From Sphingomonas immobilis (GTDB lineage Bacteria > Pseudomonadota > Alphaproteobacteria > Sphingomonadales > Sphingomonadaceae): DNA of 64,000 nucleotides. Location of the stretch: the NCBI RefSeq assembly GCF_030580995.1, contig NZ_JAUQSZ010000004.1, positions 62,001 to 126,000 of the forward strand, written 5' to 3'. Below, in pieces: positions 1 through 64,000 of the stretch (within the stretch, counting starts at the first letter, position 1; the number at the start of each line of letters is the position of its first letter). The translations under genes and the position numbers were made by a program. The notes below the pieces were generated by a model. The model did not search any database and had not been told where the DNA came from. It saw only the letters and a list, made by a program, of their open reading frames with translations.

Positions 1-407
1 ATGATCGATTGCGAGGCGGGATAGGCACCCGCCTCGCCACCCGCCACGCCCATGCGCGCGATGATCAACTGTACATAGGAGGTGACGATGCCGCAGGCGG
101 CCGTCGCGACGCTCCACACCGCCAGGCAGATCGCGATCAGCGTGCGGCGGTTGCCGCGGTCGGCAATGCGCGCGAGCGGAAAGCCGGCGGTGACGTAGAA
201 AGCCGCGAAGGCGACGCCCGACAGCAGGCCCATCGCCGTATCGGTGACTTTCAGGTCTTCCTTGATCGGCTCGAGCAGGATCGCCAGAATCTGACGGTCG
301 ATGAAATTGAAGATCCCGACAAGGCAGAGGATGAAGAGGACGTAGTGGCGTCGCCGCGGTGTCCAAAAGGCGTGCGCGCGCGACGTATCGCTCTCGTTGC
401 TCTCCAC
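1..407 (-). CDS. MFS transporter, N-terminal part (cut by window edge)
   Basis: The leftward frame reads RRHYVLFILCLVGIFNFIDR, then LEPIKEDLKVTDTAMG and ADRGNRRTLIA. This is the first membrane helix and cytoplasmic loop of a major facilitator of the spinster/aromatic-acid type, and it resembles the MFS protein at 31025. About 135 residues are visible and the rest lies outside the window. I chose the GTG at 407 because GGGAGAGA sits just upstream. Family is clear; substrate is unknown. Confidence 0.82.
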   Translation of the reverse strand, partial: MESNESDTSRAHAFWTPRRRHYVLFILCLVGIFNFIDRQILAILLEPIKEDLKVTDTAMGLLSGVAFAAFYVTAGFPLARIADRGNRRTLIAICLAVWSVATAACGIVTSYVQLIIARMGVAGGEAGAYPASQSI

Positions 408-807
408 AATTCTCTCCCGGTCGTTGTTGCCGCCAAGCAACCACGCCGCGTCACGATGGGCAAGGCCAAGTTGAGCGCACGGCCATATTCGAACGCTCTG
501 AGCGGTACGCATCCGGCAATAGAGACGCTGCTGCGCGGGGCCGATGCGGTATCCGCGAGGGCGAGCCGGTGCTCGTGCAGTCGCGGCAGTTCGGTGCCCT
601 GTGGCTGTCTCTCGGCACGAAGACTCTTTCACACGGTTCGGCGCCAGTGCTTTCGGTAGCTGAATTGATCGACGGAAATCTTGAGCGTCGTTGCCGCCGG
701 CTGCCACGTTGCTCTAACAAGATCGCTTCCCGCTTTGGCGTGGCACAGATCCAGGTCGAGGCACTGCTCGTGCGCATCGATACGGACATCGAAGTGAAAG
801 GCGAATA
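408..807. other. 400-bp stretch without an intact gene
   Basis: It lies between the leftward MFS gene and the rightward MaoC gene. I see no promoter of good consensus and no RNA gene. Its right half contains the remnant described at 551-808. Confidence 0.5.
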
Positions 808-808
808 A
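551..808 (+). pseudogene. Possible 3' remnant of a gene upstream of the MaoC gene
   Basis: This frame has no start codon. Parts of it show the strong G/C third-position bias of real genes here (around IREGEPVLVQSRQFGALWLS and again VAQIQVEALLVRID), while the middle does not. It ends in TAA overlapping the MaoC start (TAATG), as coupled genes do elsewhere in the window. I do not recognise a family. It may be a decayed or recombined gene, or chance. Confidence 0.3.
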
Positions 809-1263
809 TGGCAGGCAGGCATTTCGACGAATGGCGGGTTGGCGACCGGCTCGAGCATGAGATCCGTCGCACCGTCACCGAAACCGACAATCTGCTCTTC
901 TCGGTGATGACGCACAATCCGCAGCCGCTGCACCTCGATATCGAGGCGGCGAAGGCGAGCGAGTTCGGCCAGATCCTCGTCAACGGCACCTTCACCTTCG
1001 CGCTGATGATCGGACTTACGATCAGCGACACGACGCTTGGCACGCTGATCGCGAACCTGGGTTACGACAAGCTGGTGATGCCGAAGCCCGTGTTTCTCGG
1101 CGACACAATGCGCGCGACCAGCGAGGTAAGCGATCTGCGCGCAAGCAACTCCCGACCGGGTGCAGGCGTCGTCACCTTCGCGCACACCCTGCTCAACCAG
1201 CGCGACGAGATCGTGTGCAGGTGTCTGCGCATGGCGATGGTCAAGAAGCGGCCGGAGGCGTGA
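808..1263 (+). CDS. MaoC-like dehydratase (hot-dog fold)
   Basis: This 151-residue protein has the single hot-dog layout of (R)-specific enoyl-CoA hydratases and mesaconyl-CoA hydratases. It starts FDEWRVGDRLEHEIRRTVTE, and NPQPLHLD near residues 37-44 carries the family's conserved Asn and His positions, followed by LVNGTFTFAL. It would add water across the double bond of a CoA ester in the cytoplasm. The ATG overlaps the preceding stop (TAATG). Its neighbours on both sides look broken, so the original operon may have been lost. Confidence 0.85.
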   Translation: MAGRHFDEWRVGDRLEHEIRRTVTETDNLLFSVMTHNPQPLHLDIEAAKASEFGQILVNGTFTFALMIGLTISDTTLGTLIANLGYDKLVMPKPVFLGDTMRATSEVSDLRASNSRPGAGVVTFAHTLLNQRDEIVCRCLRMAMVKKRPEA

Positions 1264-1264
1264 C

Positions 1265-1357
1265 ATGACCGATGCCGCTCTGTTCCAACGCCGCCACTCT
1301 GTCGAAAAGGACGGCGCGCAGTCCGTTCTCTGGCGGTCTGTCCTACGAGGCGCGTAG
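1265..1357 (+). pseudogene. Possible 5' remnant of a gene downstream of the MaoC gene
   Basis: An ATG preceded by a good ribosome binding site (GGAGG, 1254-1258) opens a frame of only 30 residues, MTDAALFQRRHSVEKDGAQS then a stop at 1357. A strong initiation region leading into so short a frame, right after the MaoC stop, suggests the start of a lost CoA-ester gene. The remaining bases up to 1461 show no coding signal I trust. Confidence 0.25.
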
Positions 1358-1461
1358 GCCGCTGCCGTTTGCGGAGCGTATCACTGCGTTGCGCAAGCCT
1401 GAGGTAGGCGACCGAGGCGATCGCCGCCTGAACGGGCGCGACGAGTCCAACGCGCGGCGCG

Positions 1462-2112
1462 TCAGAACTCGACTTCGAGCTCCTCCATCTCGTCGGGCTC
1501 TTTCTCCGCCGCGGCGATCCATTCCTGCACCGGCGCCCAGGCCATGATCGTGTCGCGGTACGCGGCGGCGGCGGTCGGCAGCGCGACATTGTACGTCACG
1601 AATCGCGTCGCGACCGGCGCGTACATCGCATCGGCGACGGTCGGTTTCGTCCCGAACAGGAAAGGCCCGCCGTAGCGCGCGAGGCAATCCTGCCAGATCT
1701 CTACGATACGTTCGATATCGGGGCGCGCGCCGGAGAAGATCTTGAAGCTCTCGTGGCGGACGCGCAGGTTCATCGGCAGGGCGGAACGGAGGTTGTAGAA
1801 GCCCGAATGCACCTCGCCCGCGATTGCGCGGCAATGCGCGCGCTGGACGAGATCGACGGGGTACATGCCGGCTTCGGGATATTTCTCATTGAGATAGCCC
1901 GCGATCGCCAGCGTATCCCAGACGCTGACGGCATCGTCGGTGAGGCGCGGTACACGCACCGAGGGTGATAGCAGCAGCAGCTCCGCGCGCGTACTCGCGT
2001 CCACGGGCACCATCTCTTCAGCGAAATCGATGCCGGCCAGGCGGCACAACAGCCATCCGCGCAGCGACCAGGACGAATAGTTCTTGCTGGAAAGCGTCAA
2101 AATCGCGGTCAT
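1462..2112 (-). CDS. Glutathione S-transferase
   Basis: 216 residues. The N-terminal thioredoxin-like domain starts MTAILTLSSKNYSSWSLRGW, has the cis-proline segment SVRVPRL and the Glu/Asp-Ser-like SVWDTLAIAGYL. An all-helical C-terminal domain follows, with FLFGTKPTVADAMYAPVATR, the N-capping motif of GSTs. It would conjugate or reduce with glutathione in the cytoplasm. I chose the ATG at 2112 over an upstream frame start because GGAGG lies 6 bases before it. Single gene, divergent from the depolymerase. Confidence 0.9.
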   Translation of the reverse strand: MTAILTLSSKNYSSWSLRGWLLCRLAGIDFAEEMVPVDASTRAELLLLSPSVRVPRLTDDAVSVWDTLAIAGYLNEKYPEAGMYPVDLVQRAHCRAIAGEVHSGFYNLRSALPMNLRVRHESFKIFSGARPDIERIVEIWQDCLARYGGPFLFGTKPTVADAMYAPVATRFVTYNVALPTAAAAYRDTIMAWAPVQEWIAAAEKEPDEMEELEVEF

Positions 2113-2203
2113 GCATCCCTCCGCGGGAACCATGCGCGCAAACATTCTATGGTGCAATGCGGCATTGCGTGTTTAAGAGATATCGATTGGTTCGAAGAGG
2201 GGC

Positions 2204-3421
2204 GTGGGGTTGGCGAATCTGTACGGCGCATATCAGGCATGGTCTGACATGATGGCGCCCGCGCGGTACGGCGCGCAGGTGATGCTGGACAACCGCTGGG
2301 CCTGGGAGGCGGGGCCGCTCGGCAGCCGTTTCGCGGCGCTGGCGCACGTGCTCGCCGAGACCAAGCTGACTCACAAGGAGCCCCCGTTCGGCATCGCCCA
2401 GGTCCAGTCGGGCAACCGGTTGCTCGACGTGCGCGAGGAGGTCGTCTTCTCGCTGCCGTTCGGCAACCTGCTGCACTTTGCCAAGGACGATAGCGAACCC
2501 AAGCCCAAGGTGCTGGTGGTGGTGCCGCTGTCGGGGCATTTCGCCACGCTGCTGCGCAACACCGTGGAGACGCTGCTGCGCGACCACGACGTCTACATCA
2601 CCGACTGGGTCAACGCGCGCGACGTGCCGGTGTCGGCGGGCAGTTTCGGCTTCGATGACTATGTCGCCTATGTTATCCGCTTCCTGGAGGAGATGGGACC
2701 GGGCGCGAACATCGTCGCCGTGTGCCAGCCGTGCGTCCATGCGCTCGCCGCGGTGGCGGTGATGGCGGCGGACGATCATCCGTGCCAGCCGCGCTCGATG
2801 ACGCTGATGGGCGGGCCCGTCGACACCCGCATCTCGCCGACCGTCGTCAACGATCTGGCGATGACCAAGCCGATCGAGTGGTTCCGCGACAACCTCATCT
2901 CCACCGTGCCGCTGCGCTACAAGGGGCGCGGACGGAAAGTGTATCCCGGCTTCATGCAGCTCACCGCCTTCATGTCGATGAACATGGGCCGCCACATGGC
3001 GCAGCACATCGCGCTGTATCAGAGCTATGCCGACGGCGAGGACGACAAGGCGCAGGGCATCCGCGACTTCTACGACGAATATTTCGCGGTGCTCGACCTG
3101 ACGGCCGAATTCTATCTGGAGACGGTCGACCGTGTGTTCCAGCGCACTTTGCTGGCCAAGGGCGAGCTGACGTACAAGGGCGCGCCGGTGCAGCCGGACA
3201 AGATCCGCAAGACCGCGCTGCTGACCGTCGAGGGCGAGCGCGACGACATCTGCGCGGTCGGCCAGACGGCGGCGGCGCACGATCTCTGCTCGTCGCTGCG
3301 CCCGCATCTGAAGCGCCATCATCTGCAGCCGGGCGTCGGCCACTACGGCGTGTTCAGCGGCAGCAAATGGGAACGCCAGATCTATCCGCAGATCCGCAGC
3401 CTGATCCTCGCGGTCCAGTAG
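2204..3421 (+). CDS. phaZ: Intracellular polyhydroxyalkanoate depolymerase
   Basis: 405 residues, the usual length of the PhaZ intracellular depolymerase family, which mobilises stored PHB granules. The nucleophile in this family is a cysteine, and the segment IVAVCQPCVHAL (Cys about 174) matches its lipase-box-like site. The C-terminal GVGHYGVFSGSKWE carries the catalytic His, and the central YITDWVNARDVP is typical. The start is a GTG. It is alone, with no synthase or phasin nearby, and no product gene in the window ties it to a pathway. Confidence 0.92.
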   Translation: MGLANLYGAYQAWSDMMAPARYGAQVMLDNRWAWEAGPLGSRFAALAHVLAETKLTHKEPPFGIAQVQSGNRLLDVREEVVFSLPFGNLLHFAKDDSEPKPKVLVVVPLSGHFATLLRNTVETLLRDHDVYITDWVNARDVPVSAGSFGFDDYVAYVIRFLEEMGPGANIVAVCQPCVHALAAVAVMAADDHPCQPRSMTLMGGPVDTRISPTVVNDLAMTKPIEWFRDNLISTVPLRYKGRGRKVYPGFMQLTAFMSMNMGRHMAQHIALYQSYADGEDDKAQGIRDFYDEYFAVLDLTAEFYLETVDRVFQRTLLAKGELTYKGAPVQPDKIRKTALLTVEGERDDICAVGQTAAAHDLCSSLRPHLKRHHLQPGVGHYGVFSGSKWERQIYPQIRSLILAVQ

Positions 3422-3477
3422 CCAAGACTTAACATAAGAAATATTATCGGACTTGACGGTCGCTGCGGTCGGTGGCG

Positions 3478-5160
3478 TCAAGTCGCGGTGATCGGCAGCA
3501 CTTCAGAGCGGCCCGCATCCGGCGCGTCCTCTTTCCAGCGTACAGAACCGAACGGCCGCTCGAGCATCCGCCGCACGCGCAGCGGGCCTTCGCCGCGGTG
3601 GTAGCTTTCTGCGACCTGCTGAATTTCGATTTCACCCGCGGTGTGGCGGCTGCGCAGGCGGAGGTAGTCGAGCCAGGTCGGGCAATGGAAGCGTTCGGTC
3701 CACAAGGTCGGATCGGCGATGTCGCGCGCGATCGACCAGTCGTAGGCGCCGTTGCGGTGGCGCGTGAGCTGCACCTTCTGCATCACGCCGTAGAAAGCGC
3801 GCGCTTCCTCCATCGACACGCAATATTCGACCTCGACCACGATCGGCCCGCTGCGCGCGGTGAGCGCCAGCGCGCTTTCGGGCGCGCCGAGATCGATCGC
3901 CTCCTTGTCGTCGTCGACCTCCGCCGGCATCCGCAGCCAGCGCGCGAGCAAAGGCGTCAGCGCCATCATCGCCGCCGAGGCGAGCAGCGCGGTCGAGACG
4001 CCGTACCCTTGCGCGACATGGCCCCACAGCCAGCTGCCGATCGCGATGCCGCCGGCGATCGCCGCCTGGAACGCCGCCAGCGTCCGCCCCGCCACCCAGC
4101 GCGGCGCGGAAAGCTGAATGCCGATGTTGAAGATCGTGACGCTGACCATCCAGGCGGCGCCCGCCGCGACCAGCACCAGCGCGGTGAGCGCGAGCCACGG
4201 GCTCAGCGCCTCGGTGGTGATCGCGATCGCCATCACCACCGCGCACAGGCTTACCGCCTGCTCGCTGCTCAACCGGTTGCGGACGGTGTTGATGTTGAGC
4301 GCGCCGGCGACCGCGCCGATCCCGAAGGCGCCGAGGATGAGGCCGTAGGTTTCGGCGCTGCCGCCCAGCAGATCGCGCGCAACGAGCGGCATCAGCGCCG
4401 ACACCGACCCCCCCGCCACGCCCGTCGCCGCCGTCCGCCACAGGACGACGCGGATCGAGGGCGAATGGATGACGTAGCGGAAGCCGGAGGTGATCGCGCG
4501 ATCGAGCCGTTCGGGCGGCAGCCGCGCGGGCACGGCGACGCGCCGCCACAGGATCAGCACGATGAGCAGCGGGACGTAGAGCACGGCGTTGGCGCAGAAG
4601 GCCGCCACCGCGCCCGCCGCCGCGACGATGATGCCGCCGATCGCGGGGCCGAAGCTGCGCGCGATATTGTAGCTGATCGAATTGAGCGCGACCGCCTGCG
4701 GCAGCGTGTGCGGCGGCACCTGTTCACTGACCGACGACTGCCAGGCGGGGCCGAACAGCGCCATGCCGGTGCCGATCAGGAAGCAGAAGCCGAGCAGCGA
4801 CCAGGGCGACGCGAGGTTCGCCGCCGTCACCAGCGTCAGCGCGGTCGCGCCCGCGAGCGAGACCGAGAGCGCGAAGATGCCGACCTTGCGGCGATCGTAC
4901 ATATCGGCGATCGCGCCGGCCGGGATCGATACCAGCATGATCGGCAGCATCAGCGCGGTCTGCACCAGCGCGACCATCGACACGTCGGTGGTAAGCTGCG
5001 TCATCGACCAGGCCGCGCCGACCGCCTGGATCATCAGGCCGAGGTTGGAGAGCAGGCTCGCGCTCCAGATGCGGCGGAACAGCGGCGTGCGCAACGGCTC
5101 GCCGATGCCGCCGGGGCGCGGTGCGGGCGCGGCCTGTGTACCCTGGTCCGGTTGGGCCAT
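3478..5160 (-). CDS. MFS exporter (DUF894/MFS_3 type) with C-terminal extension
   Basis: 560 residues. The first about 410 form a twelve-helix MFS_3 transporter of the EntS type (MYDRRKVG loop after helix 2; LFGPAWQSSVSEQVPP before helix 5). The last about 130 residues (VVEVEYCVSMEEARAFYGVM through WTERFHCPTWLDYLRLR) are soluble and look like the antibiotic-biosynthesis-monooxygenase-type domain often fused to this group. I chose the ATG at 5160 because GAAAGGACC precedes it; a GTG 24 bases upstream has no such site. Its gap to the TetR gene is about 40 bases, so it may follow that gene in one transcript. Substrate unknown. Confidence 0.88.
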   Translation of the reverse strand: MAQPDQGTQAAPAPRPGGIGEPLRTPLFRRIWSASLLSNLGLMIQAVGAAWSMTQLTTDVSMVALVQTALMLPIMLVSIPAGAIADMYDRRKVGIFALSVSLAGATALTLVTAANLASPWSLLGFCFLIGTGMALFGPAWQSSVSEQVPPHTLPQAVALNSISYNIARSFGPAIGGIIVAAAGAVAAFCANAVLYVPLLIVLILWRRVAVPARLPPERLDRAITSGFRYVIHSPSIRVVLWRTAATGVAGGSVSALMPLVARDLLGGSAETYGLILGAFGIGAVAGALNINTVRNRLSSEQAVSLCAVVMAIAITTEALSPWLALTALVLVAAGAAWMVSVTIFNIGIQLSAPRWVAGRTLAAFQAAIAGGIAIGSWLWGHVAQGYGVSTALLASAAMMALTPLLARWLRMPAEVDDDKEAIDLGAPESALALTARSGPIVVEVEYCVSMEEARAFYGVMQKVQLTRHRNGAYDWSIARDIADPTLWTERFHCPTWLDYLRLRSRHTAGEIEIQQVAESYHRGEGPLRVRRMLERPFGSVRWKEDAPDAGRSEVLPITAT

Positions 5161-5199
5161 GTTGGTCCTTTCGATCCTCTTCACGGCCTCAATGACGCA

Positions 5200-5838
5200 T
5201 TATCGCCGCGGATTCGACAGCCCATCGCAAAGAAAATCTACCAGCCCGGCCGCAATCTGCTCCACCGTCTGCGGCCCGTCCTGCCGGTGCCAGTGCGAGG
5301 GCCAGTTGAGCGCGCCCGCGATCGCGAACGCCGCCAGCCGCGTATCGGCGGCCCGCGCCGACCCGTCGGCCACCGCCGCATCGATCATCGCGCGCAGCGC
5401 GGCGTCGATCTCCGACTTCAACGCGCGGAAGCGCGCGCGCATCGGCACGGAGAGCGTATCGTCGCCGATCCGCACCACGCCGCGCCCGAAATCGTCCATC
5501 ATGATCGCGGCATAGCGCAGCAGGAAGGCACGCAGCCGGTCGAGCCCGGTGCCCGGCTGCGCCGCCGCATCCGCGGCGGCGGCGTGAAGCTGCTCCACGC
5601 CGATCCGCACGCATTCGAACGCGACCTGATCCTTGTTGCCGAGATAATGATATATGACGGGCTTGGTCACGCCGAGGCTCGCCGCGACCTCCTCGAGCGA
5701 GGTTGCGTGAAAGCCGCGTTCGTTGAACAGATGCACCGCCGCGCGCAGCAGCGCGATGCGCTTTTCCGACCGTTCGGCCTCGCGATCCGTGTCCGATTTG
5801 AAAGGGGAAGCCCGGCTGTTGGGAGAGGCGGCTGGCAT
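5200..5838 (-). CDS. TetR/AcrR family regulator
   Basis: 212 residues. An N-terminal TetR helix-turn-helix (RIALLRAAVHLFNERGFHAT then VAASLGVTKPVIYHYLGNKD) is followed by an all-helical ligand domain. It lies head-to-head with the acyl-CoA dehydrogenase at 5912 and directly upstream of the MFS gene, so it plausibly controls both. The inverted repeat at 5861-5885 is a candidate operator. The start at 5838 (MPAASPN) is preferred over an upstream frame start; the ribosome site is only moderate. Confidence 0.9.
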   Translation of the reverse strand: MPAASPNSRASPFKSDTDREAERSEKRIALLRAAVHLFNERGFHATSLEEVAASLGVTKPVIYHYLGNKDQVAFECVRIGVEQLHAAAADAAAQPGTGLDRLRAFLLRYAAIMMDDFGRGVVRIGDDTLSVPMRARFRALKSEIDAALRAMIDAAVADGSARAADTRLAAFAIAGALNWPSHWHRQDGPQTVEQIAAGLVDFLCDGLSNPRR

Positions 5839-5860
5839 GGTGCAACCTTGACACGGATGG

Positions 5861-5885
5861 CCGCCGGGTGGCAACTACCCGCCGG
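5861..5885. promoter_or_regulatory. Inverted repeat, candidate TetR operator
   Basis: CCGCCGGGT and ACCCGCCGG face each other across a 7-base spacer (one mismatched pair per arm). The repeat ends directly before TATAAT (5886-5891), a perfect -10 box pointing at the acyl-CoA dehydrogenase. A protein bound here would cover the -35 region. Inference from position; not tested. Confidence 0.4.
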
Positions 5886-5911
5886 TATAATATATTCCGA
5901 GGCGTAGATTC

Positions 5912-7039
5912 ATGGTGCTTTCCGACGTCCAATCCGCCATCCGGGATGCGGTTCGCGACTTTGCGCAGGAGCAGATCCGGCCCAACAGCGCGGCCTATGA
6001 ACAGGCCGGCGGCTATCCGCCCGCGCTGTTCACCGAACTCGCCGGACTGGGACTGATGGGCATGACCGCGCCCGAGGCGGTGGGCGGTGCCGAGGCGGAC
6101 TATGTATCCTATGCGCTCGCGCTGATCGAGGTGGCGGCGGCCGACGGTGCCCTGTCGACGATCGTGTCGATCCAGAACAGCATCATGGTGTCGGGCATCC
6201 TGCGCTATGGCAGCGAGGCGCAGAAGGCGCGTTTCCTGCCCGAATTGACGAGCGGGCGGATGATCGGTGCCTTCGCGCTGACCGAGAGCGACGCGGGATC
6301 GGACGCATCGGCGATCCGCACCCGCGCGACGCGCGTCGAGGGCGGGTGGAAGCTCAACGGATCCAAGCAGTTCATCACATCGGGCAAGATCGCCGGCGTG
6401 ACGATGGTGATCGCCGTCACCGATCCGGCGGCCGGCAAGAAGGGCATTTCCGCCTTCCTGGTCCCCACAAACCTGCCGGGCTATTCGGTCGACAAGGTCG
6501 AGCACAAGCTGGGCCAGAACGCCTCCGACACGTGCGCGCTGCGGTTCGAGGACGTGTTCCTCGACGAGTCGCTGCTGTTCGGGCCCGAGGGCGACGGCTA
6601 CCGCATCGCGCTGTCGAATCTCGAAGCGGGACGGATCGGCATCGCCGCGCAGTGCGTCGGCATGGCACAGGCCGCGCTGGAGATCGCCGTCGCCTATGCC
6701 AAGGACCGCGTGTCGATGGGCAAGGCGATTATGGAGCATCAGGCGGTGGGCTTCCGCCTTGCCGATCTCGCCGCGAAGCTGGAGGCGGCGCGACAGCTCG
6801 TCCTGCACGCGGCCGCCACCAAGGACGCGGCCCTTCCCGCGCTGACCGCCGCATCAATGGCCAAGCTGGTCGCATCCGAAACCGCCGAGGCGGTGTGTTC
6901 GGGGGCCCTTCAAACTTTGGGTGGCTATGGCTATCTGGAGGAATATTGCGTTGCAAAAATCTATCGTGACGTGCGCGTCTGCCAGATTTACGAGGGCACG
7001 TCGGACATCCAGCGGATGGTCATCGCCCGCTCTCTATAA
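5912..7039 (+). CDS. Acyl-CoA dehydrogenase
   Basis: 375 residues, normal for the family. The mixed-strand domain contains GAFALTESDAGSDASAIRTR and LNGSKQFIT, which bind FAD and acyl-CoA. The C-terminal YEGTSDIQRMVIARSL contains the catalytic glutamate (about E361), as in short-chain and butyryl-CoA dehydrogenases. It oxidises an acyl-CoA to the trans-2-enoyl-CoA and passes electrons to ETF. The thiolase follows after 12 bases, so the two are one operon. GAGG at 5899-5902 supports the start. Confidence 0.95.
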   Translation: MVLSDVQSAIRDAVRDFAQEQIRPNSAAYEQAGGYPPALFTELAGLGLMGMTAPEAVGGAEADYVSYALALIEVAAADGALSTIVSIQNSIMVSGILRYGSEAQKARFLPELTSGRMIGAFALTESDAGSDASAIRTRATRVEGGWKLNGSKQFITSGKIAGVTMVIAVTDPAAGKKGISAFLVPTNLPGYSVDKVEHKLGQNASDTCALRFEDVFLDESLLFGPEGDGYRIALSNLEAGRIGIAAQCVGMAQAALEIAVAYAKDRVSMGKAIMEHQAVGFRLADLAAKLEAARQLVLHAAATKDAALPALTAASMAKLVASETAEAVCSGALQTLGGYGYLEEYCVAKIYRDVRVCQIYEGTSDIQRMVIARSL

Positions 7040-7051
7040 GGTATCGATATC

Positions 7052-8236
7052 ATGAGTGAAGATCCTATCATCATTTCGAGCTACGCGCGCACGCCGATGG
7101 GCGGCTTCCAGGGCGCGCTGTCGGGCGTCACTGCGGTCGAGCTGGGCATCACGGCAGTGAAGGCCGCGGTCGAGCGGTCGAAGGTCGATCCCGCCGAGAT
7201 CGACCGCATCTACATGGGCTGCGTGCTGCCCGGTGCGCTCGGCCAGGCCCCTGCCCGCCAGGCCGCGCTCGGTGCCGGCCTCCCCAATTCGGTCGAGGCG
7301 ACCACCGTCAACAAGATGTGCGGATCGGGCATGCAGGCCGCGATCATGGGCGCGGAGGCGCTTGCCGCCGGCACCGCCGACGTCATCATCGCGGGCGGCA
7401 TGGAGAGCATGACCAACGCCCCCTTCATGATGGCCAAGCACCGCGCCGGCGCGCGCATCGGCCATGACGTGATCTACGATTCGATGATGTATGACGGCCT
7501 TGAGGACGCCTATGAAAAGGGCAAGCCGATGGGTGCCTTCGCCGAGGAGACGGCGCGCGAATATCAGTTCACCCGCGAGGTGATGGACGCCTATTCGATC
7601 GAGAGCCTGAAGCGCGCCAACGCCGCGATCGACAGCGGCGCGTTCGACGGCGAGGTGGTGCCCGTCACCGTCAAGGGCCGCGGCGGCGAGACCATCGTCA
7701 GCAAGGACGAACAGCCCGGCAACGCCAAGCCCGACAAGATCCCGTCGCTGAAGGCGGCCTTCGCCAAGGACGGCGCGATCACGGCGGCGACCTCGGCCTC
7801 GATCTCGGACGGTGCGGCCGCGCTGGTGCTGACGCGCACGAGCATCGCCGACAAGCTCGGGCTCAACAAGGAAGCCGTCATCGTCGCCACCGCCGCGCAC
7901 GCGCATGAGCCCGCGCGCTTCACGACCGCGCCGGTCAAGGCCATCCAGAAGGTGCTGGAAAAGGCCGGCTGGAGTGTCGCCGACGTCGATCTGTTCGAGG
8001 TCAACGAGGCGTTCGCGACCGTATCGATGATCGCGATGCACGAGCTGGCGATCCCGCACGAGAAGCTCAACGTCAATGGCGGGGCGACCGCGCTCGGCCA
8101 TCCGATCGGCGCGAGCGGCGCGCGCATCATCGCGACGCTGATCGCGGCGCTCAAGACCCGCGGCCTGAAGAAGGGCGTCGCGGCGCTGTGCATCGGCGGC
8201 GGCGAAGCGACCGCCGTCGCGCTCGAACTGATCTGA
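7052..8236 (+). CDS. Acetyl-CoA acetyltransferase (thiolase)
   Basis: 394 residues with all three thiolase catalytic residues: nucleophile Cys90 in VNKMCGSGMQ, His350 in NGGATALGHPIGASG, and Cys380 in ALCIGGGEATA. The GHPIGASGAR and CIGGGEA blocks place it in the acetyl-CoA C-acetyltransferase group (PhaA/AtoB-like). It cleaves or forms acetoacetyl-CoA or a longer 3-oxoacyl-CoA. Second gene of the operon with the acyl-CoA dehydrogenase; the operon ends at the hairpin at 8243-8273. Confidence 0.95.
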   Translation: MSEDPIIISSYARTPMGGFQGALSGVTAVELGITAVKAAVERSKVDPAEIDRIYMGCVLPGALGQAPARQAALGAGLPNSVEATTVNKMCGSGMQAAIMGAEALAAGTADVIIAGGMESMTNAPFMMAKHRAGARIGHDVIYDSMMYDGLEDAYEKGKPMGAFAEETAREYQFTREVMDAYSIESLKRANAAIDSGAFDGEVVPVTVKGRGGETIVSKDEQPGNAKPDKIPSLKAAFAKDGAITAATSASISDGAAALVLTRTSIADKLGLNKEAVIVATAAHAHEPARFTTAPVKAIQKVLEKAGWSVADVDLFEVNEAFATVSMIAMHELAIPHEKLNVNGGATALGHPIGASGARIIATLIAALKTRGLKKGVAALCIGGGEATAVALELI

Positions 8237-8242
8237 TCGATC

Positions 8243-8273
8243 CCCGCCTGTCGCGACCGGCGCGGCAGGCGGG
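8243..8273. terminator. Hairpin between convergent genes, likely bidirectional terminator
   Basis: CCCGCCTGTCGCG pairs with CGCGGCAGGCGGG (13 pairs, one a G-T wobble) around a 5-base loop. It fills the gap between the thiolase stop and the SDR stop. No long T run follows, so its strength is uncertain. Confidence 0.6.
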
Positions 8274-8275
8274 TC

Positions 8276-9121
8276 TCAGCCCGGCTCGTTCGTGGCGACG
8301 AGGCCGCCGTCGATCAGCAGATCGGTGCCGGTGATGAACGACGCCTTGTTCGACAGCAGGAACTCCAGGCCGTCGGCGATCTCCGTCAGCTCGCCCTGAC
8401 GTTCCAGCGGGATGCGCTGCAACAGCGCGCCCTTGGCGGGGCTGCGATCGAACTCGCGGTCGCCCATCGGCGTGCGGATCAGCCCCGGCGACAGCGAATT
8501 GATCCGCAGGCCGCGTGCGCCCCAGGCGGCGGCGTTGCGGCGGCAGAAGCGCAGCAGCGTCGCCTTCGAGAAGCGATAGGCATCGGAGGACGTGAGATCG
8601 GGCAGCGCGGCGGTGATCGACGCGCGGAAATCCGGGTCGAGCGGGGCATCGAGGATCGGCTGCACGGCATCGGGCACGCGCGTGCCGTGGCCCGCGATCG
8701 AGGACACGAACACCGCCGCGCCGCCGGGCGGCATATGCGCCAGTGCTGCTTCCGCGACCAGCGCGGGCGCGACGAGATTGACCGTCAGGATCGTCGGCGC
8801 GTCGGCCATGCTCGGCGACAGGCCGAGGACGTGCGCGATCGCCGTGACCGGCCCGAGCCGCGCGGCGTGCGCGAACAGCGCCGCGACCGCCGCCGCATCG
8901 GTCGCGTCGCAGCCTGCGCCCGCGACGCTATAGCCCTCCGCCGCCAGCGCCGCGGCGGCCTGCTCCGCCCTGGCACCGTCGAGATCGGCGATGACGACGG
9001 CATGATGCTGGGCGAGGCGGCGCACGCAGGCCATGCCCATCCCGCCGCAGCCGCCGATCACGATCGCCACCGGCAGGCCGGGCCGCGACCGCGCGCGTGC
9101 CGCGAGGATATCGTCGCTCAT
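8276..9121 (-). CDS. SDR family oxidoreductase
   Basis: 281 residues. The Rossmann motif is GGCGGMGMAC near residues 23-32. The active site is FVSSIAGHG (Ser), then YRFSK (Tyr and Lys), separated by an insertion of about 25 residues longer than in classical SDRs. The end, TDLLIDGGLVA, is typical. It lies 15 bases after cysQ on the same strand, so it is probably co-transcribed with the sulfate genes, though no function there is known. Substrate unknown. Confidence 0.88.
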   Translation of the reverse strand: MSDDILAARARSRPGLPVAIVIGGCGGMGMACVRRLAQHHAVVIADLDGARAEQAAAALAAEGYSVAGAGCDATDAAAVAALFAHAARLGPVTAIAHVLGLSPSMADAPTILTVNLVAPALVAEAALAHMPPGGAAVFVSSIAGHGTRVPDAVQPILDAPLDPDFRASITAALPDLTSSDAYRFSKATLLRFCRRNAAAWGARGLRINSLSPGLIRTPMGDREFDRSPAKGALLQRIPLERQGELTEIADGLEFLLSNKASFITGTDLLIDGGLVATNEPG

Positions 9122-9136
9122 TTCCTCTCCCCTGCC

Positions 9137-9892
9137 TCAGGCGGCGGCCGTCGTCCCCAGATCGCGCACCAGCGCCAGCACGCGCTCCGCCAGTTCGGGG
9201 CGGCAGATCAGCAGATCGGGCAGATAGGGGTTGGGCGCGTTGTAGACGAGCGGCGCACCGTCGATGCGCGAGACGTGCAGCCCCGCCGCCGCGGCGACGG
9301 CGGCGGGCGCGCAATTGTCCCATTCGTACTGGCCGCCCGAATGGAGATAGATCTCGGCATCGCCGCGCACGACCGCCATCGCCTTGGCGCCGGCCGAGCC
9401 CATCGGCACCAGCTCCGCGCCGAGCGCCTCTGCGACCGCGACCGCCTCGGCGGCGGGGCGCGTGCGGCTGACGAGCATCCTGAGCGTCGCGGGCAGCGGC
9501 GGGAGCGGTTGCGGCGCATCGGAGGAGAGCGTCACCGGCACCGCGGGCAGCGCCACCGCGCCCAGCACCGGCGCGCCGTCGATCGCGAGGCCGACATGCA
9601 CCGCCCAATCCGCGCGCCGCTCGCCATATTCGCGCGTGCCGTCGAGCGGATCGACCACCCAGACGCGGGCATGCGCGCAGCGCGCGGTGTCGTTGGCCTC
9701 CTCCTCGGACAGGATCTGGTCGGCGGGGCGGTGGGTGCGCAGCGCCTCCATGATGAAGGCATTGGCGGTGCGATCGCCCGCCTTGCCGAGCGCCTTGCCC
9801 TCGAACAGGTCCGACTCCTGCAGCGCGAGGAGCAAAATGCCCGCCGTTTCGGCGATGTGGCGGGCGAGTTCGCTATCGGTCATGTCAGCCAT
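9137..9892 (-). CDS. cysQ: 3'(2'),5'-bisphosphate nucleotidase CysQ
   Basis: 251 residues of the inositol-monophosphatase fold. Metal-binding motifs are visible: LSEEEAND near 61-68, WVVDPLDGTREYGE near 79-91, and YEWDNCAPAA in the C-terminal half. CysQ hydrolyses PAP/PAPS to AMP/APS, relieving product inhibition during sulfate assimilation. Its ATG shares one base-set with the stop of cysNC (ends meet at 9892), so the three cys genes are translationally coupled. Confidence 0.94.
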   Translation of the reverse strand: MADMTDSELARHIAETAGILLLALQESDLFEGKALGKAGDRTANAFIMEALRTHRPADQILSEEEANDTARCAHARVWVVDPLDGTREYGERRADWAVHVGLAIDGAPVLGAVALPAVPVTLSSDAPQPLPPLPATLRMLVSRTRPAAEAVAVAEALGAELVPMGSAGAKAMAVVRGDAEIYLHSGGQYEWDNCAPAAVAAAAGLHVSRIDGAPLVYNAPNPYLPDLLICRPELAERVLALVRDLGTTAAA

Positions 9893-11811
9893 CAGGGGAT
9901 CAGCCTTGCGATGATGTGATCCGCCGCCTCTTCGGGCGTCATCGTCGCGGTGTCGATGCGGATTTCGGGGTCTTCCGGCGCTTCATAGGGCGAATCGATG
10001 CCGGTGAAGTTCTTGAGCTTCCCCTCGCGCGCCTTCTTGTAGAGCCCCTTCACGTCGCGTGCCTCGGCATCGGCGAGCGTCGTGTCGATATGCACCTCGA
10101 CGAACTCGCCCGCCGGCAGCATCTCGCGCACCATCTGCCGTTCGGAGCGGAACGGCGAGATGAACGCGGTGATGACGATCAGCCCGGCGTCGGCCATCAG
10201 CTTCGCCACCTCGCCCACGCGGCGGATGTTCTCGACGCGGTCGGCATCGGTGAAGCCGAGATCCTTGTTGAGCCCGTGGCGGACGTTGTCGCCGTCGAGC
10301 AGGAAGGTGTGGCGGTTCATCCGCGCCAGCTTCTTCTCGACGAGGTTGGCGATGGTCGATTTGCCCGCGCCCGACAGGCCGGTGAACCACAGCACCGCAG
10401 GCCGCTGGTTCTTCATCGCCGCATGGGCATCGCGGCCGATGTCGGTCGCCTGCCAGTGGACGTTCTGCGCGCGCCGCAGCGAGAAGTGGATCGTGCCCGC
10501 CGCCACGGTGGCGTTGGTGATCTTGTCGATCAGGATGAAGCCGCCGAGGCTGCGGTTGGCGGCATAGGATTCGAACACGATACCGCGGTCGGTCGCGAGG
10601 TTGCACACGCCGATCGCGTTGAGATCGAGCGTCTTGGCGGCGAGATGTTCGAGCGTGTTGACGTTGACCTGATATTTGGGCGGCTGGACGGTGGCCGATA
10701 CGGTCTGCGTGCCGAGCTTCAGCCAATAGGCGCGGCCGGGCAGCATCGCCTCGTCCGCCATCCACACGATCGTCGCCTCGAACTGGTCGGCGACTTCGGG
10801 CGGATCGGCGGCGACCGCGATCACGTCGCCGCGGGAGCAATCCACCTCGTCGGCGAAGCAGAGCGTTACCGACTGGCCCGCGACCGCGCGGTCGAGATCG
10901 CCGTCCTGCGTGACGATGCGGGTGATGCTCGACGTCTTGCCGCTGGGCAGCACGCGGATGGCGTCACCAGGCGCGACGGTGCCGCTCGCGATCAGGCCGG
11001 AGAAGCCCCGAAAATCGAGGTTGGGCCGGTTGACCCACTGCACCGGCAGGCGGAACGGCCGGGCCTGCGCGGCGTCGGCATCGATCTCGACGCTTTCGAG
11101 ATAGGCCATCAGCGTCGGGCCGTCGTACCACGGCGTATGCACGCTCTTCGTGGTGATGTTGTCGCCCGCGAAGCCCGAGATCGGCATCGGCGTGAAGGTC
11201 TCGATCCCGATCGACGTCGCGAACGCACGATACTCCGCGACGATCGCGTCATAGGTCGCCTGGTCGTAGCCGACGAGATCCATCTTGTTGACCGCCAGCA
11301 CGATGCGCCCGACGCCGACCAGATGCGCGAGATAGGAATGGCGCCGCGTCTGCGTCAGCACGCCCTTGCGCGCATCGATAAGGATCACGGCGAGATCGGC
11401 GGTCGAGGCGCCCGTCACCATGTTGCGGGTATATTGTTCGTGGCCGGGCGTATCGGCGACGATGAACTTGCGCTTCTCGGTCGAGAAGAAGCGATAGGCG
11501 ACGTCGATGGTGATGCCCTGCTCGCGTTCGGCGGCGAGGCCGTCGACCAGCAGCGCGAAATCGATGTTCTGCCCCTGCGTGCCGACGCGCTTGCTGTCCG
11601 CCTCGAGCGCGGCGAGCTGATCCTCGAAGATCATCTTGCTGTCGTAGAGCAGCCGCCCGATCAGCGTGGACTTGCCGTCGTCGACCGAGCCGCAGGTGAT
11701 GAAGCGTAGCAGCGACTTGTGCTGATGCTGGACGAGATAGGCGTCGATATCCTCGGCGATGAGCGCATCGACCTGATAGGCGCTTTCCGCGCTCGCGATG
11801 TCCGTCGCCAT
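9892..11811 (-). CDS. cysNC: Bifunctional sulfate adenylyltransferase subunit 1 / adenylylsulfate kinase
   Basis: 639 residues, two enzymes in one chain. Residues 1 to about 440 are the CysN GTPase: P-loop GSVDDGKST (41-49), switch region [20 protein letters not shown] and NKMDLV. Residues about 455-639 are APS kinase: P-loop [13 protein letters not shown] near 470-480, [17 protein letters not shown], and ISPFRSER. Together with CysD it makes APS from sulfate and ATP, then PAPS. The fused form is common in alphaproteobacteria. The ATG overlaps the cysD stop as TGATG. Confidence 0.97.
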
Positions 11812-12725
11812 CAGAAATACCCCTCCTGCTTCTTCTTCTCCATGCCCGCGCCGCCTGCATCCTTGTCGATCGCGCGGCCCTGGCGTTCGGAGGTGGTGGT
11901 GAGCAGCGTTTCCTGGATCACCTCGGGCAGCGTCGTTGCCTCGCTCTCGACCGCGCCGGTGAGCGGATAGCAGCCGAGCGTGCGGAAGCGGATCGAGCGC
12001 TCGACCGGCACTTCGCCGGGCTCGAGCGGGAAGCGATCGTCATCGACCATCAGCAGCATCCCGTCGCGCACCACGGTCGGGCGCTTGGCCGCGAAATAGA
12101 GCGGCACGATCGGCACGTCGTTGAGGTGGATATATTGCCAGATGTCGAGCTCGGTCCAGTTCGAGATCGGGAACACGCGGATGCTCTCGCCCCTGGCCTT
12201 CTTCGCATTGTAGAGGTTCCACAGCTCGGGCCGCTGGTTCTTCGGATCCCAGCGGTGATTGGCCGAGCGGAAGGAGAAGATGCGCTCCTTCGCGCGGCTC
12301 TTTTCCTCGTCGCGGCGCGCGCCGCCGAACGCCGCGTCGAAACCGTAGAGGTCGAGCGCCTGCTTCAGCCCCTCCGTCTTCCACATATCGGTATGCAGCG
12401 CGCCGTGATCGAACGGATTGATCCCGCGCTCCTTCGCCTCCGGGTTCTGGTAGACGAGCAGTTCCATCCCGCTTTCGGCGGCCATGCGGTCGCGCAGCGC
12501 GTACATCTCCTTGAACTTCCAGGTCGTATCGACGTGGAGCAACGGAAACGGCGGCGGCGAGGGATAGAAGGCTTTGCGCGCAAGATGCAGCATGACGGCC
12601 GAATCCTTGCCGACCGAATAGAGCATCACCGGCTTCTCGGTCTCGGCGACCACCTCGCGCAGGATGTGGATCGATTCGGCCTCGAGCCGTTCGAGATGCG
12701 TCAAAGTCCGGGCGGCGGTCGCCAT
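11811..12725 (-). CDS. cysD: Sulfate adenylyltransferase subunit 2
   Basis: 304 residues, usual length. The PP-loop ATP-pyrophosphatase motif is [10 protein letters not shown] (36-45), followed by [16 protein letters not shown] and the family block [16 protein letters not shown]. The C-terminus [20 protein letters not shown] is highly typical. First gene of the cysD-cysNC-cysQ operon. I chose the ATG at 12725 ([11 protein letters not shown]); the frame stays open far upstream but that part is the antisense of the HTH regulator. AAGAGGAGCC lies just before the start. Confidence 0.97.
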
Positions 12726-12790
12726 TCTGGCTCCTCTTCTGATCCTGCAACGTCTTTTTTGCCTGCTAGCTTGACGCGGCACGCCAAGAA

Positions 12791-12806
12791 CCTCCCATAT
12801 GGGAGG
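12791..12806. promoter_or_regulatory. Perfect 16-bp palindrome, candidate operator
   Basis: CCTCCCATATGGGAGG is a perfect dyad in the 102-bp gap between cysD (leftward) and the HTH regulator (rightward). A -35-like TTGACG at 12771-12776 lies 18 bases before CCATAT, so the dyad would overlap the -10 region of the regulator promoter. That suits autoregulation by the HTH protein or control by another dimeric factor. I did not notice a second copy in the window. Confidence 0.5.
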
Positions 12807-12827
12807 GCGATCAGGAGGGCGCGTATC

Positions 12828-13838
12828 ATGGCGATCACACGGCAGGACGAAACCGACCTTCTTACTGCCCTGCACGACGGCGTGCTGGAGGATGCACCCT
12901 GGGCGACCTTCCTGCGGCGGCTGCGCGGGCGGCTGCGTGCGGACGACGCGCGCCTGCGCATCGCGCGGCCGGCCGCACCGGACCTTGTCGCGCTGGAATT
13001 CTTCGCACCGGCGGGTCACGGCACCCCCGCGCCGGTGCCGGCGATCGCGCCCTTCCCTGCCGCGCTGGCCCGGCTCCGCCCCAACCGTGTCTACGGCGAG
13101 GAAGAGATACCGGCGGATACCGCCGCGTACCGGCGCATCCTGCGCGTCGTGGACGATGCCGGGGCGAGCGCGTGGCTCGACGTCACGCGGGCGCAAGGGG
13201 CGTTCAGCGCGGCCGATTCGGCGATGCTCAGCCAGCTTGGCGCGCACCTCGCGATCGCGCTGCGCACCTTCGTCGCGCTCACGCGGGCGCGCGCCGGCGA
13301 GGCGGCGGCGGCGCGCGGGCTCGAACGGCTCGGCACCGGCTGGGTGATGCTCGACCGGCGCGGCCATGTGCTGGGCTGGAGCGCGCAGGCCGAGCGGCTG
13401 CTTCATGCCGTTAATCCGGGCTGGCGTGGCCATGACGGCGCGATGCGGCTCGGCCGGGCGATGGACGCGGCGATCGCGCGCGGCGGGCATCACGCCATCC
13501 GCCTGCGCGCCGATCCGCCGGTCGATGCGATGCTCGCCCCGGTCGCGGACGCGGCGGGCGCGGTCATCACCGGCGCTGCGGTGCTGATACAGGTGCGCGG
13601 TGCCCCCGAAAGCGGGCCCGCGAAGCCGCTTGCCGACCTGTTGGGGGTGCCGCTGTTCGAGGCACGCCTCGCCGCGCGGCTGGCGGCGGGCGACAGTATC
13701 GCCGAGGGTGCCGAGGCGCTGGGCCTGACGATCGAGACCGCGCGCAACTATTCGAAGCGGCTCTATGCCCGCACCGGCACGCGCGGGCAGGCCGATCTCG
13801 TCCGCGCAGTGCTGGAAAGCGGCGCTCCGCTCGCGTGA
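12828..13838 (+). CDS. LuxR-type helix-turn-helix regulator
   Basis: 336 residues. The C-terminal about 65 residues ([20 protein letters not shown], then [20 protein letters not shown]) are a LuxR/GerE-like DNA-binding domain of the less canonical kind found in sphingomonads. The N-terminal part resembles PAS-like sensor regions ([20 protein letters not shown] near 165-185), but the signal is unknown. AGGAGGG at 12812-12818 fixes the start. The SDR at 13909 follows in the same direction and may be its target. Confidence 0.78.
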
Positions 13839-13908
13839 AAAGCCGGTTTGCGCCACCCGGAACCCCGCGCTAACAGCGGCGCGACACATCAAGCGGCGAG
13901 GAATCTTC

Positions 13909-14670
13909 ATGGACATCAACGGCATTGCAGCGATCGTCACCGGCGGCGCATCGGGTCTGGGCGGCGCGACCGCCGAACGTCTCGCCGCGCTGGGCGCGAA
14001 GGTCGCGATCTTCGATCTCAACGAAGCCGCGGGCCAGGAACATGCCGCCAAGATCGGCGGCGCGTTCTTCAAGGTGAACGTCACCGACGAGGACAGCGTC
14101 AACGCCGGCATCGCCGCTGCCGAGGCGGCGCACGGCGTCGCGCGCGTCCTGGTGAATTGCGCGGGCGTGGGATCGGCGATGAAGACCGTCGGCAAGGAAA
14201 ACGTGCCGCACGCGCTGGGCGAATTCCGCAAGGTGATCGAGATCAACCTGATCGGCACCTTCAACGTGATCGCCAAGTTCGCGGCGCGCGCGATGACGCT
14301 GGACGCGGTCGGCGAGGAGCGCGGCGTCATCATCAACACCGCCTCGGTCGCCGCTTATGACGGGCAGGTCGGCCAGGCCGCCTATTCGGCGTCGAAGGGC
14401 GGCATCGTCGGCCTGACGCTGCCGGTCGCGCGCGATCTCGCGCAGAGCCGCATCCGCGTGATGACGATCGCGCCGGGCCTGTTCCTGACGCCGCTGCTGA
14501 TGGGCCTGCCCGAGCCCGCGCGGATCTCGCTCGGCCAGCAGGTGCCGCATCCGAGCCGCCTCGGCGATCCCAAGGAATATGCCCAGCTTGCCGAGGCGAT
14601 CGTCGCCAACCCGATGCTCAACGGCGAAGTGATCCGCCTCGACGGCGCGATCCGCATGGCGCCGCGCTGA
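13909..14670 (+). CDS. SDR, 3-hydroxyacyl-CoA dehydrogenase type 2 (HSD10-like)
   Basis: 253 residues. NAD-binding [12 protein letters not shown] is near 11-22. The active site [21 protein letters not shown] contains Ser, Tyr and Lys. The segment [17 protein letters not shown] and the close fit to HSD17B10-type proteins suggest oxidation of (S)-3-hydroxyacyl-CoA, or of 2-methyl-3-hydroxybutyryl-CoA. GAGGAA precedes the start. A hairpin follows the stop. Confidence 0.9.
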
Positions 14671-14679
14671 ACGATCGAG

Positions 14680-14705
14680 GCTGGCGGTACGGCCGTGCCG
14701 CCAGC
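14680..14705 (+). terminator. Hairpin after the HSD10-like SDR
   Basis: GCTGGCGGTACGG and CCGTGCCGCCAGC are complementary apart from one G-T pair, giving an 11-13 pair stem with a very small loop. It begins 9 bases after the stop codon. No strong T run follows. Confidence 0.55.
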
Positions 14706-14738
14706 TTCAAATCGGCCGGGTAGACGCTTTCGCTCGAC

Positions 14739-14754
14739 ATACGTCAGTCCGTAT
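14739..14754. promoter_or_regulatory. Short inverted repeat upstream of the LLM operon
   Basis: ATACG and CGTAT face each other across 6 bases, about 105 bases before the LLM gene. It resembles a regulator site in form but has different spacing from the ATAT element found at 23-38 kb. Weak evidence. Confidence 0.25.
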
Positions 14755-14858
14755 TTCCCGGTGATCCCGCCGCCCGCCGTTGAACCGCACAGCCCTGCCC
14801 CACAGACGGGAGCGGACGGCACGCGGGACTGAGCCCGCCGCCGCATGAGGATGTGGCG

Positions 14859-16037
14859 ATGGAGCTTGGGCTTCTCTACGAATTCGATGTGCCGCGCCCC
14901 TGGGCCGGCGACCATCCCTGGGGGCAGCGCACCGCCGAGCGGCAGGTCTACCGGGACTGTATCGACCAGATCGTCCATGCCGACAAACTGGGGTTCGAGG
15001 CGGTGTGGTGCGTCGAGCATCATTTCCGCGAGAACCGGTCGCACATGCCCTGCAACGAGGCGGTGCTGGGCGCGCTGTCGCAGATCACCGAAAACATCAA
15101 GCTCGGCTTCGGCGTGACGCTGTCGCCGCACGAGTTCATCCACCCCGCGCGATTGGCGGAGAAGGTCGCGACGGTCGATCTGCTGTCGCGCGGCCGGGTG
15201 CAATGGGGCATCGGCCGCTCGACGCCGATGGAGCAGACCGCCTTCCACGTCGACCGCGCGCGCAGCAAGGAAAAGCAGCGCGCCGCCGCCCGCACCGTCG
15301 TCGGCATGTGGGAGCAGGAATATTACGAGGAACATTCGGAATTCCTCGATTTCCCCAGCCGGATGGTGACGCCCAAGCCGTACCAATATCCGCATCCGCC
15401 GGTGTGGATGGCGGCCAATGCCATCGACGGCGCGAAGATCGCCGGGCGCGACGGGCTCGGCCTGCTGTGCTTCAGCATCATGCAGCCGCTGCACGAGCTC
15501 GGCCCGATGATCCAGGCGTACCGCGACGCGCAGAAGGAGGTCGATCCGCTGACCGGCGTCATCACCAACAAGGTCGGCACCTACACGCTCGTCCACTGCG
15601 CCGAATCGCGCACCGTGTTCGAACAGAACCGGCTGTGGGATTCGATGTGGTGGTGGTACAAGAACATCGCCGAGTTCATGCTTGCGTGGGAGTTCAAGCA
15701 CCTCCCGCCCGAGGAGCAGGACAAGGTCTTTCCGCTCGTCAGCGCGCGTGCGCGCGGCGAGTTCGACATCACCCAGTTCGACCGTGAGGACATGGTGATC
15801 GTCGGCACGCCCGACGAATGTCTGGAGAAATTCCTGAAATACGAGGAAGCGGGCGTCGACCAGGTGCTCTGCTATCTCAACTTCGGCTATCTGCCGCACG
15901 ATTCCGTGCTGAAGTGCATCGAGCTGCTCGGCACCTATGTGATCCCCGAGCTGAAGAAGCGCGGTGCCAATCGCACCGCCGGCAGCATCTCGCTCGCGAT
16001 CGAGAAATCGCGGACGCAGGCACCGCGCACCTGGTGA
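14859..16037 (+). CDS. LLM-class flavin-dependent oxidoreductase (luciferase-like monooxygenase)
   Basis: 392 residues with the TIM-barrel pattern of bacterial luciferase-like proteins: MELGLLYEFDVPRPW, AVWCVEHHFRENRSHMPCNE, LGFGVTLSPHEFIHPARLAE, and VDLLSRGRVQWGIGRS. The EHHF and GR(G/S) segments are family signatures for FMN or F420 binding. It would hydroxylate or cleave an organic substrate using reduced flavin. GAGGA lies 7 bases before the ATG at 14859; a GTG 6 bases upstream is less likely. Two SDRs follow closely, suggesting an oxidise-then-dehydrogenate unit. Confidence 0.9.
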   Translation: MELGLLYEFDVPRPWAGDHPWGQRTAERQVYRDCIDQIVHADKLGFEAVWCVEHHFRENRSHMPCNEAVLGALSQITENIKLGFGVTLSPHEFIHPARLAEKVATVDLLSRGRVQWGIGRSTPMEQTAFHVDRARSKEKQRAAARTVVGMWEQEYYEEHSEFLDFPSRMVTPKPYQYPHPPVWMAANAIDGAKIAGRDGLGLLCFSIMQPLHELGPMIQAYRDAQKEVDPLTGVITNKVGTYTLVHCAESRTVFEQNRLWDSMWWWYKNIAEFMLAWEFKHLPPEEQDKVFPLVSARARGEFDITQFDREDMVIVGTPDECLEKFLKYEEAGVDQVLCYLNFGYLPHDSVLKCIELLGTYVIPELKKRGANRTAGSISLAIEKSRTQAPRTW

Positions 16038-16069
16038 GCGCCAACGAGATCACGTGGGGAGACGGAGCG

Positions 16070-16864
16070 ATGAAGGATTTCCTCGGGCTTGAGGGCAAGG
16101 TGGCGATGGTCGTGGGCGGCGGCCTCGGCATGGGCGAATCGACCTCGGTCACGCTGGCCGAGGCCGGGTGCGACGTCGCCGTGGTCGATATCGACCGCGC
16201 GCGGGCCGAGGGCGTCGCCGCCAGAGTGCGCGAAACCGGGCGTCGCGCCGTTGCTGTCGTCGCCGACGCGATGGACGCCGGGACGGCTGCAGGATCGGTG
16301 GCGGAGGTCGTGCGCGCGCTCGGGCGGATCGACGTGATGGCGACGATCGTCGGCCAGGCGGAATGGAGCACGGTGCTCGACGTGACCGAGGAGACCTGGG
16401 ATCTCGATCACCGCCGCAACCTGCGCTATTTCTTCTTCTACGCGCAGGCCGCCGCGCGCGCGATGGTGAAGGCGGGGAACGGCGGCGCGATCGCCGCCGT
16501 CGCATCGGTCAGCGGGCTGCAATCGGCACCCAATCACGCCGCCTACGGCGCGGCCAAGGCGGGCCTCGTCAATCTCGTCCGCACGATGGGGGTCGAGCTG
16601 GCGCCGCACGGCATCCGCGTCAACGCCGTCGCGCCCGGCACGATCAGCACGCCGCGCATCAACGAGGGGCCCCATCGCGCCGCGTTCGAAGAGAAGATCC
16701 GCAACAGCCTGATCCCGTTCCGCCGGCTCGGCACGACGCAGGAGATCGCCAACGGCCTGCTCTTCCTGCTCTCCGATCTCGCCGGCTATGTGACGGGCCA
16801 GACGCTGGCGGTGGACGGCGGCTTCACCGCGCAGTTCCTGCTCGGCGCGCCGCGCGAGGCCTGA
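16070..16864 (+). CDS. SDR family oxidoreductase
   Basis: 264 residues. Cofactor motif VVGGGLGMGEST near residues 14-25, an acidic residue after strand 2 (VAVVDIDRARAEG, favouring NAD), and a catalytic set in AVASVSGLQSAPNHAAYGAAK. The end is GQTLAVDGGFTA. It lies 32 bases after the LLM gene with GGGGAGACGGAG before the ATG, and 3 bases before the next SDR, so the three form one operon. Substrate unknown, presumably an alcohol or 3-hydroxyacyl product of the LLM step. Confidence 0.9.
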   Translation: MKDFLGLEGKVAMVVGGGLGMGESTSVTLAEAGCDVAVVDIDRARAEGVAARVRETGRRAVAVVADAMDAGTAAGSVAEVVRALGRIDVMATIVGQAEWSTVLDVTEETWDLDHRRNLRYFFFYAQAAARAMVKAGNGGAIAAVASVSGLQSAPNHAAYGAAKAGLVNLVRTMGVELAPHGIRVNAVAPGTISTPRINEGPHRAAFEEKIRNSLIPFRRLGTTQEIANGLLFLLSDLAGYVTGQTLAVDGGFTAQFLLGAPREA

Positions 16865-16867
16865 ACG

Positions 16868-17668
16868 ATGGATGCGGACCTGATCGCGCGCTTCGCGCTC
16901 GATGGCCGCCGCGCGGTGGTGATCGGCGCGGGGCGGGGCATCGGCCGCGAGATCGCGATCGTGCTGGCGAAGGCGGGCGCGGCGCTGGTCGTCGCCGATA
17001 TCGACACGGCCGAGCTGGCCGTCACCGTCGATGCCATCCACGCGGCCGGCGCGCAGGTCGAGGCGGTGCCGCTCGACGTGCGCGACCGCGAAGCCGTGCT
17101 GGCGCTGGGCGCGCGCGCCGATGCGGGCGGCGGCATCGACGTATGGGTGAACGTCGCCGGGGTCATTTCCGCCGCCAACGTCGCCGACATGGCACCCGAG
17201 GAATACGACCGGATCGTCGCCGTCAACATGACCGGCGTCTATTGGGGCTGCGCCGCGGCGGCGCGGATCATGACGCCGCGCGGGCGGGGATCGATCGTCA
17301 ACATCTCCTCCACCGGCGCGGATGTGCCCAGCGCCGGGCTGTCGGTCTATGCGATGACCAAGGCGGCGGTGAACATGCTGACGCGGTCGCTGGCGCACGA
17401 GGTCGGCCCGCACGGCGTGCGCGTCAACGCCGTCGCGCCCGGCTTCGTCGATACGCCGATGGTGACGTACCGCTTCCGCGACGCGACCGGCGCGATCGAC
17501 GAACGGCAGAAGCAGGCGATCTTCGCCGCGCGCGCCGATGCGACCGTGCTCAAGCGCGTCGGCACGGTCGAGGACATCGCCTCTGCCGTGCTCTACCTCG
17601 CCGCCGATGCCAGCGCGTTCGTGACGGGCCAGATCCTGCGCCCCAACGGCGGCTTGGCGATGCCCTGA
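16868..17668 (+). CDS. SDR family oxidoreductase
   Basis: 266 residues. IGAGRGIGREIA cofactor motif near 19-30, LVVADIDTAELA suggesting NAD preference, ISSTGADVPSAGLSVYAMTK active site (Ser, Tyr, Lys), and a GQILRPNGGLAMP end. Last gene of the LLM-SDR-SDR operon. It stops 4 bases before the stop of the convergent SDR; a small inverted repeat, CGTCAG...CTGACG (17671-17688), spans the junction. Confidence 0.9.
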   Translation: MDADLIARFALDGRRAVVIGAGRGIGREIAIVLAKAGAALVVADIDTAELAVTVDAIHAAGAQVEAVPLDVRDREAVLALGARADAGGGIDVWVNVAGVISAANVADMAPEEYDRIVAVNMTGVYWGCAAAARIMTPRGRGSIVNISSTGADVPSAGLSVYAMTKAAVNMLTRSLAHEVGPHGVRVNAVAPGFVDTPMVTYRFRDATGAIDERQKQAIFAARADATVLKRVGTVEDIASAVLYLAADASAFVTGQILRPNGGLAMP

Positions 17669-17672
17669 GCCG

Positions 17673-18398
17673 TCAGGCCGCGCTGACGCCGCCGTTGACG
17701 CTGATCACCTGCCCGGTCAGGTGCCGCGCCGCATCGGAGCAGAGCCACGCCGCCACCCGCCCGATCTCGGCGGCATCGGGCAGGCCCAGCCCGGCGCGCG
17801 CCTCCGCCGTCGCGACGCGGCCGGCGAGCGGCCCGGCGCGGGCGGCCTCGAACACCGGCGTCCCCGTGACATAGGAGGTCGCCACGCAATTCACGCGGAT
17901 GCCCTCGCGCGCGACCTCGAGCGCGAGAGTGCGAACGAACATCATGATCGCCGCCGCCGCCGACCCCACCATCGTCTGGTTGGGGGCCGCGACCTTCCCC
18001 GAATCCGCCGCCATCGCGACGATCGCCCCGCGCTGCCGGGAAAGATGCGGCAGGACCGCGTGGCACAAGGTGTAGAGCGTCGCGAGCCGGGCGTGGAGGA
18101 ACGCGCCGAACATCGCCGGATCGGTCTGGGCGAAACGTCCCGACAGGCCCGGCACCGCGCCGTTGCTGGCATCGACCACCCAGTCGATCGCGCCGTGCAT
18201 CGCGGCCAGCTCGGCCGCCAGCGCGGCGACGGCGGCATGATCGCCGATATCGAGCTGGCGGTAATCGCCGGGCACCGTCTGCGCGCTGCGCCCCGCGACG
18301 ACGACGTGCGCGCCCTGATCGCGCAGGGCGGAGACGATATGCCGCCCGATCCCGCCCCTGCCGCCGACCACCAGCGCGACCGGGCGGTCCGCCGTCAC
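17673..18398 (-). CDS. SDR-fold protein lacking the YxxxK active site
   Basis: 241 residues with a clear SDR Rossmann start (ALVVGGRGGIGRHIVSAL) and end (LTGQVISVNGGVSAA). Where YxxxK is expected, the chain reads PNQTMVGSAAAAIMMF, so both catalytic Tyr and Lys are missing. The Ser region (IVAMAADSGK) is also unusual. It may be a binding or scaffold protein, or use a different mechanism. The GTG at 18398 lies just after the aldehyde dehydrogenase stop, so it is the last gene of the TonB-receptor operon. Confidence 0.8.
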   Translation of the reverse strand: MTADRPVALVVGGRGGIGRHIVSALRDQGAHVVVAGRSAQTVPGDYRQLDIGDHAAVAALAAELAAMHGAIDWVVDASNGAVPGLSGRFAQTDPAMFGAFLHARLATLYTLCHAVLPHLSRQRGAIVAMAADSGKVAAPNQTMVGSAAAAIMMFVRTLALEVAREGIRVNCVATSYVTGTPVFEAARAGPLAGRVATAEARAGLGLPDAAEIGRVAAWLCSDAARHLTGQVISVNGGVSAA

Positions 18399-18405
18399 CG
18401 CCCGC

Positions 18406-19935
18406 TCAGCTCGCGAAGTTGAGGCATTGCAGCTCCTGATAGACGCGCAGGCCCTCGACGCCGCGCTCGCGCCCCAGCCCGCTCGATCCATGCCCGCCCG
18501 ACGAGGCGTAGCCGCTCATCGCGCCGCCGATATTGACGTTGACCGTGCCCGAGCGGATGCGCTTGGCGACGGCGAGCGCCGCGCGCGCATCGGCACCGTA
18601 GACATAGCCCGACAGGCCGAAGATGCTGTCGTTGGCGATCTCCACGGCATGGTCGATGTCGCGGTAGCCGATCACCGCGACGATCGGCCCGAAGATCTCG
18701 TCGCGCGCGGCAGGGTTCGATGCATCGGGCACGTCGAGGATGGTCGGCTCGAAATAATGGCCCGGCGTGTCGATCGCCTTGCCGCCGGCGACGACGGTCG
18801 CGCCCGCCGCCACCGCGAGTTCGACATAGCGTTCGCAGCGCGCGCGCTGGGCCGCGTTGATGACCGGGCCCATCCGCGTCGCGGGATCGAGCGGATCGCC
18901 GGGGACGAGGCCCTCGATCGCCTTCGCCATCGCCGCCATGACGGCCGCCTTCTCGCTTTCGGGGACGAGCACGCGCGTGCCGAGCACGCAGCCCTGCCCG
19001 GCATGGGCGAGGCACACGCCCGCCGCCGCGCCGGCCGCCGCGGCGAGCCGGTCGGCCATGAAGATCTGCGCCGATTTGCCGCCGAGTTCGAGCTGCAGGC
19101 GCTTCATCGTCGCAGCACCCTGCGCCATCACCTTCTTGCCGACATCGGTCGATCCGGTGAAGCTGACCATGTCGACGCGCGGATCCGTCGTCAGCGCGAG
19201 CGCGCCGTCGGCCCCGGCCTCCGCGACGATGTTCAGCACGCCGTCGGGAAAGCCCGCCTCCTGCGCCGCCGCGACCATCGCCAGCGCCGACAGCGGCGTC
19301 AGCGGGCTCGGCCGCAGGATGACGCAATTGCCGGTGGCGAGCGCGGGAACCAGCTTCCAGATATTGAGGAAGAACGGGAAGTTATAGGCCGAGATCGCCA
19401 CGACGACGCCATGCGGAACATAGCGCCGCATGCTCTGGAACACCGTGCCCGCCGCATTGATGCGCTCCTCGAGCGGCAGCGGATTGCTCTCGCTTTCGGG
19501 CAGGGTGAGATAGAGATCGAGCTGGTCCTCGACCGTCGCGAGGGGCCCGCGCACCTGCACCGGCAGCACGACCGAGGAAATCGGGCAGCCGCCTTCGGCG
19601 ATCACGACCTTCTCCAGCTCATCCGCGCGGGAGCGGAGCGCGGCGACGAAGCGGCGCACGATCGCGACACGCTCGACCGGCTTGAGCGCCGCCCATTCGC
19701 CCGTGTCGGCGGCGGCGCGCGCTGTGGCGATCGCCGCCTCGATCTGGCCATCGGACGCGCCGGCGAATTGGGTGAACACCGCGCCGTCGCCGGGATGCTC
19801 AACCGCGATCGGGGCTCCCTCGCCCGCCACCGCGCGGCCGCCGATCAGCATTTTGTGCGGCCATCCGGCGGCGGGCATCAGCGCAGCCGCGGCGCTTCCG
19901 GTGGTGTCGGTACGGTCGATTTCGGTCACGGCCAT
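18406..19935 (-). CDS. Aldehyde dehydrogenase (NAD(P)+-dependent)
   Basis: 509 residues. Active-site glutamate about E283 in LQLELGGKSAQ, nucleophile Cys316 in HAGQGCVLGTR, NAD-binding SFTGSTDVGKKV near 258-269 and ISAYNFPFFLNIWK near 181-194. It oxidises an aldehyde to the acid, or to the acyl-CoA. It lies 34 bases after the enoyl reductase on the same strand, in the operon led by the TonB receptor, so it probably acts on an aldehyde derived from the imported compound. Confidence 0.94.
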   Translation of the reverse strand: MAVTEIDRTDTTGSAAAALMPAAGWPHKMLIGGRAVAGEGAPIAVEHPGDGAVFTQFAGASDGQIEAAIATARAAADTGEWAALKPVERVAIVRRFVAALRSRADELEKVVIAEGGCPISSVVLPVQVRGPLATVEDQLDLYLTLPESESNPLPLEERINAAGTVFQSMRRYVPHGVVVAISAYNFPFFLNIWKLVPALATGNCVILRPSPLTPLSALAMVAAAQEAGFPDGVLNIVAEAGADGALALTTDPRVDMVSFTGSTDVGKKVMAQGAATMKRLQLELGGKSAQIFMADRLAAAAGAAAGVCLAHAGQGCVLGTRVLVPESEKAAVMAAMAKAIEGLVPGDPLDPATRMGPVINAAQRARCERYVELAVAAGATVVAGGKAIDTPGHYFEPTILDVPDASNPAARDEIFGPIVAVIGYRDIDHAVEIANDSIFGLSGYVYGADARAALAVAKRIRSGTVNVNIGGAMSGYASSGGHGSSGLGRERGVEGLRVYQELQCLNFAS

Positions 19936-19969
19936 CGTGGCTGGCTCCCTTGATGCGGTGGTCGCGCGC

Positions 19970-20986
19970 TCAAACCCGCACCAGCCGCTTGCCGGTGACG
20001 CCGTGCGCGAAAAGCTGTTCGAAAGCGGCGGGGGTCTGCTCGATCCCCTCGGTCACATGGATCGTCGCCAGCGCGGGCCGCGCCGCCACCAGCGCCTTCA
20101 TCTCGGCGAGGAAGGCCGGGCGCAGATGCTGGTGCGCGAGATTGACGAAGGCGCGGACCGACAGCGATTTGCCCATGATCAACTCCAGGAACCCCGGCAA
20201 TTGGTCGTCGGATGCGGCACCCTCGCCGCCATATTGCGCCATCAGCCCGCAGATCACGACAATGCCGTTGCGGTTGAGATGCGGTACTGCCTGCATCATC
20301 ATCGGGCCGCCGACATTGTCGAAATAGACGTCCGCGCCGCCCGGCAGCGCCGCCGCAAGCGCGGCCTCGAAGCCTGCGGCGCTGCGATCGACCACCGCGT
20401 GATAGCCGATCTCGTCGATCAGCCACGCGCGCTTCGCGGCCCCGCTGGCGATGCCGACGACGCGCGCGCCCCGCGCCGCTGCCAGCGCCCCGGCGGCGGA
20501 CCCGACCGCCCCCGCCGCGCCGCTCACCAGCATTGTCTGCCCCGCGCGCACACTCCCGGCGACGTCGAGCCCGACATAGGCGGAAAAGCCCGGCAGGCCG
20601 AACACGCCCAGCGCCCGTTCGACCGGCCCGTCGGCGGGATCGATGCGCGACAGCCCCGCGCCGGCCGAGACCGCATACTCCTGCCACCCCAGCCGCCCTT
20701 CGACGATATCGCCCGCCGCGAAATCCGCATTGCGCGATTCGATCACCTCCCCCACCGCAGCGCCGGGAATCGTCGTGCCCGGTGCCATCACCGGAATTGC
20801 CCCCATCGGCTCCGCGGCGATGAACAGCCGGATCATCGGATCGAGCGACAGCCAGAGGTTGCGGATCAGCATTTCGCCGTCGCCGATCGCCGGTACGGCA
20901 CCGGCCGCCACCGCCAGATCGGCGGCGACGACCGCGCCGCGCGGGTGGCGCGCCAGCACCACCCGCCTATTGACGGCACCGCTCAT
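19970..20986 (-). CDS. MDR-family NADP-dependent oxidoreductase (PTGR1/CurA-like)
   Basis: 338 residues of the zinc-independent medium-chain reductase group that includes prostaglandin reductase and CurA. Visible blocks: NLWLSLDPMIRLFI near the N-terminus, LVSGAAGAVGSAAGALAAA (NADP motif), and DVYFDNVGGPMMQAVPHLNR, which is diagnostic. It lacks zinc ligands. It would reduce the double bond of an enone or allylic aldehyde. It sits 27 bases after the TonB receptor in the same operon. Confidence 0.92.
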   Translation of the reverse strand: MSGAVNRRVVLARHPRGAVVAADLAVAAGAVPAIGDGEMLIRNLWLSLDPMIRLFIAAEPMGAIPVMAPGTTIPGAAVGEVIESRNADFAAGDIVEGRLGWQEYAVSAGAGLSRIDPADGPVERALGVFGLPGFSAYVGLDVAGSVRAGQTMLVSGAAGAVGSAAGALAAARGARVVGIASGAAKRAWLIDEIGYHAVVDRSAAGFEAALAAALPGGADVYFDNVGGPMMMQAVPHLNRNGIVVICGLMAQYGGEGAASDDQLPGFLELIMGKSLSVRAFVNLAHQHLRPAFLAEMKALVAARPALATIHVTEGIEQTPAAFEQLFAHGVTGKRLVRV

Positions 20987-21013
20987 CCGATCGCGTCCGT
21001 CACGGCGATCATT

Positions 21014-23221
21014 TCAGAAGCTGCCTTTCAGTTCGACGCCGAAGGTCCGCGGATCCTCCGTCCGAACGAAGGAGCCCCCGGCCGCCGTCGTGCCATAGGT
21101 GTTGTATTGCCGGTCGGTCAGGTTCCGGCCGAACACCGCGAGCGAGACTTCCTTGCCGACGATATTGGCAGCGGTCAGTTGCAGCCTGGCGTTCAGCAAC
21201 CCGTAGGGGGCCTGGACGGCGCGGGGATCGTTGAACACGTCGAACTGCATCCGCGACTTGTACGAGAAATCGACCCGGCCGAGCAGAGAAAGATCGTTGC
21301 CGATCCTGGCGTCATAGCTCGCACTGACCGAATAGGTGGTGGCGGGCGTGTCGGGGAATTTGTTGCCAGACAAGTCCGCACCCGTCGCGGGGTTCCTGAA
21401 CTGCGTGTATTTCGCATCGAGCAGACCCAGCGTCCCGCTCAGCATCAGTCCCGGCAGCGGCCGCAGGTTCGCCTCCAGCTCGATGCCGCGAACCTGCGAT
21501 TTCGCGGCGTTGAACACGCTGGCATAGGGCGTGTTCGTGCTCGGCTCGATCAACAACACGGATCGCTGCACGTTGTCGACCTTCATCTGGAAAACCGCGA
21601 GGCTCGCGTGGAAACGGCGATCGAGCGATTCCACCTTCACGCCTGCCTCCAGGCTGTTGACCACCTCCGGCTGGAACGGGACGATCGTCGTCGGCGTATC
21701 GTCGAGACCGCCGGCGCGCTGGCCGCGATCGAACTTCACATAGGCGTTGATCTGATCGGTGAAGCGGTAGCGCGCGCCGACCGAATAGGACCAATAGCCG
21801 AAATTGGCAGACCCGATCTGGTTGCAAAGCGCGATCGGCGTGCCGGCGGGCAGTGCGGCAAGCCCGCACGCACCGTTGACGCCGGTCTGAATACGGAGAT
21901 CGCGATTGTCGCTGGTGTATCGCCCGCCGAGCGTCAGGAACAGCTTGTTCCAGTGGTTCGTCTCGATCTGCAGATAGCCTGCGGTCGAGCGGTTGCGGGC
22001 GAAGTTGCGCAACGTGCGGCCGGTGCCGAACAGCGTTGCGGCCGGTATCGGCAACAGCGAATTGTCCGATCCGTCCTCATCGAAATAGAAGCCGCCGGCA
22101 GTGAAATCGACACCCTCGAGCCAGCTTGCGGCGTTGGTGAGGATCTTGCCGGTGGCCTGAAGCTCGAACGTCCACTGGCTCTGGTCCGCGAACTGCCGCA
22201 CGTCGACCGATGGTGCCGGGCCGGTATCGACGTCGGATTGCTGGTCGGTGGTCAGGGTGCGGCGGCCGACGATCAGCTTGAAGGTGAGGTCCGGGTTGGC
22301 CTCGAACTCGCTGCGGAAGGTATAGCCCTGGATGTTCGCCTTCGACAGCGGCGTCAGCAGGCCCGACCGGAGCTCGTAGAAGCCGAGCCCGGGAAACGGC
22401 GTGAGCGGGACTTCCAGGATGCCGGTCTCGTGGATGTTGGTATAGTCGTAGGTCAGGTCCATCGTGATCGTGTCGGTCGGCGTGTAGCGGATCGCCGCCC
22501 GCCCGCTCTCGCGCTGGCGATTGCCGTAGCTGTTGATGCCGGTGACGATGCTCCTGCCGACGCCGTCGCGACGCAGGAAATCGAAGGAGCCGCGCACCGC
22601 GAGCTTGCCCTCGACGATCGGCACGTTGAGGATCGCCTGCAGATCCACATAATTGAACGAGCCGTAGGCCGCCTGCACCGAGCCGCCGAAGTCGCTGAGA
22701 TTGGGGCGGATCGGCGTCAGCAGGATTGCGCCGCCGGTGTTGTTGCGCCCGAACAACGTGCCCTGCGGCCCGCGCAGCACCTGCACGCTGGCCATGTCCT
22801 GGATCGAGGCGAGCAGATTGCCGGCCGAGCGGCCGAGATAGACTTCGTCGAAATAGATGCCGACGGCGGGATCGTTGGTGATCGCCTGGCCGGTGTTTTC
22901 CTGCCCGCGCATACTGACCGTCGCGACGCTGCCGCCGCGCGTCGCCTGACCGATCTGCAGGTTCGGCGCGGTCGCGGCGAGATCGGCCACGCCCTGCGTG
23001 GAGCGCTGCGACAGTTCTGCCGTCGACAGCACGGTGACGGCGACCGGAACCTCGAGCAGCGATTCCTCGCGGCGGCGCGCGGTGACGACGATGTCGTCGT
23101 TCTGCTCCACGGGCCGCGCCTGCGTGTTGGCGGGCTCGCTGGCCTGCTGGGCCATCGCGGGGGTGCTGGCCAGCGCGATTGCGCTTATGCCGCACAGCCA
23201 CTCAATTCGCGCATATTTCAT
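21014..23221 (-). CDS. TonB-dependent outer-membrane receptor
   Basis: 735 residues. A signal peptide (residues 1 to about 24, ending AMAQQ) precedes DDIVVTARRREESLLEVPVAVTVLS, the usual start of the plug domain in sphingomonad receptors. Plug signatures include VSMRGQENTGQAITNDPAVG, then IYFDEVYLGR and VLRGPQGTLFGRNNTGGAIL. A beta-barrel follows and the chain ends in Phe. It would import a specific organic substrate with energy from TonB. First gene of the 17.7-23.2 kb operon, preceded by the ATAT element at 23314-23353. Confidence 0.95.
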   Translation of the reverse strand: MKYARIEWLCGISAIALASTPAMAQQASEPANTQARPVEQNDDIVVTARRREESLLEVPVAVTVLSTAELSQRSTQGVADLAATAPNLQIGQATRGGSVATVSMRGQENTGQAITNDPAVGIYFDEVYLGRSAGNLLASIQDMASVQVLRGPQGTLFGRNNTGGAILLTPIRPNLSDFGGSVQAAYGSFNYVDLQAILNVPIVEGKLAVRGSFDFLRRDGVGRSIVTGINSYGNRQRESGRAAIRYTPTDTITMDLTYDYTNIHETGILEVPLTPFPGLGFYELRSGLLTPLSKANIQGYTFRSEFEANPDLTFKLIVGRRTLTTDQQSDVDTGPAPSVDVRQFADQSQWTFELQATGKILTNAASWLEGVDFTAGGFYFDEDGSDNSLLPIPAATLFGTGRTLRNFARNRSTAGYLQIETNHWNKLFLTLGGRYTSDNRDLRIQTGVNGACGLAALPAGTPIALCNQIGSANFGYWSYSVGARYRFTDQINAYVKFDRGQRAGGLDDTPTTIVPFQPEVVNSLEAGVKVESLDRRFHASLAVFQMKVDNVQRSVLLIEPSTNTPYASVFNAAKSQVRGIELEANLRPLPGLMLSGTLGLLDAKYTQFRNPATGADLSGNKFPDTPATTYSVSASYDARIGNDLSLLGRVDFSYKSRMQFDVFNDPRAVQAPYGLLNARLQLTAANIVGKEVSLAVFGRNLTDRQYNTYGTTAAGGSFVRTEDPRTFGVELKGSF

Positions 23222-23313
23222 CGGAAAGCTTCCTCATCCCTGGCTTCCGCTCTCGTTCGCATCACGCGGATGCTTGGGCGGACGCTGGAATAAAGAAGCG
23301 ACGACAAGTTATG

Positions 23314-23353
23314 TCCAATATTGAATACGCCCGTAACGATATGAAACTGATAT
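23314..23353 (-). promoter_or_regulatory. LysR-type site A upstream of the TonB receptor operon
   Basis: Read leftward the element is ATATCAG-N4-ATATCGT-N14-ATATTGGA. The first two half-sites form ATAT-N7-ATAT (a T-N11-A box). The third runs into a -35-like TTGGAC, with TTTATT 18 bases further. The end of the site is about 93 bases from the receptor ATG. One of eight sites in fixed register between 23 and 39 kb. Confidence 0.65.
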
Positions 23354-23394
23354 GGCGCATCGGCCGCGACCGGCGCGGCGGCGTGACGCTGGCA

Positions 23395-23423
23395 ATATCA
23401 GAAGCCGCACTTTTAATATTATA
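23395..23423 (+). promoter_or_regulatory. LysR-type site B upstream of the SDR/kinase operon (two half-sites)
   Basis: ATATCAG-N14-ATATTATA, the second and third half-sites of the shared element; the outer half-site is not recognisable. TTATAC overlaps the third half-site, and CTATCG lies 16 bases further as a possible -10. The gene begins about 70 bases downstream. Confidence 0.5.
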
Positions 23424-23495
23424 CCGAACGGAATCGGTCGCTATCGATGCGGCACGGACATCGCGCCCGCAACGATCATCACAACGGAGAGAGAG

Positions 23496-24266
23496 ATGCT
23501 GCTGCAGCACAAATCGGTCGTCATCACCGGGGCCGGATCGGGCGTGGGGCGGGCGGCGGCGGTCCTGTTCGCGCAGCACGGCGCGCGCGTGGTGTGCGCC
23601 GATATCAACCTCGACTGGGCGACCGAGACCGCGCGGCTGGCGGGGGCGGATGCCGTGCCGGTGCTGTGCAACGTAACCCAGCGCGCTGAGGTGGAGGCCG
23701 CGATCGACCTCGCCTGCGATCGCTTCGGCAGGCTCGATGTCCTCTATAACAATGCCGGCGTCGCGACCGCCAGCGACGGGCGGCCGCACCGGCTCATCGA
23801 TCAGGACGATGCCGATTTCGACCGGCTGATGTCGATCAACCTGCGCGGCATGGTCTATGGCTGCCAGGCGGCGGTGCGCCGGTTCGACGCGCAAGGCGGC
23901 GGCGGCGTGATCGTCAACACCGCATCGGTCGCCGGGCTGATCGGCTGGGGCGGCGTGATGTACGGCGCGAGCAAGGGCGGGGTCGTGCAGCTCACCCGCG
24001 CGTTGGCGATCGAGGTCGCGAAACAGGGTATCCGCGTCAACGCCGTCTGCCCCGCCGGCATGATGACCAATTTCGGGCGCACCGAAGGCGCGGGCTTTGC
24101 CGAGCGTGCCGCCGAGGAAGTGGCGCGCTATGCCGAGATGCATCCGCTCGGCCGCCCGATCGCGGCGGAGGATTGCGCCAATGCCGCGCTGTTCCTGGCA
24201 TCGGATCTGTCGTCCAACATCACCGGCGTCATGCTGCCCGTCGACGGCGGCCTCACCGCCAAGTAA
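23496..24266 (+). CDS. SDR family oxidoreductase
   Basis: 256 residues. Cofactor motif ITGAGSGVGRAAAVLF (9-24), VVCADINLDWA suggesting NAD, YNNAGVAT, and catalytic NTASVAGLIGWGGVMYGASK. The end is GVMLPVDGGLTAK. GGAGAG precedes the ATG. It is followed after 24 bases by an APH-type kinase, so the pair is one operon under site B. Substrate unknown. Confidence 0.9.
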   Translation: MLLQHKSVVITGAGSGVGRAAAVLFAQHGARVVCADINLDWATETARLAGADAVPVLCNVTQRAEVEAAIDLACDRFGRLDVLYNNAGVATASDGRPHRLIDQDDADFDRLMSINLRGMVYGCQAAVRRFDAQGGGGVIVNTASVAGLIGWGGVMYGASKGGVVQLTRALAIEVAKQGIRVNAVCPAGMMTNFGRTEGAGFAERAAEEVARYAEMHPLGRPIAAEDCANAALFLASDLSSNITGVMLPVDGGLTAK

Positions 24267-24290
24267 GTCCGGCCAGCAAGAGGAGTCCGC

Positions 24291-25355
24291 ATGACCTCGC
24301 CGTCGCCCGCGCCGCTGTACCTCGCCGAGATCCTCGATCCCGCCTGGCTGCGGCCGCGGCTCTATCCCGACCAGCCGTCGCTGCGCATCACCGGCGCGCG
24401 CGAGATCTGGCGCGAGGAGAACACGGCCACCAAGGTGCGCGTGGAGCTCGATCTCGAGAACGCCGCTCCGGGCACCGGCCGCACGATCTGCATCAAGGGC
24501 ATGATCGACGAATCGGGCATGAAATGGGTGTCGAGCGGCACCTCGGCGACGGAATCGCATTTCTATGCGCAGATGGCGCCGGGGCTCGCCGCCGCCGGCA
24601 TCAACGTGCCCGACTGCCTCTACACCGCGATCGATCCCGAAAACGGCCACGGCCTGCTTATCATGAAGGACATGGTGGTCGAGGGCGCGACCTTCCTGAC
24701 CGCACTGACCCCCTATTCGCCCGATCAGGCCCGCGACAGCCTCGCCCAGCTCGCGCGGCTGCATGTCGAAACCGGCGCGGGCAAGCCGTTGCACGACATG
24801 GCGTTCAAGGGCATCACGCTCGACCGCCTCGCTGCGGAGTCGCTGATCCCGCTCGACATGCTGCAAGGGCTGCTCGACGATCCGCGCGGCGCGCCGCTGG
24901 CGGCTGAGGTCAAGAACGCGGGCCGCCTGCACCGTTCGCTCGGTGCCCTGCGCGATTGCTTCGCGGGGGAGCCGACCTGCATCGTCCACGGCGACGCGCA
25001 CGCCGGCAACCTCTATCGCAAGGACGGCGCGGCGGGGATCATCGACTGGCAGGTCGTCCAGCACGGGCACTGGGCGCAGGACGTCGCCTATCACATCGTC
25101 GCCGCGTTGAGCGTCGAGGATCGCCGTGCCCACGGCGACGCGCTGCTCGATGTCTATCTTGCCGAGCGGGCGCGACTGGGCGATCCCGTGGCCGATCACG
25201 ACACCGCCCGCGCGCATTTCCGCGCGGCGGTGGTCTATGGCTATTACATGTGGGGCGTCACCCGCCGCGTGCGGCCCGATATCATCCGCGAGTTCGTCAA
25301 GCGGCTGGGCCTCGCCGTCACCGAATATCGCAGTTTCGAGCTGCTCGGCGTCTAG
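24291..25355 (+). CDS. APH-type phosphotransferase (kinase-like)
   Basis: 354 residues with the C-terminal kinase-like signature HGDAHAGNLYRKDGAAGIID followed by W: catalytic Asp and Asn, then the metal-binding Asp. N-terminal nucleotide-binding strands precede it. It is not likely to be an antibiotic kinase here. Members of this superfamily (LvaA in levulinate catabolism, ACAD10/11) phosphorylate hydroxyacyl-CoA intermediates, and the catabolic operon context supports such a role by inference. Its TAG stop overlaps the stop of the convergent second kinase within one CTAG. Confidence 0.85.
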   Translation: MTSPSPAPLYLAEILDPAWLRPRLYPDQPSLRITGAREIWREENTATKVRVELDLENAAPGTGRTICIKGMIDESGMKWVSSGTSATESHFYAQMAPGLAAAGINVPDCLYTAIDPENGHGLLIMKDMVVEGATFLTALTPYSPDQARDSLAQLARLHVETGAGKPLHDMAFKGITLDRLAAESLIPLDMLQGLLDDPRGAPLAAEVKNAGRLHRSLGALRDCFAGEPTCIVHGDAHAGNLYRKDGAAGIIDWQVVQHGHWAQDVAYHIVAALSVEDRRAHGDALLDVYLAERARLGDPVADHDTARAHFRAAVVYGYYMWGVTRRVRPDIIREFVKRLGLAVTEYRSFELLGV

Positions 25356-26446
25356 GCAGCCGGGATCGACATCCCCAGCAGGTCGGCCATCCGGCGATTG
25401 TTGGGCGTGTCGATGCCGTGGCGGCCAACCGCAATCTGTGCGCCCAGCGCCATCATCCGCCGCGTCAGGCACGCCATCTTGAATGCCGCGAAAGCCTCGT
25501 ACCAGGCTATGTCGGCGGTCTGCTTGCCGCAGACCTCGGACCACAGGCTGCGCGTTTCGTCATGCGTGCCCATTCCGTCGAGCGGCGGCAGGCCGCGGCC
25601 GATCGTCTGCATCCGCTCGGTATGCAACCACCAGCCGAGATCGTGCAGCGCCCCGCCGAGCGAGGTCTGTTCCCAGTCCATCACCGCAACGACGCCGAAA
25701 TCCGCGTCGATCATCACATTGCCCAGCCGGGAATCGCCCCAGACGATGCCCGGCTCGATCCCCTGCGGCCGCGTCTTGTCGAGTGCGCCGGAGGCTTCGC
25801 GCAGGAACGGCGTCGCATGGTCCTCCGGCAGCCACGCCAGATAGCGCTGCCAGCGGTCCCATTCGTGATCGAAGCCATGTGGGCCATCCGCCGGATCGAG
25901 AAACGGCGCGGCGGATACGGGTATCGTCTGGATCGCCGCGAGCTGACGCACCGAATTTTCCCACAAGGTCCGTCGCTGCGCCGGCGTCGCATCGGCCACC
26001 CAACCGGTCTCGGCATAAGGCGGCAGGCTCACCGCGACGCGGCCCTGCAGCCGTTCCATCACGAAGAACGGCGCGCCCAGCAGCTCCGGCGACGGCTCGA
26101 ACCACAAGGGATGCGCCACTTTCACGCGGCCGTCCTCATGCATCACGCGCATCAGGCGATATTGCTCGTCGAACATATCGTCCTGGTAGACGAGGTGGCG
26201 GGTCGGCTTGATGCGCACCACCAGCCCCTGCTGCCGCGCCGTGCCGTCCTGCCGCCAGGCGGCATCGAACAGGATCGTCTCGTGCGACATGCCCGCGCCG
26301 AGCGGATAGGACAGGTTGGAGACGGTGACGTCGCGCGCGCCCGGCAGCCGCGCCGTCAGCCAGCCGGCCATGTCGTTGGCGAGATCCTCGAGGTTGCGGG
26401 TGTTGGGTGCGACGATGCCGGGGGCCGCGGCTGCGGGGCTGTTCAT
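25352..26446 (-). CDS. APH-type phosphotransferase, ACAD11-like kinase domain
   Basis: 364 residues. The sequence LSYPLGAGMSHETILFDAAW, then VVRIKPT, is the N-lobe of the ACAD10/ACAD11-like kinase group; WGDSRLGNVMIDADFGVVAV followed by MDWE holds the catalytic and metal-binding residues. His of the usual HGD is replaced by Trp (WGD), a change common in this subgroup. It starts 5 bases after the EthD-like gene, so it shares the transcript controlled by site C. Confidence 0.88.
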   Translation of the reverse strand: MNSPAAAAPGIVAPNTRNLEDLANDMAGWLTARLPGARDVTVSNLSYPLGAGMSHETILFDAAWRQDGTARQQGLVVRIKPTRHLVYQDDMFDEQYRLMRVMHEDGRVKVAHPLWFEPSPELLGAPFFVMERLQGRVAVSLPPYAETGWVADATPAQRRTLWENSVRQLAAIQTIPVSAAPFLDPADGPHGFDHEWDRWQRYLAWLPEDHATPFLREASGALDKTRPQGIEPGIVWGDSRLGNVMIDADFGVVAVMDWEQTSLGGALHDLGWWLHTERMQTIGRGLPPLDGMGTHDETRSLWSEVCGKQTADIAWYEAFAAFKMACLTRRMMALGAQIAVGRHGIDTPNNRRMADLLGMSIPAA

Positions 26447-26451
26447 GGCGG

Positions 26452-26790
26452 TCAGCCTTCCTCGGCTTCGAACTGCGGGGTGATGATCAGCGCGAGCGTC
26501 TTCGAGCTGTCGAGCGCTGGGCTGCGCGGCATCTCGTCGGTGCCCATCCGGCGGCCCGTTTCGGCGAGGACGAGCTGCGGGCTCTCCGCCTCGATGTCGT
26601 AGCAGGCGAGGAAATTCCAGTCGGGCAGCCCCGCCGGCCCGCCGAGCTTCATGACCGATCCGCGCCGCGCGGAAACGATGCCGGGCACGCGCAGCAGATC
26701 GGGGATGTGCTGCTCGTCATACCAGCGCGCCAGCTCCGCCACCGCATCGTCGGCGGCGCAGGTCAGCACGACCATCTGGAACTTCGCCAT
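26452..26790 (-). CDS. EthD-like small dimeric alpha/beta-barrel protein
   Basis: 112 residues. The pattern LARWYDEQHIPDLLRVPGIV followed by SARRG is the ferredoxin-like dimeric barrel signature of EthD/stress-response A/B proteins. In ethyl-ether and aromatic catabolic clusters such proteins accompany P450s, but their job is not established. AAGGAGAGG fixes the ATG at 26790 rather than an upstream frame start. First gene of the pair with the kinase at 25352. Confidence 0.8.
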   Translation of the reverse strand: MAKFQMVVLTCAADDAVAELARWYDEQHIPDLLRVPGIVSARRGSVMKLGGPAGLPDWNFLACYDIEAESPQLVLAETGRRMGTDEMPRSPALDSSKTLALIITPQFEAEEG

Positions 26791-26830
26791 GGGCTTCCTC
26801 TCCTTGTTGTGGCGAGCATATATCAACGCT

Positions 26831-26870
26831 ATGGATAATGAAGAGGGCCGTTACGATATTAATTAGATAT
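26831..26870 (-). promoter_or_regulatory. LysR-type site C upstream of the EthD/kinase operon
   Basis: Read leftward: ATATCTA-N4-ATATCGT-N14-TTATCCAT. The two outer half-sites keep the ATAT-N7-ATAT geometry; the third is weaker. It ends 41 bases before the EthD-like ATG. It also lies just before the rightward gene at 26907, which it could affect. Confidence 0.5.
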
Positions 26871-26906
26871 CGAACCGCCGTGCAAAAGTCTTGCGGGAGT
26901 GCGGGT

Positions 26907-28256
26907 ATGGCGGCGTCGATGGAGCAGGTGTGGTTTCGCGGCGCGCAGGGCAACCGCCTCGCGGCGTCCGCGATCGGCGACGGCGATGCGCCGATCGTGC
27001 TGCTGCTGCCCGCCGTCGGGCAGAGCCGCCACGTCTGGTCGGGCGCGGCCATCGCGCTCGCCGCCGCCGGCCGCCGCGCGATCTGCGTCGATCTGCGCGG
27101 GCATTGCGACAGCGAGCCCGCGCCGGGCGGCGATTACGACCTGAGCGGCTATGCCGCCGATCTCGCCGCCGTGCTCGCCCAACTCCCCTCGCGCGCGACC
27201 GTCGTCGGTGTGGGGCCCAGCGGCCTCGCCGCGCTCGTCGCGGCGGGCGAAGGCGGGGCGGACCTGATGTCGGCGCTGGTGCTGGTCGGCGTCACCGCCT
27301 GGGTCGATCCCGAGACCGCCGCGCGCATCCGCGTCGCGCTCGAACGCCGCGCGGAGGCCTTTGCGGACGAAACCGCGGTGCTCGATGCGATCGCGCGCGT
27401 CCACCCGTTCGAACCTGCGCCGTCCGCCACGCGCCAGTTGATCGGCGCATACGAACGCGGCGAGGATGCGCTGTGGCGCTGGCGCGGCGATGCGCGCACC
27501 TTCGCCGGTTTCGACCTGGCGGCACAATCGGCGCGGATCGAGGCGGCGGCGGCAAAGCTCAGACTGCCGGCGCTGCTGATCCGAGGGACGCTCAACGAAT
27601 CGGTCTCGCGCGCGGCGACGGACAGATTGCAGGCAATGATCGCGGGCGCAGAAGCCGTCGAGATCGACGGCGGTGGCCATTACGTCGTCACCGATCACGA
27701 AGACGCGTTCAACGCGCGGCTGCTCGAATTTCTCGAACGCCGCCTGCCCCTACAGGCGCGCAGCTACCAGAGTGGCGCCGATCCGCGCCTGCTGCGCGAC
27801 GCGATGGGGTGTTTCGGCACCGGCGTCACGGTGGTGACGACGCTCGATGCGGAGGGCGCGCCGATCGGCTTCACCGCGAACAGCTTCACCTCGGTCTCGC
27901 TCGACCCGCCGCTGGTGCTGTTCTGCATCGCGCGCAAATCGGCGAATCTGCAGAGCTTCGTCGATGCGCGCAGCTTCGCGATCAACATCCTGCACATCGG
28001 CCAGCAGCCGACCTCGGACCGCTTCGCCCGCCCCGGCGACGCCCGGTTCGAGGGCATCGAATGGCAGGTGCGCGAAGGTGGCGGCGCGCCGATCCTGACC
28101 GGATCGCGCGCGTCGTTCGATTGCACGACGCACGCCATCCACGACGGCGGCGATCATCTGATCGTGGTGGGCCGCGTCGAGCGCGCCGATTTCGAGCCGC
28201 ACCGCGACCCGCTGCTGTACCTGCAGGGCAAGTACCGCCGCGTTCACTTCGCCTGA
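26907..28256 (+). CDS. Alpha/beta-hydrolase fused to a flavin reductase domain
   Basis: 449 residues, two domains. Residues about 5-280 are an alpha/beta-hydrolase: nucleophile region VVGVGPSGLAAL (Ser, but the last Gly of GxSxG is Leu), a Glu in LIRGTLNESVS where Asp is usual, and His in GGGHYVVTDHEDAF. Residues about 288-449 are a FMN-binding split barrel of flavin:NADH reductases (AMGCFGTGVTVVTTLDAEGA, TANSFTSVSLDPPLVLFCIA). It could supply reduced flavin to a monooxygenase and hydrolyse its product. GGGAG before the ATG at 26907 supports the start. The frame is continuous, so the fusion looks real. Confidence 0.85.
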   Translation: MAASMEQVWFRGAQGNRLAASAIGDGDAPIVLLLPAVGQSRHVWSGAAIALAAAGRRAICVDLRGHCDSEPAPGGDYDLSGYAADLAAVLAQLPSRATVVGVGPSGLAALVAAGEGGADLMSALVLVGVTAWVDPETAARIRVALERRAEAFADETAVLDAIARVHPFEPAPSATRQLIGAYERGEDALWRWRGDARTFAGFDLAAQSARIEAAAAKLRLPALLIRGTLNESVSRAATDRLQAMIAGAEAVEIDGGGHYVVTDHEDAFNARLLEFLERRLPLQARSYQSGADPRLLRDAMGCFGTGVTVVTTLDAEGAPIGFTANSFTSVSLDPPLVLFCIARKSANLQSFVDARSFAINILHIGQQPTSDRFARPGDARFEGIEWQVREGGGAPILTGSRASFDCTTHAIHDGGDHLIVVGRVERADFEPHRDPLLYLQGKYRRVHFA

Positions 28257-28275
28257 ACGCGCCCTGGCGGCCGGT

Positions 28276-29565
28276 CTAGCCGAACACCACCGGCAGTGCC
28301 GAGGGCCCGCGCGCGAACAGATCGCCGATCAGCCGCCCCTTGGGCTTGTCGGGATCCCAGCGCACGTTGGGCAGGCGATCGAACACCGCATCCATCGCCA
28401 CCACCATCTCCTGGCGCGAGACGTGCTGGCCGAGGCACGAGTGCGGCCCGCCGCCGAAGGCGAGCGAGCGCTGGACCGGCCGCGTGATGTCGAACGCATC
28501 GGGATTGTCCCAGCGGCGCGGATCGCGATTGGCCGAGCCGAGGCACAGATGCAGCATCGCACCCTTGGGCAGCGCGACCCCCTCCAGTTCGGCATCCTCC
28601 TCCACCAGGCGCGGGAAGATCAGGTCGGTCGGGTGCCAGCGCGCCGATTCCAGGATCACCTCCGGCGCCAGCGCGCGGTTCTCGCGGAAAAGCTGCATCT
28701 GGTCGGGATTTTCGAGCAGCGCGAACAGCGTGATGCCGAGCTGCCGCCACGTCGTGCCGCCGCCCGCCAGCACGATCAGCGTGCAATTGCCGATGATCTC
28801 GTCGTCGGTGAAGCCGCGCACGCTGCCGTCCGGCTCCTTCACCTCGGCGGTGACGAGCTTGGTGATGATGTCGTTCTGCGGCCGGCTGCGCCGTTCGGTG
28901 ATGAGCCGCCCGAGCATCCCGCGCACCGTCTCCATCGCCGCCGCGCGCTGTTCGACCGGAATGCCGTGGCGGTTGAGCTGCGTCAGCGCGATGCGAAAGG
29001 GAATGATGTCGTCGGGGTCGAAGCCGAAACCGGCCGATACGACATGCACCGGCATCCGCGCGCACAGTTCGAGGAACAGGTCGGCGCTGGACTTCTTCTC
29101 GATCTTGGCGATCAGCGTCTCGACCGTCTCGACGATCACCTTCTCGTTCCACCAGCTCTGCGCTTCGGCCGGGCTGAAGAACGGCTGGATCGGCCCGCGG
29201 ATCATGCGGTGGTCGGCACCCGATTTGTTGAGGATCGATTCGCCCAGCCCGGCGACCGTACCGAGATGATAATAGGCCTTCGACGAAAAGGTCTTGTTGT
29301 CGATCAGTCCTTTGCTGACGGCCGCGAAGGTGAAGGCGCTGTAGGTCGGGAAGCCTTCGAGGTGATTGGTGAAATGATAGCCTTCATATCCCATCAGGTC
29401 GCCGAGCGCGCCCTTGTGGACGGGCGCTTCCTCACGCAAGCGGTTGAGGGCCGGGAACGGATCCTCGATCAGGATCGATCCCGAATCGATCGTGTCCGCT
29501 TCCACGTTGAAAAGCTCGCTGACGCGCGGATCCTCGCGTTCGAGCACATCCTTATACTGGTTCAT
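28276..29565 (-). CDS. Cytochrome P450
   Basis: 429 residues, typical of soluble bacterial class I P450s. The heme loop is FGGGPHSCLGQHVSR with ligand Cys377; the I-helix has VLAGGGTTWRQLG (AGGGTT, oxygen activation); the K-helix region is ILESARWHPTD (ExxR). It would hydroxylate a hydrophobic substrate using electrons from the ferredoxin just upstream, 14 bases away. No dedicated ferredoxin reductase is in the window. GGGAG precedes the ATG at 29565; the longer open frame upstream is the antisense or other frame of the ferredoxin. Confidence 0.95.
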   Translation of the reverse strand: MNQYKDVLEREDPRVSELFNVEADTIDSGSILIEDPFPALNRLREEAPVHKGALGDLMGYEGYHFTNHLEGFPTYSAFTFAAVSKGLIDNKTFSSKAYYHLGTVAGLGESILNKSGADHRMIRGPIQPFFSPAEAQSWWNEKVIVETVETLIAKIEKKSSADLFLELCARMPVHVVSAGFGFDPDDIIPFRIALTQLNRHGIPVEQRAAAMETVRGMLGRLITERRSRPQNDIITKLVTAEVKEPDGSVRGFTDDEIIGNCTLIVLAGGGTTWRQLGITLFALLENPDQMQLFRENRALAPEVILESARWHPTDLIFPRLVEEDAELEGVALPKGAMLHLCLGSANRDPRRWDNPDAFDITRPVQRSLAFGGGPHSCLGQHVSRQEMVVAMDAVFDRLPNVRWDPDKPKGRLIGDLFARGPSALPVVFG

Positions 29566-29579
29566 CGCGGCTCCCGCTT

Positions 29580-29780
29580 TCAATCGAGGATCTGGATTGC
29601 GCTCTCGGGGCAGGCTTCGGCCCCCTCCCGCGCCTTGTCTTCGAGGCCGGCGGCGATGGTGAACGGCCCGTCGGCGCCGACCAGGCCGTTGAACCCGTCC
29701 TTCAGCCAATAGACTTCGGGCGCGGCCTCCACGCACGTCTGCGCGCCGCAGCACAGATCGGGGGAAACGCAGACTCGCAT
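29580..29780 (-). CDS. 3Fe-4S type ferredoxin, P450 partner
   Basis: 66 residues. Cluster ligands follow the P450-ferredoxin pattern: Cys10 and Cys16 in DLCCGAQTC, and a third Cys in EACPESAIQ near the C-terminus. The CxxHxxC-like site has Ala where some homologues have His or Cys, consistent with a 3Fe-4S cluster. It would pass single electrons to the P450 encoded next. First gene of the two-gene operon under site D. Confidence 0.92.
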   Translation of the reverse strand: MRVCVSPDLCCGAQTCVEAAPEVYWLKDGFNGLVGADGPFTIAAGLEDKAREGAEACPESAIQILD

Positions 29781-29887
29781 ATTCAGCCATCCTCTCATCG
29801 CAGGTGCCGCCGCGGCGTTCACGCCCGTGAAGGGCCCGGCCGTCTTCTCGCACGCAAACGCCTTTTGGCTATGGGCGGGGAAACGAT

Positions 29888-29927
29888 GCAAGTATATTTT
29901 GTGGCGTCTTTGATATGCTGGGGATAT
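29888..29927 (-). promoter_or_regulatory. LysR-type site D between lysR and the ferredoxin-P450 operon
   Basis: Read leftward: ATATCCC-N4-ATATCAA-N14-ATACTTGC. The ATAT-N7-ATAT part lies closest to the lysR gene, whose start is about 60 bases away, and the third half-site faces the ferredoxin gene. A site between a LysR gene and its divergent target is the classical arrangement for the family. Confidence 0.65.
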
Positions 29928-29986
29928 CACACCAATGGTCAGCGCCGGTCGGCGGCAGCACGATATGAAGGCGGGAACGGGCGCTT

Positions 29987-30907
29987 ATGATGGATTTGCG
30001 GCACATGCGGCATCTGGTGGCCGTGGCGGAGGAAATGCATTTCGGGCGCGCCGCGCAGCGGCTCAACATGGCGCAGCCGCCGCTCAGCCAGTCGATCAAG
30101 CGGCTGGAGGATTATCTCGGCGTGCAACTGCTCGAACGGTCGCGCAGCGGCCTGTCGGTCACGCCCGCCGGGCAGGTGTTCGTCGAGGAGGCGCGGCGGA
30201 CGCTGATGCAGGCCGACCTTACCCGCGCGGTCACGCTGCGCGCCGCGCAGAGCAACGCGACACAGGTCCATGTCAGCTTCATCGGCCCGGCGATGTTCCG
30301 GCTGCTGCCGCCGGTCGTGTTGCGCCATCACCAGATGCGCAAGGAAATCGAGATCCGGCTGTCGCAGGAAAGCTCGCCCAAGCAGATGGTGGGCATCATG
30401 CAGGGCCGCTACGACGTCGCCTTCATTCATCCGAGCACCGATCTGATCGAAGGCGGCGATGCGATGATGGTCGAGCGTTGCCGCTTCGTCGCGGCGATCC
30501 CGGAGGATTGGCCGCTCGCGCGTCAGGAAAGCGTATCGCTGCGCGAGGTCGGCGAGCAGCCGCTGATCATGGCACCGCAGCGCGAGGCGCCGGGGCGGGT
30601 GTCCGAACAGCTCACCGCCTTCCGCGATATCGGCGTCAGCCCGCGCGTGGTGCAGGAATCGATGCAGACGCACTCCACGCTCAGCCTCGTCGCTGCCCGG
30701 CTCGGCTGCGCGCTGGCGATGGAGACGGCCGCCGAGACGGGCGTACGCGGCGTGGCGTTCCGGCCGATCCACGATCTGCCAGGCAATTTGCGTTGGGAAA
30801 CGGCGATGGTGTGGCACCCGCAGCATATCTCGTCGGCGGCGAAGCTCTTCATTTCCGACATCAAGGCGTATGTCGCCGAACACCCGGAGCTGATTGCGCG
30901 CGATTGA
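29987..30907 (+). CDS. LysR family transcriptional regulator
   Basis: 306 residues. N-terminal winged helix-turn-helix: MDLRHMRHLVAVAEEMHFGR, then RLNMAQPPLSQSIKRLEDYLGVQLLERSRSG. The periplasmic-binding-like effector domain follows, with VSFIGPAMFRLLPPVV and GRYDVAFIHP. Divergent from the ferredoxin-P450 operon with site D between them. I infer that it binds the eight ATAT elements at 23-39 kb. A second ATG 3 bases downstream is an equally possible start. Confidence 0.94.
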   Translation: MMDLRHMRHLVAVAEEMHFGRAAQRLNMAQPPLSQSIKRLEDYLGVQLLERSRSGLSVTPAGQVFVEEARRTLMQADLTRAVTLRAAQSNATQVHVSFIGPAMFRLLPPVVLRHHQMRKEIEIRLSQESSPKQMVGIMQGRYDVAFIHPSTDLIEGGDAMMVERCRFVAAIPEDWPLARQESVSLREVGEQPLIMAPQREAPGRVSEQLTAFRDIGVSPRVVQESMQTHSTLSLVAARLGCALAMETAAETGVRGVAFRPIHDLPGNLRWETAMVWHPQHISSAAKLFISDIKAYVAEHPELIARD

Positions 30908-30943
30908 GAGGGCGTGCCGCTGAAACCGCGCGGCTCGGCTGTC

Positions 30944-30983
30944 ATATCAATTTCATATTAAAACTTTGCGCTGTAGTACCTTA
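30944..30983 (+). promoter_or_regulatory. LysR-type site E upstream of the MFS gene
   Basis: ATATCAA-N4-ATATTAA-N14-GTACCTTA. The first two half-sites keep the ATAT-N7-ATAT geometry; the third is degenerate but in register. It ends 41 bases before the MFS start. Confidence 0.5.
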
Positions 30984-31024
30984 GTCATTGCATCATAACC
31001 CAAGAGAAAACGGGGAGAGATGCG

Positions 31025-32620
31025 ATGCTGCAACAGGCGATCGATGCCGGGAGCACCCGGCCGGGCACGGCGCGCCCCTATGCGCGCTGGTATCCCGCCT
31101 ATGTCCTCATCCTCCTCGCGCTCGCCAACACGTTCAACTATCTCGATCGCAACATCATCTCGATCCTGGCGGAGGCGATCAAAGCGGACCTGAAAGTGTC
31201 CGACGCGCAGATCGGCTTCCTCAACGGCACGATCTTCGCCGCGCTTTACGCGATCTTCGGGATGCCGATGGGCCGGCTGGCGGATCGCAGCAACCAGCCG
31301 CGGCTGATGGGCATCGGGCTCAGCCTGTGGTCGGCGATGACGGCCTTCTCGGGCTTCGCCTCCAGCTTCGCGATGCTTTCGCTGGCGCGCGTCGGGGTCA
31401 GCGTGGGAGAGGCCACGGCCAATCCGTGCAGCCACGCGATCATCGCCGGCTATTTCCAACCGGTGCAGCGCGCTCGCGCCTATGCGGTGTATCTCGCCGG
31501 CATCTTCCTGGGCATGGGGTGTGCGCTCGCGATCGGCGGCGTCGTCCTCCACAATTGGGCGGCGTTCAGCGCACAGTTCAGCTTTCTCCAGGGCACACCC
31601 GCCTGGAAGGCGACCTTCTGGATCTGTGGGATTCCCGGCCTGATCCTCGCGCTGCTGATCTTCCGCGTGCCCGATCCGCGCGCCGCGCAGACCGCCGCCG
31701 TCACCGTCAGCAAGGGCAGCCCGTGGATCGGCTTCCTGGCCGATGTCGCGGCGGTGCTGCCGCCGACCAGCTTCTTCGCGGCGGCGCGGCGCGGGCGCGG
31801 CGTGCTGGTCTGGAATCTGATCGCCGGGGCGGGCCTCGCCGCGCTGGCGGCGACGCTCAGCATGCTGACCGGCGACTGGCAGCAATGGACCGCGCTTGGC
31901 TTCGCGACCTATGCCGTGTTCGCCTTCGCGCAGATGATCCGCTGGCAGGACAAGCCGCTGTTCGCGCTCACGTTCGGCACGCGCTCGTTCCGCTATCTGG
32001 TCATCGGCATGTCGGCGATCGCATGCATCCACAATGCGCTGCTGTTCTGGGCGGTCCCCTATCTGCTGCGCACCTTCAAGATTTCGGCGGCGTCGGGCGG
32101 TGTCACGATGGGGATCATCCTCGCGCTGGCGGGCGGGCTCGGCATCGCCGCCGGCGGCTATGCGGCCGACGTCATCCGCAGGCGCGATCTGCGCGCGTCG
32201 ATCTGGATCACGCTGACGTGCATGGCGGCCGCCATGCCGGCGGCGGTGGTGATGTTCACTACCGGCGATGTCGATACCTTCTACGTAGCGTTCACGATCT
32301 TCGCCTTCTTCCACAACGCCTGGGCCGCATCGTCGGCGGCGGTGATCCAGGAACTGGTGCTGCCGCGGATGCGCGCGACCGGCGCGGGGTCGTTCTCGAT
32401 GCTCATCATCGTGTCGAACTTCGCGCTCGGGCCGTATCTGGTCGGCAAGGTCTCGACCGTGACGGGTTCGCTCGCCTTCGGGTCGCTGGCGATGTACGCG
32501 CTCGCGCCGGTCGGCATCTACTGCCTGCTGCGCGCGGTCCGCACCGTGCCCGCCGACATCGCCGACCGCGAGGCGCGGGCGCACGCTCGTGGCGAGGCGC
32601 AGCTCGCGACCTCACTCTGA
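31025..32620 (+). CDS. MFS transporter (spinster-like)
   Basis: 531 residues. N-terminal ALANTFNYLDRNIISILAEA and MGRLADRSNQPRLMGIGLSL are the first helix and the loop 2-3 motif of the MFS group that takes up organic acids. About twelve membrane helices, with a larger cytoplasmic stretch near residues 215-260. It would move the substrate, or an acid product, across the inner membrane, complementing the TonB receptor. It resembles the partial MFS at 1-407. Its stop is one base from that of the convergent hydrolase. Confidence 0.9.
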   Translation: MLQQAIDAGSTRPGTARPYARWYPAYVLILLALANTFNYLDRNIISILAEAIKADLKVSDAQIGFLNGTIFAALYAIFGMPMGRLADRSNQPRLMGIGLSLWSAMTAFSGFASSFAMLSLARVGVSVGEATANPCSHAIIAGYFQPVQRARAYAVYLAGIFLGMGCALAIGGVVLHNWAAFSAQFSFLQGTPAWKATFWICGIPGLILALLIFRVPDPRAAQTAAVTVSKGSPWIGFLADVAAVLPPTSFFAAARRGRGVLVWNLIAGAGLAALAATLSMLTGDWQQWTALGFATYAVFAFAQMIRWQDKPLFALTFGTRSFRYLVIGMSAIACIHNALLFWAVPYLLRTFKISAASGGVTMGIILALAGGLGIAAGGYAADVIRRRDLRASIWITLTCMAAAMPAAVVMFTTGDVDTFYVAFTIFAFFHNAWAASSAAVIQELVLPRMRATGAGSFSMLIIVSNFALGPYLVGKVSTVTGSLAFGSLAMYALAPVGIYCLLRAVRTVPADIADREARAHARGEAQLATSL

Positions 32621-32621
32621 C

Positions 32622-33368
32622 CTAGCCGACGCTCCGCCGCAGCAAGGCGATCAATCGCTCCCAGTGGCGATCGTCCCCGGCCCGGTCGTAGACGGCGGCA
32701 TGCGCCCGGTCGGTCTCGCCGTCGCGCGAGGGAAAGACGAAGCCGTGGTCGCAGCCGCGATAGATCTCGACCTCGCCGTCGAGGCCGCGACCGGCGATAT
32801 AGCGGGCGAGCGCGTCGACCATTGTCAGCGGTGCCCAGCGGTCGAGCTCCGCGCAGCCGAAATAATAATCGGCTTCGGCCACCATGCTCAGATGCGGGCT
32901 GTCGGCGCTATCGTTGAGCAGATCGACGCCGTGGAACGATGCCGCGGCGACGATCCGGCCCGGATAGACCGCCGGCAACTGCATCGCGTACTTGCCCGTC
33001 ATGCAATAGCCGACAACGCCCGCGCGGCCCGTCCACGCGGCCGGATCGCCATCGGCCAGCGCCAGCGCGGCGGCGCAATCGGCGAGCACGGTGTCGCGCG
33101 TCACCGCGTGCAGCAGCACGCTCATGTCGTCCATCGTCGCCTCGGGCGGGAGCTCCAGCACACCGCTGCGGTGGAAGAGATTGGGCAGGATGACGTAGTA
33201 GCCGCTCGTCGCCAGCCGCCGCGCCATGGTGCGCAGCTCCTCGCGGATGCCGGCGGCGTCCATCAGGAACAGCACGACCGGGTGCGGGCCGTCGCGATCG
33301 GGCCGGACGACGAAGGTGGTCATCGCCCCGTCACCGCCGGGCGAAAGCTCGTGCGTCTGTTCGTACAT
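32622..33368 (-). CDS. Dienelactone hydrolase family protein
   Basis: 248 residues. The nucleophile elbow is GVVGYCMTGKYAM with Cys122 in place of Ser, as in dienelactone hydrolase. GCDHGFVFP near residue 215 supplies His, and FLMDAAGIREELR is the family N-terminal block. It would open a lactone or ester. GGAGAGGG fixes the ATG at 33368; the frame extends 18 codons upstream without a ribosome site. Divergent from the CoA-transferase operon with site F between. Confidence 0.9.
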   Translation of the reverse strand: MYEQTHELSPGGDGAMTTFVVRPDRDGPHPVVLFLMDAAGIREELRTMARRLATSGYYVILPNLFHRSGVLELPPEATMDDMSVLLHAVTRDTVLADCAAALALADGDPAAWTGRAGVVGYCMTGKYAMQLPAVYPGRIVAAASFHGVDLLNDSADSPHLSMVAEADYYFGCAELDRWAPLTMVDALARYIAGRGLDGEVEIYRGCDHGFVFPSRDGETDRAHAAVYDRAGDDRHWERLIALLRRSVG

Positions 33369-33430
33369 CGTCTCTGCCCTCTCCGGCCGTTTTTCGTCGC
33401 GAACCTGGATAGCCGCGATCAATGTGCCTT

Positions 33431-33463
33431 CATAATATCAAGATGCAGGGTTTTGATATTGGA
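33431..33463. promoter_or_regulatory. LysR-type site F, symmetric, between the hydrolase and the CoA-transferase operon
   Basis: AATATCAA and TTGATATT form a perfect 8-bp inverted repeat with an 11-base spacer. Read rightward it is ATATCAA-N14-ATATTGGA; read leftward it is ATATCAA-N14-ATATTATG. Each direction has a -35-like hexamer over the last half-site and a CTATCC 17-18 bases further, so one site may serve both promoters. The outer half-site is absent on both sides. Confidence 0.65.
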
Positions 33464-33535
33464 CTTGTTCGATACCGCACACCTATCCCTCAAAAATCGG
33501 GCGCGTGATCCGAGCTGACCGGGAGGTATGAAATC

Positions 33536-34753
33536 GTGAGTGGGCCACTAGCCGGCGTCCGCGTGATCGAGGTGGCGATGTGGGCGTTCGTGCCTTCGGC
33601 CGGTGCGATCCTGTCCGACATGGGTGCCGATGTCATCAAGCTGGAGCCGCCCGCCGGCGACCCGATTCGCGCTCTGGTCACGGGTGCCGACGTGCCGGGA
33701 TCGTCGGACGGCTTCGTCCTCTCCTGGGAGAATTACAATCGCGGCAAGCGCAGCGTCACGCTCGATCTCAACGTCGACGGCGCGCTGGACGTGCTCGACA
33801 GGATGCTGGAGAGTGCGGACGTGTTCCTCACCAGCCTGCTGCCGCCCGCGCGGCGGCGGCTGGGGATCGATGTCGAGCAGATCCGCACGCGCCATCCGAA
33901 GCTGATCTACGCCGTCGGCAGCGGCAGCGGCGCGCACGGGCCGCAGGCGGAAAAAGGCGGCTACGATGCGATCACCTTCTGGGCGCGCGGCGGCATCGCC
34001 GATGCCGTGACGCCGCCCGAACAGCCCTATCCGCTGCCGATGCCGTCAGGAGCGTTCGGGGATTGCACCAGCGGCGCGGCACTGGCGGGTGGCATCTGCG
34101 CCGCGCTCTACAAGCGGCAGGCGACCGGCGCGGCAAGCGTGGTCGACGTGTCGCTGCTCGGCACCAGCCTGTGGTCGATGCAGCGCACCATCACCGAGGC
34201 GACGATCAAGCGCCAGAAGCGCCTGCCGCGCCACGGCCGCACGGCGATGCCCAATCCGCTCGTCAACACCTATCGCACTGCCGACGATCGCTTTCTGGCG
34301 CTCTGCATGTTGCAGGGACAGCGCTACTGGCCGGGCTTCTGCGAGGCGGTGGGCCGCGCGGACCTCGCCACCGACGCGCGCTACGCCACCGCCGAGGCGC
34401 GCGCGGCGAACCTGACCGAATGCGTGGCCGAGATCGACGCGATCTTCGCGACGCGGAGCCTCGCGGACTGGCGGGTCGCGCTCGCGACGCAGGGCGGCCA
34501 GTGGGACGTCGTCCAGCAACCCGGCGAGCTGGTCGACGACGAGCAGGTCGTCGCCAATGCGCTGATGCAGGATGTCGATTACGGCGACGGCCGCTCACTG
34601 AAGATGGTGAGCGCGCCGATGCAATTCGATCGCAAGGCCTTGCCCGCCCGCGCCGCGCCCGAGAAAGGCGCCGGCAATGACGAGGTGCTCGCCGAGCTCG
34701 GCTATGACGAGGATGCTATCATCGACCTGAAGGTCGCCGGGATCGTCTATTGA
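33536..34753 (+). CDS. CaiB/BaiF family (class III) CoA-transferase
   Basis: 405 residues. LAGVRVIEVAMWAFVPSAGA, then ILSDMGADVIKLEPPAGDP, is the family N-terminus, followed by NRGKRSVTLDLN. The aspartate that forms the acyl anhydride is about D176 in PSGAFGDCTSGAAL. It moves CoA between a donor thioester and a free acid, activating the acid for degradation. The next gene starts inside its stop codon (TGATG). First gene of the three-gene operon under site F. Confidence 0.94.
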   Translation: MSGPLAGVRVIEVAMWAFVPSAGAILSDMGADVIKLEPPAGDPIRALVTGADVPGSSDGFVLSWENYNRGKRSVTLDLNVDGALDVLDRMLESADVFLTSLLPPARRRLGIDVEQIRTRHPKLIYAVGSGSGAHGPQAEKGGYDAITFWARGGIADAVTPPEQPYPLPMPSGAFGDCTSGAALAGGICAALYKRQATGAASVVDVSLLGTSLWSMQRTITEATIKRQKRLPRHGRTAMPNPLVNTYRTADDRFLALCMLQGQRYWPGFCEAVGRADLATDARYATAEARAANLTECVAEIDAIFATRSLADWRVALATQGGQWDVVQQPGELVDDEQVVANALMQDVDYGDGRSLKMVSAPMQFDRKALPARAAPEKGAGNDEVLAELGYDEDAIIDLKVAGIVY

Positions 34754-35175
34754 TGGCGGAGGGCGTCGCATCCGAACCGCGCATCCTGCCGGGGCTGAGC
34801 GCGCTCAACCGCCCCTATTGGACCGGCGGCGCGGAAGGGCGGCTGATGATCGCGCGCTGCGGCGCTTGCGGCTTCTACCTCCACCCGCCGATGCCCGCCT
34901 GCCGCCGGTGCGGCAGCGACGACGTCGGCCCGCAGGCCGTATCGGGGCGCGGCCGTATCGCCAGCTTCACGATCAACCACCAGGCGTGGATGCCGGGCAT
35001 GCGCGTGCCGTTCGTCTTCGTCGCCGTGGAGCTCGAGGAACAGGCCGGGCTTCACGTCTTCAGCAATGTCGAAGGGTGCGCGCCGGAAGCGGTGGCGGCG
35101 GGGATGGCGGTCGAGGTGTTCTTCCGCGCGGCGGAGGACGTACATCTCCCCTTCTTCCGCCCGGTCGCGCCATGA
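34753..35175 (+). CDS. DUF35 OB-fold protein with zinc ribbon
   Basis: 140 residues. A rubredoxin-like zinc ribbon (Cys36, Cys39, Cys50, Cys53 in CGAC and CRRC) is followed by an OB-fold (GRGRIASFTINHQAWMPGMR). These proteins partner thiolase-fold enzymes; the ChsH2 DUF35 domain with Ltp2 in steroid side-chain breakdown is the best-known pair. Overlaps both neighbours (TGATG before, ATGA after), so it is co-expressed with the thiolase-fold protein in equal amounts. Confidence 0.92.
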   Translation: MAEGVASEPRILPGLSALNRPYWTGGAEGRLMIARCGACGFYLHPPMPACRRCGSDDVGPQAVSGRGRIASFTINHQAWMPGMRVPFVFVAVELEEQAGLHVFSNVEGCAPEAVAAGMAVEVFFRAAEDVHLPFFRPVAP

Positions 35176-36356
35176 TCCTGCCCGAACGCAAGGTCTGCAT
35201 CTCCGGCGCGGGCCAGTCGGAGGTCGCGCGGCCCTCCAGCCGCGATGCGCTGGCGCTGACGGTCGATGCGTGCCGCGGCGCGATCGCGGCGGCGGGGCTC
35301 ACCCCCGGCGATATCGACGGCCTCGCGACGTATCCCGGCCTCATCGCCAACGGCGACGGCATGTCGCCGGTCGGCGCGACCGAGACGATGATCGCGCTCG
35401 GCCTCTCGCCGACTTGGGTCGGTGCCTCGACCGAGGGGCATGCGCATATGGGCGCGATCTTCAACGCAATCCAGGCGATCGCCTCGGGCCTGTGCCGCCA
35501 TGTCCTCGTCTTTCGCACCGTCGCCCAGGCGACCGCGCGCGCACAGGTCCACCACGCCGGCATCATCGGCGGCGCACAGGCCACGACGGCGCGCAGCTGG
35601 GGCGGGATGGCGTGGCAGATGCCCTATGGCGCGGTATCGGCAGCACCCCTGTTCGCGCTCTACGCCCAGGCCTATTTCGCCAGATACGGCGCGACCTCGC
35701 GCCAGCTCGGCGCGATCGCCGTCAACAGCCGGCGGATGGCGGCGCTCAACCCCAATGCCATCTACCGCGATCCGATCACCATCGAGGACTATCTCGCCGC
35801 GCGGATGATCTCCGATCCGCTGCGTATCTACGATTGCGACACGCATATCGACGGATCGACCGCGATCCTGCTGTCGCATGTCGACTGCGCCGCCGACCTG
35901 CCCCGTCCGCCGATCCTGATCGAGGCGATGGGCATGGCGATCGGCGGCTTCGGCGCGGGCCTGCACGAGGGCGACTTCACCCGCCTCCCCGCCGACCGCG
36001 CGGGCGAGATGCTGTGGTCGCGCACCGAACTCACCCCCGCCGACCTCGACTTCGCGCAGATCTACGACGGTTTCTCGATCCTCACTCTGCTATGGCTGGA
36101 AGCGCTGGCGATCTGCGGCCGCGGCGAGGCGGCCGCCTTCGTCGAGGGTGGCGCGCGCATCGCGCTCGACGGCGTGCTGCCGCTCAACACCGGCGGCGGC
36201 CAGCTCTCGGCCGGGCGCTTCCACGGCTACGGCCATTTGTTCGAGGCGTGCGCGCAGCTTTGGGGCGAGGCCGGCGCGCGTCAGCTTGCCGATCCGCAGG
36301 TCGGCGTCGTCAGCAACGGCGGCTTTGGCTACGGCGCGCTGCTGTTGCGGCGATGA
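35172..36356 (+). CDS. Thiolase-fold protein, Ltp2-like (likely aldolase partner of DUF35)
   Basis: 394 residues of the SCP-x/thiolase fold. Where the nucleophile Cys normally sits, the sequence is VGASTEGHAHMGAIF, with no Cys. The C-terminal block is NTGGGQLSAGRFHGYGHLFE rather than the GHPxGxTG of thiolases. Loss of the Cys, together with the adjacent DUF35 partner, matches Ltp2-type retro-aldolases, which split a beta-hydroxyacyl-CoA without CoA attack. I infer carbon-carbon cleavage of a branched or tertiary beta-hydroxyacyl-CoA. Confidence 0.88.
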   Translation: MILPERKVCISGAGQSEVARPSSRDALALTVDACRGAIAAAGLTPGDIDGLATYPGLIANGDGMSPVGATETMIALGLSPTWVGASTEGHAHMGAIFNAIQAIASGLCRHVLVFRTVAQATARAQVHHAGIIGGAQATTARSWGGMAWQMPYGAVSAAPLFALYAQAYFARYGATSRQLGAIAVNSRRMAALNPNAIYRDPITIEDYLAARMISDPLRIYDCDTHIDGSTAILLSHVDCAADLPRPPILIEAMGMAIGGFGAGLHEGDFTRLPADRAGEMLWSRTELTPADLDFAQIYDGFSILTLLWLEALAICGRGEAAAFVEGGARIALDGVLPLNTGGGQLSAGRFHGYGHLFEACAQLWGEAGARQLADPQVGVVSNGGFGYGALLLRR

Positions 36357-36365
36357 CGGTTTGTC

Positions 36366-36405
36366 ATATCGACAACATATCAAAACCGCGATTTTTTATA
36401 TTGGA
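36366..36405 (+). promoter_or_regulatory. LysR-type site G upstream of the amidohydrolase
   Basis: ATATCGA-N4-ATATCAA-N14-ATATTGGA, the clearest full copy of the shared element. A further ATATC lies at 36410, so four half-sites are roughly in helical phase. TTGGAT over the last half-site is a possible -35. It ends 47 bases before the ATG. Confidence 0.68.
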
Positions 36406-36452
36406 TTGGATATCGGAAAGCGGGGAATGTCGGTTCTCCAAGGAGAGATAAC

Positions 36453-37616
36453 ATGGCGACCCAAGTGAACGATTCGCCGATCGTCGATGCCGACGCGCAC
36501 GTGAACCCCTTCCCCGATTTCTGGTCGGATTATCTGCCCGCGCACCTGCGCGATCTCGCCCCGCGGATCGAACATGGCGACGAGAGCGAGGATTGCGATT
36601 ATGTCGTGTTCGAAGGGCGCCGCAAGAAGCTCAACCTGATCGGCGCGCAGGCCGGCCGCAAGGGCAAGGATTTCAAGATCAACGGCCGCGCCTCCGACGC
36701 CCGCTCCGGCGGGTGGGAGCCCGCCGCCCGGCTCGAGGACATGAACACCGACGGCATCGACGCGGCGTTGCTGTTCGGCGGCGGCCCGCTCGGCACCGGC
36801 AACAACGAACTGTTCCAGGCGAGCTTCGACGCCTACAACACATGGCTTGCCGATTTCTGCGATTATGCGCCCGGCCGCCTCGGCGGCGTCGGCTATGTGC
36901 CGATGCAGGATGTCGGCGAATCGATCCGCATGATGCGCGATTTCGCGCGGCGCGGGCTGAAGGCGGTCAACATCCCCGCATTCCCGATGTCGGCGACCAG
37001 CCTCGCCAGCGCGGGCGCGGGCGCTGCCCAGACGCTGGCGCTGACCGGCGACACGAGCGGCGCGCGCACCTATGCCGATCCCGAGTTCGATCCCTTCTGG
37101 CAGGCCGCGATCGAGCTTGGCCTGCCGGTGACGATACACCTCGGCGGGCGCTCGGTGCGCTTCCTGGAGCCGCAGCACTTCCTGCCCGATCTGCTGATGT
37201 CGAAATTCGCGATGGCGGAGCCGATCGCGGTGCTGATTTTCGGCGGCGTGTTCCAGCGCTTCCCCGATCTCAGGTTCGTGTCGGTCGAAAGCGGCGTGGG
37301 CTGGTTCGCCTTTGCGGCGGATTACATGGACAAGACCTGGGAAAAGCAACGCTTCTGGACCAAGAGCGTGCTCGAACAGCCGCCGAGCCACTTCATGGAG
37401 CAGAACGTGTTCGGCTCGTTCATCCACGATGCGCCCGGCGTCGCGATGCGGCATCTGCCGGGGGCGAAGAACATCATGTGGTCCTCCGACTATCCCCATT
37501 CGGAGACGACCTTCCCCGATTCGCACAAGGTCATCGATCAGCTTTTCGCCGGCGTGCCGGATGACGAGCGCAAGGTCATCACCGGGCTGCGCGCCAAGCA
37601 GTTGTTCAACTTCTAA
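36453..37616 (+). CDS. Amidohydrolase-family metal-dependent hydrolase (ACMSD-like)
   Basis: 387 residues of the amidohydrolase_2 TIM barrel. Metal-site motifs: IVDADAHVNPF (DxH, residues 14-16), VTIHLGG near 227, and MWSSDYPHSETTFPDS with the catalytic Asp near 344. The family includes decarboxylases and hydrolases of aromatic or cyclic acids (ACMSD, 5-carboxyvanillate decarboxylase, OMA hydratase), so ring cleavage or decarboxylation is possible. CAAGGAGAG precedes the ATG. Single gene under site G, ended by a hairpin. Confidence 0.9.
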   Translation: MATQVNDSPIVDADAHVNPFPDFWSDYLPAHLRDLAPRIEHGDESEDCDYVVFEGRRKKLNLIGAQAGRKGKDFKINGRASDARSGGWEPAARLEDMNTDGIDAALLFGGGPLGTGNNELFQASFDAYNTWLADFCDYAPGRLGGVGYVPMQDVGESIRMMRDFARRGLKAVNIPAFPMSATSLASAGAGAAQTLALTGDTSGARTYADPEFDPFWQAAIELGLPVTIHLGGRSVRFLEPQHFLPDLLMSKFAMAEPIAVLIFGGVFQRFPDLRFVSVESGVGWFAFAADYMDKTWEKQRFWTKSVLEQPPSHFMEQNVFGSFIHDAPGVAMRHLPGAKNIMWSSDYPHSETTFPDSHKVIDQLFAGVPDDERKVITGLRAKQLFNF

Positions 37617-37621
37617 GGGGG

Positions 37622-37656
37622 ACGGGCGCTGCGCCGTTCGCGGCGGCGGCGCCCGT
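37622..37656. terminator. Hairpin with TTCG loop between convergent genes
   Basis: ACGGGCGC and GCGCCCGT form the base of the stem, and GCCG-TTCG-CGGC the tip, with an imperfect middle. It fills the gap between the amidohydrolase and SMP-30 stops and could end transcription from both sides. Confidence 0.65.
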
Positions 37657-37662
37657 TATGTC

Positions 37663-38577
37663 TCAGCCGAAATTGAGCGGCAGGCCGGTGCCGATGCCGC
37701 GCGCCCGCACCAGCCGCCCGGTCTGCGAGAGCGTGATATACGCCGTCGCCATGTCGTCGCCCCCGAAGGCGATGTTGGTGACATAGGGATCGGGCAGGCG
37801 GTGGTCGCCGGTGATGACGCCGCCGTGCACCGTCACGATCCCGCCGGGCATCAGCGCGCCGACATGCACCGCCCCGTCCGCGCCGACCGCGAGGCTGTCG
37901 ACCATGCGGCCCTCGCCGAGCGCGACGACGAGCGTGGGCTCGGCGCTGGCGAGTATACCCGGCGCGCTCACGTCGAAGCGCAGCAGCCGCCCCGAAAAGG
38001 TATCGGCGACGTAGAGCGTCGCCTCGTCCGGGCTGAGGCCGATGCCGTTGAAGCTCTGCGGACCGCGCACCAGGCAGCGGATCTGCCCGCCACCCGGCTG
38101 CGCGTAGAAAATCCCGGAAGGTGTACGTTCGCCCGACAGCTTCTTGCCGTGATCGGTGAACCAGAAGCCGCCATGCCGGTCGAACACGATGTCGTTGGGG
38201 GAATAAAGCGGCACGCCCTCGCACGCATCGTAGAGGATCGTGGCAGTGCCGCTCGCGAGATCGACCCGCTCGATGCGGCCGCCGCTATAGTCGGGCGCGA
38301 GATCGCCGGCGGGAACGACCTCGCCGCCCAACTTCCGCGCCGCCATGCCACCGTTGTTGCAGACATAGATGGCTCCGTCGGGCCCGGTCGCCGCGCCGTT
38401 GGGCCCGCCGCCGAGCCGCACCGGCCGCGAGACGGCACCGTCCGCCGTGATGCGCGCAAGCGTGCCGCCGAAGATCTCGACCACCAGGATCGATCCATCG
38501 CCGAGCACGACCGGCCCCTCGGGAAAGTCGAGGCCGTTCGCCACCGTTTCGAACTCCAGCTCCACCGCCACGGCCAT
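37663..38577 (-). CDS. SMP-30/gluconolactonase/LRE family protein
   Basis: 304 residues of the six-bladed propeller family of calcium-dependent lactonases. GLDFPEGPVVLGDGSILVVE carries the N-terminal metal-binding Glu; ATGPDGAIYVCNNGG and LYSPNDIVFDRHGGFWFTDH carry the central Asn and Asp ligands; GLSPDEATLYVADTFSGRL is a family block. It would hydrolyse a lactone, for instance one made by a Baeyer-Villiger or P450 step. Divergent from the IclR gene with site H between. Confidence 0.92.
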   Translation of the reverse strand: MAVAVELEFETVANGLDFPEGPVVLGDGSILVVEIFGGTLARITADGAVSRPVRLGGGPNGAATGPDGAIYVCNNGGMAARKLGGEVVPAGDLAPDYSGGRIERVDLASGTATILYDACEGVPLYSPNDIVFDRHGGFWFTDHGKKLSGERTPSGIFYAQPGGGQIRCLVRGPQSFNGIGLSPDEATLYVADTFSGRLLRFDVSAPGILASAEPTLVVALGEGRMVDSLAVGADGAVHVGALMPGGIVTVHGGVITGDHRLPDPYVTNIAFGGDDMATAYITLSQTGRLVRARGIGTGLPLNFG

Positions 38578-38624
38578 CCCCGTCCTCCCGTTTGCGGACG
38601 ATCCTAAGGCGCGCGGGCGGGATG

Positions 38625-38664
38625 GCTATTATCAAACAGCGCCGTGCTGAGAGGCTGGGGATAT
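38625..38664 (-). promoter_or_regulatory. LysR-type site H upstream of the SMP-30 gene
   Basis: Read leftward: ATATCCC-N4-CTCTCAG-N14-ATAATAGC. The middle half-site is degenerate, but the outer two are in register, and ATATCCCCAGC is identical to the start of site D. It ends 47 bases before the SMP-30 ATG. Confidence 0.45.
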
Positions 38665-38758
38665 CGCCGGTGGCGCTGGCTTGAACGGCGGCACGAACAT
38701 GATAGCATCGCCGCCGGGACGCGATCGCCAGCATCGCGCCCGTTCCAGGAGCGGGATC

Positions 38759-39535
38759 TTGAATCAGCCCAAGAACTACTCGAAATCCGCCAATCGCGCG
38801 CTCGACGTGCTGGACTACTTCGCGCGTTGCGGGCGTCCGGCGCGCGGGGCGGAAATCGCCGACGCGCTCGGCATCGCGCGGTCGAGCGCGGACCAGCTCC
38901 TCAAGTCGATGGTGCTGAGCGGATATCTCGTGCGGCCGGGCGAGGGGCAGGCATATTTCCCCTCGCTGCGCATGGCGCGGTTCGGTCACTGGATCGCGGG
39001 CTGCTATCCCGACATCGAACGCTATCGCGCGATTGTCGAGGACGTCCATGAACAGACCGGCTGCGTCGTCACGCTGACGATGCGCAACGATTGCTTCATG
39101 CAGATGATGACAGCCGCGCGCGGGTCGGACGACGATCCGCTGCTTGACGTGGGCGCGAAGGTGCCGGTGCTCGGCTCGGCGATCGGCAGTGCCGCGCTCA
39201 CCACGCAGTCGCGCAAGGCGATCGCGCGGCTGGTCGAGCGCGCACGGTTGCGCCACGCAGTGTTGGGCGAGGTCGATTGGGATCAGCCGATCGACGAGGA
39301 AATCCGTTTGTTCCGCATGAAGGGCTATTCGTGGCGGCCAAGCAAGCGCGTCCGCGGCGCGGGCACGTCGCAGCGCCCCGTCGAATATTGGTCGATCGCG
39401 ATGACACTGCCGCACGTCGCCGGGACGCCCGAGATCGTGCTGGGGCTGGCCGGGCCGACCCCGCGCGTGCGCCCGCACGAATGGGATCTCGTCAATCTGA
39501 TGCGCCGCTCGATCCGGCTGAACATGGCGCACTGA
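38759..39535 (+). CDS. IclR family transcriptional regulator
   Basis: 258 residues. N-terminal winged helix (SANRALDVLDYFARCGRPAR, then IADALGIARSSADQLLKSMV) and an IclR effector domain (YRAIVEDVHEQTGCVVTLTM, VGAKVPVLGSAIGSAAL). I prefer a TTG start at 38759 because AGGAG lies at 38747-38751; an ATG at 38699 in the same frame has no clear ribosome site. Divergent from SMP-30, so it may also act on that promoter. The 3' end overlaps the convergent esterase by 44 bases. Confidence 0.88.
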   Translation: MNQPKNYSKSANRALDVLDYFARCGRPARGAEIADALGIARSSADQLLKSMVLSGYLVRPGEGQAYFPSLRMARFGHWIAGCYPDIERYRAIVEDVHEQTGCVVTLTMRNDCFMQMMTAARGSDDDPLLDVGAKVPVLGSAIGSAALTTQSRKAIARLVERARLRHAVLGEVDWDQPIDEEIRLFRMKGYSWRPSKRVRGAGTSQRPVEYWSIAMTLPHVAGTPEIVLGLAGPTPRVRPHEWDLVNLMRRSIRLNMAH

Positions 39536-40367
39536 GCGCCCCCACGAAGCCGTCGATCAGATCGAGCGCGCGCTGCGCCGGCGCATCGGTCGCCAGCACC
39601 GGCCAGATATGCGGCACGTCCGGCTCGATCACTGCCGTCGTGCGGACGCTCGCCAGCGCGAGACGGCGCAGCAGATCGAGCGATTCGTCGCACAGCACTT
39701 CGCTCGACGAAACCGCCAGCAGCGTCGGCGGCAGTGCCGTCAGATCGGCGAACAGCGGCGAGGCACGCGGATCGGCCGCATCCCAGCCCTGCAGATAGGC
39801 CTCCGCCGCCGCCGACGCCGACGCGCGCGAAAACAGCGCGTCGCTCGCCGCACAGCGATCGAAGCTGTCGCCCGAAAGCGTCAGGTCGATCCACGGCGAC
39901 AGCAACACGAGCCCGAGCAGCGGCACCGGCGGGGCGAGCGCTGCCGCGAGCGCGAGCGCGAGGCCCCCGCCCGCCGAATCGCCCGACAGCACGACCGGTC
40001 CGTGATCCGCCACCGCCGCTCCGACGACCGCCGCCGCATCGTGGAGCGCGCCGGGAAACGGCGCTTCGGGCGCGAGCGCATAGTCGGGCACGATCACGCG
40101 CGCGTGCGTCACCACCGCCAGCCGCTCGGCGAACGGCCGCCACGCGGCGGCGCTGCCCATCCGGTATCCGCCGCCGTGCAGATGCACGATCGTGCGCGCC
40201 GCATCCCGCGCCCCGGCGACGGCGCAGGCGACCCCGCCGAGCATCACGTCGGGCGCACCTCCCGAAGACCCGCGCCTGGCAAGCAGATCGGCGTCGGCGG
40301 GCCTGCCCGCGCGGCGCGGCGGCAGGGGCTTGCGCAGACGCAGCGCGGCGGGATCGGGCGGGGACAT
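39492..40367 (-). CDS. Alpha/beta-hydrolase of the hormone-sensitive-lipase family
   Basis: 291 residues. The oxyanion motif is IVHLHGGGYRMG, the nucleophile VVLSGDSAGGGLALAL (GDSAG), and PDYALAPEAPFPGAL and DVPHIWPVL supply family blocks and the His. It would hydrolyse a short-chain ester. Start uncertain: the ATG at 40367 has AGGTG nearby; an ATG at 40436 (MTDDRRAW) is possible. It overlaps the IclR gene end-to-end, which is unusual but both frames are clearly coding. Confidence 0.85.
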   Translation of the reverse strand: MSPPDPAALRLRKPLPPRRAGRPADADLLARRGSSGGAPDVMLGGVACAVAGARDAARTIVHLHGGGYRMGSAAAWRPFAERLAVVTHARVIVPDYALAPEAPFPGALHDAAAVVGAAVADHGPVVLSGDSAGGGLALALAAALAPPVPLLGLVLLSPWIDLTLSGDSFDRCAASDALFSRASASAAAEAYLQGWDAADPRASPLFADLTALPPTLLAVSSSEVLCDESLDLLRRLALASVRTTAVIEPDVPHIWPVLATDAPAQRALDLIDGFVGALSAPCSAGSSGASD

Positions 40368-40524
40368 AGCACCTAGGATCGCCACCGCGCCGTCCCGGTC
40401 AAGCCTGCCGGTCCACGCTCGCCGATCATCCGTCATAGCGTATTTCGTGTGGCGCGCGGGGGTTCGCTCGATATCGCCGGCGCGATCCCCTATCTTTCCG
40501 CCATAACGACAGGAGAGCGATGCC

Positions 40525-41553
40525 GTGACCGAGCCCGCGCCGAGACGCTGGACCCGGCGGCCCGAGGGATCGAACTGGGGCGATTTCGGCGAGGACGACC
40601 AGATCGGCCGGATGAACCTCATCACTCCCGCGCGCCGCCTGGCGGGCGTCGCGGAGGTGCGCGAGGGGCTGTGCTTCGCGCTCAGCCTGCCGCTCGATTA
40701 TCCCGGCTGGGACGATCCCATCCTCGGCCGCGCCCCGCCGGTGCTCTCGACGCGCAGGCTCGCCGACGCCGCGCTGTTCAACTTCCCCTTCGGCCGCGTC
40801 ATCCCCGGCTCGCGCGACCTGTGCTGCGACGACGCCGTCACGCTCTCCACGCAATATTCGACGCAATGGGATTCGCTCGCGCACTGGGGCCGGCTGTTCG
40901 ATGCCGACGGCAACGGCGTGGACGAGCCGGTCTATTACAACGGCTTCCGCGCCGGGAGCGATCTTCCCGATGCGGACGCGAACGGCGGCTCCCACGCGCG
41001 GCGCCTCGGCATCGAGCATCTCGCGGTGGCGGGCGCGCAGGGGCGCGGTGTGCTGGTCGATCTCACCGGCGTCGCGCCCGATGCGCGCGCGGTCGGCCAT
41101 GACGCGCTGATGGCGTTGATCGCAGAACAACGGGTCGAGGTGCGAACGGGCGATTTCCTGCTGCTGTGGACCGGCCTCGACGAGCAACTCCTCGCTATGA
41201 ACCGCCAGCCCGATCGCAAGCGACTCGCGCAAACAGCGATCGAGCTCGACGGCAGCGATCCCGCGCTGCTGCGCTGGATCGACGAGAGCGGCATCGCGGC
41301 GATCTGTTCGGACAATACCGCGGTGGAGACTGTCGTGTTCGGCGAGGATTGCTGCGCGGACGGCAAATCCTTCCTGCCGCTGCACGAGCTTTGCCTGTTC
41401 AAGCTCGGCATCCACCTCGGCGAGCTGTGGCACCTTGCCGAACTCGCCCGCTGGTTGCGCGCGCACCGGCGCAGCGCCTTTCTGCTGACCGCGCCGCCGC
41501 TGTGCCTGCCCGGCAGCGTCGGCTCGCCGGTGACACCGGTCGCGACCGTCTAG
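40525..41553 (+). CDS. Cyclase family protein (kynurenine-formamidase-like metal hydrolase)
   Basis: 342 residues. STQYSTQWDSLAHWGRLFDA near 111-130 contains the metal-binding xxHx-type region of PF04199, and GVLVDLTGVAP, FLLLWTG and ICSDNTAVE are family blocks. Members hydrolyse amides, lactones or cyclic compounds. The start is a GTG at 40525 preceded by AGGAGAG. It heads a three-gene rightward operon with the lipocalin-like protein and an MFS transporter. Confidence 0.88.
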   Translation: MTEPAPRRWTRRPEGSNWGDFGEDDQIGRMNLITPARRLAGVAEVREGLCFALSLPLDYPGWDDPILGRAPPVLSTRRLADAALFNFPFGRVIPGSRDLCCDDAVTLSTQYSTQWDSLAHWGRLFDADGNGVDEPVYYNGFRAGSDLPDADANGGSHARRLGIEHLAVAGAQGRGVLVDLTGVAPDARAVGHDALMALIAEQRVEVRTGDFLLLWTGLDEQLLAMNRQPDRKRLAQTAIELDGSDPALLRWIDESGIAAICSDNTAVETVVFGEDCCADGKSFLPLHELCLFKLGIHLGELWHLAELARWLRAHRRSAFLLTAPPLCLPGSVGSPVTPVATV

Positions 41554-41631
41554 CTGCAATCGCATCGGCCCGGTTGCATCTCCCCAGCGAGCTTGTCAGG
41601 CAATGCTGGATAGACAGAGGGAGGAAAGCCG

Positions 41632-42063
41632 ATGATCCGCGAGCGCTTGCTGGGAGCCTGGAAGCTGGTGACATTCGAGGCATGGACCGCCGACGGCCGC
41701 CAATATTCGCCGATGGGGCGCGCGGGCCAGGGTTATATCGTCTACTCGCCTGACGGGCATGTCAGCGTCAGCCTGTCACGCGGTGACCGGCAGGCGGATG
41801 ATGCCGGCCGCCCGATACACCGGCTGGACGATGCCGGTGCCGCCGCCCTTGCCCGCAGCTACACCGCCTACGCCGGCCCGTTCGAGGTCGACGAGGAACG
41901 GGCCGTGGCACGCCATCATTTCGAGCTGAGCCTCGATCCGACCATGATCGGCACGCTTCAGGAACGTCACGTCCGCTTCCCCGCGGACGATCTGCTCGAG
42001 CTCAGCGTCAAGCCGGGTGCGTCGGGACTCGACACGTCCACGGTACTCTGGCGGCGCGCGTGA
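41632..42063 (+). CDS. Lipocalin-like domain protein
   Basis: 143 residues. RERLLGAWKLVTFEAWTADG and YIVYSPDGHVSVSLSR match the lipocalin_5 group, a single beta-barrel that may bind a small hydrophobic ligand or act as an isomerase. GGAGGAAAG precedes the ATG. It lies 78 bases after the cyclase, and its stop overlaps the MFS start (GTGA). No reaction is known. Confidence 0.85.
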   Translation: MIRERLLGAWKLVTFEAWTADGRQYSPMGRAGQGYIVYSPDGHVSVSLSRGDRQADDAGRPIHRLDDAGAAALARSYTAYAGPFEVDEERAVARHHFELSLDPTMIGTLQERHVRFPADDLLELSVKPGASGLDTSTVLWRRA

Positions 42064-43379
42064 CGGGGCAGCCCGTCGATCCCGATCGGCCCCTACTCCC
42101 AAAAGCCGGGGCGTCGCGCGACCAGCTCCTGCTGTTCGGCGTGATGATGGCGATCGCCATCGGTAATACCGGGCTGCAATCTGTCCTGCCCGGCATCGGG
42201 CGGAGCCTGAAGCTGCCCGATCCGATGATCGCGCTCGCCTTTTCGCTGTCCGCCGTGCTGTGGTCGGTGGCGGCACCGGCCTGGGCGAAGCGGATCGACC
42301 GGCTTGGTGCCAAGCAGATGGTGTTGATTGGGCTCGGCGGGTTCGTCTGCTCGCTGCTCTGCTGCGGCCTCGCGCTGGCGGCGGGGATCGTCGGCATGGT
42401 TTCCGCCGGGATCGCCTTCGCCGGGTTCGTCGCCGGGCGCGGGCTGTACGGCCTGTTCGGCGCGGCCGCGCCACCGGCGGCGCAGGCGCTGGTGGTGGCG
42501 AACACCCCCCGCGCGCAGCGGACCAACGCGCTCAGTCTGCTCGCCTCCGCGTTCGGGCTCGGCACGATCGTCGGCCCGGCGCTCGCGCCCTTCTTCATCC
42601 TGCCGTGGATCGGCTTGGCCGGTCCCGCCTTCGTCTTCGCGCTCGTCGGCGTCGGCATGTTCGCGACGGTGGCGCTGCTGCTCCCCGCCGGCCGGGCCGG
42701 GGTTCACCTCAGCGGCGTCGCCGTCGCCGATCCCGCCATCGGTGCCGAGCCGAGCGACCCCAGCCTGGCGGAGATCGACGCGACCGGCGACGGCCGCGTC
42801 GGCCTGATGGACCCGCGCGTGCTGCCCTGGATGATCTTCGGCCTCGTCTCCGGCCATGCGCAGGCCATCGCCGGGCAGACGATGGCGTTCCTCATCATCG
42901 ACCGCACGCACCTCTCTCCGGCGCTCGCGCAGCCGCTGATCGGCCTCGTGCTGATGGGCGGCGCGGTGGCCGCGCTGCTCGCGCAATGGGGCGTCATCCC
43001 GCGCCTCAACCTCGCGCCGCGCGCGCTGGTGCTGTGGGGCACCGGGCTGGCGGCGGCGGGCTGCGCGGGGGTCGCGGCGGCCGGCGATCTCCACGCGATC
43101 GGCGTCGCGTTCGCGATCGCCTCGCTCGGCTTCGGCCTGTTGCGGCCGGGCTTCACCGCAGGCGCGTCGCTGGCAGTCGGTGCGGAGGAGCAGGCGGCCG
43201 TCGCCGGGCAGGTGACCGCCAACAACGGATTCGCCTTCGTGTTCGGCCCGTCGGCCGGCATCCTGCTCTACGGCCTGTGGAGTCCGCTGCCCTATCTGGT
43301 CTGCGCAGGCGCGCTGGTCGTGACGCTGGCCTTCGGGCTGCGCGCGCTGCGGCCCGGAAGCCCGGCGCTCGCGCGCTGA
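42060..43379 (+). CDS. MFS transporter
   Basis: 439 residues with about twelve membrane helices; the loop after helix 2 is KRIDRLGAKQMVLIG. A long hydrophilic loop near residues 215-255 (AEPSDPSLAEIDATGDGRVG) separates the halves. The GTG start overlaps the lipocalin stop (GTGA), so the pair is translationally coupled. Substrate unknown, perhaps the product of the cyclase-family hydrolase. Confidence 0.9.
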   Translation: MTGQPVDPDRPLLPKAGASRDQLLLFGVMMAIAIGNTGLQSVLPGIGRSLKLPDPMIALAFSLSAVLWSVAAPAWAKRIDRLGAKQMVLIGLGGFVCSLLCCGLALAAGIVGMVSAGIAFAGFVAGRGLYGLFGAAAPPAAQALVVANTPRAQRTNALSLLASAFGLGTIVGPALAPFFILPWIGLAGPAFVFALVGVGMFATVALLLPAGRAGVHLSGVAVADPAIGAEPSDPSLAEIDATGDGRVGLMDPRVLPWMIFGLVSGHAQAIAGQTMAFLIIDRTHLSPALAQPLIGLVLMGGAVAALLAQWGVIPRLNLAPRALVLWGTGLAAAGCAGVAAAGDLHAIGVAFAIASLGFGLLRPGFTAGASLAVGAEEQAAVAGQVTANNGFAFVFGPSAGILLYGLWSPLPYLVCAGALVVTLAFGLRALRPGSPALAR

Positions 43380-43386
43380 GCGCCGG

Positions 43387-44205
43387 TCACGCGCCGTCCA
43401 TATAGGCGGCGAAAGCGTCCTTCCAGTCGGGGTGCCAGCGTGACAGGGCCGGGCGATTCTCGACGATGTCGCCCGCCGCCCAGAGGATGCGGCGTTCGTC
43501 CTGCGCGCGCGTCGTCTCATTGTCCTGGCATAGGATGTAGAATTCGCCGCTGCCGATCCCGGCGATCATCCGGTCGACCACCTGCTCCGCGCTCCACGCG
43601 CCCGGCGGCTGCTCGGCCACGCGCCGGCGGGTCATGCCGGTGAAGGTGAAGCCGGGGATCAGCAGATGTGCGCTGACCGCCCCGCCCGCCTGCCGCAGCG
43701 TATGCGCCAGCCCCTCGGTCAGCGCCTTCACGCCCGATTTGCTGACGTTGTAGGCGGTGTCGCCCGGCGGCTGGGTGATGCCCTGCTTGGAGCCGGTGTT
43801 GATGACGATGCCGGGCGCGCCGCTCTCCACCATCGCCGGCACGAACGCCTGCACGCCGTGGATCGGCCCCATCAGGTTGACGCCGAGTACACGCTCCCAC
43901 CCTTCGGAATTGGTCAGCGCGTCGCCGCCGCCGCCGACACCGGCGTTGTTCATCAGCACCGCGACCGGGCCGAGCGTGGCCGCGACCTGCTCCGCGAGCG
44001 CGGCCACGGCGGCGCGGTCCGACACGTCGGTCTCGACCGCGAGCACATCGCCCAGCGTCGCTTTGGCTTCGTCGAGCCCCACGCGATCGGCGATGCAGAC
44101 CTTCATGCCGAGGCTGGCGAAGCGCGCGGCGGCGGCGAGGCCAATGCCGCTCGCGCCGCCGGTGACGACGGCGACCTTGCCGGGGGCGAGAGCGGGATGC
44201 GTCAT
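43387..44205 (-). CDS. SDR family oxidoreductase
   Basis: 272 residues. VVTGGASGIGLAAAARF (cofactor), MNNAGVGGG, and INTGSKQGITQPPGDTAYNV followed by SK (Ser, Tyr, Lys). A C-terminal extension (WAAGDIVENRPALSRWHPDW) is longer than in minimal SDRs. AAGGAG fixes the ATG at 44205. Divergent from the thioesterase at 44299. Substrate unknown. Confidence 0.9.
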   Translation of the reverse strand: MTHPALAPGKVAVVTGGASGIGLAAAARFASLGMKVCIADRVGLDEAKATLGDVLAVETDVSDRAAVAALAEQVAATLGPVAVLMNNAGVGGGGDALTNSEGWERVLGVNLMGPIHGVQAFVPAMVESGAPGIVINTGSKQGITQPPGDTAYNVSKSGVKALTEGLAHTLRQAGGAVSAHLLIPGFTFTGMTRRRVAEQPPGAWSAEQVVDRMIAGIGSGEFYILCQDNETTRAQDERRILWAAGDIVENRPALSRWHPDWKDAFAAYMDGA

Positions 44206-44298
44206 GTCATTCTCCTTCACGAAAGCGGCGCGCCCGTATACCGCGTTTGCGGACGGTTGCGCACGCACCACAGTCTCGGGACCGAAGGAGATACGCCC

Positions 44299-44745
44299 TT
44301 GGCGCTGAAGGACACGCCCGCCCGGTTACTGATCGAAACCTATCCGCTGCGCTTCACGACGCGCATCCTCTATGCCGACATGGATGCGTTCCGGCATCTC
44401 AACAACGGTGCCACCGGGCGCTACCTCGAGGAGGGGCGTGCCGATCTCAACATGCGCGTGTTTGGGCGCGAATGCATGATCGATCCGCCCGGCGGGCTGC
44501 AGATCCTCTTTGCCAACGTCACGATCGACTATATCCGCCAGGCGCATTATCCGGGTGAGGTGGAGGTGCTGACCGGCATCGCGAAGGTCGGGGGCAGCTC
44601 CTACGTGCTGGCGCAGGCGGCGCGCCAGCACGGCGAATGTTTCGCGCTGGCGGAAGCGGTGATGGTCAAGGCGATCGACGGCGCGTCGTCACGGCTGAGC
44701 GACGCCGAACGCGCGGCGATGGCACCGCTGATGCTGACCGCCTGA
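44299..44745 (+). CDS. Acyl-CoA thioesterase-like hot-dog protein
   Basis: 148 residues. The active-site-like segment ILYADMDAFRHLNNGATGRY followed by LEEGRADL is the 4-hydroxybenzoyl-CoA thioesterase/YbgC signature (Asp followed by HxNN). It would hydrolyse an acyl-CoA to release CoA. I chose a TTG start at 44299 because GAAGGAG lies 8 bases upstream and there is no ATG with a comparable site. Confidence 0.87.
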   Translation: MALKDTPARLLIETYPLRFTTRILYADMDAFRHLNNGATGRYLEEGRADLNMRVFGRECMIDPPGGLQILFANVTIDYIRQAHYPGEVEVLTGIAKVGGSSYVLAQAARQHGECFALAEAVMVKAIDGASSRLSDAERAAMAPLMLTA

Positions 44746-44748
44746 GGC

Positions 44749-45549
44749 CTAGCGCCCGGCCCAGACCGGCGCGCGCTTTTCCAGGAAGGCGCGTGGCCCT
44801 TCGCGCGCATCCTCCGTGGCGCTGGTCGTCTTGCTCGCCGCGTCACCGAGCGCGCGCAGCTCCGCCTCGCTGCGGTCGCTGACCAGCCGCGCGACCTTCA
44901 GCGTCTCGCGCACCGATACCGGCGCGGCGCTGGCGATCGCCCCGGCCAGGTCGCGCGCCGCGCCCAGCACGCCGGCGCTCGGCACGAGGCGATTGACCAG
45001 CCCCAGCGCATAGGCGCGCTCGGCGGAGATGGGATCGCCCGTCGCCAGCATTTCCAGCGCGACGTTGCGCGGGATCGCGCGCGGCAGGCGGAACGTCCCG
45101 CCGCCGCCTGCGAACAGCCCGCGCTTCGTCTCGGGCAGGCCGAAGCGCGCATCGTCGGCGGCGACGATCATGTCGCAGGCCAGCGCCAGCTCGAACCCGC
45201 CGGCCAGGCACGCGCCGCGTACCGCCGCGATCCACGGCTTGTCGCGCTTCGCATCGTTGAAGCCGGCGAACCCGTCGCCGTCGGGCGCGATCAGCGCCCC
45301 GCGCCCGGCCGCAATCTCGGCCAGATCGGCCCCGGCGCAGAAGGTCGATTCGAGCGAGGAGGTGATGATTGCGACGCGGATGGCGTCGTCGGCCTCCACC
45401 TGCTTGACGATCCACTGCACCCCGCGCGCCAGCTCGGCATTGACCGCGTTGCGCTTCTCTGGCCGGTTGAGCGTGACGATGGCGACATGATCGTCGACGA
45501 TCTCGAACAGCACTTCCTTGCCGACGGCGGCCGGCGTCTCCGTGGTCAT
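44749..45549 (-). CDS. Enoyl-CoA hydratase/isomerase
   Basis: 266 residues of the crotonase fold. Both catalytic glutamates of hydratases are present: CLAGGFELALACD and RFGLPETKRGLFAGGGG. The oxyanion-hole block is FCAGADLAEI. It should hydrate an enoyl-CoA. CGGGAGAG precedes the ATG at 45549. Last gene of the five-gene leftward operon that starts at 48984. Confidence 0.93.
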   Translation of the reverse strand: MTTETPAAVGKEVLFEIVDDHVAIVTLNRPEKRNAVNAELARGVQWIVKQVEADDAIRVAIITSSLESTFCAGADLAEIAAGRGALIAPDGDGFAGFNDAKRDKPWIAAVRGACLAGGFELALACDMIVAADDARFGLPETKRGLFAGGGGTFRLPRAIPRNVALEMLATGDPISAERAYALGLVNRLVPSAGVLGAARDLAGAIASAAPVSVRETLKVARLVSDRSEAELRALGDAASKTTSATEDAREGPRAFLEKRAPVWAGR

Positions 45550-45562
45550 ATCGCTCTCCCGT

Positions 45563-46336
45563 TTATCGTTGCAGCCAGTTGTCCCGGATCCGCTCCTGCA
45601 CGTCCATGTCGAGCCCGAGCACGGCCTGCGCATAGCCCGCGATACCGCCCTGCTCCGCGTCGATCGCCGCGAGCATGGCGGCGACATAGTCGGCCTGGGC
45701 AGCGTACATCATCGCCGTCGCCGGGTCGCTGCCGTCGATCAGATGCTGCCGCTCCTTGCGCAGATCGCCGTGCGCGTTGGGGAAGGAGCGGACGTCGCCC
45801 GTCAGCATGTAGTCGGCGATCAGCGCCTCGCGCTCGACCCCCAGCATCAGCAGCGTCACGCCCGCGATCATGCCGGTACGGTCCTTGCCGACCGCGCAGT
45901 GGACCAGCGCGCCGCCGCGCGGCGTCTCCGCCAGCGCGGTGAACCAGGCGCGCAGCAGATCGACGTAATGCGCGGCGAACGGCATCCCGCGATAGACCCG
46001 CAGCATCCGCGCGAACGCCTCGTCGGCGGAGACCTTCGCGCCGGTCGGCAGGTGCGGCGCGCGGCCGCCGGGCAGATCGGCACATTCGAGCACGACGAGA
46101 CCGGACGGGAGGTGGCGGCGCGAGGGCCGGGTCTCACGCTCGCGCGGATAGCGCATGTCGACGACGAGGCGGATGTCGCGCGCCCGCAACCCGCCGAGGT
46201 CGGCGTCGCTCGCCCCCGCCAGATCGCCCGAGCGGAACAGCCGCCCGCTCGCCACCCGCCCGCCGAAGCGTGAGGGCTGGCCGCCGAAATCGCGGAAATT
46301 GTCGATTCCTTCGAACCCCGAGGCGGCCGGTTCCAC
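45563..46336 (-). CDS. Tyrosine-phosphatase superfamily protein
   Basis: 257 residues. The P-loop is ALVHCAVGKDRTGMIAGVTL (Cys147, Arg153: CX5R), with GFEGIDNFRDFGG and GRLFRSGDLAGA typical of Tyr_phosphatase3 (bacterial Tyr/lipid phosphatases). Start is GTG 46336 or TTG 46342, both overlapping or touching the upstream hydratase stop. It is embedded between two crotonase-fold genes; its substrate there is unknown. Confidence 0.88.
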   Translation of the reverse strand: MEPAASGFEGIDNFRDFGGQPSRFGGRVASGRLFRSGDLAGASDADLGGLRARDIRLVVDMRYPRERETRPSRRHLPSGLVVLECADLPGGRAPHLPTGAKVSADEAFARMLRVYRGMPFAAHYVDLLRAWFTALAETPRGGALVHCAVGKDRTGMIAGVTLLMLGVEREALIADYMLTGDVRSFPNAHGDLRKERQHLIDGSDPATAMMYAAQADYVAAMLAAIDAEQGGIAGYAQAVLGLDMDVQERIRDNWLQR

Positions 46337-46338
46337 GC

Positions 46339-47139
46339 TCAATCGGCCGTGTAGACCGGCTCGCGCTTCTCCAGAAACGCCTTCATGCCCTCGGCGAAAT
46401 TGGGGCTCTTGCTGGTCATAAGCTGGTTGCGGTTCTCGATCGCCATCGCCGCCTCCAGGCTGGTCGCATCGACCGCCATGTTGAGCCCTTCCTTGGTCAT
46501 GCGCAGCCCCATCGGCGAGGCGTGGAGCATGTCGTCGATATACGATTGCGCCGCCGCCTCGAGCTGGTCGTCGGGCACCACTTCGGACACCAGGCCCGTC
46601 GCCAGCGCCCGCTGCGCGCGGATGAAGCGCCCGGTCAGCATCAGTTCCGAGGCCACCGACACGCCGACGAGGCGCGGCAGGAAATAGCTGACGCCCATGT
46701 CGCACGACGACAGGCCGATGCGGATGAAGGCGGCGTTCATCTTCACCGATTCGCCCGCGATCCGCACGTCCGCCGCCAGCGCGAAGGCGAAGCCGCCGCC
46801 GCACGCGGGGCCCTGCACCAGCGCGATGATCGGCTGCGGGCAGCGCCGCATCTTGATGTAGACATCGGCGAGATAGCCCTGGAATCCGAAGCCGCCGCCG
46901 AAGGGCACTTCGGATTCGTCGCGTTCGTCGCGCTGCTTGATGTCGAGCCCGGCGCTGAACGCGCGCCCCGCCCCGCGCATCACCACCAGCCGCACGCTGC
47001 CGTCGTTGTATAGCTTGCCGAAATAGTCGTTGAGCTCGCCGACCATCTCGATCGAGATCGCGTTGAGCGCCTCGGGCCGGTTGAGCGTCAGCCAGTCGAC
47101 CTGACCGCGCTTTTCGACGGTGATCGTTTCATAGGTCAT
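46339..47139 (-). CDS. Crotonase-fold protein without the two hydratase glutamates
   Basis: 266 residues. The oxyanion block FSAGLDIKQRDERD and fold are clear, but the two catalytic Glu positions of enoyl-CoA hydratase are Ala (PACGGGFAFALAAD) and Phe (KMNAAFIRIGLSSC). An Asp follows in SSCDMGVSYF, close to the Asp used by dienoyl-CoA isomerase. It is more likely an isomerase or another crotonase chemistry than a hydratase. It lies 15 bases after the MDR gene in the operon. Confidence 0.9.
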   Translation of the reverse strand: MTYETITVEKRGQVDWLTLNRPEALNAISIEMVGELNDYFGKLYNDGSVRLVVMRGAGRAFSAGLDIKQRDERDESEVPFGGGFGFQGYLADVYIKMRRCPQPIIALVQGPACGGGFAFALAADVRIAGESVKMNAAFIRIGLSSCDMGVSYFLPRLVGVSVASELMLTGRFIRAQRALATGLVSEVVPDDQLEAAAQSYIDDMLHASPMGLRMTKEGLNMAVDATSLEAAMAIENRNQLMTSKSPNFAEGMKAFLEKREPVYTAD

Positions 47140-47154
47140 GCCCGAATCCTTGCA

Positions 47155-48162
47155 TCAGATGTCCACGATGATCTTGCCGAAATGCGCGCCGCTTTCCTGG
47201 TGGCGGAATGCACCCGCCAGGTCGGCGAGCGCGAAGCTGCGGTCGAGCACCGGCCGGATCCCCGTTGCCTCCACCGCGGCGATGAAATCGAGCTGGTGGC
47301 GGCGGCTGCCGACGGTGATGCCCTGCACCAGCAGTTCCTTCTGCATCAGCATCGATGTGGTGACGGGCGATTTGTAGCCCGACAGCACGCCGATCATCGC
47401 GATATGCCCGCCCGATCGCGCCGCGATCATCGACTGGTCGAGCGTGCCCGATCCGCCGATCTCGACGACATGGTCGACGCCCACACCGCCGGTCAGGCCG
47501 AGCACCGCCTTGCCCCATTTCTCGGTCGTCCTGTAGTTGACGAGATGATCGGCGCCGAGCGCCTTCAACCGTTCGAGCTTTTCGTCGGACGAGGAGGTGG
47601 CGACGACGGTCGCGCCCATCGCCTTGGCGATTTGCAGCGCGAAGATCGAGACGCCGCCGGTGCCCTGCACCAGCACGGTGTCGCCCGCCTTCAGATGCCC
47701 CTCTGCCACCAGCGCGCGCCACGCCGTCAGCCCCGCGCAGGTCAGCGTCGCCGCCTCGGCGTGGCTGAACCCCCTGGGCGCGCGGGTAAAGGCGCTCGCC
47801 GCCCGCGTGACGCTCTCGCGCGCATAGCCGTCGATCCCGTCGCCGGGCACGCTGTCGAAGCCGCCGCCGCGCCGCTGTCCGGCGATCCAGTTCGGAAAGA
47901 ACAGCGAGACGACTGCATCGCCGACCGCGAAATCGGTGACGCCGTCCCCCACCGCCGTCACCTCGCCCGCGCCATCGGACATCGGGATGCGGTTCTCCGC
48001 CGCCGGGATGCCGCCCGTCACCACCGCGTAATCGTGATAATTGAGCGAGCTCGCGCGCAGGCGGACGGTGATCTCGCCAGGCCCCGGCGCGGGCGCGTCT
48101 GGCAGGTCGACCAACGCCAGCGTGTCGAGCGTGGCGGGGTGGCGGAGCTGGATCGCCTTCAT
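47155..48162 (-). CDS. Zinc-free MDR oxidoreductase (quinone/enoyl reductase-like)
   Basis: 335 residues. VLVQGTGGVSIFALQIAKAM is the NADP motif; MSDGAGEVTAVGDGVTDFAVG and VNYRTTEKWGKAVLGLTGGV are blocks of this subgroup. No zinc cysteines are visible. It would reduce an activated double bond or oxidise an alcohol. Two ATGs are adjacent (48165 and 48162); GGGAG has better spacing to the second. 30 bases after the dienoyl-CoA-reductase-like SDR. Confidence 0.9.
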   Translation of the reverse strand: MKAIQLRHPATLDTLALVDLPDAPAPGPGEITVRLRASSLNYHDYAVVTGGIPAAENRIPMSDGAGEVTAVGDGVTDFAVGDAVVSLFFPNWIAGQRRGGGFDSVPGDGIDGYARESVTRAASAFTRAPRGFSHAEAATLTCAGLTAWRALVAEGHLKAGDTVLVQGTGGVSIFALQIAKAMGATVVATSSSDEKLERLKALGADHLVNYRTTEKWGKAVLGLTGGVGVDHVVEIGGSGTLDQSMIAARSGGHIAMIGVLSGYKSPVTTSMLMQKELLVQGITVGSRRHQLDFIAAVEATGIRPVLDRSFALADLAGAFRHQESGAHFGKIIVDI

Positions 48163-48192
48163 CATCGTCTCCCGAAGTACCTGCGGGGCCGC

Positions 48193-48984
48193 TCAGGCGA
48201 GCCCTTTCTCCACGTCCATACGGCTCGCATCGCCGAGTTGCGAGCCGCCATCGACATCGAGGATCGTGCCCGTCACATAGGCCGCCGAACTGCTCGACAG
48301 GAACACTGCCGCCTCGGCGATCTCGTCGATCTCGCCCCAGCGCTTGAGCGGGATCCGTTCGAAATAGGCGTCGTGTTCGGATGCGTCGGGCGCGAGTCGC
48401 GCCATCCCCTCGGTGCCCGAGATCGGCCCCGGCGAGATGCCGTTGACGCGCACCTCCGGCCCCCATTCCATCGCCAGCACGCGGATCATGTGATTGATCC
48501 CGGCCTTCGCCGCGCAGGCATGAACCTGCAGCGGCTTGGCGTTGATCGCCTGCCCGGCCGTGATCGCGATCAGCGATGCGCCGGGCGTCACGAGCAGATC
48601 GTGGCAGGCGCGAAACACATTGAAGGTGCCGATCAGATCGATGTCGATCACCGTCTTGAAGCCGTTTGCCGACATGCCGAGCGCGGGTGCGAGGAAATTG
48701 CCCGCCGCGCCCGAGACCACGACGTCGAACTTGCCGTTCGTGGCCGCAGCCTCCTCCAGCGCGGCGCGGATCGCGCCGTAATCGCGCACGTCGGCGGTCA
48801 GCGCGATCGCGCCCTGGCCGATATCGGCGGCGGCGAACGCCGCCTTTTCCGGGTTGCGGCCGAGCACGGCGACCTTCGCGCCGAGATCGGCGAAGCGCTT
48901 GGCGATGCCGAGGTTGATGCCGCTGGTGCCGCCCGCGACGAACACGCTTTTGCCCTCGAACAACCCATCCCTGAATGCGCTCAT
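48193..48984 (-). CDS. 2,4-dienoyl-CoA reductase-like SDR
   Basis: 263 residues. The stretch ITAGQAINAKPLQVHACAAK, then WGPEVRVNGISPGPISGTEG, closely matches peroxisomal 2,4-dienoyl-CoA reductase (DECR2), a group that lacks the YxxxK tyrosine; here the position is Ala. Cofactor motif VAGGTSGINLGIAKRF. It would reduce a dienoyl-CoA with NADPH so that beta-oxidation can proceed past an existing double bond. GAGGGAGAG fixes the ATG at 48984. First gene of the operon, divergent from tetR. Confidence 0.92.
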   Translation of the reverse strand: MSAFRDGLFEGKSVFVAGGTSGINLGIAKRFADLGAKVAVLGRNPEKAAFAAADIGQGAIALTADVRDYGAIRAALEEAAATNGKFDVVVSGAAGNFLAPALGMSANGFKTVIDIDLIGTFNVFRACHDLLVTPGASLIAITAGQAINAKPLQVHACAAKAGINHMIRVLAMEWGPEVRVNGISPGPISGTEGMARLAPDASEHDAYFERIPLKRWGEIDEIAEAAVFLSSSSAAYVTGTILDVDGGSQLGDASRMDVEKGLA

Positions 48985-49033
48985 GCCGTCTCTCCCTCGC
49001 GACTCGATCGCGACCATCGTTCGGCGCTTGCTT

Positions 49034-49050
49034 ACCGAACAGTGTTTAGT
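49034..49050. promoter_or_regulatory. Imperfect inverted repeat, candidate TetR operator
   Basis: ACCGAACA-G-TGTTTAGT: 6 of the 8 pairs match around a central base. It lies between the dienoyl-CoA-reductase-like SDR (leftward) and the TetR gene (rightward), 11 bases before the latter. Autorepression and control of the leftward operon are inferred from position. Confidence 0.5.
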
Positions 49051-49061
49051 ATGCAAGCAAG

Positions 49062-49685
49062 ATGGCGCTTCCGCTCACCGACACCCAAGTCCGCGATTGC
49101 CGCGACCGCATCCGCGCCGTGGCGGAGGCGCAGTTCGCGCGCCGCGGCCTTGCCGCCACGTCGCTGCGCTCGATCGCGGCGGAGCTGGGCTGGGCACCCG
49201 CCTCGCTCTACCGTTATTTCCGCAACAAGGACGAGCTGCTGGCGGCGACGCGCGCGGCCGCGCTCAACCGCTTTTCAGACCGGATCGAGGCGGCCTATGC
49301 GCAGCCCGGCGACCTCTGGGAGCGATCGCGCGCATTGGGCGACGCCTATGTCGATTTCGCGTTCGAACAGCCCGCCGCCTATCAGCTCATCTTCGCGCTC
49401 GAACAGGCCGACGGCGACAAGACGCCTGCCCTGCGCGCTGCCGAGGAACGGTCGCACCGCACGCTGACCGGCTATATCGAGGATATGGTGGCGGCGGGCC
49501 TGCTGGAGGGCGATCCCGAACTGCTCGGTCACGTCTATTGGTCAGCGATCCACGGGCTCATCGTGCTGCAGATGGCAGGCAAGCTGAAGCCCTCCCTGCC
49601 CTTCGACACGATCCGCCACGAGATCACGCGGTTGCTGACGCGCGGCGCGTTGAACCGGCTGGGTCGCGCTGGTCACATCGACTAG
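49062..49685 (+). CDS. TetR family regulator
   Basis: 207 residues. N-terminal helix-turn-helix RIRAVAEAQFARRGLAATSL, then IAAELGWAPASLYRYFRNKD. The C-terminal domain has FAFEQPAAYQLIFALE, a feature of TetR proteins that sense acyl-CoA or fatty-acid-like ligands. Divergent from the five-gene operon with a candidate operator between; the epoxide hydrolase follows after 35 bases. Confidence 0.93.
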   Translation: MALPLTDTQVRDCRDRIRAVAEAQFARRGLAATSLRSIAAELGWAPASLYRYFRNKDELLAATRAAALNRFSDRIEAAYAQPGDLWERSRALGDAYVDFAFEQPAAYQLIFALEQADGDKTPALRAAEERSHRTLTGYIEDMVAAGLLEGDPELLGHVYWSAIHGLIVLQMAGKLKPSLPFDTIRHEITRLLTRGALNRLGRAGHID

Positions 49686-49720
49686 GACAGCTGCAAAAGA
49701 CGAACGAAGGAGCGGACGGC

Positions 49721-50899
49721 ATGACGGATTTGCGACCTTTCCGCTGCGCGGTGCCGGAGCCGGCCATCGCCGACCTTCACCGGCGGCTCGATGCGACGCG
49801 CTGGCCTGGCGAACTCGACGACGTCGGCTGGGATTATGGCGCGCCGCTCTCATTCCTGCGCGAGCTTGCCGATCACTGGCGGCACCGCTTCGACTGGCGC
49901 GCGGCGGAGGCGCGGATCAACGCCTTCGACCAATTCCTGCTCGAGATCGACGGGCTCGACACGCACTTCATCCACCAGCGTTCGCCGCATCCGCATGCGA
50001 CGCCGCTGCTCATCACGCACGGCTGGCCCGGCTCGATCGTCGAGCTGCTCGACGTCATCCCGCGCCTGACCGAGCCCGAGCGCTTCGGCGGCAACGCGGA
50101 GGACGCATTCCACGTCGTCGCGCCCTCGCTGCCCGGCTACGGTTTTTCGGCCGCGCCGACGAAGCCCGGCATGTCGCCCCGCGCGATCGCGGCGCGGCAC
50201 CTTGATCTGATGCGCGCACTCGGCTATGAGCGGTTCGTCGCGCAGGGGGGCGACTGGGGCTCGATCATCTCGCGCTTCCTGCCCGATCTCGCGCCGGAGC
50301 GGCTGATCGGCCTGCACCTCAACATGCTGCCGCCGTGGAAACCGGCGGGCGTGGCCGATCCGTTCGCACTGATGACCGACAGGGAACGCGCGCGCTACCA
50401 CGCCGACCGCGCGAAGATCCCCGACGAATTCGGCTATCAGGCGATCCAGAAATCGCGCCCGCAATCCCTCGGCTTCGGGCTTTCCGATTCGCCGGTCGGC
50501 CTCGCCGCGTGGATCGTCGAGAAGTTCCAGTCCTGGACCGACAACCAGGGCGATCCGCGCGACGCGCTGAGCTTCGATCAGATGCTCGCCAACATTTCGC
50601 TCTACTGGTTCACCGGCACGATCGCGTCGTCGGTGCGGCTCTATCGCGAATACGAGCTCGCGCACCGGCGCGGCGAGCGGCCCGGCGCGCGTGTGGAGGT
50701 GCCGACCGGCGGTGCCTTTTATCCGCGTGAGATCCACGGGCCGGTCAAGGCCTGGGTCGAGCGCGAATACAATCTCGTCCACTGGTACGAGGCACCGGCC
50801 GGCGGCCATTTCGCCGCCTTCGAACAGCCCGCGCTGTTCGCGGCCGATCTCCTCGCCTTCGGGCAAACGGTGCGGAACGGCGAGACGGGAGGGCTATGA
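49721..50899 (+). CDS. Epoxide hydrolase (EHN-domain type)
   Basis: 392 residues. The N-terminal EHN domain (residues 3-110; PFRCAVPEPAIADLHRRLDA) precedes the alpha/beta-hydrolase: oxyanion HGWPG (100-104), nucleophile Asp178 in GGDWGSIIS, His363 in GGHFAAFE. These features match microsomal-type and limonene-type epoxide hydrolases. It converts an epoxide to a diol. GAAGGAGCGG precedes the ATG. The alcohol dehydrogenase starts inside its stop codon, so diol formation and oxidation are coupled. Confidence 0.93.
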   Translation: MTDLRPFRCAVPEPAIADLHRRLDATRWPGELDDVGWDYGAPLSFLRELADHWRHRFDWRAAEARINAFDQFLLEIDGLDTHFIHQRSPHPHATPLLITHGWPGSIVELLDVIPRLTEPERFGGNAEDAFHVVAPSLPGYGFSAAPTKPGMSPRAIAARHLDLMRALGYERFVAQGGDWGSIISRFLPDLAPERLIGLHLNMLPPWKPAGVADPFALMTDRERARYHADRAKIPDEFGYQAIQKSRPQSLGFGLSDSPVGLAAWIVEKFQSWTDNQGDPRDALSFDQMLANISLYWFTGTIASSVRLYREYELAHRRGERPGARVEVPTGGAFYPREIHGPVKAWVEREYNLVHWYEAPAGGHFAAFEQPALFAADLLAFGQTVRNGETGGL

Positions 50900-51936
50900 T
50901 GCGCGCGGTCGTCTTGCAGAACGGGGCTTTCCGAATCGACGACAAGCCCGAGCCGGTTCCCGGCGCGGGCCAGATCCTCGTCGCCACCAAGACCTGCGGG
51001 ATCTGCGGCACCGATCTCCACGCGCGTCACCATCTCGACAGCTTTCTGGAGGGGCTGTCGCGCTCGGGCGATCCGCTGCCGGTCGATCCTGCGCAGGACG
51101 TGATCTTCGGCCACGAGTTCTGCGGCGAGGTGCTCGATCACGGCCCCGATACCGATCCGCGCCTCAAACCCGGCACATTGGTGGTCGCTCTGCCCTACGT
51201 CACCGGCCAGCACGGCGCGGAATATGTCGGCTATTCCAACCGCTTCCCCGGCGGCTTCGCGGAACGGATGGTGCTGACCGAGAAGCTCGCCTTTGCCGTT
51301 CCCAACGGCCTGTCCGCCACGCGCGCCGCGCTGACCGAACCCTTCGCGGTCGGCGCGCACGCCGTCGCCCGCGCCGACGTGCCGGCGGGCGCGATCGTGA
51401 TGGTCGTGGGCTGCGGGCCAATCGGCCTCGCCGTGATCGCCGCGTTGAAGGCGCGCGGCATCGGCCCGGTGATCGGCATCGACTATTCGCCCGGCCGCCG
51501 CCGCTTCGCCGAGGCGCTCGGGGCGGACGACGTGGTCGATGCCGCGCGCGAAACGCAGGCGGAAGTCTGGGCACGTCAGCCCGTCTCGCGCAGCCGCCGC
51601 GCGGTCGTGTTCGAATGTGTCGGGCGGCCCGGCGTCGCCCAAAACGTCATCGATCAGGTGCCCAAGCAGGCGATCGTCGTCGTCGTCGGCAACGTGCTGG
51701 AGCCGAGCAGCATCGATCAGGTGATCGCTTTCAACAAGGAGCTCGATGTCCGCTTCTCGATGAACTATTCGCCCGCCGAATTCCGCCAGACGCTGCACGA
51801 CATCGCCGAGGGGCGGATCGATGCCGACAAGGTGCTGACCGGCGTCGTCGCGCCCGAGGGCGTGGAACAGGCGTTCGCCGATCTCGCCGACGGCGAGACG
51901 CACGCCAAGATCGTCGTCAGCTTCGAAGGCGCGTGA
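50896..51936 (+). CDS. Zinc-dependent alcohol dehydrogenase without structural zinc site
   Basis: 346 residues. The catalytic-zinc motif is TCGICGTDLH (Cys37) and GHEFCGEV (His73, Glu74), and the NAD motif VVGCGPIGLAVIAALK. The four-cysteine structural zinc lobe expected around residues 95-115 is missing (region reads LPYVTGQHGAEYVGYSNRFP). It likely oxidises the diol made by the epoxide hydrolase, with which it overlaps (ATGA). Substrate inferred from context. Confidence 0.92.
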   Translation: MMRAVVLQNGAFRIDDKPEPVPGAGQILVATKTCGICGTDLHARHHLDSFLEGLSRSGDPLPVDPAQDVIFGHEFCGEVLDHGPDTDPRLKPGTLVVALPYVTGQHGAEYVGYSNRFPGGFAERMVLTEKLAFAVPNGLSATRAALTEPFAVGAHAVARADVPAGAIVMVVGCGPIGLAVIAALKARGIGPVIGIDYSPGRRRFAEALGADDVVDAARETQAEVWARQPVSRSRRAVVFECVGRPGVAQNVIDQVPKQAIVVVVGNVLEPSSIDQVIAFNKELDVRFSMNYSPAEFRQTLHDIAEGRIDADKVLTGVVAPEGVEQAFADLADGETHAKIVVSFEGA

Positions 51937-51946
51937 CGCGGCTGCG

Positions 51947-52798
51947 CTACGGATGGCGCGCGAGTTGCTCCAGCACAAGCGCGGCGATGTCCTCCGGCCG
52001 CTCCTGCGCCAGCCAGTGCCCGGCGTCGAGATCCACGCGGCGGTATCCGGCCACCGGGATGCGCTCGCCCAGCGCCAGCGCGGCGGGCCGGACATAGGGA
52101 TCATCGCGTCCCCAGATGAGCAAGGTCGGCACTGCGACCGGCGCCGGCGGCTCGGCGAGGACACGGCGATGCGCGTCGGAGGCACGATACCAGGCGAGCG
52201 CCGCGCTCAGCGCGCCATCCTGCCGCAGCACCCCGAGCGTCAGCGCGACCTCCTCTGGCGCGTGGTGCGTCCAGTCCTGACGGAAGCTCGCCATGTCGCC
52301 GCGCCCCAGCACGCGCTCGGCGGCACCGTCCGGCGCGACCGTCAGCAGCAGGAAGCGGCGATACGGTTCCTCTTCAGGGTCGGTCCATGCCGCCTCGGCG
52401 AAGGCATGGTAATGCGGGATCGACAGCACGGTCAGCGACGCCAGCCGCTCCGGGCGCTCGGCAGCGGCCCGCCACGCGACGATCGCGCCCCAATCGTGTG
52501 CGACGAGGTGGAAGCGCTCCCAGCCGAGCGCATCGGCGATGCCGAACATATCCGCGACGAGGTTCGCGGTCGCGTAAGCGGCGATGTCGGCCGGGCGCGC
52601 GCCAGGGCTGTAGCCGCGCTGGTCGGGCGCGACGCAGCGAAAGCCTGCCGCGACGAGCGTCGTCATCAGCGGCTCCCACATCGCCGACGTCTCGGGAAAG
52701 CCATGCAGCAGCATTACCGGCACGCCGTCCGTGCCGCGTACCCGGCACGTGAAACGCAGGCCGTTGGCCGCGACGTCGGTGGTCGCAACGGCGCTCAC
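51947..52798 (-). CDS. Alpha/beta-hydrolase
   Basis: 283 residues of the haloalkane dehalogenase/soluble epoxide hydrolase type: HGFPETSAMW (oxyanion), nucleophile Asp in HLVAHDWGAIVAWR, and His in AGHWLAQERPEDI. Asp as nucleophile points to epoxide hydrolase or dehalogenase rather than esterase. The GTG at 52798 overlaps the SDR stop (GTGA). Last gene of the transketolase operon. Confidence 0.9.
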   Translation of the reverse strand: MSAVATTDVAANGLRFTCRVRGTDGVPVMLLHGFPETSAMWEPLMTTLVAAGFRCVAPDQRGYSPGARPADIAAYATANLVADMFGIADALGWERFHLVAHDWGAIVAWRAAAERPERLASLTVLSIPHYHAFAEAAWTDPEEEPYRRFLLLTVAPDGAAERVLGRGDMASFRQDWTHHAPEEVALTLGVLRQDGALSAALAWYRASDAHRRVLAEPPAPVAVPTLLIWGRDDPYVRPAALALGERIPVAGYRRVDLDAGHWLAQERPEDIAALVLEQLARHP

Positions 52799-53637
52799 GG
52801 CTTGCGCGCGAGGATCTTCTTGTCCCAATCGCGCTCGCGGTAGAGGCGGTCGAAATTGGGCTGGCCGGTCTGCGCCGTCACGCCGCCGTCGACCGTCAGC
52901 GCGACGCCGGTGATATAGGCGGCGTCGGCCGATGCGAGGAAGGTGATCGCCGCCGCCATCTCCTCGGGCGTGCCGACGCGGCCGAGCGGCACGAGCCGTT
53001 CGTATTCGGCCATGATCGCGGCGTCGCGCATGTGCGCGGTCAGCATCGGCGTGCCGACCCCGCCCGGGCAGATGCAGTTGGCGCGGATGCCGTCGGCGGC
53101 ATGATCGACCGCCAGGTTGCGGGTAAGATTGATGACCCCCGCCTTCGCGACGTTATAGGCGACGAGCCCGGCATCGGCGAGCTGCCCGGAGATCGAGGCG
53201 GTGTTGACGATCGCCCCCCGGCTCCTGCGCAGGTGTGGCAGCGCAGCACGGCAACCGAAGAACACCGCGTCGAGATCGACCGCCATCGTCTTGCGCCACG
53301 CCTCGGGCGTGATTTCGTCGACGTGGCCGAAACAGCCGATCCCGGCATTGTTGACCAGCACGTCGAGCCCGCCGAGCGCCGCCGCCGCCGCCTCGACAAA
53401 GGCTTCGACAGCGGCACCATCCGCCACATCGACTGCCTTCAGGAACAGGTCGGCGGGTGCGAGGGCCAGCCCCTCGGCAAAGGCAGCGAGCCTGTCCCCC
53501 GCAAGATCGCACAACGCGAGCCGCGCGCCCTCGGCGGCGAAGCGCGTCGCGGTCGCAGCACCAATCCCGGACGCCGCGCCGGTAATCGCGACGACCTTGC
53601 CGGCGAAGCGGCGCATCGATCCCAACGGCTCGGTCAT
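52795..53637 (-). CDS. SDR family oxidoreductase
   Basis: 280 residues. ITGAASGIGAATATRF (cofactor, about 18-33), NNAGIGCFG, NTASISGQLADAGLVAYNVA followed by K (active site), and TVDGGVTAQ. A 25-residue C-terminal tail follows. The ATG overlaps the stop of the transketolase C-subunit (ATGA). It may oxidise or reduce the alcohol made or used by the transketolase-like pair. Substrate unknown. Confidence 0.92.
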   Translation of the reverse strand: MTEPLGSMRRFAGKVVAITGAASGIGAATATRFAAEGARLALCDLAGDRLAAFAEGLALAPADLFLKAVDVADGAAVEAFVEAAAAALGGLDVLVNNAGIGCFGHVDEITPEAWRKTMAVDLDAVFFGCRAALPHLRRSRGAIVNTASISGQLADAGLVAYNVAKAGVINLTRNLAVDHAADGIRANCICPGGVGTPMLTAHMRDAAIMAEYERLVPLGRVGTPEEMAAAITFLASADAAYITGVALTVDGGVTAQTGQPNFDRLYRERDWDKKILARKP

Positions 53638-54629
53638 GCCAGCAGCTTCCGCACCGCGTCGGCCACGCCCGGCCCGGTCAGGCCGTAGTGGCGGTAGAGC
53701 TGCGTCGGCGGCGCGACGAGCGCGTAATCGTCGGGCAGCGCATGCTTGGCGAAGCGGATGCCCAGCCCGGCCTCGGCGATCACCTCGGCGACGGCGCTGC
53801 CGAGCCCGCCATAGGGGTTATGCTCCTCGACGGTCAGGATGCCGCCCGTCTCGCGCGCCGCCGCCAGAATCGCCTCCCGGTCGATCGGCTTGAGGTACAC
53901 CGCGTCGAGCACGCGCACCGCGATGCCCTCCTGCGCCAGGGCCTCGGCAGCGTCGATCGCCGCCTTCACGCCGAGTCCTGTCGCGATCACGGTCGCCGCA
54001 TCGCCCTCGCGCAGCGGCACGAAGCGGCCGTGGGCGAAATCGGGGATCTGCGCATAGACCTGCTTCTCCGCCCCGCGCCCGATGCGGATGTAGACCGGCC
54101 CGTCGAGATCGATCGTGGTGCGGATCAGCCCGCGGATCGCATTGCCGTCGGCGGCGGAGACGACCGTCATGTTGCCCATCGCGCGCGTCACCGCGATATC
54201 CTCCACCGCGTGATGCGACGTGCCGTAGAAGCCCATCGAGATGCCGGCGTGATGCGCGAGAATGCGGACCTTCATCTTCGTATAGGCAAGGTCGGTGCGC
54301 AGCTGTTCCGCACACAGCAGCGACGCGAACGATGCGAAGGTCGAGACGAAGGGAATCATGCCCGTGGAGGCCATGCCGGCGGCGAGCGACATCATGTTCT
54401 GCTCGGCGATGCCGGTGTTGACGAAGCGATCGGGATAGCGCCGCTCGAACGCATCGAGTCCGTTGGAGGAGGCGAGATCGGCGGTCAGTACGACGATGTC
54501 GTCGCGCACCGCCGCCAGTTCCTCCAGCTCCGCGCTCATCGTCAGCGCGGGCAGCCGCGGCATCGAGGTGAGGATGTTCCAGCTCGCGGGATCGAGCATC
54601 TCGTCCGCGGCCGCCACCGGATCGGTCAT
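53634..54629 (-). CDS. Transketolase-like protein, C-terminal (pyrimidine) subunit
   Basis: 331 residues. FVNTGIAEQNMMSLAAGMAS holds the glutamate that activates TPP; HHAGISMGFYGTSHHAVEDI and IGRGAEKQVY belong to the pyrimidine-binding half, and GGILTVEEHNPYGGLGSAVA to the C-terminal domain. It pairs with the subunit encoded immediately upstream to form a split transketolase or DXS-like enzyme that moves a two-carbon unit. Overlaps both neighbours by ATGA. Confidence 0.93.
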   Translation of the reverse strand: MTDPVAAADEMLDPASWNILTSMPRLPALTMSAELEELAAVRDDIVVLTADLASSNGLDAFERRYPDRFVNTGIAEQNMMSLAAGMASTGMIPFVSTFASFASLLCAEQLRTDLAYTKMKVRILAHHAGISMGFYGTSHHAVEDIAVTRAMGNMTVVSAADGNAIRGLIRTTIDLDGPVYIRIGRGAEKQVYAQIPDFAHGRFVPLREGDAATVIATGLGVKAAIDAAEALAQEGIAVRVLDAVYLKPIDREAILAAARETGGILTVEEHNPYGGLGSAVAEVIAEAGLGIRFAKHALPDDYALVAPPTQLYRHYGLTGPGVADAVRKLLA

Positions 54630-55492
54630 CGCGCCATCCTCTCTTCGATCTCGCCGACCGCGACCGCCTTGTCGGCGGGCCCGAGGAAGCCGAGGTGCCA
54701 ATAGGGCGTGGTTTCCATGAAGCCGACGCCCTTCCCCTTCTTGGTCCGCGCGACGATCATGTGCGGGCGGCCCTCCGCGCGCACCTGATCCTGCGCGCTG
54801 TCGAAGGCGGCGACGACGGCGGCCATGTCGTGCCCGTCGATCTCCTGCGTCGACCAGCCGAACGCCGCGAACTTGTCGGCGATCGGCTCGATGTTCATCA
54901 CGTCGCCGACATCGCCGTCCAGCCCCATGCCGTTGGCGTCGACGATGCCGATCAGGTTCGCAAGGCCGTAATGCGCCGCCGACTGTGCCGCTTCCCACAC
55001 CTGCCCCTCGTTGAGCTCGCCGTCGCCGAGCATCACCCAGGTCAGATAATCGCGACCGCGCATCTTCGCGGCAAGCGCGATGCCGACGCCGACCGACAGA
55101 TTGTGCCCGATCGAGCCCGAGCTGAAATCACAGCCCGGCACCTTGTTCATGTCGGGATGATCGCCAAGCGCACTGCCGAGCCGGGTGTAGGTGTCGAGCC
55201 AGTCGGCCGGGAAATAGCCGAGATCGGCGAGGATCGGATATTGCCCGATCGCCGCATGCCCCTTGCCGAGCAGGAAGCGGTCGCGGTCGGCCCACAGCGG
55301 ATCGGTCGGGTTGAGGCGCAGCGTGCGGTAGTAGAGCGCCGCGAACATCTCCGCGCAGGAAAAGACGCTGGAATAATGCCCGCTCTTCGCGATCTCGACG
55401 AGGCGGATCGTCTCGAGCCGGATCCAGTCGGCGCGGTTCTCGAGATCGCGCAGCGGCACGTCCCGGTTCCGCTGCAGCACGCTGTTTTGCAT
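54626..55492 (-). CDS. Transketolase-like protein, N-terminal (TPP-binding) subunit
   Basis: 288 residues. The TPP/metal motif GDGELNEGQVWEAAQSAAHY, then VDANGMG, spans about 156-190. GKGHAAIGQYPILADLGYFP and HPDMNKVPGCDFSSGSIGHN are family blocks. With the next gene it makes a complete split transketolase. GGGAG fixes the ATG at 55492. First gene of the operon with an SDR and an Asp-hydrolase; the leftward promoter may be TTGACG, 17 bases, CTTACA, just upstream. Confidence 0.93.
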   Translation of the reverse strand: MQNSVLQRNRDVPLRDLENRADWIRLETIRLVEIAKSGHYSSVFSCAEMFAALYYRTLRLNPTDPLWADRDRFLLGKGHAAIGQYPILADLGYFPADWLDTYTRLGSALGDHPDMNKVPGCDFSSGSIGHNLSVGVGIALAAKMRGRDYLTWVMLGDGELNEGQVWEAAQSAAHYGLANLIGIVDANGMGLDGDVGDVMNIEPIADKFAAFGWSTQEIDGHDMAAVVAAFDSAQDQVRAEGRPHMIVARTKKGKGVGFMETTPYWHLGFLGPADKAVAVGEIEERMAR

Positions 55493-55648
55493 CGCCCTCT
55501 CCCGCTTTTTGATAGCTTGTAAGTCAGCGTTGACCGGATTCGTCAAGCGAAGGCGGCGCTTTTCGTGTCGCCCGCCTCACGCCGCGTCGCATTGACAGCA
55601 CGGCGCTCCCCGCCCGATGGCGGATCGAGGCAATCGATAGGAAACGCC

Positions 55649-56281
55649 GTGTCGGACGAAGAGCACGCAAGCGCACCGCATTGGAGCGAAACCTGGCGCG
55701 GGGTCGAGGGACAGGTGCCCGCCGGGCCGGCCGGTTACGGCGCGATGATCGACACGCTGCGCACCTTTCTCGACGATGTCGCCGCCGCCAGCCCGGACGA
55801 GGCCATCGTCGCGGCGCTCACCCAGGATATGGCGGGCTGGTCAAGCAAGCTGCGCCCGCTGGCCGTGCCCGAGGCCGAGCGGATCTTCGCGCACCGCCGC
55901 GATCTGCCCGGCCGCGGGCAGACGATGTCGCCGCAACTGTTCATCGATGAGGCGAGCGCGGAGAGCGTGCGCGGCCACGTGACCTTCGGCGACTATTATC
56001 TCGGCGGGAACGGCGCGGTCCACGGCGGCGCGATTCCGCTGCTGTTCGACGAGATTCTCGGGCGGCTGTCGAACGCGGGCACGCAAAAACGCAGTCGCAC
56101 GGCATTCCTCCACGTCGATTTCCGCTCGATCACGCCGATTGGCAAGCGCCTCCAGATCCGCGGCTGGTTCGAATACGAAGAAGGCCGCAAGCGCCTGCTC
56201 AAGGCCGACCTCCGCGACGGCGACACGCTCTGCGCCGAGGCCGAGGGATTGTTCGTGGAATTGCGGCCCGGTCAGCCCTGA
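55649..56281 (+). CDS. PaaI-type thioesterase (hot-dog fold)
   Basis: 210 residues. HGGAIPLLFDEILGRLSNAG is the PaaI/acot13 active-site pattern (HGG then acidic residue); TAFLHVDFRSITPIGKRLQI supports the fold. An N-terminal extension of about 80 residues is unassigned. The GTG at 55649 is chosen because ATAGGAAA lies just before it; the open frame runs further upstream without a ribosome site. It would hydrolyse an acyl-CoA. Single rightward gene. Confidence 0.88.
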   Translation: MSDEEHASAPHWSETWRGVEGQVPAGPAGYGAMIDTLRTFLDDVAAASPDEAIVAALTQDMAGWSSKLRPLAVPEAERIFAHRRDLPGRGQTMSPQLFIDEASAESVRGHVTFGDYYLGGNGAVHGGAIPLLFDEILGRLSNAGTQKRSRTAFLHVDFRSITPIGKRLQIRGWFEYEEGRKRLLKADLRDGDTLCAEAEGLFVELRPGQP

Positions 56282-56291
56282 CCCGCGCCCG

Positions 56292-56951
56292 CTAGCCGGC
56301 GTCGCGTTCGGCCAGCATCCGGTGCAGGTGATCGGGATCGAAGGCGCCCCGGTCCATCGAGAACGTATCGCTGTTGCGAACATAGATGCCGGGGCCGTGA
56401 ACCCGGCCGATCAGCTTCATCGCGCGCGTGTCGATGCGCAGCCGTGCCGGATCGGCGATGAATTCGTCCTTGATGTGCGCCATCAGCACCTCGCCGATCA
56501 CGATCACCTGGCGCGGGCCGATGGCCAGCGCCTCGACCTTGCGGCATTCGAAGCTGACCGGCGCGCTGGCGATCAGCGGCGGCGCGACGAGCGTGGCGGG
56601 CGTCACCGCGATGCCGGCATAGTCGATCTCGCTCACGTCGCGCGGCGTATCGACGCACGACAGGTTCATCGCCTCGGCGTCATGCTCGCCCACCAGATTG
56701 ACGACGAACTCGCCCATCTCGAGGATGTTGGTCGCGGTATCCTTGTCCTCGCCGGTGCCGACCGCCTTCAGCAGGCCGAGCACGACGAGCGCGGGATCGT
56801 CCCCCATCGCGTTGAAGAAGCTGTAGGGTGCGGCATTGACGACGCCGTTGCTGCCCTTGGTCGTGACCCAGGCGATCGGCCGCGGCGTCACGGTCGAGAC
56901 GAGGATCTTGTAGCGGTCGCGCACCGGCAAGTCGGCCATCGTGAACTGCAT
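56292..56951 (-). CDS. Flavin reductase family protein (FMN-binding split barrel)
   Basis: 219 residues. STVTPRPIAWVTTKGSNGVV, then NAAPYSFFNAMGDDPALVVL, is the FMN-binding core, with FVVNLVGEHDAEAMNLSCVD following. It would reduce or bind FMN for a partner monooxygenase; no two-component monooxygenase is adjacent, but the OYE homologue is 9 bases upstream. Last gene of the long leftward operon. Confidence 0.9.
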   Translation of the reverse strand: MQFTMADLPVRDRYKILVSTVTPRPIAWVTTKGSNGVVNAAPYSFFNAMGDDPALVVLGLLKAVGTGEDKDTATNILEMGEFVVNLVGEHDAEAMNLSCVDTPRDVSEIDYAGIAVTPATLVAPPLIASAPVSFECRKVEALAIGPRQVIVIGEVLMAHIKDEFIADPARLRIDTRAMKLIGRVHGPGIYVRNSDTFSMDRGAFDPDHLHRMLAERDAG

Positions 56952-56960
56952 GACGATCGC

Positions 56961-58106
56961 TCAGACGCGCGTGCGATAATCGGCGGCGTCATAGGCGCGC
57001 AGCGGCTCGCCGCCCCGCACGCGGCTGGCCCAGTCGGCGTTGGTGAGCAGGCCGCGCCCCACGCCGACCAGCGATATCTCGCCCGATGCCACCATCGCGC
57101 GCGCCTGGCCGACATTGTCCGCCACCGCCGAACTCTGCCCGAGCGAGGATTGCAGATCGTCGGCAAGGCCGACACCGCCCACTGCCATCGCCGGCTTGCC
57201 GGTGATCTTCTGCGCCCAGGCCGCCAGGCCGAGCGGCGAGCCGTCGAAGGCGGGCGTCGCGAACTTGCGCGTACTCGCGTCGAAGATATCGACCCCGGCA
57301 TCGGCCAGCGGCTCCAGCAACGCCGCCAGCGCCTCTGGCGTCTCGGCCAGCCGCGCGCCGTAATCGTGCAGCTTCCACTGCGAGAAGCGGAACATGATCG
57401 GCGCGTCGCCGATCTCGCGGCGGATCGCGCGCACCACCTCCGCGCCGAAGCGCGCGCGCTCGGCCAGCGTCGGCCCGCCCCAGCCGTCGTCGCGCCGGTT
57501 GGTGACGTGCCAGAAGAACGTGTCGAGCAGATAGCCGTGCGCGCCGTGGATCGCGATGCCGTCGAACCCGCAGGCCATCGCGTTGGCGGCGCTGCGCGCG
57601 AAGGCGGCGATCACGTCGGCGATCTCCTCCTCGCTGGCCGGTTCGGTCTCGGCGGTCGCAAGCGCGAGATACTCCGCCGCGAAGAACGGGCTCGGCGTCT
57701 CCGGCCCCCAGATCCCCGACGGGCGCGGCGATCGGCCCTTGTAGCGCCCGCTGTCGTCGATGCGCAGCCCGCCCTGGTGCCAGAGCTGCGGGAAGATGAT
57801 GCTGCCCGCGCCGTGGACCCGCTCGACGATCCCATGCCACGCGGCCAGCGCAGCCTCGCCGAACATCTCGGGAATGTCCTCGCCCCCGCTCCCCGAATTG
57901 CCGATCGCGGCGGGATGCTCGACCGCGACGCCCTCGGTCACGATCAGGCCGATCCCGCCCTCGGCGCGGCGGCCGTAATAGTCCGCCGCCGTCTCGGGCG
58001 GCACGCCGTCGGGCGAGAATCCGCGCGTCATCGGCGACATCACCAGCCGGTTGGGCAAAGTCACGCCGCCGCCAACGGCGAGCGGATCGAACAGCGGATC
58101 GCTCAA
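56961..58106 (-). CDS. NADH:flavin oxidoreductase / old yellow enzyme family
   Basis: 381 residues of the TIM-barrel OYE family. LPNRLVMSPMTRGFSPDGVP binds FMN, FDGIAIHGAHGYLLDTFFWH has the substrate-binding His pair region, RFSQWKLHDYG is a block, and SLVGVGRGLLTNADW holds the phosphate-binding end. It would reduce the double bond of an enone. The TTG start overlaps the kinase stop (TTGA) with GAGGGAG 5 bases upstream, an unusual but convincing start. Confidence 0.9.
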   Translation of the reverse strand: MSDPLFDPLAVGGGVTLPNRLVMSPMTRGFSPDGVPPETAADYYGRRAEGGIGLIVTEGVAVEHPAAIGNSGSGGEDIPEMFGEAALAAWHGIVERVHGAGSIIFPQLWHQGGLRIDDSGRYKGRSPRPSGIWGPETPSPFFAAEYLALATAETEPASEEEIADVIAAFARSAANAMACGFDGIAIHGAHGYLLDTFFWHVTNRRDDGWGGPTLAERARFGAEVVRAIRREIGDAPIMFRFSQWKLHDYGARLAETPEALAALLEPLADAGVDIFDASTRKFATPAFDGSPLGLAAWAQKITGKPAMAVGGVGLADDLQSSLGQSSAVADNVGQARAMVASGEISLVGVGRGLLTNADWASRVRGGEPLRAYDAADYRTRV

Positions 58107-59214
58107 GTCAGCTCCCTCACCAGATGCAGCGTGTCGTGGTCGCGCACCGCGGTGCCGGTGCGCGTCAGGTTGGCGCGGTTCAGCGCCTCGCCGTAATTGG
58201 CGATCGGCGTGGTCAGCCAACCGACGTAGAAACTCCACAGGATCGCCCGGCGATAGTCAAGCCACGCCTCTTCCGCGGAAGGCGGCGCAACGACGCCGTA
58301 TTCGCGCAAACGCTCCAGATAATGGCCGAGCAGCGCGCGTTCCTCGGCACGGCGCGTCTCGACGTCGAGGGCGGTGAGGATCAGGTAATTGACGTCGTGC
58401 GCCCAAGCGCCGCGCGCGGTGAGCTGCCAGTCGAGCAGCCCGGCCGTACCGTCCGGCAGCAGATACGCATTACCGATATGGCCGTCGCCCTGCAGAATCG
58501 TCTGCGGCAGCGTCGCCTGATGCCGCTGCAGCGCGCCATAGAGCGCGTGCAGGGCCGGCACGTCGGTGTCGAGGCTCGCGACGAGATCGCGCTTGAACGG
58601 ATTGACCGCGATGTCGCCGCTGATCGTCAGCGGCAGCGAGGCGTCCATGCGGTCGTGCAGCGACCCCGCGACATGGCTCTGATACCAGGCAAGGTCGCCG
58701 CGCAGGCGCGGGCTGTCCCAGATGCCGCGTGCAGCCGCGCCATCTGGTCGAGCACCGCGCGCACCTCCGCCAGGCTGTTGTCGCGCACCGCGCTGGGGAA
58801 CACCGCGCCGCGCAGCGACAGATCCTCGAGCAGCAGATAGTAGAGCGCCGTCTCCTTGTCGCACACGCCGCCGACCACCACCGGCGCCTCGATGGCGAGG
58901 CCAGGGCGCAGCCGCACGTAGAAATCGACCTCGTTCTGATAGAGTTCGCCCAGCACCGCGTCGATGCTGCGCTTCATCTTGACCGCGACCTGGCGCGGCA
59001 GATCGTCGGGCGCACCGGGCGCGTAGTCGAGCCGCATCTTCAGCCGGTCCGATGTCGAGACCATGATCTCGCCGTACCGCTTGCGCTCGAGCAGTTCGAA
59101 GCCCGTGACGGTGACGCCCGGATGCACCGTGCGCACCACTTGCGTCAGGAATTCGGGCGTCAGCCCCTCGACATCGGCAGGAATGGCGAGCGGCGTGTCG
59201 ATTTCGTCAAGCAT
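58103..59214 (-). pseudogene. APH-type phosphotransferase, split by a frameshift
   Basis: The first part (from ATG 59214, MLDEIDTPLAIPADVEGLTP) reads through VLDQMARLHAA. The second part continues in another frame as RGIWDSPRLRGDLAWYQSHV to 58103, with the Brenner motif QGDGHIGNAYLLPDG then LLDW (His of HGD replaced by Gln). The two parts join near 58722-58738, where one inserted base, or two removed, restores one reading frame of about 370 residues. It may be a true mutation or a sequencing error. GGAG precedes the start. The gene sits in the operon after the SnoaL-like gene. Confidence 0.85.
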
Positions 59215-59665
59215 GGGCAGGCTCCGGGAAATTGTGGGAAAAACAGCGCTCTTCGGTTCGCGCCGCGATGCGCCAGCCCGCCGCCGTGCGGACGTAGCGA
59301 TCGAGATACCAAAGTCCGTGGAAGCCGACGCGGGGGCGCCCGTCCGTATCCGCCACCGGCAGCACAATCGGGTTGAGGCACAGGATGCGGCCCGTCGCGG
59401 CGTCGCCGTCGAGCGCGATTTCCTTGTTGGCGACGATATGCTGGAACCCCGGCGACCGCGGCAGCCCCGCCGCCAGCCACGCGCGGATCTCCGGGTAGCT
59501 GCCCGCGATGCCGCCCCATTCGGCGAAGGCGGTGTAATCGATCGCGGCATCGGGCGTGAAGACGCTGTCGAGCAGCGCCATGTCGATCCGGTCGATCGCA
59601 CCGGCATAGCGATCGAGCAGCATCGCGATCTCGATCCGGTCGGAGATTTCCTGCAGGCTCAGCAT
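59207..59665 (-). CDS. SnoaL/NTF2-like protein
   Basis: 152 residues of the cone-shaped NTF2-like fold: RYAGAIDRIDMALLDSVFTP and DAAIDYTAF, then IVANKEIALDGDAATGRI and RYVRTAAGWRIAARTE. Members are small dehydratases, isomerases or ring-hydroxylase-subunit-like proteins; DYT matches the site common in steroid isomerase-like members. AAGGGGGAG fixes the ATG at 59665. Its stop overlaps the kinase start by 8 bases. Confidence 0.88.
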   Translation of the reverse strand: MLSLQEISDRIEIAMLLDRYAGAIDRIDMALLDSVFTPDAAIDYTAFAEWGGIAGSYPEIRAWLAAGLPRSPGFQHIVANKEIALDGDAATGRILCLNPIVLPVADTDGRPRVGFHGLWYLDRYVRTAAGWRIAARTEERCFSHNFPEPAHA

Positions 59666-59687
59666 GTCGCTCCCCCTTCGCGATCCG

Positions 59688-61412
59688 TCACGCCGGTTCG
59701 CGGTTCCCCGCGATCGCCTCGGCCGCGGTCCAGCCCGAGAAGATGCAATCGGCAAGCGACATGCCGCTGACGTAATTCTGCGAACACAGGCCCACCGCCG
59801 AGCGTCCGGCGGCGTACAGCCCCGTGACCGGCGCACCGTCTGTCCCCAGCACGGCGTTGCTGTCCTCGTCGGTCAGCAGCCCGCCGAGCGTGATCTGCCC
59901 GATCGGGTTGAGCTTGACGCCGGCCGACTGGTTCATCGCGTAGAACGGCCCCGTCTCCAGCAGCACGCGCTGCTCGTCGCCCTTGCCCTCGGCATCTGGC
60001 CGGCCGGCGCGGATCGCGTCGTTATAGGCCGTCATCGTACGCTGCAGGCTGCCGCTCGGCAGGCCGATCTTCTTCTCCAGCCCGGCGATCGTGCTCGCCT
60101 TCTTCGCGCGCCAGGCGAGGAACTTGCCCGGCAGCCGCTGGAACGGCCACAATTCCTTGTCCTTCAGCTCCGCCAACGCCTTGTCCTGCAAGGGCTGGTC
60201 GGTGATGAGCCAGGCCTTGCCGCCCGCCTTCGTCATGATCGCGTTGCCGACGTTTGCGCCGTAGAGCTGTTCGTTGACGATACGGGTGCCCTCGGGCCCG
60301 ACCAGCACGCCTTTCATCCAGCTGATCGGCGGCGCGATGAAGCGCCACGGCGAACACAGATGCATCTGCCCCAGCGCCGCACCGACCGCAGCACCCAGCC
60401 GCACCGCCGATCCGTCGCAGCCCGGCGTCCCGGCGATGCGATTACCGACATATTCGGGCGCGGTGCGCTTCAGCATCTCCGGGTTGTTGCCATAGCCGCC
60501 CGTCGACAGCACGACGCCGCGCCGCGCGCGTACCAGCAGCGGCTTCGCCTCCTTGCGCTCGATCGCCGCCATCTTGCGCCAGTCGCCCTGCGTCAGGCCG
60601 AGCATGGCGCGCATCATGCTCTGGCTCTTGATACGCAAAGCGCTGTGCTTCTCGGCGGCCGCGCTGCCCGGCGGAATCTGCCACAGCTCAGCGCCGATCA
60701 CACGGCCCGTGCCGTCGACCACCAGCCGCCGCGCCGACGCCTTCAGCTTGAGGCGGATCGGCGTGTCCGCCTCGATATAGCGCTGCAGCGTCGACATCAG
60801 CACGAAGCCCGAATATTTGCTGTAATCCTCCTCGCGCGTCGGGATCGCGCGGTGGCCGCGCGGCGCGGGGCCGTCGGCGGTCGCATAGGCGGGCGCGACC
60901 TCGTTGCCCGAATAATAGAGGAACTTGCTGGCCGGCGGATAGCTCGTCTTGCGCGTCTCCAGCGGGCCGCCGTAGCTCACGCCGCGCGCCTCCAGCCAGT
61001 CGATCATCGACGCGCTGCGGTCCGCGAAGCGGCGGATCGTCGATGCCTTGCGCACCTCGCCCGCCTCGTAGGCCATATATTCGGCGAGATTGTCGGCGCT
61101 GTCGGCGATGCCGAGCTCCTTCTGCACGCGGGTTCCGCCGCCCGAATAGACGACCCCGCCCGACAGGGCGCTGGTGCCGCCGCCGTCGAAGCGATCGGCA
61201 AGGACGACATCCATCCCGCCCAGCTCCGCACCTTTCAGCGCCGCCGCCGCACCGGCCAGCCCAAAGCCGATGACGAGCATGTCGCATTGGTCGTCCCAGG
61301 CGAAGGCATCGGCATCCGCGACGACGATCGCCGCGCCGATCTCGGTGCCGGTATCGGGCACACAATCGAGCAGCTCGCCGGCCGCCACCGGCTTGCCGGC
61401 GGGCGCGTTCAT
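59688..61412 (-). CDS. FAD-dependent dehydrogenase, 3-ketosteroid-1-dehydrogenase/fumarate-reductase fold
   Basis: 574 residues. The ADP-binding motif DMLVIGFGLAGAAAALKGAE (about 45-63), SALSGGVVYSGGGTRVQKEL, TGGYGNNPEMLKRTAPEY, and the C-terminal GLYAAGRSAVGLCSQNYVSG, then MSLADCIFSG, are features of the flavoprotein family that includes KstD and fumarate reductase A. It would dehydrogenate a ring ketone or reduce a double bond. The ATG overlaps the lipoyl-protein stop. Substrate not decided by sequence. Confidence 0.9.
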   Translation of the reverse strand: MNAPAGKPVAAGELLDCVPDTGTEIGAAIVVADADAFAWDDQCDMLVIGFGLAGAAAALKGAELGGMDVVLADRFDGGGTSALSGGVVYSGGGTRVQKELGIADSADNLAEYMAYEAGEVRKASTIRRFADRSASMIDWLEARGVSYGGPLETRKTSYPPASKFLYYSGNEVAPAYATADGPAPRGHRAIPTREEDYSKYSGFVLMSTLQRYIEADTPIRLKLKASARRLVVDGTGRVIGAELWQIPPGSAAAEKHSALRIKSQSMMRAMLGLTQGDWRKMAAIERKEAKPLLVRARRGVVLSTGGYGNNPEMLKRTAPEYVGNRIAGTPGCDGSAVRLGAAVGAALGQMHLCSPWRFIAPPISWMKGVLVGPEGTRIVNEQLYGANVGNAIMTKAGGKAWLITDQPLQDKALAELKDKELWPFQRLPGKFLAWRAKKASTIAGLEKKIGLPSGSLQRTMTAYNDAIRAGRPDAEGKGDEQRVLLETGPFYAMNQSAGVKLNPIGQITLGGLLTDEDSNAVLGTDGAPVTGLYAAGRSAVGLCSQNYVSGMSLADCIFSGWTAAEAIAGNREPA

Positions 61413-61639
61413 GCGATGCTTCCGATCACCGTGCCGACGGCATAGGCCTCATTGAGCTCGCTCGTGATGCTGAGCGTGCCGGAGGCGGGCGCGGGCACCT
61501 CGACCGTCGATTTGTCCGCCTCGATCGAGAATAGCGGCGCTCCCTCCGTCACGGCCGCGCCGTCCTCGGCGAGCCATTCGACGATCGTCCCCTCGGTCAT
61601 CGAGAAGCTCAGTTGCGGCACCAGAATGTCGTACGCCAT
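61409..61639 (-). CDS. Stand-alone lipoyl/biotinyl-domain protein
   Basis: 76 residues, a single domain. The lipoylation lysine is K43 in SIEADKSTVEVPAPASG, with the usual DK pair and flanking hydrophobics. No peripheral-subunit-binding or acyltransferase domain follows, unlike E2 proteins. It lies between E1 beta and the FAD enzyme, 12 bases after the former and overlapping the latter. It may act as a free swinging arm for E1, or dock onto an E2 encoded elsewhere. Confidence 0.92.
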   Translation of the reverse strand: MAYDILVPQLSFSMTEGTIVEWLAEDGAAVTEGAPLFSIEADKSTVEVPAPASGTLSITSELNEAYAVGTVIGSIA

Positions 61640-61651
61640 GTGTCCCCCCAG

Positions 61652-62674
61652 TCAGTTCAGGGTGCTGCGGATCGCCGCCTCGATGTCGCTCTGGCTCCAG
61701 GCGAAAGCCTTTTCGAGCACGGGCGACACCGGCACCGGCGTGTTGCGCGATCCGACGCGGCGGATCGGGGCCTTCAGCTGGCCGAACAATTCCTCGCCGA
61801 TCGTCGCGGCGATCTCCCCGCCGCAACCGAAATTGCGCACCGCCTCATGCACGATCACCGCGCGCCCGGTCTTGGCGACCGAGGTCAGCACCGCCTCCTT
61901 GTCCCACGGCGCGACGGTGCGCAGGTCGATCACCTCGACCGAGACGCCCTCGCCCGAAAGCTTCTCGGCGATCGCCAGCGCGTCGTTGATCGGCCGCCCA
62001 TAGCCGATCACGCTGACGTCGCTGCCAGTGCGCGCGACATTGGCCTTGCCGAGCGGCAGGCGGTGCCCGATCGGCGCGGCGGCCCCCTTGGCGCGCATCA
62101 TCAGCGTCGATTCCACGAACAGCACCGGATTGTCGTCCATGATCGATTCGTGGAGCAGCCCGGTCCAGTCGGCATGGTTGGACGGCACCACCACCTTCAG
62201 GCCGGGGACATGCGCGAACCACGCCTCCAGCATGTCGCTATGTTGCCCGCCGAGCCCGGCACCGACGCCGGTCATGGTGCGGATGGTGAGCGGGCACGAC
62301 GTCTGCCCGCCCGACATGAAGCGGATCTTGGCGGCGTGATTGACGATCTGGTCCATGCACACAGTCAGGAAGTTCATCAGCATGATCTCGGCGACCGGGC
62401 GCATCCCCGCGATCGCCGCGCCGACCGCCGCGCCCATGATCGCCTGCTCCGAAATCGGCGTCGATCGCACGCGCAGGTCGCCGTATTTGGTGGACAGGCC
62501 CTTCGACGCGCCCATCACCCCGCCGCCCTCGCGATCGGCAAGATCCTCGCCGAACAGCAGCACGGTGGGATCTTCGCCCATCGCCGCGTCGAGCGCCTGC
62601 AGCGCCGCCTCCGCGCCGAAGATCATGCGCGGCTTTGTGTCCGCAGGTGCCGTTGCTTCCAGGGTCGCGGTCAA
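61652..62674 (-). CDS. 2-oxoacid dehydrogenase E1 component, beta subunit
   Basis: 340 residues. VLLFGEDLADREGGGVMGAS contains the conserved Glu of E1 beta; ISEQAIMGAAVGAAIAGMRP and VIVHEAVRNFGCGGEIAATI are typical of acetoin/branched-chain/pyruvate types. With E1 alpha it decarboxylates a 2-oxo acid and transfers the acyl group to a lipoyl arm. The TTG at 62674 overlaps the E1 alpha stop (TTGA) with GGAG 8 bases upstream; an ATG at 62626 has no ribosome site. Confidence 0.93.
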   Translation of the reverse strand: MTATLEATAPADTKPRMIFGAEAALQALDAAMGEDPTVLLFGEDLADREGGGVMGASKGLSTKYGDLRVRSTPISEQAIMGAAVGAAIAGMRPVAEIMLMNFLTVCMDQIVNHAAKIRFMSGGQTSCPLTIRTMTGVGAGLGGQHSDMLEAWFAHVPGLKVVVPSNHADWTGLLHESIMDDNPVLFVESTLMMRAKGAAAPIGHRLPLGKANVARTGSDVSVIGYGRPINDALAIAEKLSGEGVSVEVIDLRTVAPWDKEAVLTSVAKTGRAVIVHEAVRNFGCGGEIAATIGEELFGQLKAPIRRVGSRNTPVPVSPVLEKAFAWSQSDIEAAIRSTLN

Positions 62675-63666
62675 GGGACGATCTCCACGTCTAGGACGTC
62701 GCGGCCGAGCTCGGCGACGTCGGGATAGGGTTCGGCTATGGCGTAGGCGAGCGCCTCGGCGACATCGGCGACGATTCGGTCCTCGATGGCGTCGAGCGCC
62801 TCGTCCGTCGCGTATCCCGCTGCGACGATCTGGCGGCGCAGCGCCGGCACGGGATCGGCGGCGATGGCGGCGGCCATCTCCTCCTTCGGAATGTAATGGC
62901 TGTCGTCGCCGAGGATATGCCCCTCGAAGCGGAAGGTGCGCGCCTCGATCAGCGTCGGCCCCTCGCCCGCCCGCGCCCGCGCCACGGCGTCGGCCGCCGC
63001 ACGGTACATCGCCACCGCGTCGTTGCCGTTCACCTGTACGCCCGGCATCCCGTAGGATGCGGCGCGCATCGCGATATTCTCGCATCCGGTGCCGTTGGCG
63101 AAGCTGGTATGCTCGGCATAGAGATTGTTCTGACAGAGGAAGATCACCGGCAGCTTCCACACCGAGGCGAGGTTGAGCGCCTCGTGGAACGCGCCGATGT
63201 TGGTGGCACCGTCGCCGAAGCTGGTCAGCGCGATCTTGCCGTCGCCATTGACCTGGCTGGCGAGCGCGAGGCCGTTGGCGATCGGGATGCCCGATCCCAC
63301 CACGCCGGTCGTCACCACCACGCCCGAGGCCGGGTGGGTGATGTGCATCGGCCCGCCCTTGCCCTTGCACGATCCCGAGGCCTTACCGGCATATTCGGCC
63401 CACAGCTCCTTGAGCGGCACGCCCTTCGCGAGCTGATCGTGCAGCCCGCGGTAGATTGTCACGACATAGTCGTCCGCCGCCAGCGTCACCATCGTCGCCG
63501 CGGCCAGCACCTCCTGCCCGCGCGGTGAGTAATAGGGTGCCTGGATACGCCCGGCGCGGATCGTCTTGAGGAATTGCTCGCCGCAATGCCGGATCAGCTG
63601 CGCGCGGCGGTAGATTTCGACGAGCGTGTCGCCGTCTGGAGCATTGCTTGTCCTTGGGCTTGTCAT
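62671..63666 (-). CDS. 2-oxoacid dehydrogenase E1 component, alpha subunit
   Basis: 331 residues. The TPP motif is SFGDGATNIGAFHEALNLAS followed by VIFLCQNNLYAEHT; earlier YYSPRGQEVLAAATMVTL, YRGLHDQLAKG and GKGGPMHI are E1 alpha blocks. The length and sequence fit the acetoin dehydrogenase / pyruvate type. The ATG overlaps the ferredoxin stop (ATGA). Which 2-oxo acid it uses is unknown. Confidence 0.94.
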   Translation of the reverse strand: MTSPRTSNAPDGDTLVEIYRRAQLIRHCGEQFLKTIRAGRIQAPYYSPRGQEVLAAATMVTLAADDYVVTIYRGLHDQLAKGVPLKELWAEYAGKASGSCKGKGGPMHITHPASGVVVTTGVVGSGIPIANGLALASQVNGDGKIALTSFGDGATNIGAFHEALNLASVWKLPVIFLCQNNLYAEHTSFANGTGCENIAMRAASYGMPGVQVNGNDAVAMYRAAADAVARARAGEGPTLIEARTFRFEGHILGDDSHYIPKEEMAAAIAADPVPALRRQIVAAGYATDEALDAIEDRIVADVAEALAYAIAEPYPDVAELGRDVLDVEIVP

Positions 63667-64000
63667 TCGGCCTGTCCTTGCTCCGGCTTGGGTGTTGGGG
63701 CGGGGCGCGAAACCTGCGCGCGTTCGACGGTGATCGTGCCGGTCGGCTTGAGCTGGCAGGCCAGCCGCACGGTCGGGCCCTGGAGATGTGACGGCACCGC
63801 GCGCAGGGCGTTACGTTCCTTCGCGTCGGGCTCCGGCAACGGCTCGGCGCTGTCCGTCACGCGCACCCAGCATTGCCCGCAAAAGGCCTGGCCGTGGCAG
63901 ATCGTCGGCCACGACAGACCCTGCCGCTGCGCGCCGCGCATCAGCGGTTCGCCCGGCCGCAGGCGGATCGTCTCGCCCAGCGGCTCGATCCGCACCTCCG
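63663..64000 (-). CDS. 2Fe-2S ferredoxin (cut by window edge)
   Basis: At least 110 residues. TICHGQAFCGQCWVRV and a later RLACQLK give the Cys-x5-Cys-x2-Cys...Cys set of plant/vertebrate-type [2Fe-2S] ferredoxins. A GTG at 63995 could start it, but GGAG sits too close to that codon, so the true start is probably just past the edge. A proline-rich tail (VSRPAPTPKPEQGQ) follows the domain. First visible gene of the nine-gene leftward operon; partner unknown. Confidence 0.85.
   Translation of the reverse strand, partial: EVRIEPLGETIRLRPGEPLMRGAQRQGLSWPTICHGQAFCGQCWVRVTDSAEPLPEPDAKERNALRAVPSHLQGPTVRLACQLKPTGTITVERAQVSRPAPTPKPEQGQAE

Follow-up and report, generated by a model that had tools for sequence, protein, structure and literature searches.

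What reaction is catalysed by a thiolase-fold protein that has lost the thiolase nucleophile, and which substrate do its neighbours hand to it? The question is raised by a four-gene operon of Sphingomonas immobilis, located on the forward strand of the 64,000-nucleotide stretch analysed here (the window). Its first gene (33536–34753) encodes a class III (CaiB/FRC-type) CoA-transferase of 405 residues (Pfam CoA_transf_3, 297 bits), and lies directly upstream of a gene pair encoding a 140-residue DUF35 protein (34753–35175), with a rubredoxin-like zinc ribbon and an OB fold, and a 394-residue thiolase-fold protein (THL, 35172–36356), a putative retro-aldolase of what is called here the YDGF/Arg class on the basis of its sequence and predicted fold. 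The ATG of the DUF35 gene, at 34753, overlaps the CoA-transferase stop codon by one base (TGATG), and the DUF35 and THL genes overlap by four (ATGA at 35172). The original prediction, made from the DNA letters, had described both the overlap with a zinc-ribbon OB-fold gene and the preceding CoA-transferase, and both are real. It had overlooked the gene directly downstream of THL (36453–37616), whose 387-residue product, annotated as being of 'amidohydrolase' type, is a putative dinuclear-metal oxygenase of the PtmU3/DitZ type (ARO) according to phmmer, ligands and fold. Within the four-gene operon, neither a Rieske protein nor a reductase was found.

THL carries the Pfam domain Thiolase_C_1, and a canonical thiolase is ruled out by the lack of both the nucleophilic Cys and the GHP His. 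In the alignment, the nucleophilic Cys of the sequences that keep a thiolase site (7YVY, L034 and L080) falls on Gly89, next to the class-specific Glu88 (Glu88-Gly89, 35433–35438); the HDCF Cys falls on Gly300, within Y298-D-G-F (36063–36074), and the GHP His on Arg349, within G-R349-F-H351-G (36213–36227), GRFHGYGH replacing GHPxGxTG. The predicted loss of both thiolase motifs is therefore borne out, and the description of the chain as cysteine-less holds for the active-site positions but not for the whole protein, which has seven Cys residues (9, 34, 108, 222, 239, 315 and 360). Tyr298 aligns with Tyr294 of Ltp2 and Tyr302 of Sal, and the Tyr of this YD motif has been identified as the catalytic base by mutagenesis of CtSal (PMC12329534). 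Ltp2 is the nearest solved chain by sequence (phmmer, E = 7.5e-50). Structure prediction, a check that the retro-aldolase reading had come with for the pair and that was made here for the THL chain, also returns Ltp2 as the closest fold (Z 41.2, 2.7 Å, 356 aligned residues; next structure Z 39.3), from a model of middling confidence (mean pLDDT 67.8, with residues 340–350 and 212–225 below 50) that serves for fold comparison only and not for side-chain geometry. Because Ltp2 is the closest solved structure by both measures, a retro-aldolase is the best reading of THL that sequence and model offer, and the earlier preference for it over a thiolase agrees with the replaced Cys positions and GHP His.

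The parallel with Ltp2–ChsH2(DUF35) of Thermomonospora curvata (6OK1) extends to a thiolase fold without the nucleophilic Cys, the Tyr of a YD-x-F motif, an x-H-G after the GHP position and a DUF35 partner with a C4 zinc ribbon. It does not extend to the rest of the active site. The YDHF of Ltp2 provides the base Tyr and an oxyanion-hole His, whereas in the YDGF of THL the Tyr is kept and the His is replaced by Gly300; the acid Tyr344 of Ltp2 is replaced by Arg349, and Glu88 has no counterpart in Ltp2 or Sal. Sal–Shy(DUF35) of Comamonas testosteroni (9MYR) shares the thiolase-fold retro-aldolase type, the DUF35 protein and the YD-motif Tyr base, but the catalytic Cys304 of its YDCY motif corresponds to Gly300 in THL, and its Gln352 to Arg349. 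The third comparison is IpfD–IpfE, from the ibuprofen plasmid pIBU218, a thiolase-fold and OB-fold pair proposed to work as a retro-aldolase once an oxygenase has hydroxylated the acyl-CoA. Like THL, IpfD has Glu at the position of Glu88, but it combines YDAF with a Tyr at the position of Arg349; its system takes the hydroxyl from a ring dioxygenase and employs a CoA ligase, in contrast to the CoA-transferase found here.

The residues that set THL apart are conserved as a group. Glu88, Gly89, YDGF, Arg349 and His351 are invariant in THL and 15 orthologues of 60–75% identity, which were retrieved with peptides containing parts of two of these motifs; this invariance, together with the phmmer match to Ltp2, argues that the THL motif is not a product of chance. 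In the wider alignment, Arg349 is present in 51 of 52 rows with YDGF and in none of the other 19, and Asp223, Gly300 and Trp308 each occur in all 51 Arg349 rows. Position 88 is Glu in 46 of these rows, Asp in four and a gap in one, while Glu is found there in a single one (IpfD) of the 20 rows without Arg349. The YDGF/Arg proteins are well supported as a clade separate from Ltp2 and Sal. A literature search found no member of this class with a reported assay.

The same rows bear on two readings in which THL would not be an aldolase. The first holds that THL and DUF35 form a thiolase or acyltransferase using a residue other than Cys, e.g., Glu88, or work in the synthetic direction; benzoylsuccinyl-CoA thiolase, the acetoacetyl-CoA thiolase of the HMG-CoA synthase complex and PhlABC have DUF35 partners too, and match the THL model with Z of 37–39. 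Of the 51 rows of the YDGF/Arg class, however, none has a Cys at the nucleophile place (where 50 carry a letter), and all have Arg for the GHP His and the aldolase YD-motif Tyr, which makes this reading very improbable. Across the 71 aligned rows, the thiolase Cys goes with His at the place of Tyr298 (four rows) and its absence with Tyr (66 rows); one row is gapped and no mixed row occurs. The second reading, a non-catalytic CoA-ester carrier or scaffold, takes its cue from the names of the best-scoring NCBI models, 'lipid-transfer protein' and 'thiolase domain-containing protein', all of which score below their cut-offs. We give it hardly any credence, as there is no obvious reason for a passive carrier to keep the class-specific Asp223, Gly300, Trp308 and Glu or Asp at position 88 (50 of 51 rows, the other gapped).

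A retro-aldolase of this kind would be held by a partner, and sequence supports the DUF35 protein in that role. It matches zf-ChsH2 (46 bits) and OB_ChsH2_C (55 bits), and its nearest PDB chain is ChsH2(DUF35) (6ok1_B, E 4.4e-20). The zinc ribbon is of the C4 type (Cys36, 39, 50 and 53, C-x2-C-x10-C-x2-C, 34858–34911), as in ChsH2, and unlike the C3H1 ribbon of Shy (PMC12329534). In the Ltp2 system the DUF35 forms one domain within a subunit of the MaoC hydratase (ChsH1/ChsH2), whereas here it is free-standing, without MaoC fusion, and its gene and that of THL sit beside those of an oxygenase and a CoA-transferase.

The CoA-transferase was aligned with Rv3272 (5yit) and FRC (3ubm), and its catalytic Asp176 (GAFGD) falls on the position occupied by D in 5yit and by A in 5yiy. 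Activation of a free acid by CoA exchange, as originally proposed, is therefore supported at the sequence level. An alpha-methylacyl-CoA racemase, which belongs to the same superfamily, was considered and rejected, since transferases lead among the solved chains (Rv3272 at 1.9e-39, against 4.6e-24 or weaker for racemases) and the protein has the FRC-like Asp.

The remaining protein, ARO, is the likeliest origin of the beta-hydroxyl that a retro-aldolase would require, as judged from its sequence and model. Searches with phmmer recover PtmU3 (6omp, 1.5e-34) and DitZ (8uyr, 1.4e-29), and the predicted TIM-barrel model (mean pLDDT 82) is closest to DitZ (8UYR, Z 34.4) and PtmU3 (6OMP, Z 33.2), followed by 30.7, with 25% and 29% identity, respectively, in the structural alignments. 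The metal-site pattern (DxH, H, E and DxxH, plus an acidic residue two positions on, DxxHxE) is complete, with all seven residues present (D14, H16, H229, E279, D346, H349 and the acidic E351), and every metal ligand reported for AROs is found in this protein. PtmU3 is reported to hydroxylate CoA-bound diterpenoids. A mononuclear decarboxylase is disfavoured for ARO, the two ACMSD decarboxylase chains compared being without equivalents of Glu279 and His349 and the best decarboxylase match to the model having a lower Z than DitZ and PtmU3. These data also weigh on the proposal that ARO is a metal-dependent hydrolase or decarboxylase of the cleavage product, a P450 making the beta-hydroxy acid on which THL acts. 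PF04909 does include carboxylases, hydratases and hydrolases (PMC10811679), decarboxylases match the ARO model with Z up to 29.0, and a P450 homologue lies near THL in 11 of 17 close relatives; the ARO ligands, complete down to the Glu and the acidic residue of DxxHxE, and the higher rank of DitZ and PtmU3 (by 5.4 and 4.2 Z units above the best decarboxylase) render it improbable.

On balance, and with modest confidence, we favour a three-step module for acyl-CoA cleavage made up of the four proteins, in which CoA transfer would be followed by O2-dependent beta-hydroxylation and by retro-aldol cleavage. The analysis itself shows how the sequences are related, which folds are predicted, which residues are conserved and which genes are linked; from this we infer the reactions, their order, the roles of Glu88, Arg349 and His351, and the class of substrate. 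A free carboxylic acid would gain CoA through the class III CoA-transferase, the PtmU3/DitZ-type oxygenase would hydroxylate the beta carbon of the acyl-CoA with O2, and the thiolase-fold chain held by DUF35 would then cut the alpha–beta C–C bond. In this cut, Tyr298 would deprotonate the beta-hydroxyl, and breakage of the bond would let a ketone or aldehyde leave and the CoA enolate be protonated. Glu88 is proposed as the acid because no His, Cys or Tyr stands at the known acid positions, while Arg349 and His351 might hold the thioester oxyanion and Glu88, as the alignment suggests. The position of ARO next to THL is the best hint to the substrate, which would be an acyl-CoA that beta-oxidation is unable to process, likely that of a branched acid, which may be a terpenoid, with an alpha or beta carbon that obstructs the normal route.

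The beta-hydroxyl could also have a conventional origin. THL would then be an Ltp2-like retro-aldolase whose beta-hydroxyacyl-CoA is made by dehydrogenation and hydration encoded elsewhere, with ARO acting at another position or step. Ltp2 and Sal both act after a MaoC-type hydratase (PMC12329534), enoyl-CoA hydratases are encoded elsewhere in the window (44749–45549 and 46339–47139), and ACAD/ECH/MaoC/HAD homologues are found in 26 of the 29 other YDGF/Arg loci, so that in those the hydroxyl could come from hydration. In the stretches examined around the close-relative loci, however, no such homologue was detected in 15 of 17 (no MaoC homologue in 16 of 17), which makes hydration not an obvious source there. 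The free-standing DUF35 also speaks against this reading, as does an ARO of at least 52% identity lying 0.1–2 kb from THL in 12 of the 17 relatives, and we regard it as rather unlikely.

The four-gene module is favoured by this linkage, the CoA-transferase being directly upstream in 13 of the 17. No ARO was found in the other five stretches examined, two of which (L013 and L017) lie at contig ends; the stretch of L009 has neither ARO nor a nearby CoA-transferase. Beyond the close relatives, an ARO lies within 10 kb in 20 of 33 other YDGF/Arg rows vs. two of 14 non-YDGF/Arg rows, although the rows are not independent, several sharing one ARO and seven loci having been hand-picked from a plasmid hit list; no ARO was found in three of those seven. 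Loci of the proposed module were found in Sphingomonadales, Caulobacter-type bacteria, Massilia and mycobacteria. Plasmid pSA1 of Novosphingobium resinovorum carries the same four genes (CoA-transferase, THL, DUF35 and ARO, the latter at 50%) with a divergent THL, in which YDPA replaces YDxF and AYMHG follows, placing Tyr at both catalytic places of Ltp2, including the acid position.

A broader proposal, tentative and in our view somewhat short of probable, is that Glu88/Tyr298/Arg349 constitutes a third design of thiolase-fold retro-aldolase in bacteria, forming the second half of a general O2-dependent 'hydroxylate then cut' module whose first half is an oxygenase of the PtmU3/DitZ type. If so, it would open acyl-CoAs that lie beyond the reach of beta-oxidation, and it could supply the C–C cleavage that terpenoid pathways still lack once a PtmU3-like enzyme has hydroxylated the substrate. 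The main text of the platensimycin-cluster paper (PMC6006322) does not contain 'thiolase' or 'DUF35'. DitF, from the resin-acid cluster of Pseudomonas abietaniphila, is a more tentative parallel; it shares a gene-name family with DitZ and is reported as a putative sterol-carrier-like protein required for growth on resin acids. In the mainly open-access literature covered, no pairing of an amidohydrolase with DUF35 came up, and the papers that mention both deal, by title and abstract opening, with other subjects. The plasmid records examined annotate such thiolase-fold proteins only as 'thiolase family protein' and their partner as 'amidohydrolase family protein'. Were the four-protein module correct, both names would mislead, as together the proteins would form an oxidative C–C cleavage module for CoA-bound acids. 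It would account for the opening of acids blocked for beta-oxidation, such as diterpenoid A rings and branched pollutants, would give operon-linked AROs a testable function, and would bring to three the active-site solutions in a small aldolase family of interest for biocatalysis.

The rest of the window gives no support to a steroid pathway, the FAD-binding protein at 59688–61412 staying far below the cut-offs of 3-ketosteroid dehydrogenase models (123 of 789 bits with the best). The cytochrome P450 whose homologues were mentioned above (28276–29565, reverse strand; Pfam p450, 94.5 bits) would probably catalyse the first step of a wider cluster, and the single-cluster 4Fe-4S ferredoxin beside it (29580–29930, reverse strand; Fer4_15/Fer4_13) is a possible electron donor. 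Other genes of this wider cluster also have homologues in the close-relative loci: an aldehyde dehydrogenase (18406–19851, reverse strand; Aldedh, 422 bits) in eight of 17 at 55–61% identity, a short-chain dehydrogenase (23496–24266, forward strand) in seven at 52–58%, and an APH/EcKL phosphotransferase (24291–25355, forward strand) in nine at 38–45%.

The source genome comprises 4.13 Mb in 21 contigs, and the window (C16:62001-126000) carries four closely packed genes on the + strand, encoding a class III CoA-transferase (33536-34753), a DUF35 protein (34753-35175), the thiolase-fold protein THL (35172-36356) and an 'amidohydrolase' (36453-37616). The original prediction located the DUF35–THL pair correctly, and the CoA-transferase that it placed ahead of the pair and the gene overlap that it described are both present: the CoA-transferase and DUF35 genes share 1 base, and the DUF35 and THL genes share 4. 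The fourth gene of the operon, overlooked at that time, lies 96 bases after THL and has its own ribosome-site-like AAGGAG.

The top PDB match of THL is Ltp2 (6OK1; phmmer, E 7.5e-50), followed by the Sphaerobacter protein 4U4E and then by the bile-acid aldolase Sal (9MYR, 8e-32). The AlphaFold model of THL, obtained with 16 sequences (mean pLDDT 67.8, pTM 0.77) and good enough to assign the fold though not to judge side-chain geometry, is also nearest to Ltp2 (Z 41.2, rmsd 2.7 A, 356 residues aligned; next entry 39.3). In the alignment, the column of the thiolase-site Cys is occupied in THL by Gly89, that of the HDCF Cys by Gly300 and that of the GHP His by Arg349, which bears out both the missing nucleophile and the altered GHP motif. 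Among the 71 aligned sequences, the four with the nucleophilic Cys all have His at the place of Tyr298 and the 66 without it all have Tyr; there are no mixed rows, and one has a gap.

According to PMC12329534, Ltp2 employs Tyr294 of its YDHF motif as base and Tyr344 as acid, while Sal uses Tyr302 and Cys304 of YDCY and has Gln352 at the Tyr344 place. THL has the base Tyr (Y298) in common with both of them, but it carries neither acid, its motif being YDGF together with Arg349. The proposed parallel with Ltp2 holds for the nearest solved chain and the base Tyr, and fails for the acid. Arg349 is found in 51 of the 71 rows, each of which also has Gly300, Asp223 and Trp308, with Glu88 in 46 (Asp in 4, a gap in 1) and His351 in 50. 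The 20 rows without Arg349 have neither Asp223 nor Trp308, and Gly300 and Glu88 occur in one each (L022, YDGF with His, and IpfD, respectively). In a maximum-likelihood tree of 70 rows, from which the fragment L033 was left out, the 50 YDGF/Arg rows form a single clade (support 100/100), separate from Ltp2 (YDHF/Tyr), Sal and IpfD. Such a clade is partly expected because the rows were collected by similarity to the window THL; the telling point is that the characterised enzymes included (Ltp2, Sal, IpfD) all fall outside it. As judged from sequence, YDGF/Arg is a third active-site class beside those of Ltp2 and Sal, in which Glu88 may be the acid and Arg349 and His351 may provide the oxyanion group.

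IpfD, from the ibuprofen plasmid, has a genetic tie to retro-aldol release of propionyl-CoA (PMC9195938). It differs from THL in having YDAF and a Tyr at the Arg349 place, and shares Glu88 with it. Besides IpfD/IpfE, this plasmid has another pair, which is Ltp2-type (YDHF/Tyr; L100:939-2503) and is accompanied by genes for CaiB and an enoyl-CoA hydratase. THLs of yet another class, in which the motif is YDCF and the GHP position is His, adjoin DUF35 genes at three loci from the window's phylum (L076, L078, L082).

The 'amidohydrolase' is nearest in sequence to PtmU3 (1.5e-34) and DitZ (1.4e-29), and its predicted fold (pLDDT 82) matches DitZ (Z 34.4) and PtmU3 (Z 33.2) ahead of an uncharacterised amidohydrolase (30.7), the oxygenase SfbO (29.1) and decarboxylases (≤29.0). 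The group of PtmU3 and DitZ has been named 'amidohydrolase-related dinuclear oxygenases' (ARO) in PMC10811679. According to PMC7782822 and PMC10127204, the metal ligands of AibH2 are Asp25, His27, His211, Glu265, Asp337 and His340, those of LynB7 are also published, and PtmU3, which has the acidic residue Glu313, carries out O2-dependent C-5 hydroxylation of diterpenoid-CoA intermediates. The AibH2/LynB7 ligand set and the PtmU3 acidic residue are complete in the window protein (D14, H16, H229, E279, D346, H349, E351). In two chains of ACMSD, a decarboxylase with one metal, the 279 place lacks Glu and the 349 place lacks His. The PtmU3 paper reportedly presents C-5 hydroxylation as preparing A-ring cleavage.

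The model we propose is that CoA would be exchanged onto a free acid, probably branched or terpenoid, that an O2-dependent β-hydroxylation would follow, and that retro-aldol cleavage would then yield, beside a ketone or aldehyde, a shortened acyl-CoA, which, speculatively, could donate its CoA back to the CoA-transferase. What the analysis establishes is the sequence relationships, the predicted folds, the residues and the gene linkage; the reactions with their order, the catalytic roles of Glu88, Arg349 and His351, and the kind of substrate are inferred from these. The P450 with ferredoxin, the SDR and the ALDH of the wider cluster would suit an earlier stage in which a methyl group is oxidised to this acid.

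Gene linkage was followed in 17 close relatives (L007-L021, L083, L084; THL identity 60-75%; 6.6-19 kb examined each). The CoA-transferase lies immediately 5' of the pair in 13 of them, and an ARO of at least 52% identity lies within 2 kb in 12, on the 5' side in L007 and on the opposite strand in L010. L009 has neither gene in the stretch examined, in L011 the CoA-transferase homologue is 7 kb further downstream, contig ends limit L013 and L017, and L014 and L020 have the CoA-transferase and no ARO in the stretch examined. Wider-cluster homologues are found for P450 (11), ALDH (8), SDR (7) and APH (9). The hydroxyl group could also come from ordinary β-oxidation, but homologues of ACAD, enoyl-CoA hydratase, MaoC or HAD (16 query proteins) were detected in only two of the 17 (L008, L014), which argues against this source. 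L008 has three ARO paralogues (1686-2894, 9281-10465, 10529-11716) in about 10 kb around one THL–DUF35 operon.

Outside the window's own clade the argument against β-oxidation is weaker, because β-oxidation genes occur in 26 of 29 other YDGF/Arg loci tested, a set that omits the overlapping L092, L093 and L098 and in which three loci are the source of some queries; among the other classes, 8 of 11 loci have them too. With that clade excluded, an ARO lies within 10 kb in 20/33 YDGF/Arg rows versus 2/14 other rows (Fisher p 0.0045), a comparison whose rows are not independent, as AROs are common to L092/L086, L093/L087, L098/L088 and the two L091 rows, the ARO counted for L101, which is one of the two cases from other classes, also counts for a YDGF protein, and seven plasmid loci were hand-picked. 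Of these seven, an ARO is present in Massilia putida, Sphingomonas paeninsulae, Mycobacterium branderi (at a distance of 5 kb) and Sphingobium RAC03, and absent in M. intracellulare, Caulobacter FWC26 and Streptomyces NBC_00564. Going by coordinates, Rhodococcus BH4, WAY2 and R. rhodochrous have THL homologues, of the YDGF/Arg or another class, less than 1 kb away from AROs.

Novosphingobium resinovorum pSA1 (L108:11038-15122) carries consecutively a CoA-transferase (41%), a THL, a DUF35 protein (31%) and an ARO (50%). This THL, about 30% identical to that of the window, has YD at the base position (YDPA) and AYMHG, with Tyr at the Ltp2 Tyr344 place. Two different THLs in one module, one of them with both catalytic Tyr of Ltp2, would be expected if their shared job were retro-aldol cleavage, an argument drawn from a single case with an unusual YDPA motif.

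The cluster is patchy: across the order, 296 genomes were compared and 10 gave a match at E ≤ 1e-80, the window's own genome included. Among the nine others, only G615 and G633 have a copy of at least 60%, and the other sampled genomes of the genus have no match at E ≤ 1e-80. Thiolase-fold aldolases with DUF35 and AROs are both already known enzyme kinds; in the open papers searched, which leave most subscription papers outside, no description of the YDGF/Arg class or of the THL–DUF35/ARO operon pairing was found, and papers with both 'amidohydrolase' and 'DUF35' deal with other topics, to judge by their titles and the first lines of their abstracts. The genome itself encodes five further THL homologues: three belong to the YDGF class, one of them truncated at a contig end, a fourth is YDHF/Tyr and the fifth canonical HDCF. 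An Ltp2-type THL–DUF35 pair (YDHF/Tyr) of the genome and another ARO (27%) are some 5 kb apart (L035:9558 and L035:3210).

The window also contains an alpha/beta hydrolase fused in one gene to an HsaB/HpaC-type flavin reductase (26907-28256), and both L011 (54%) and the genome's own L035 (46%) have a full-length homologue of it beside THL genes. On the - strand, an EcKL/APH-like phosphotransferase (58103-59214) may be split across two overlapping reading frames, and a transketolase (53634-55492) is present as two separate half-genes.
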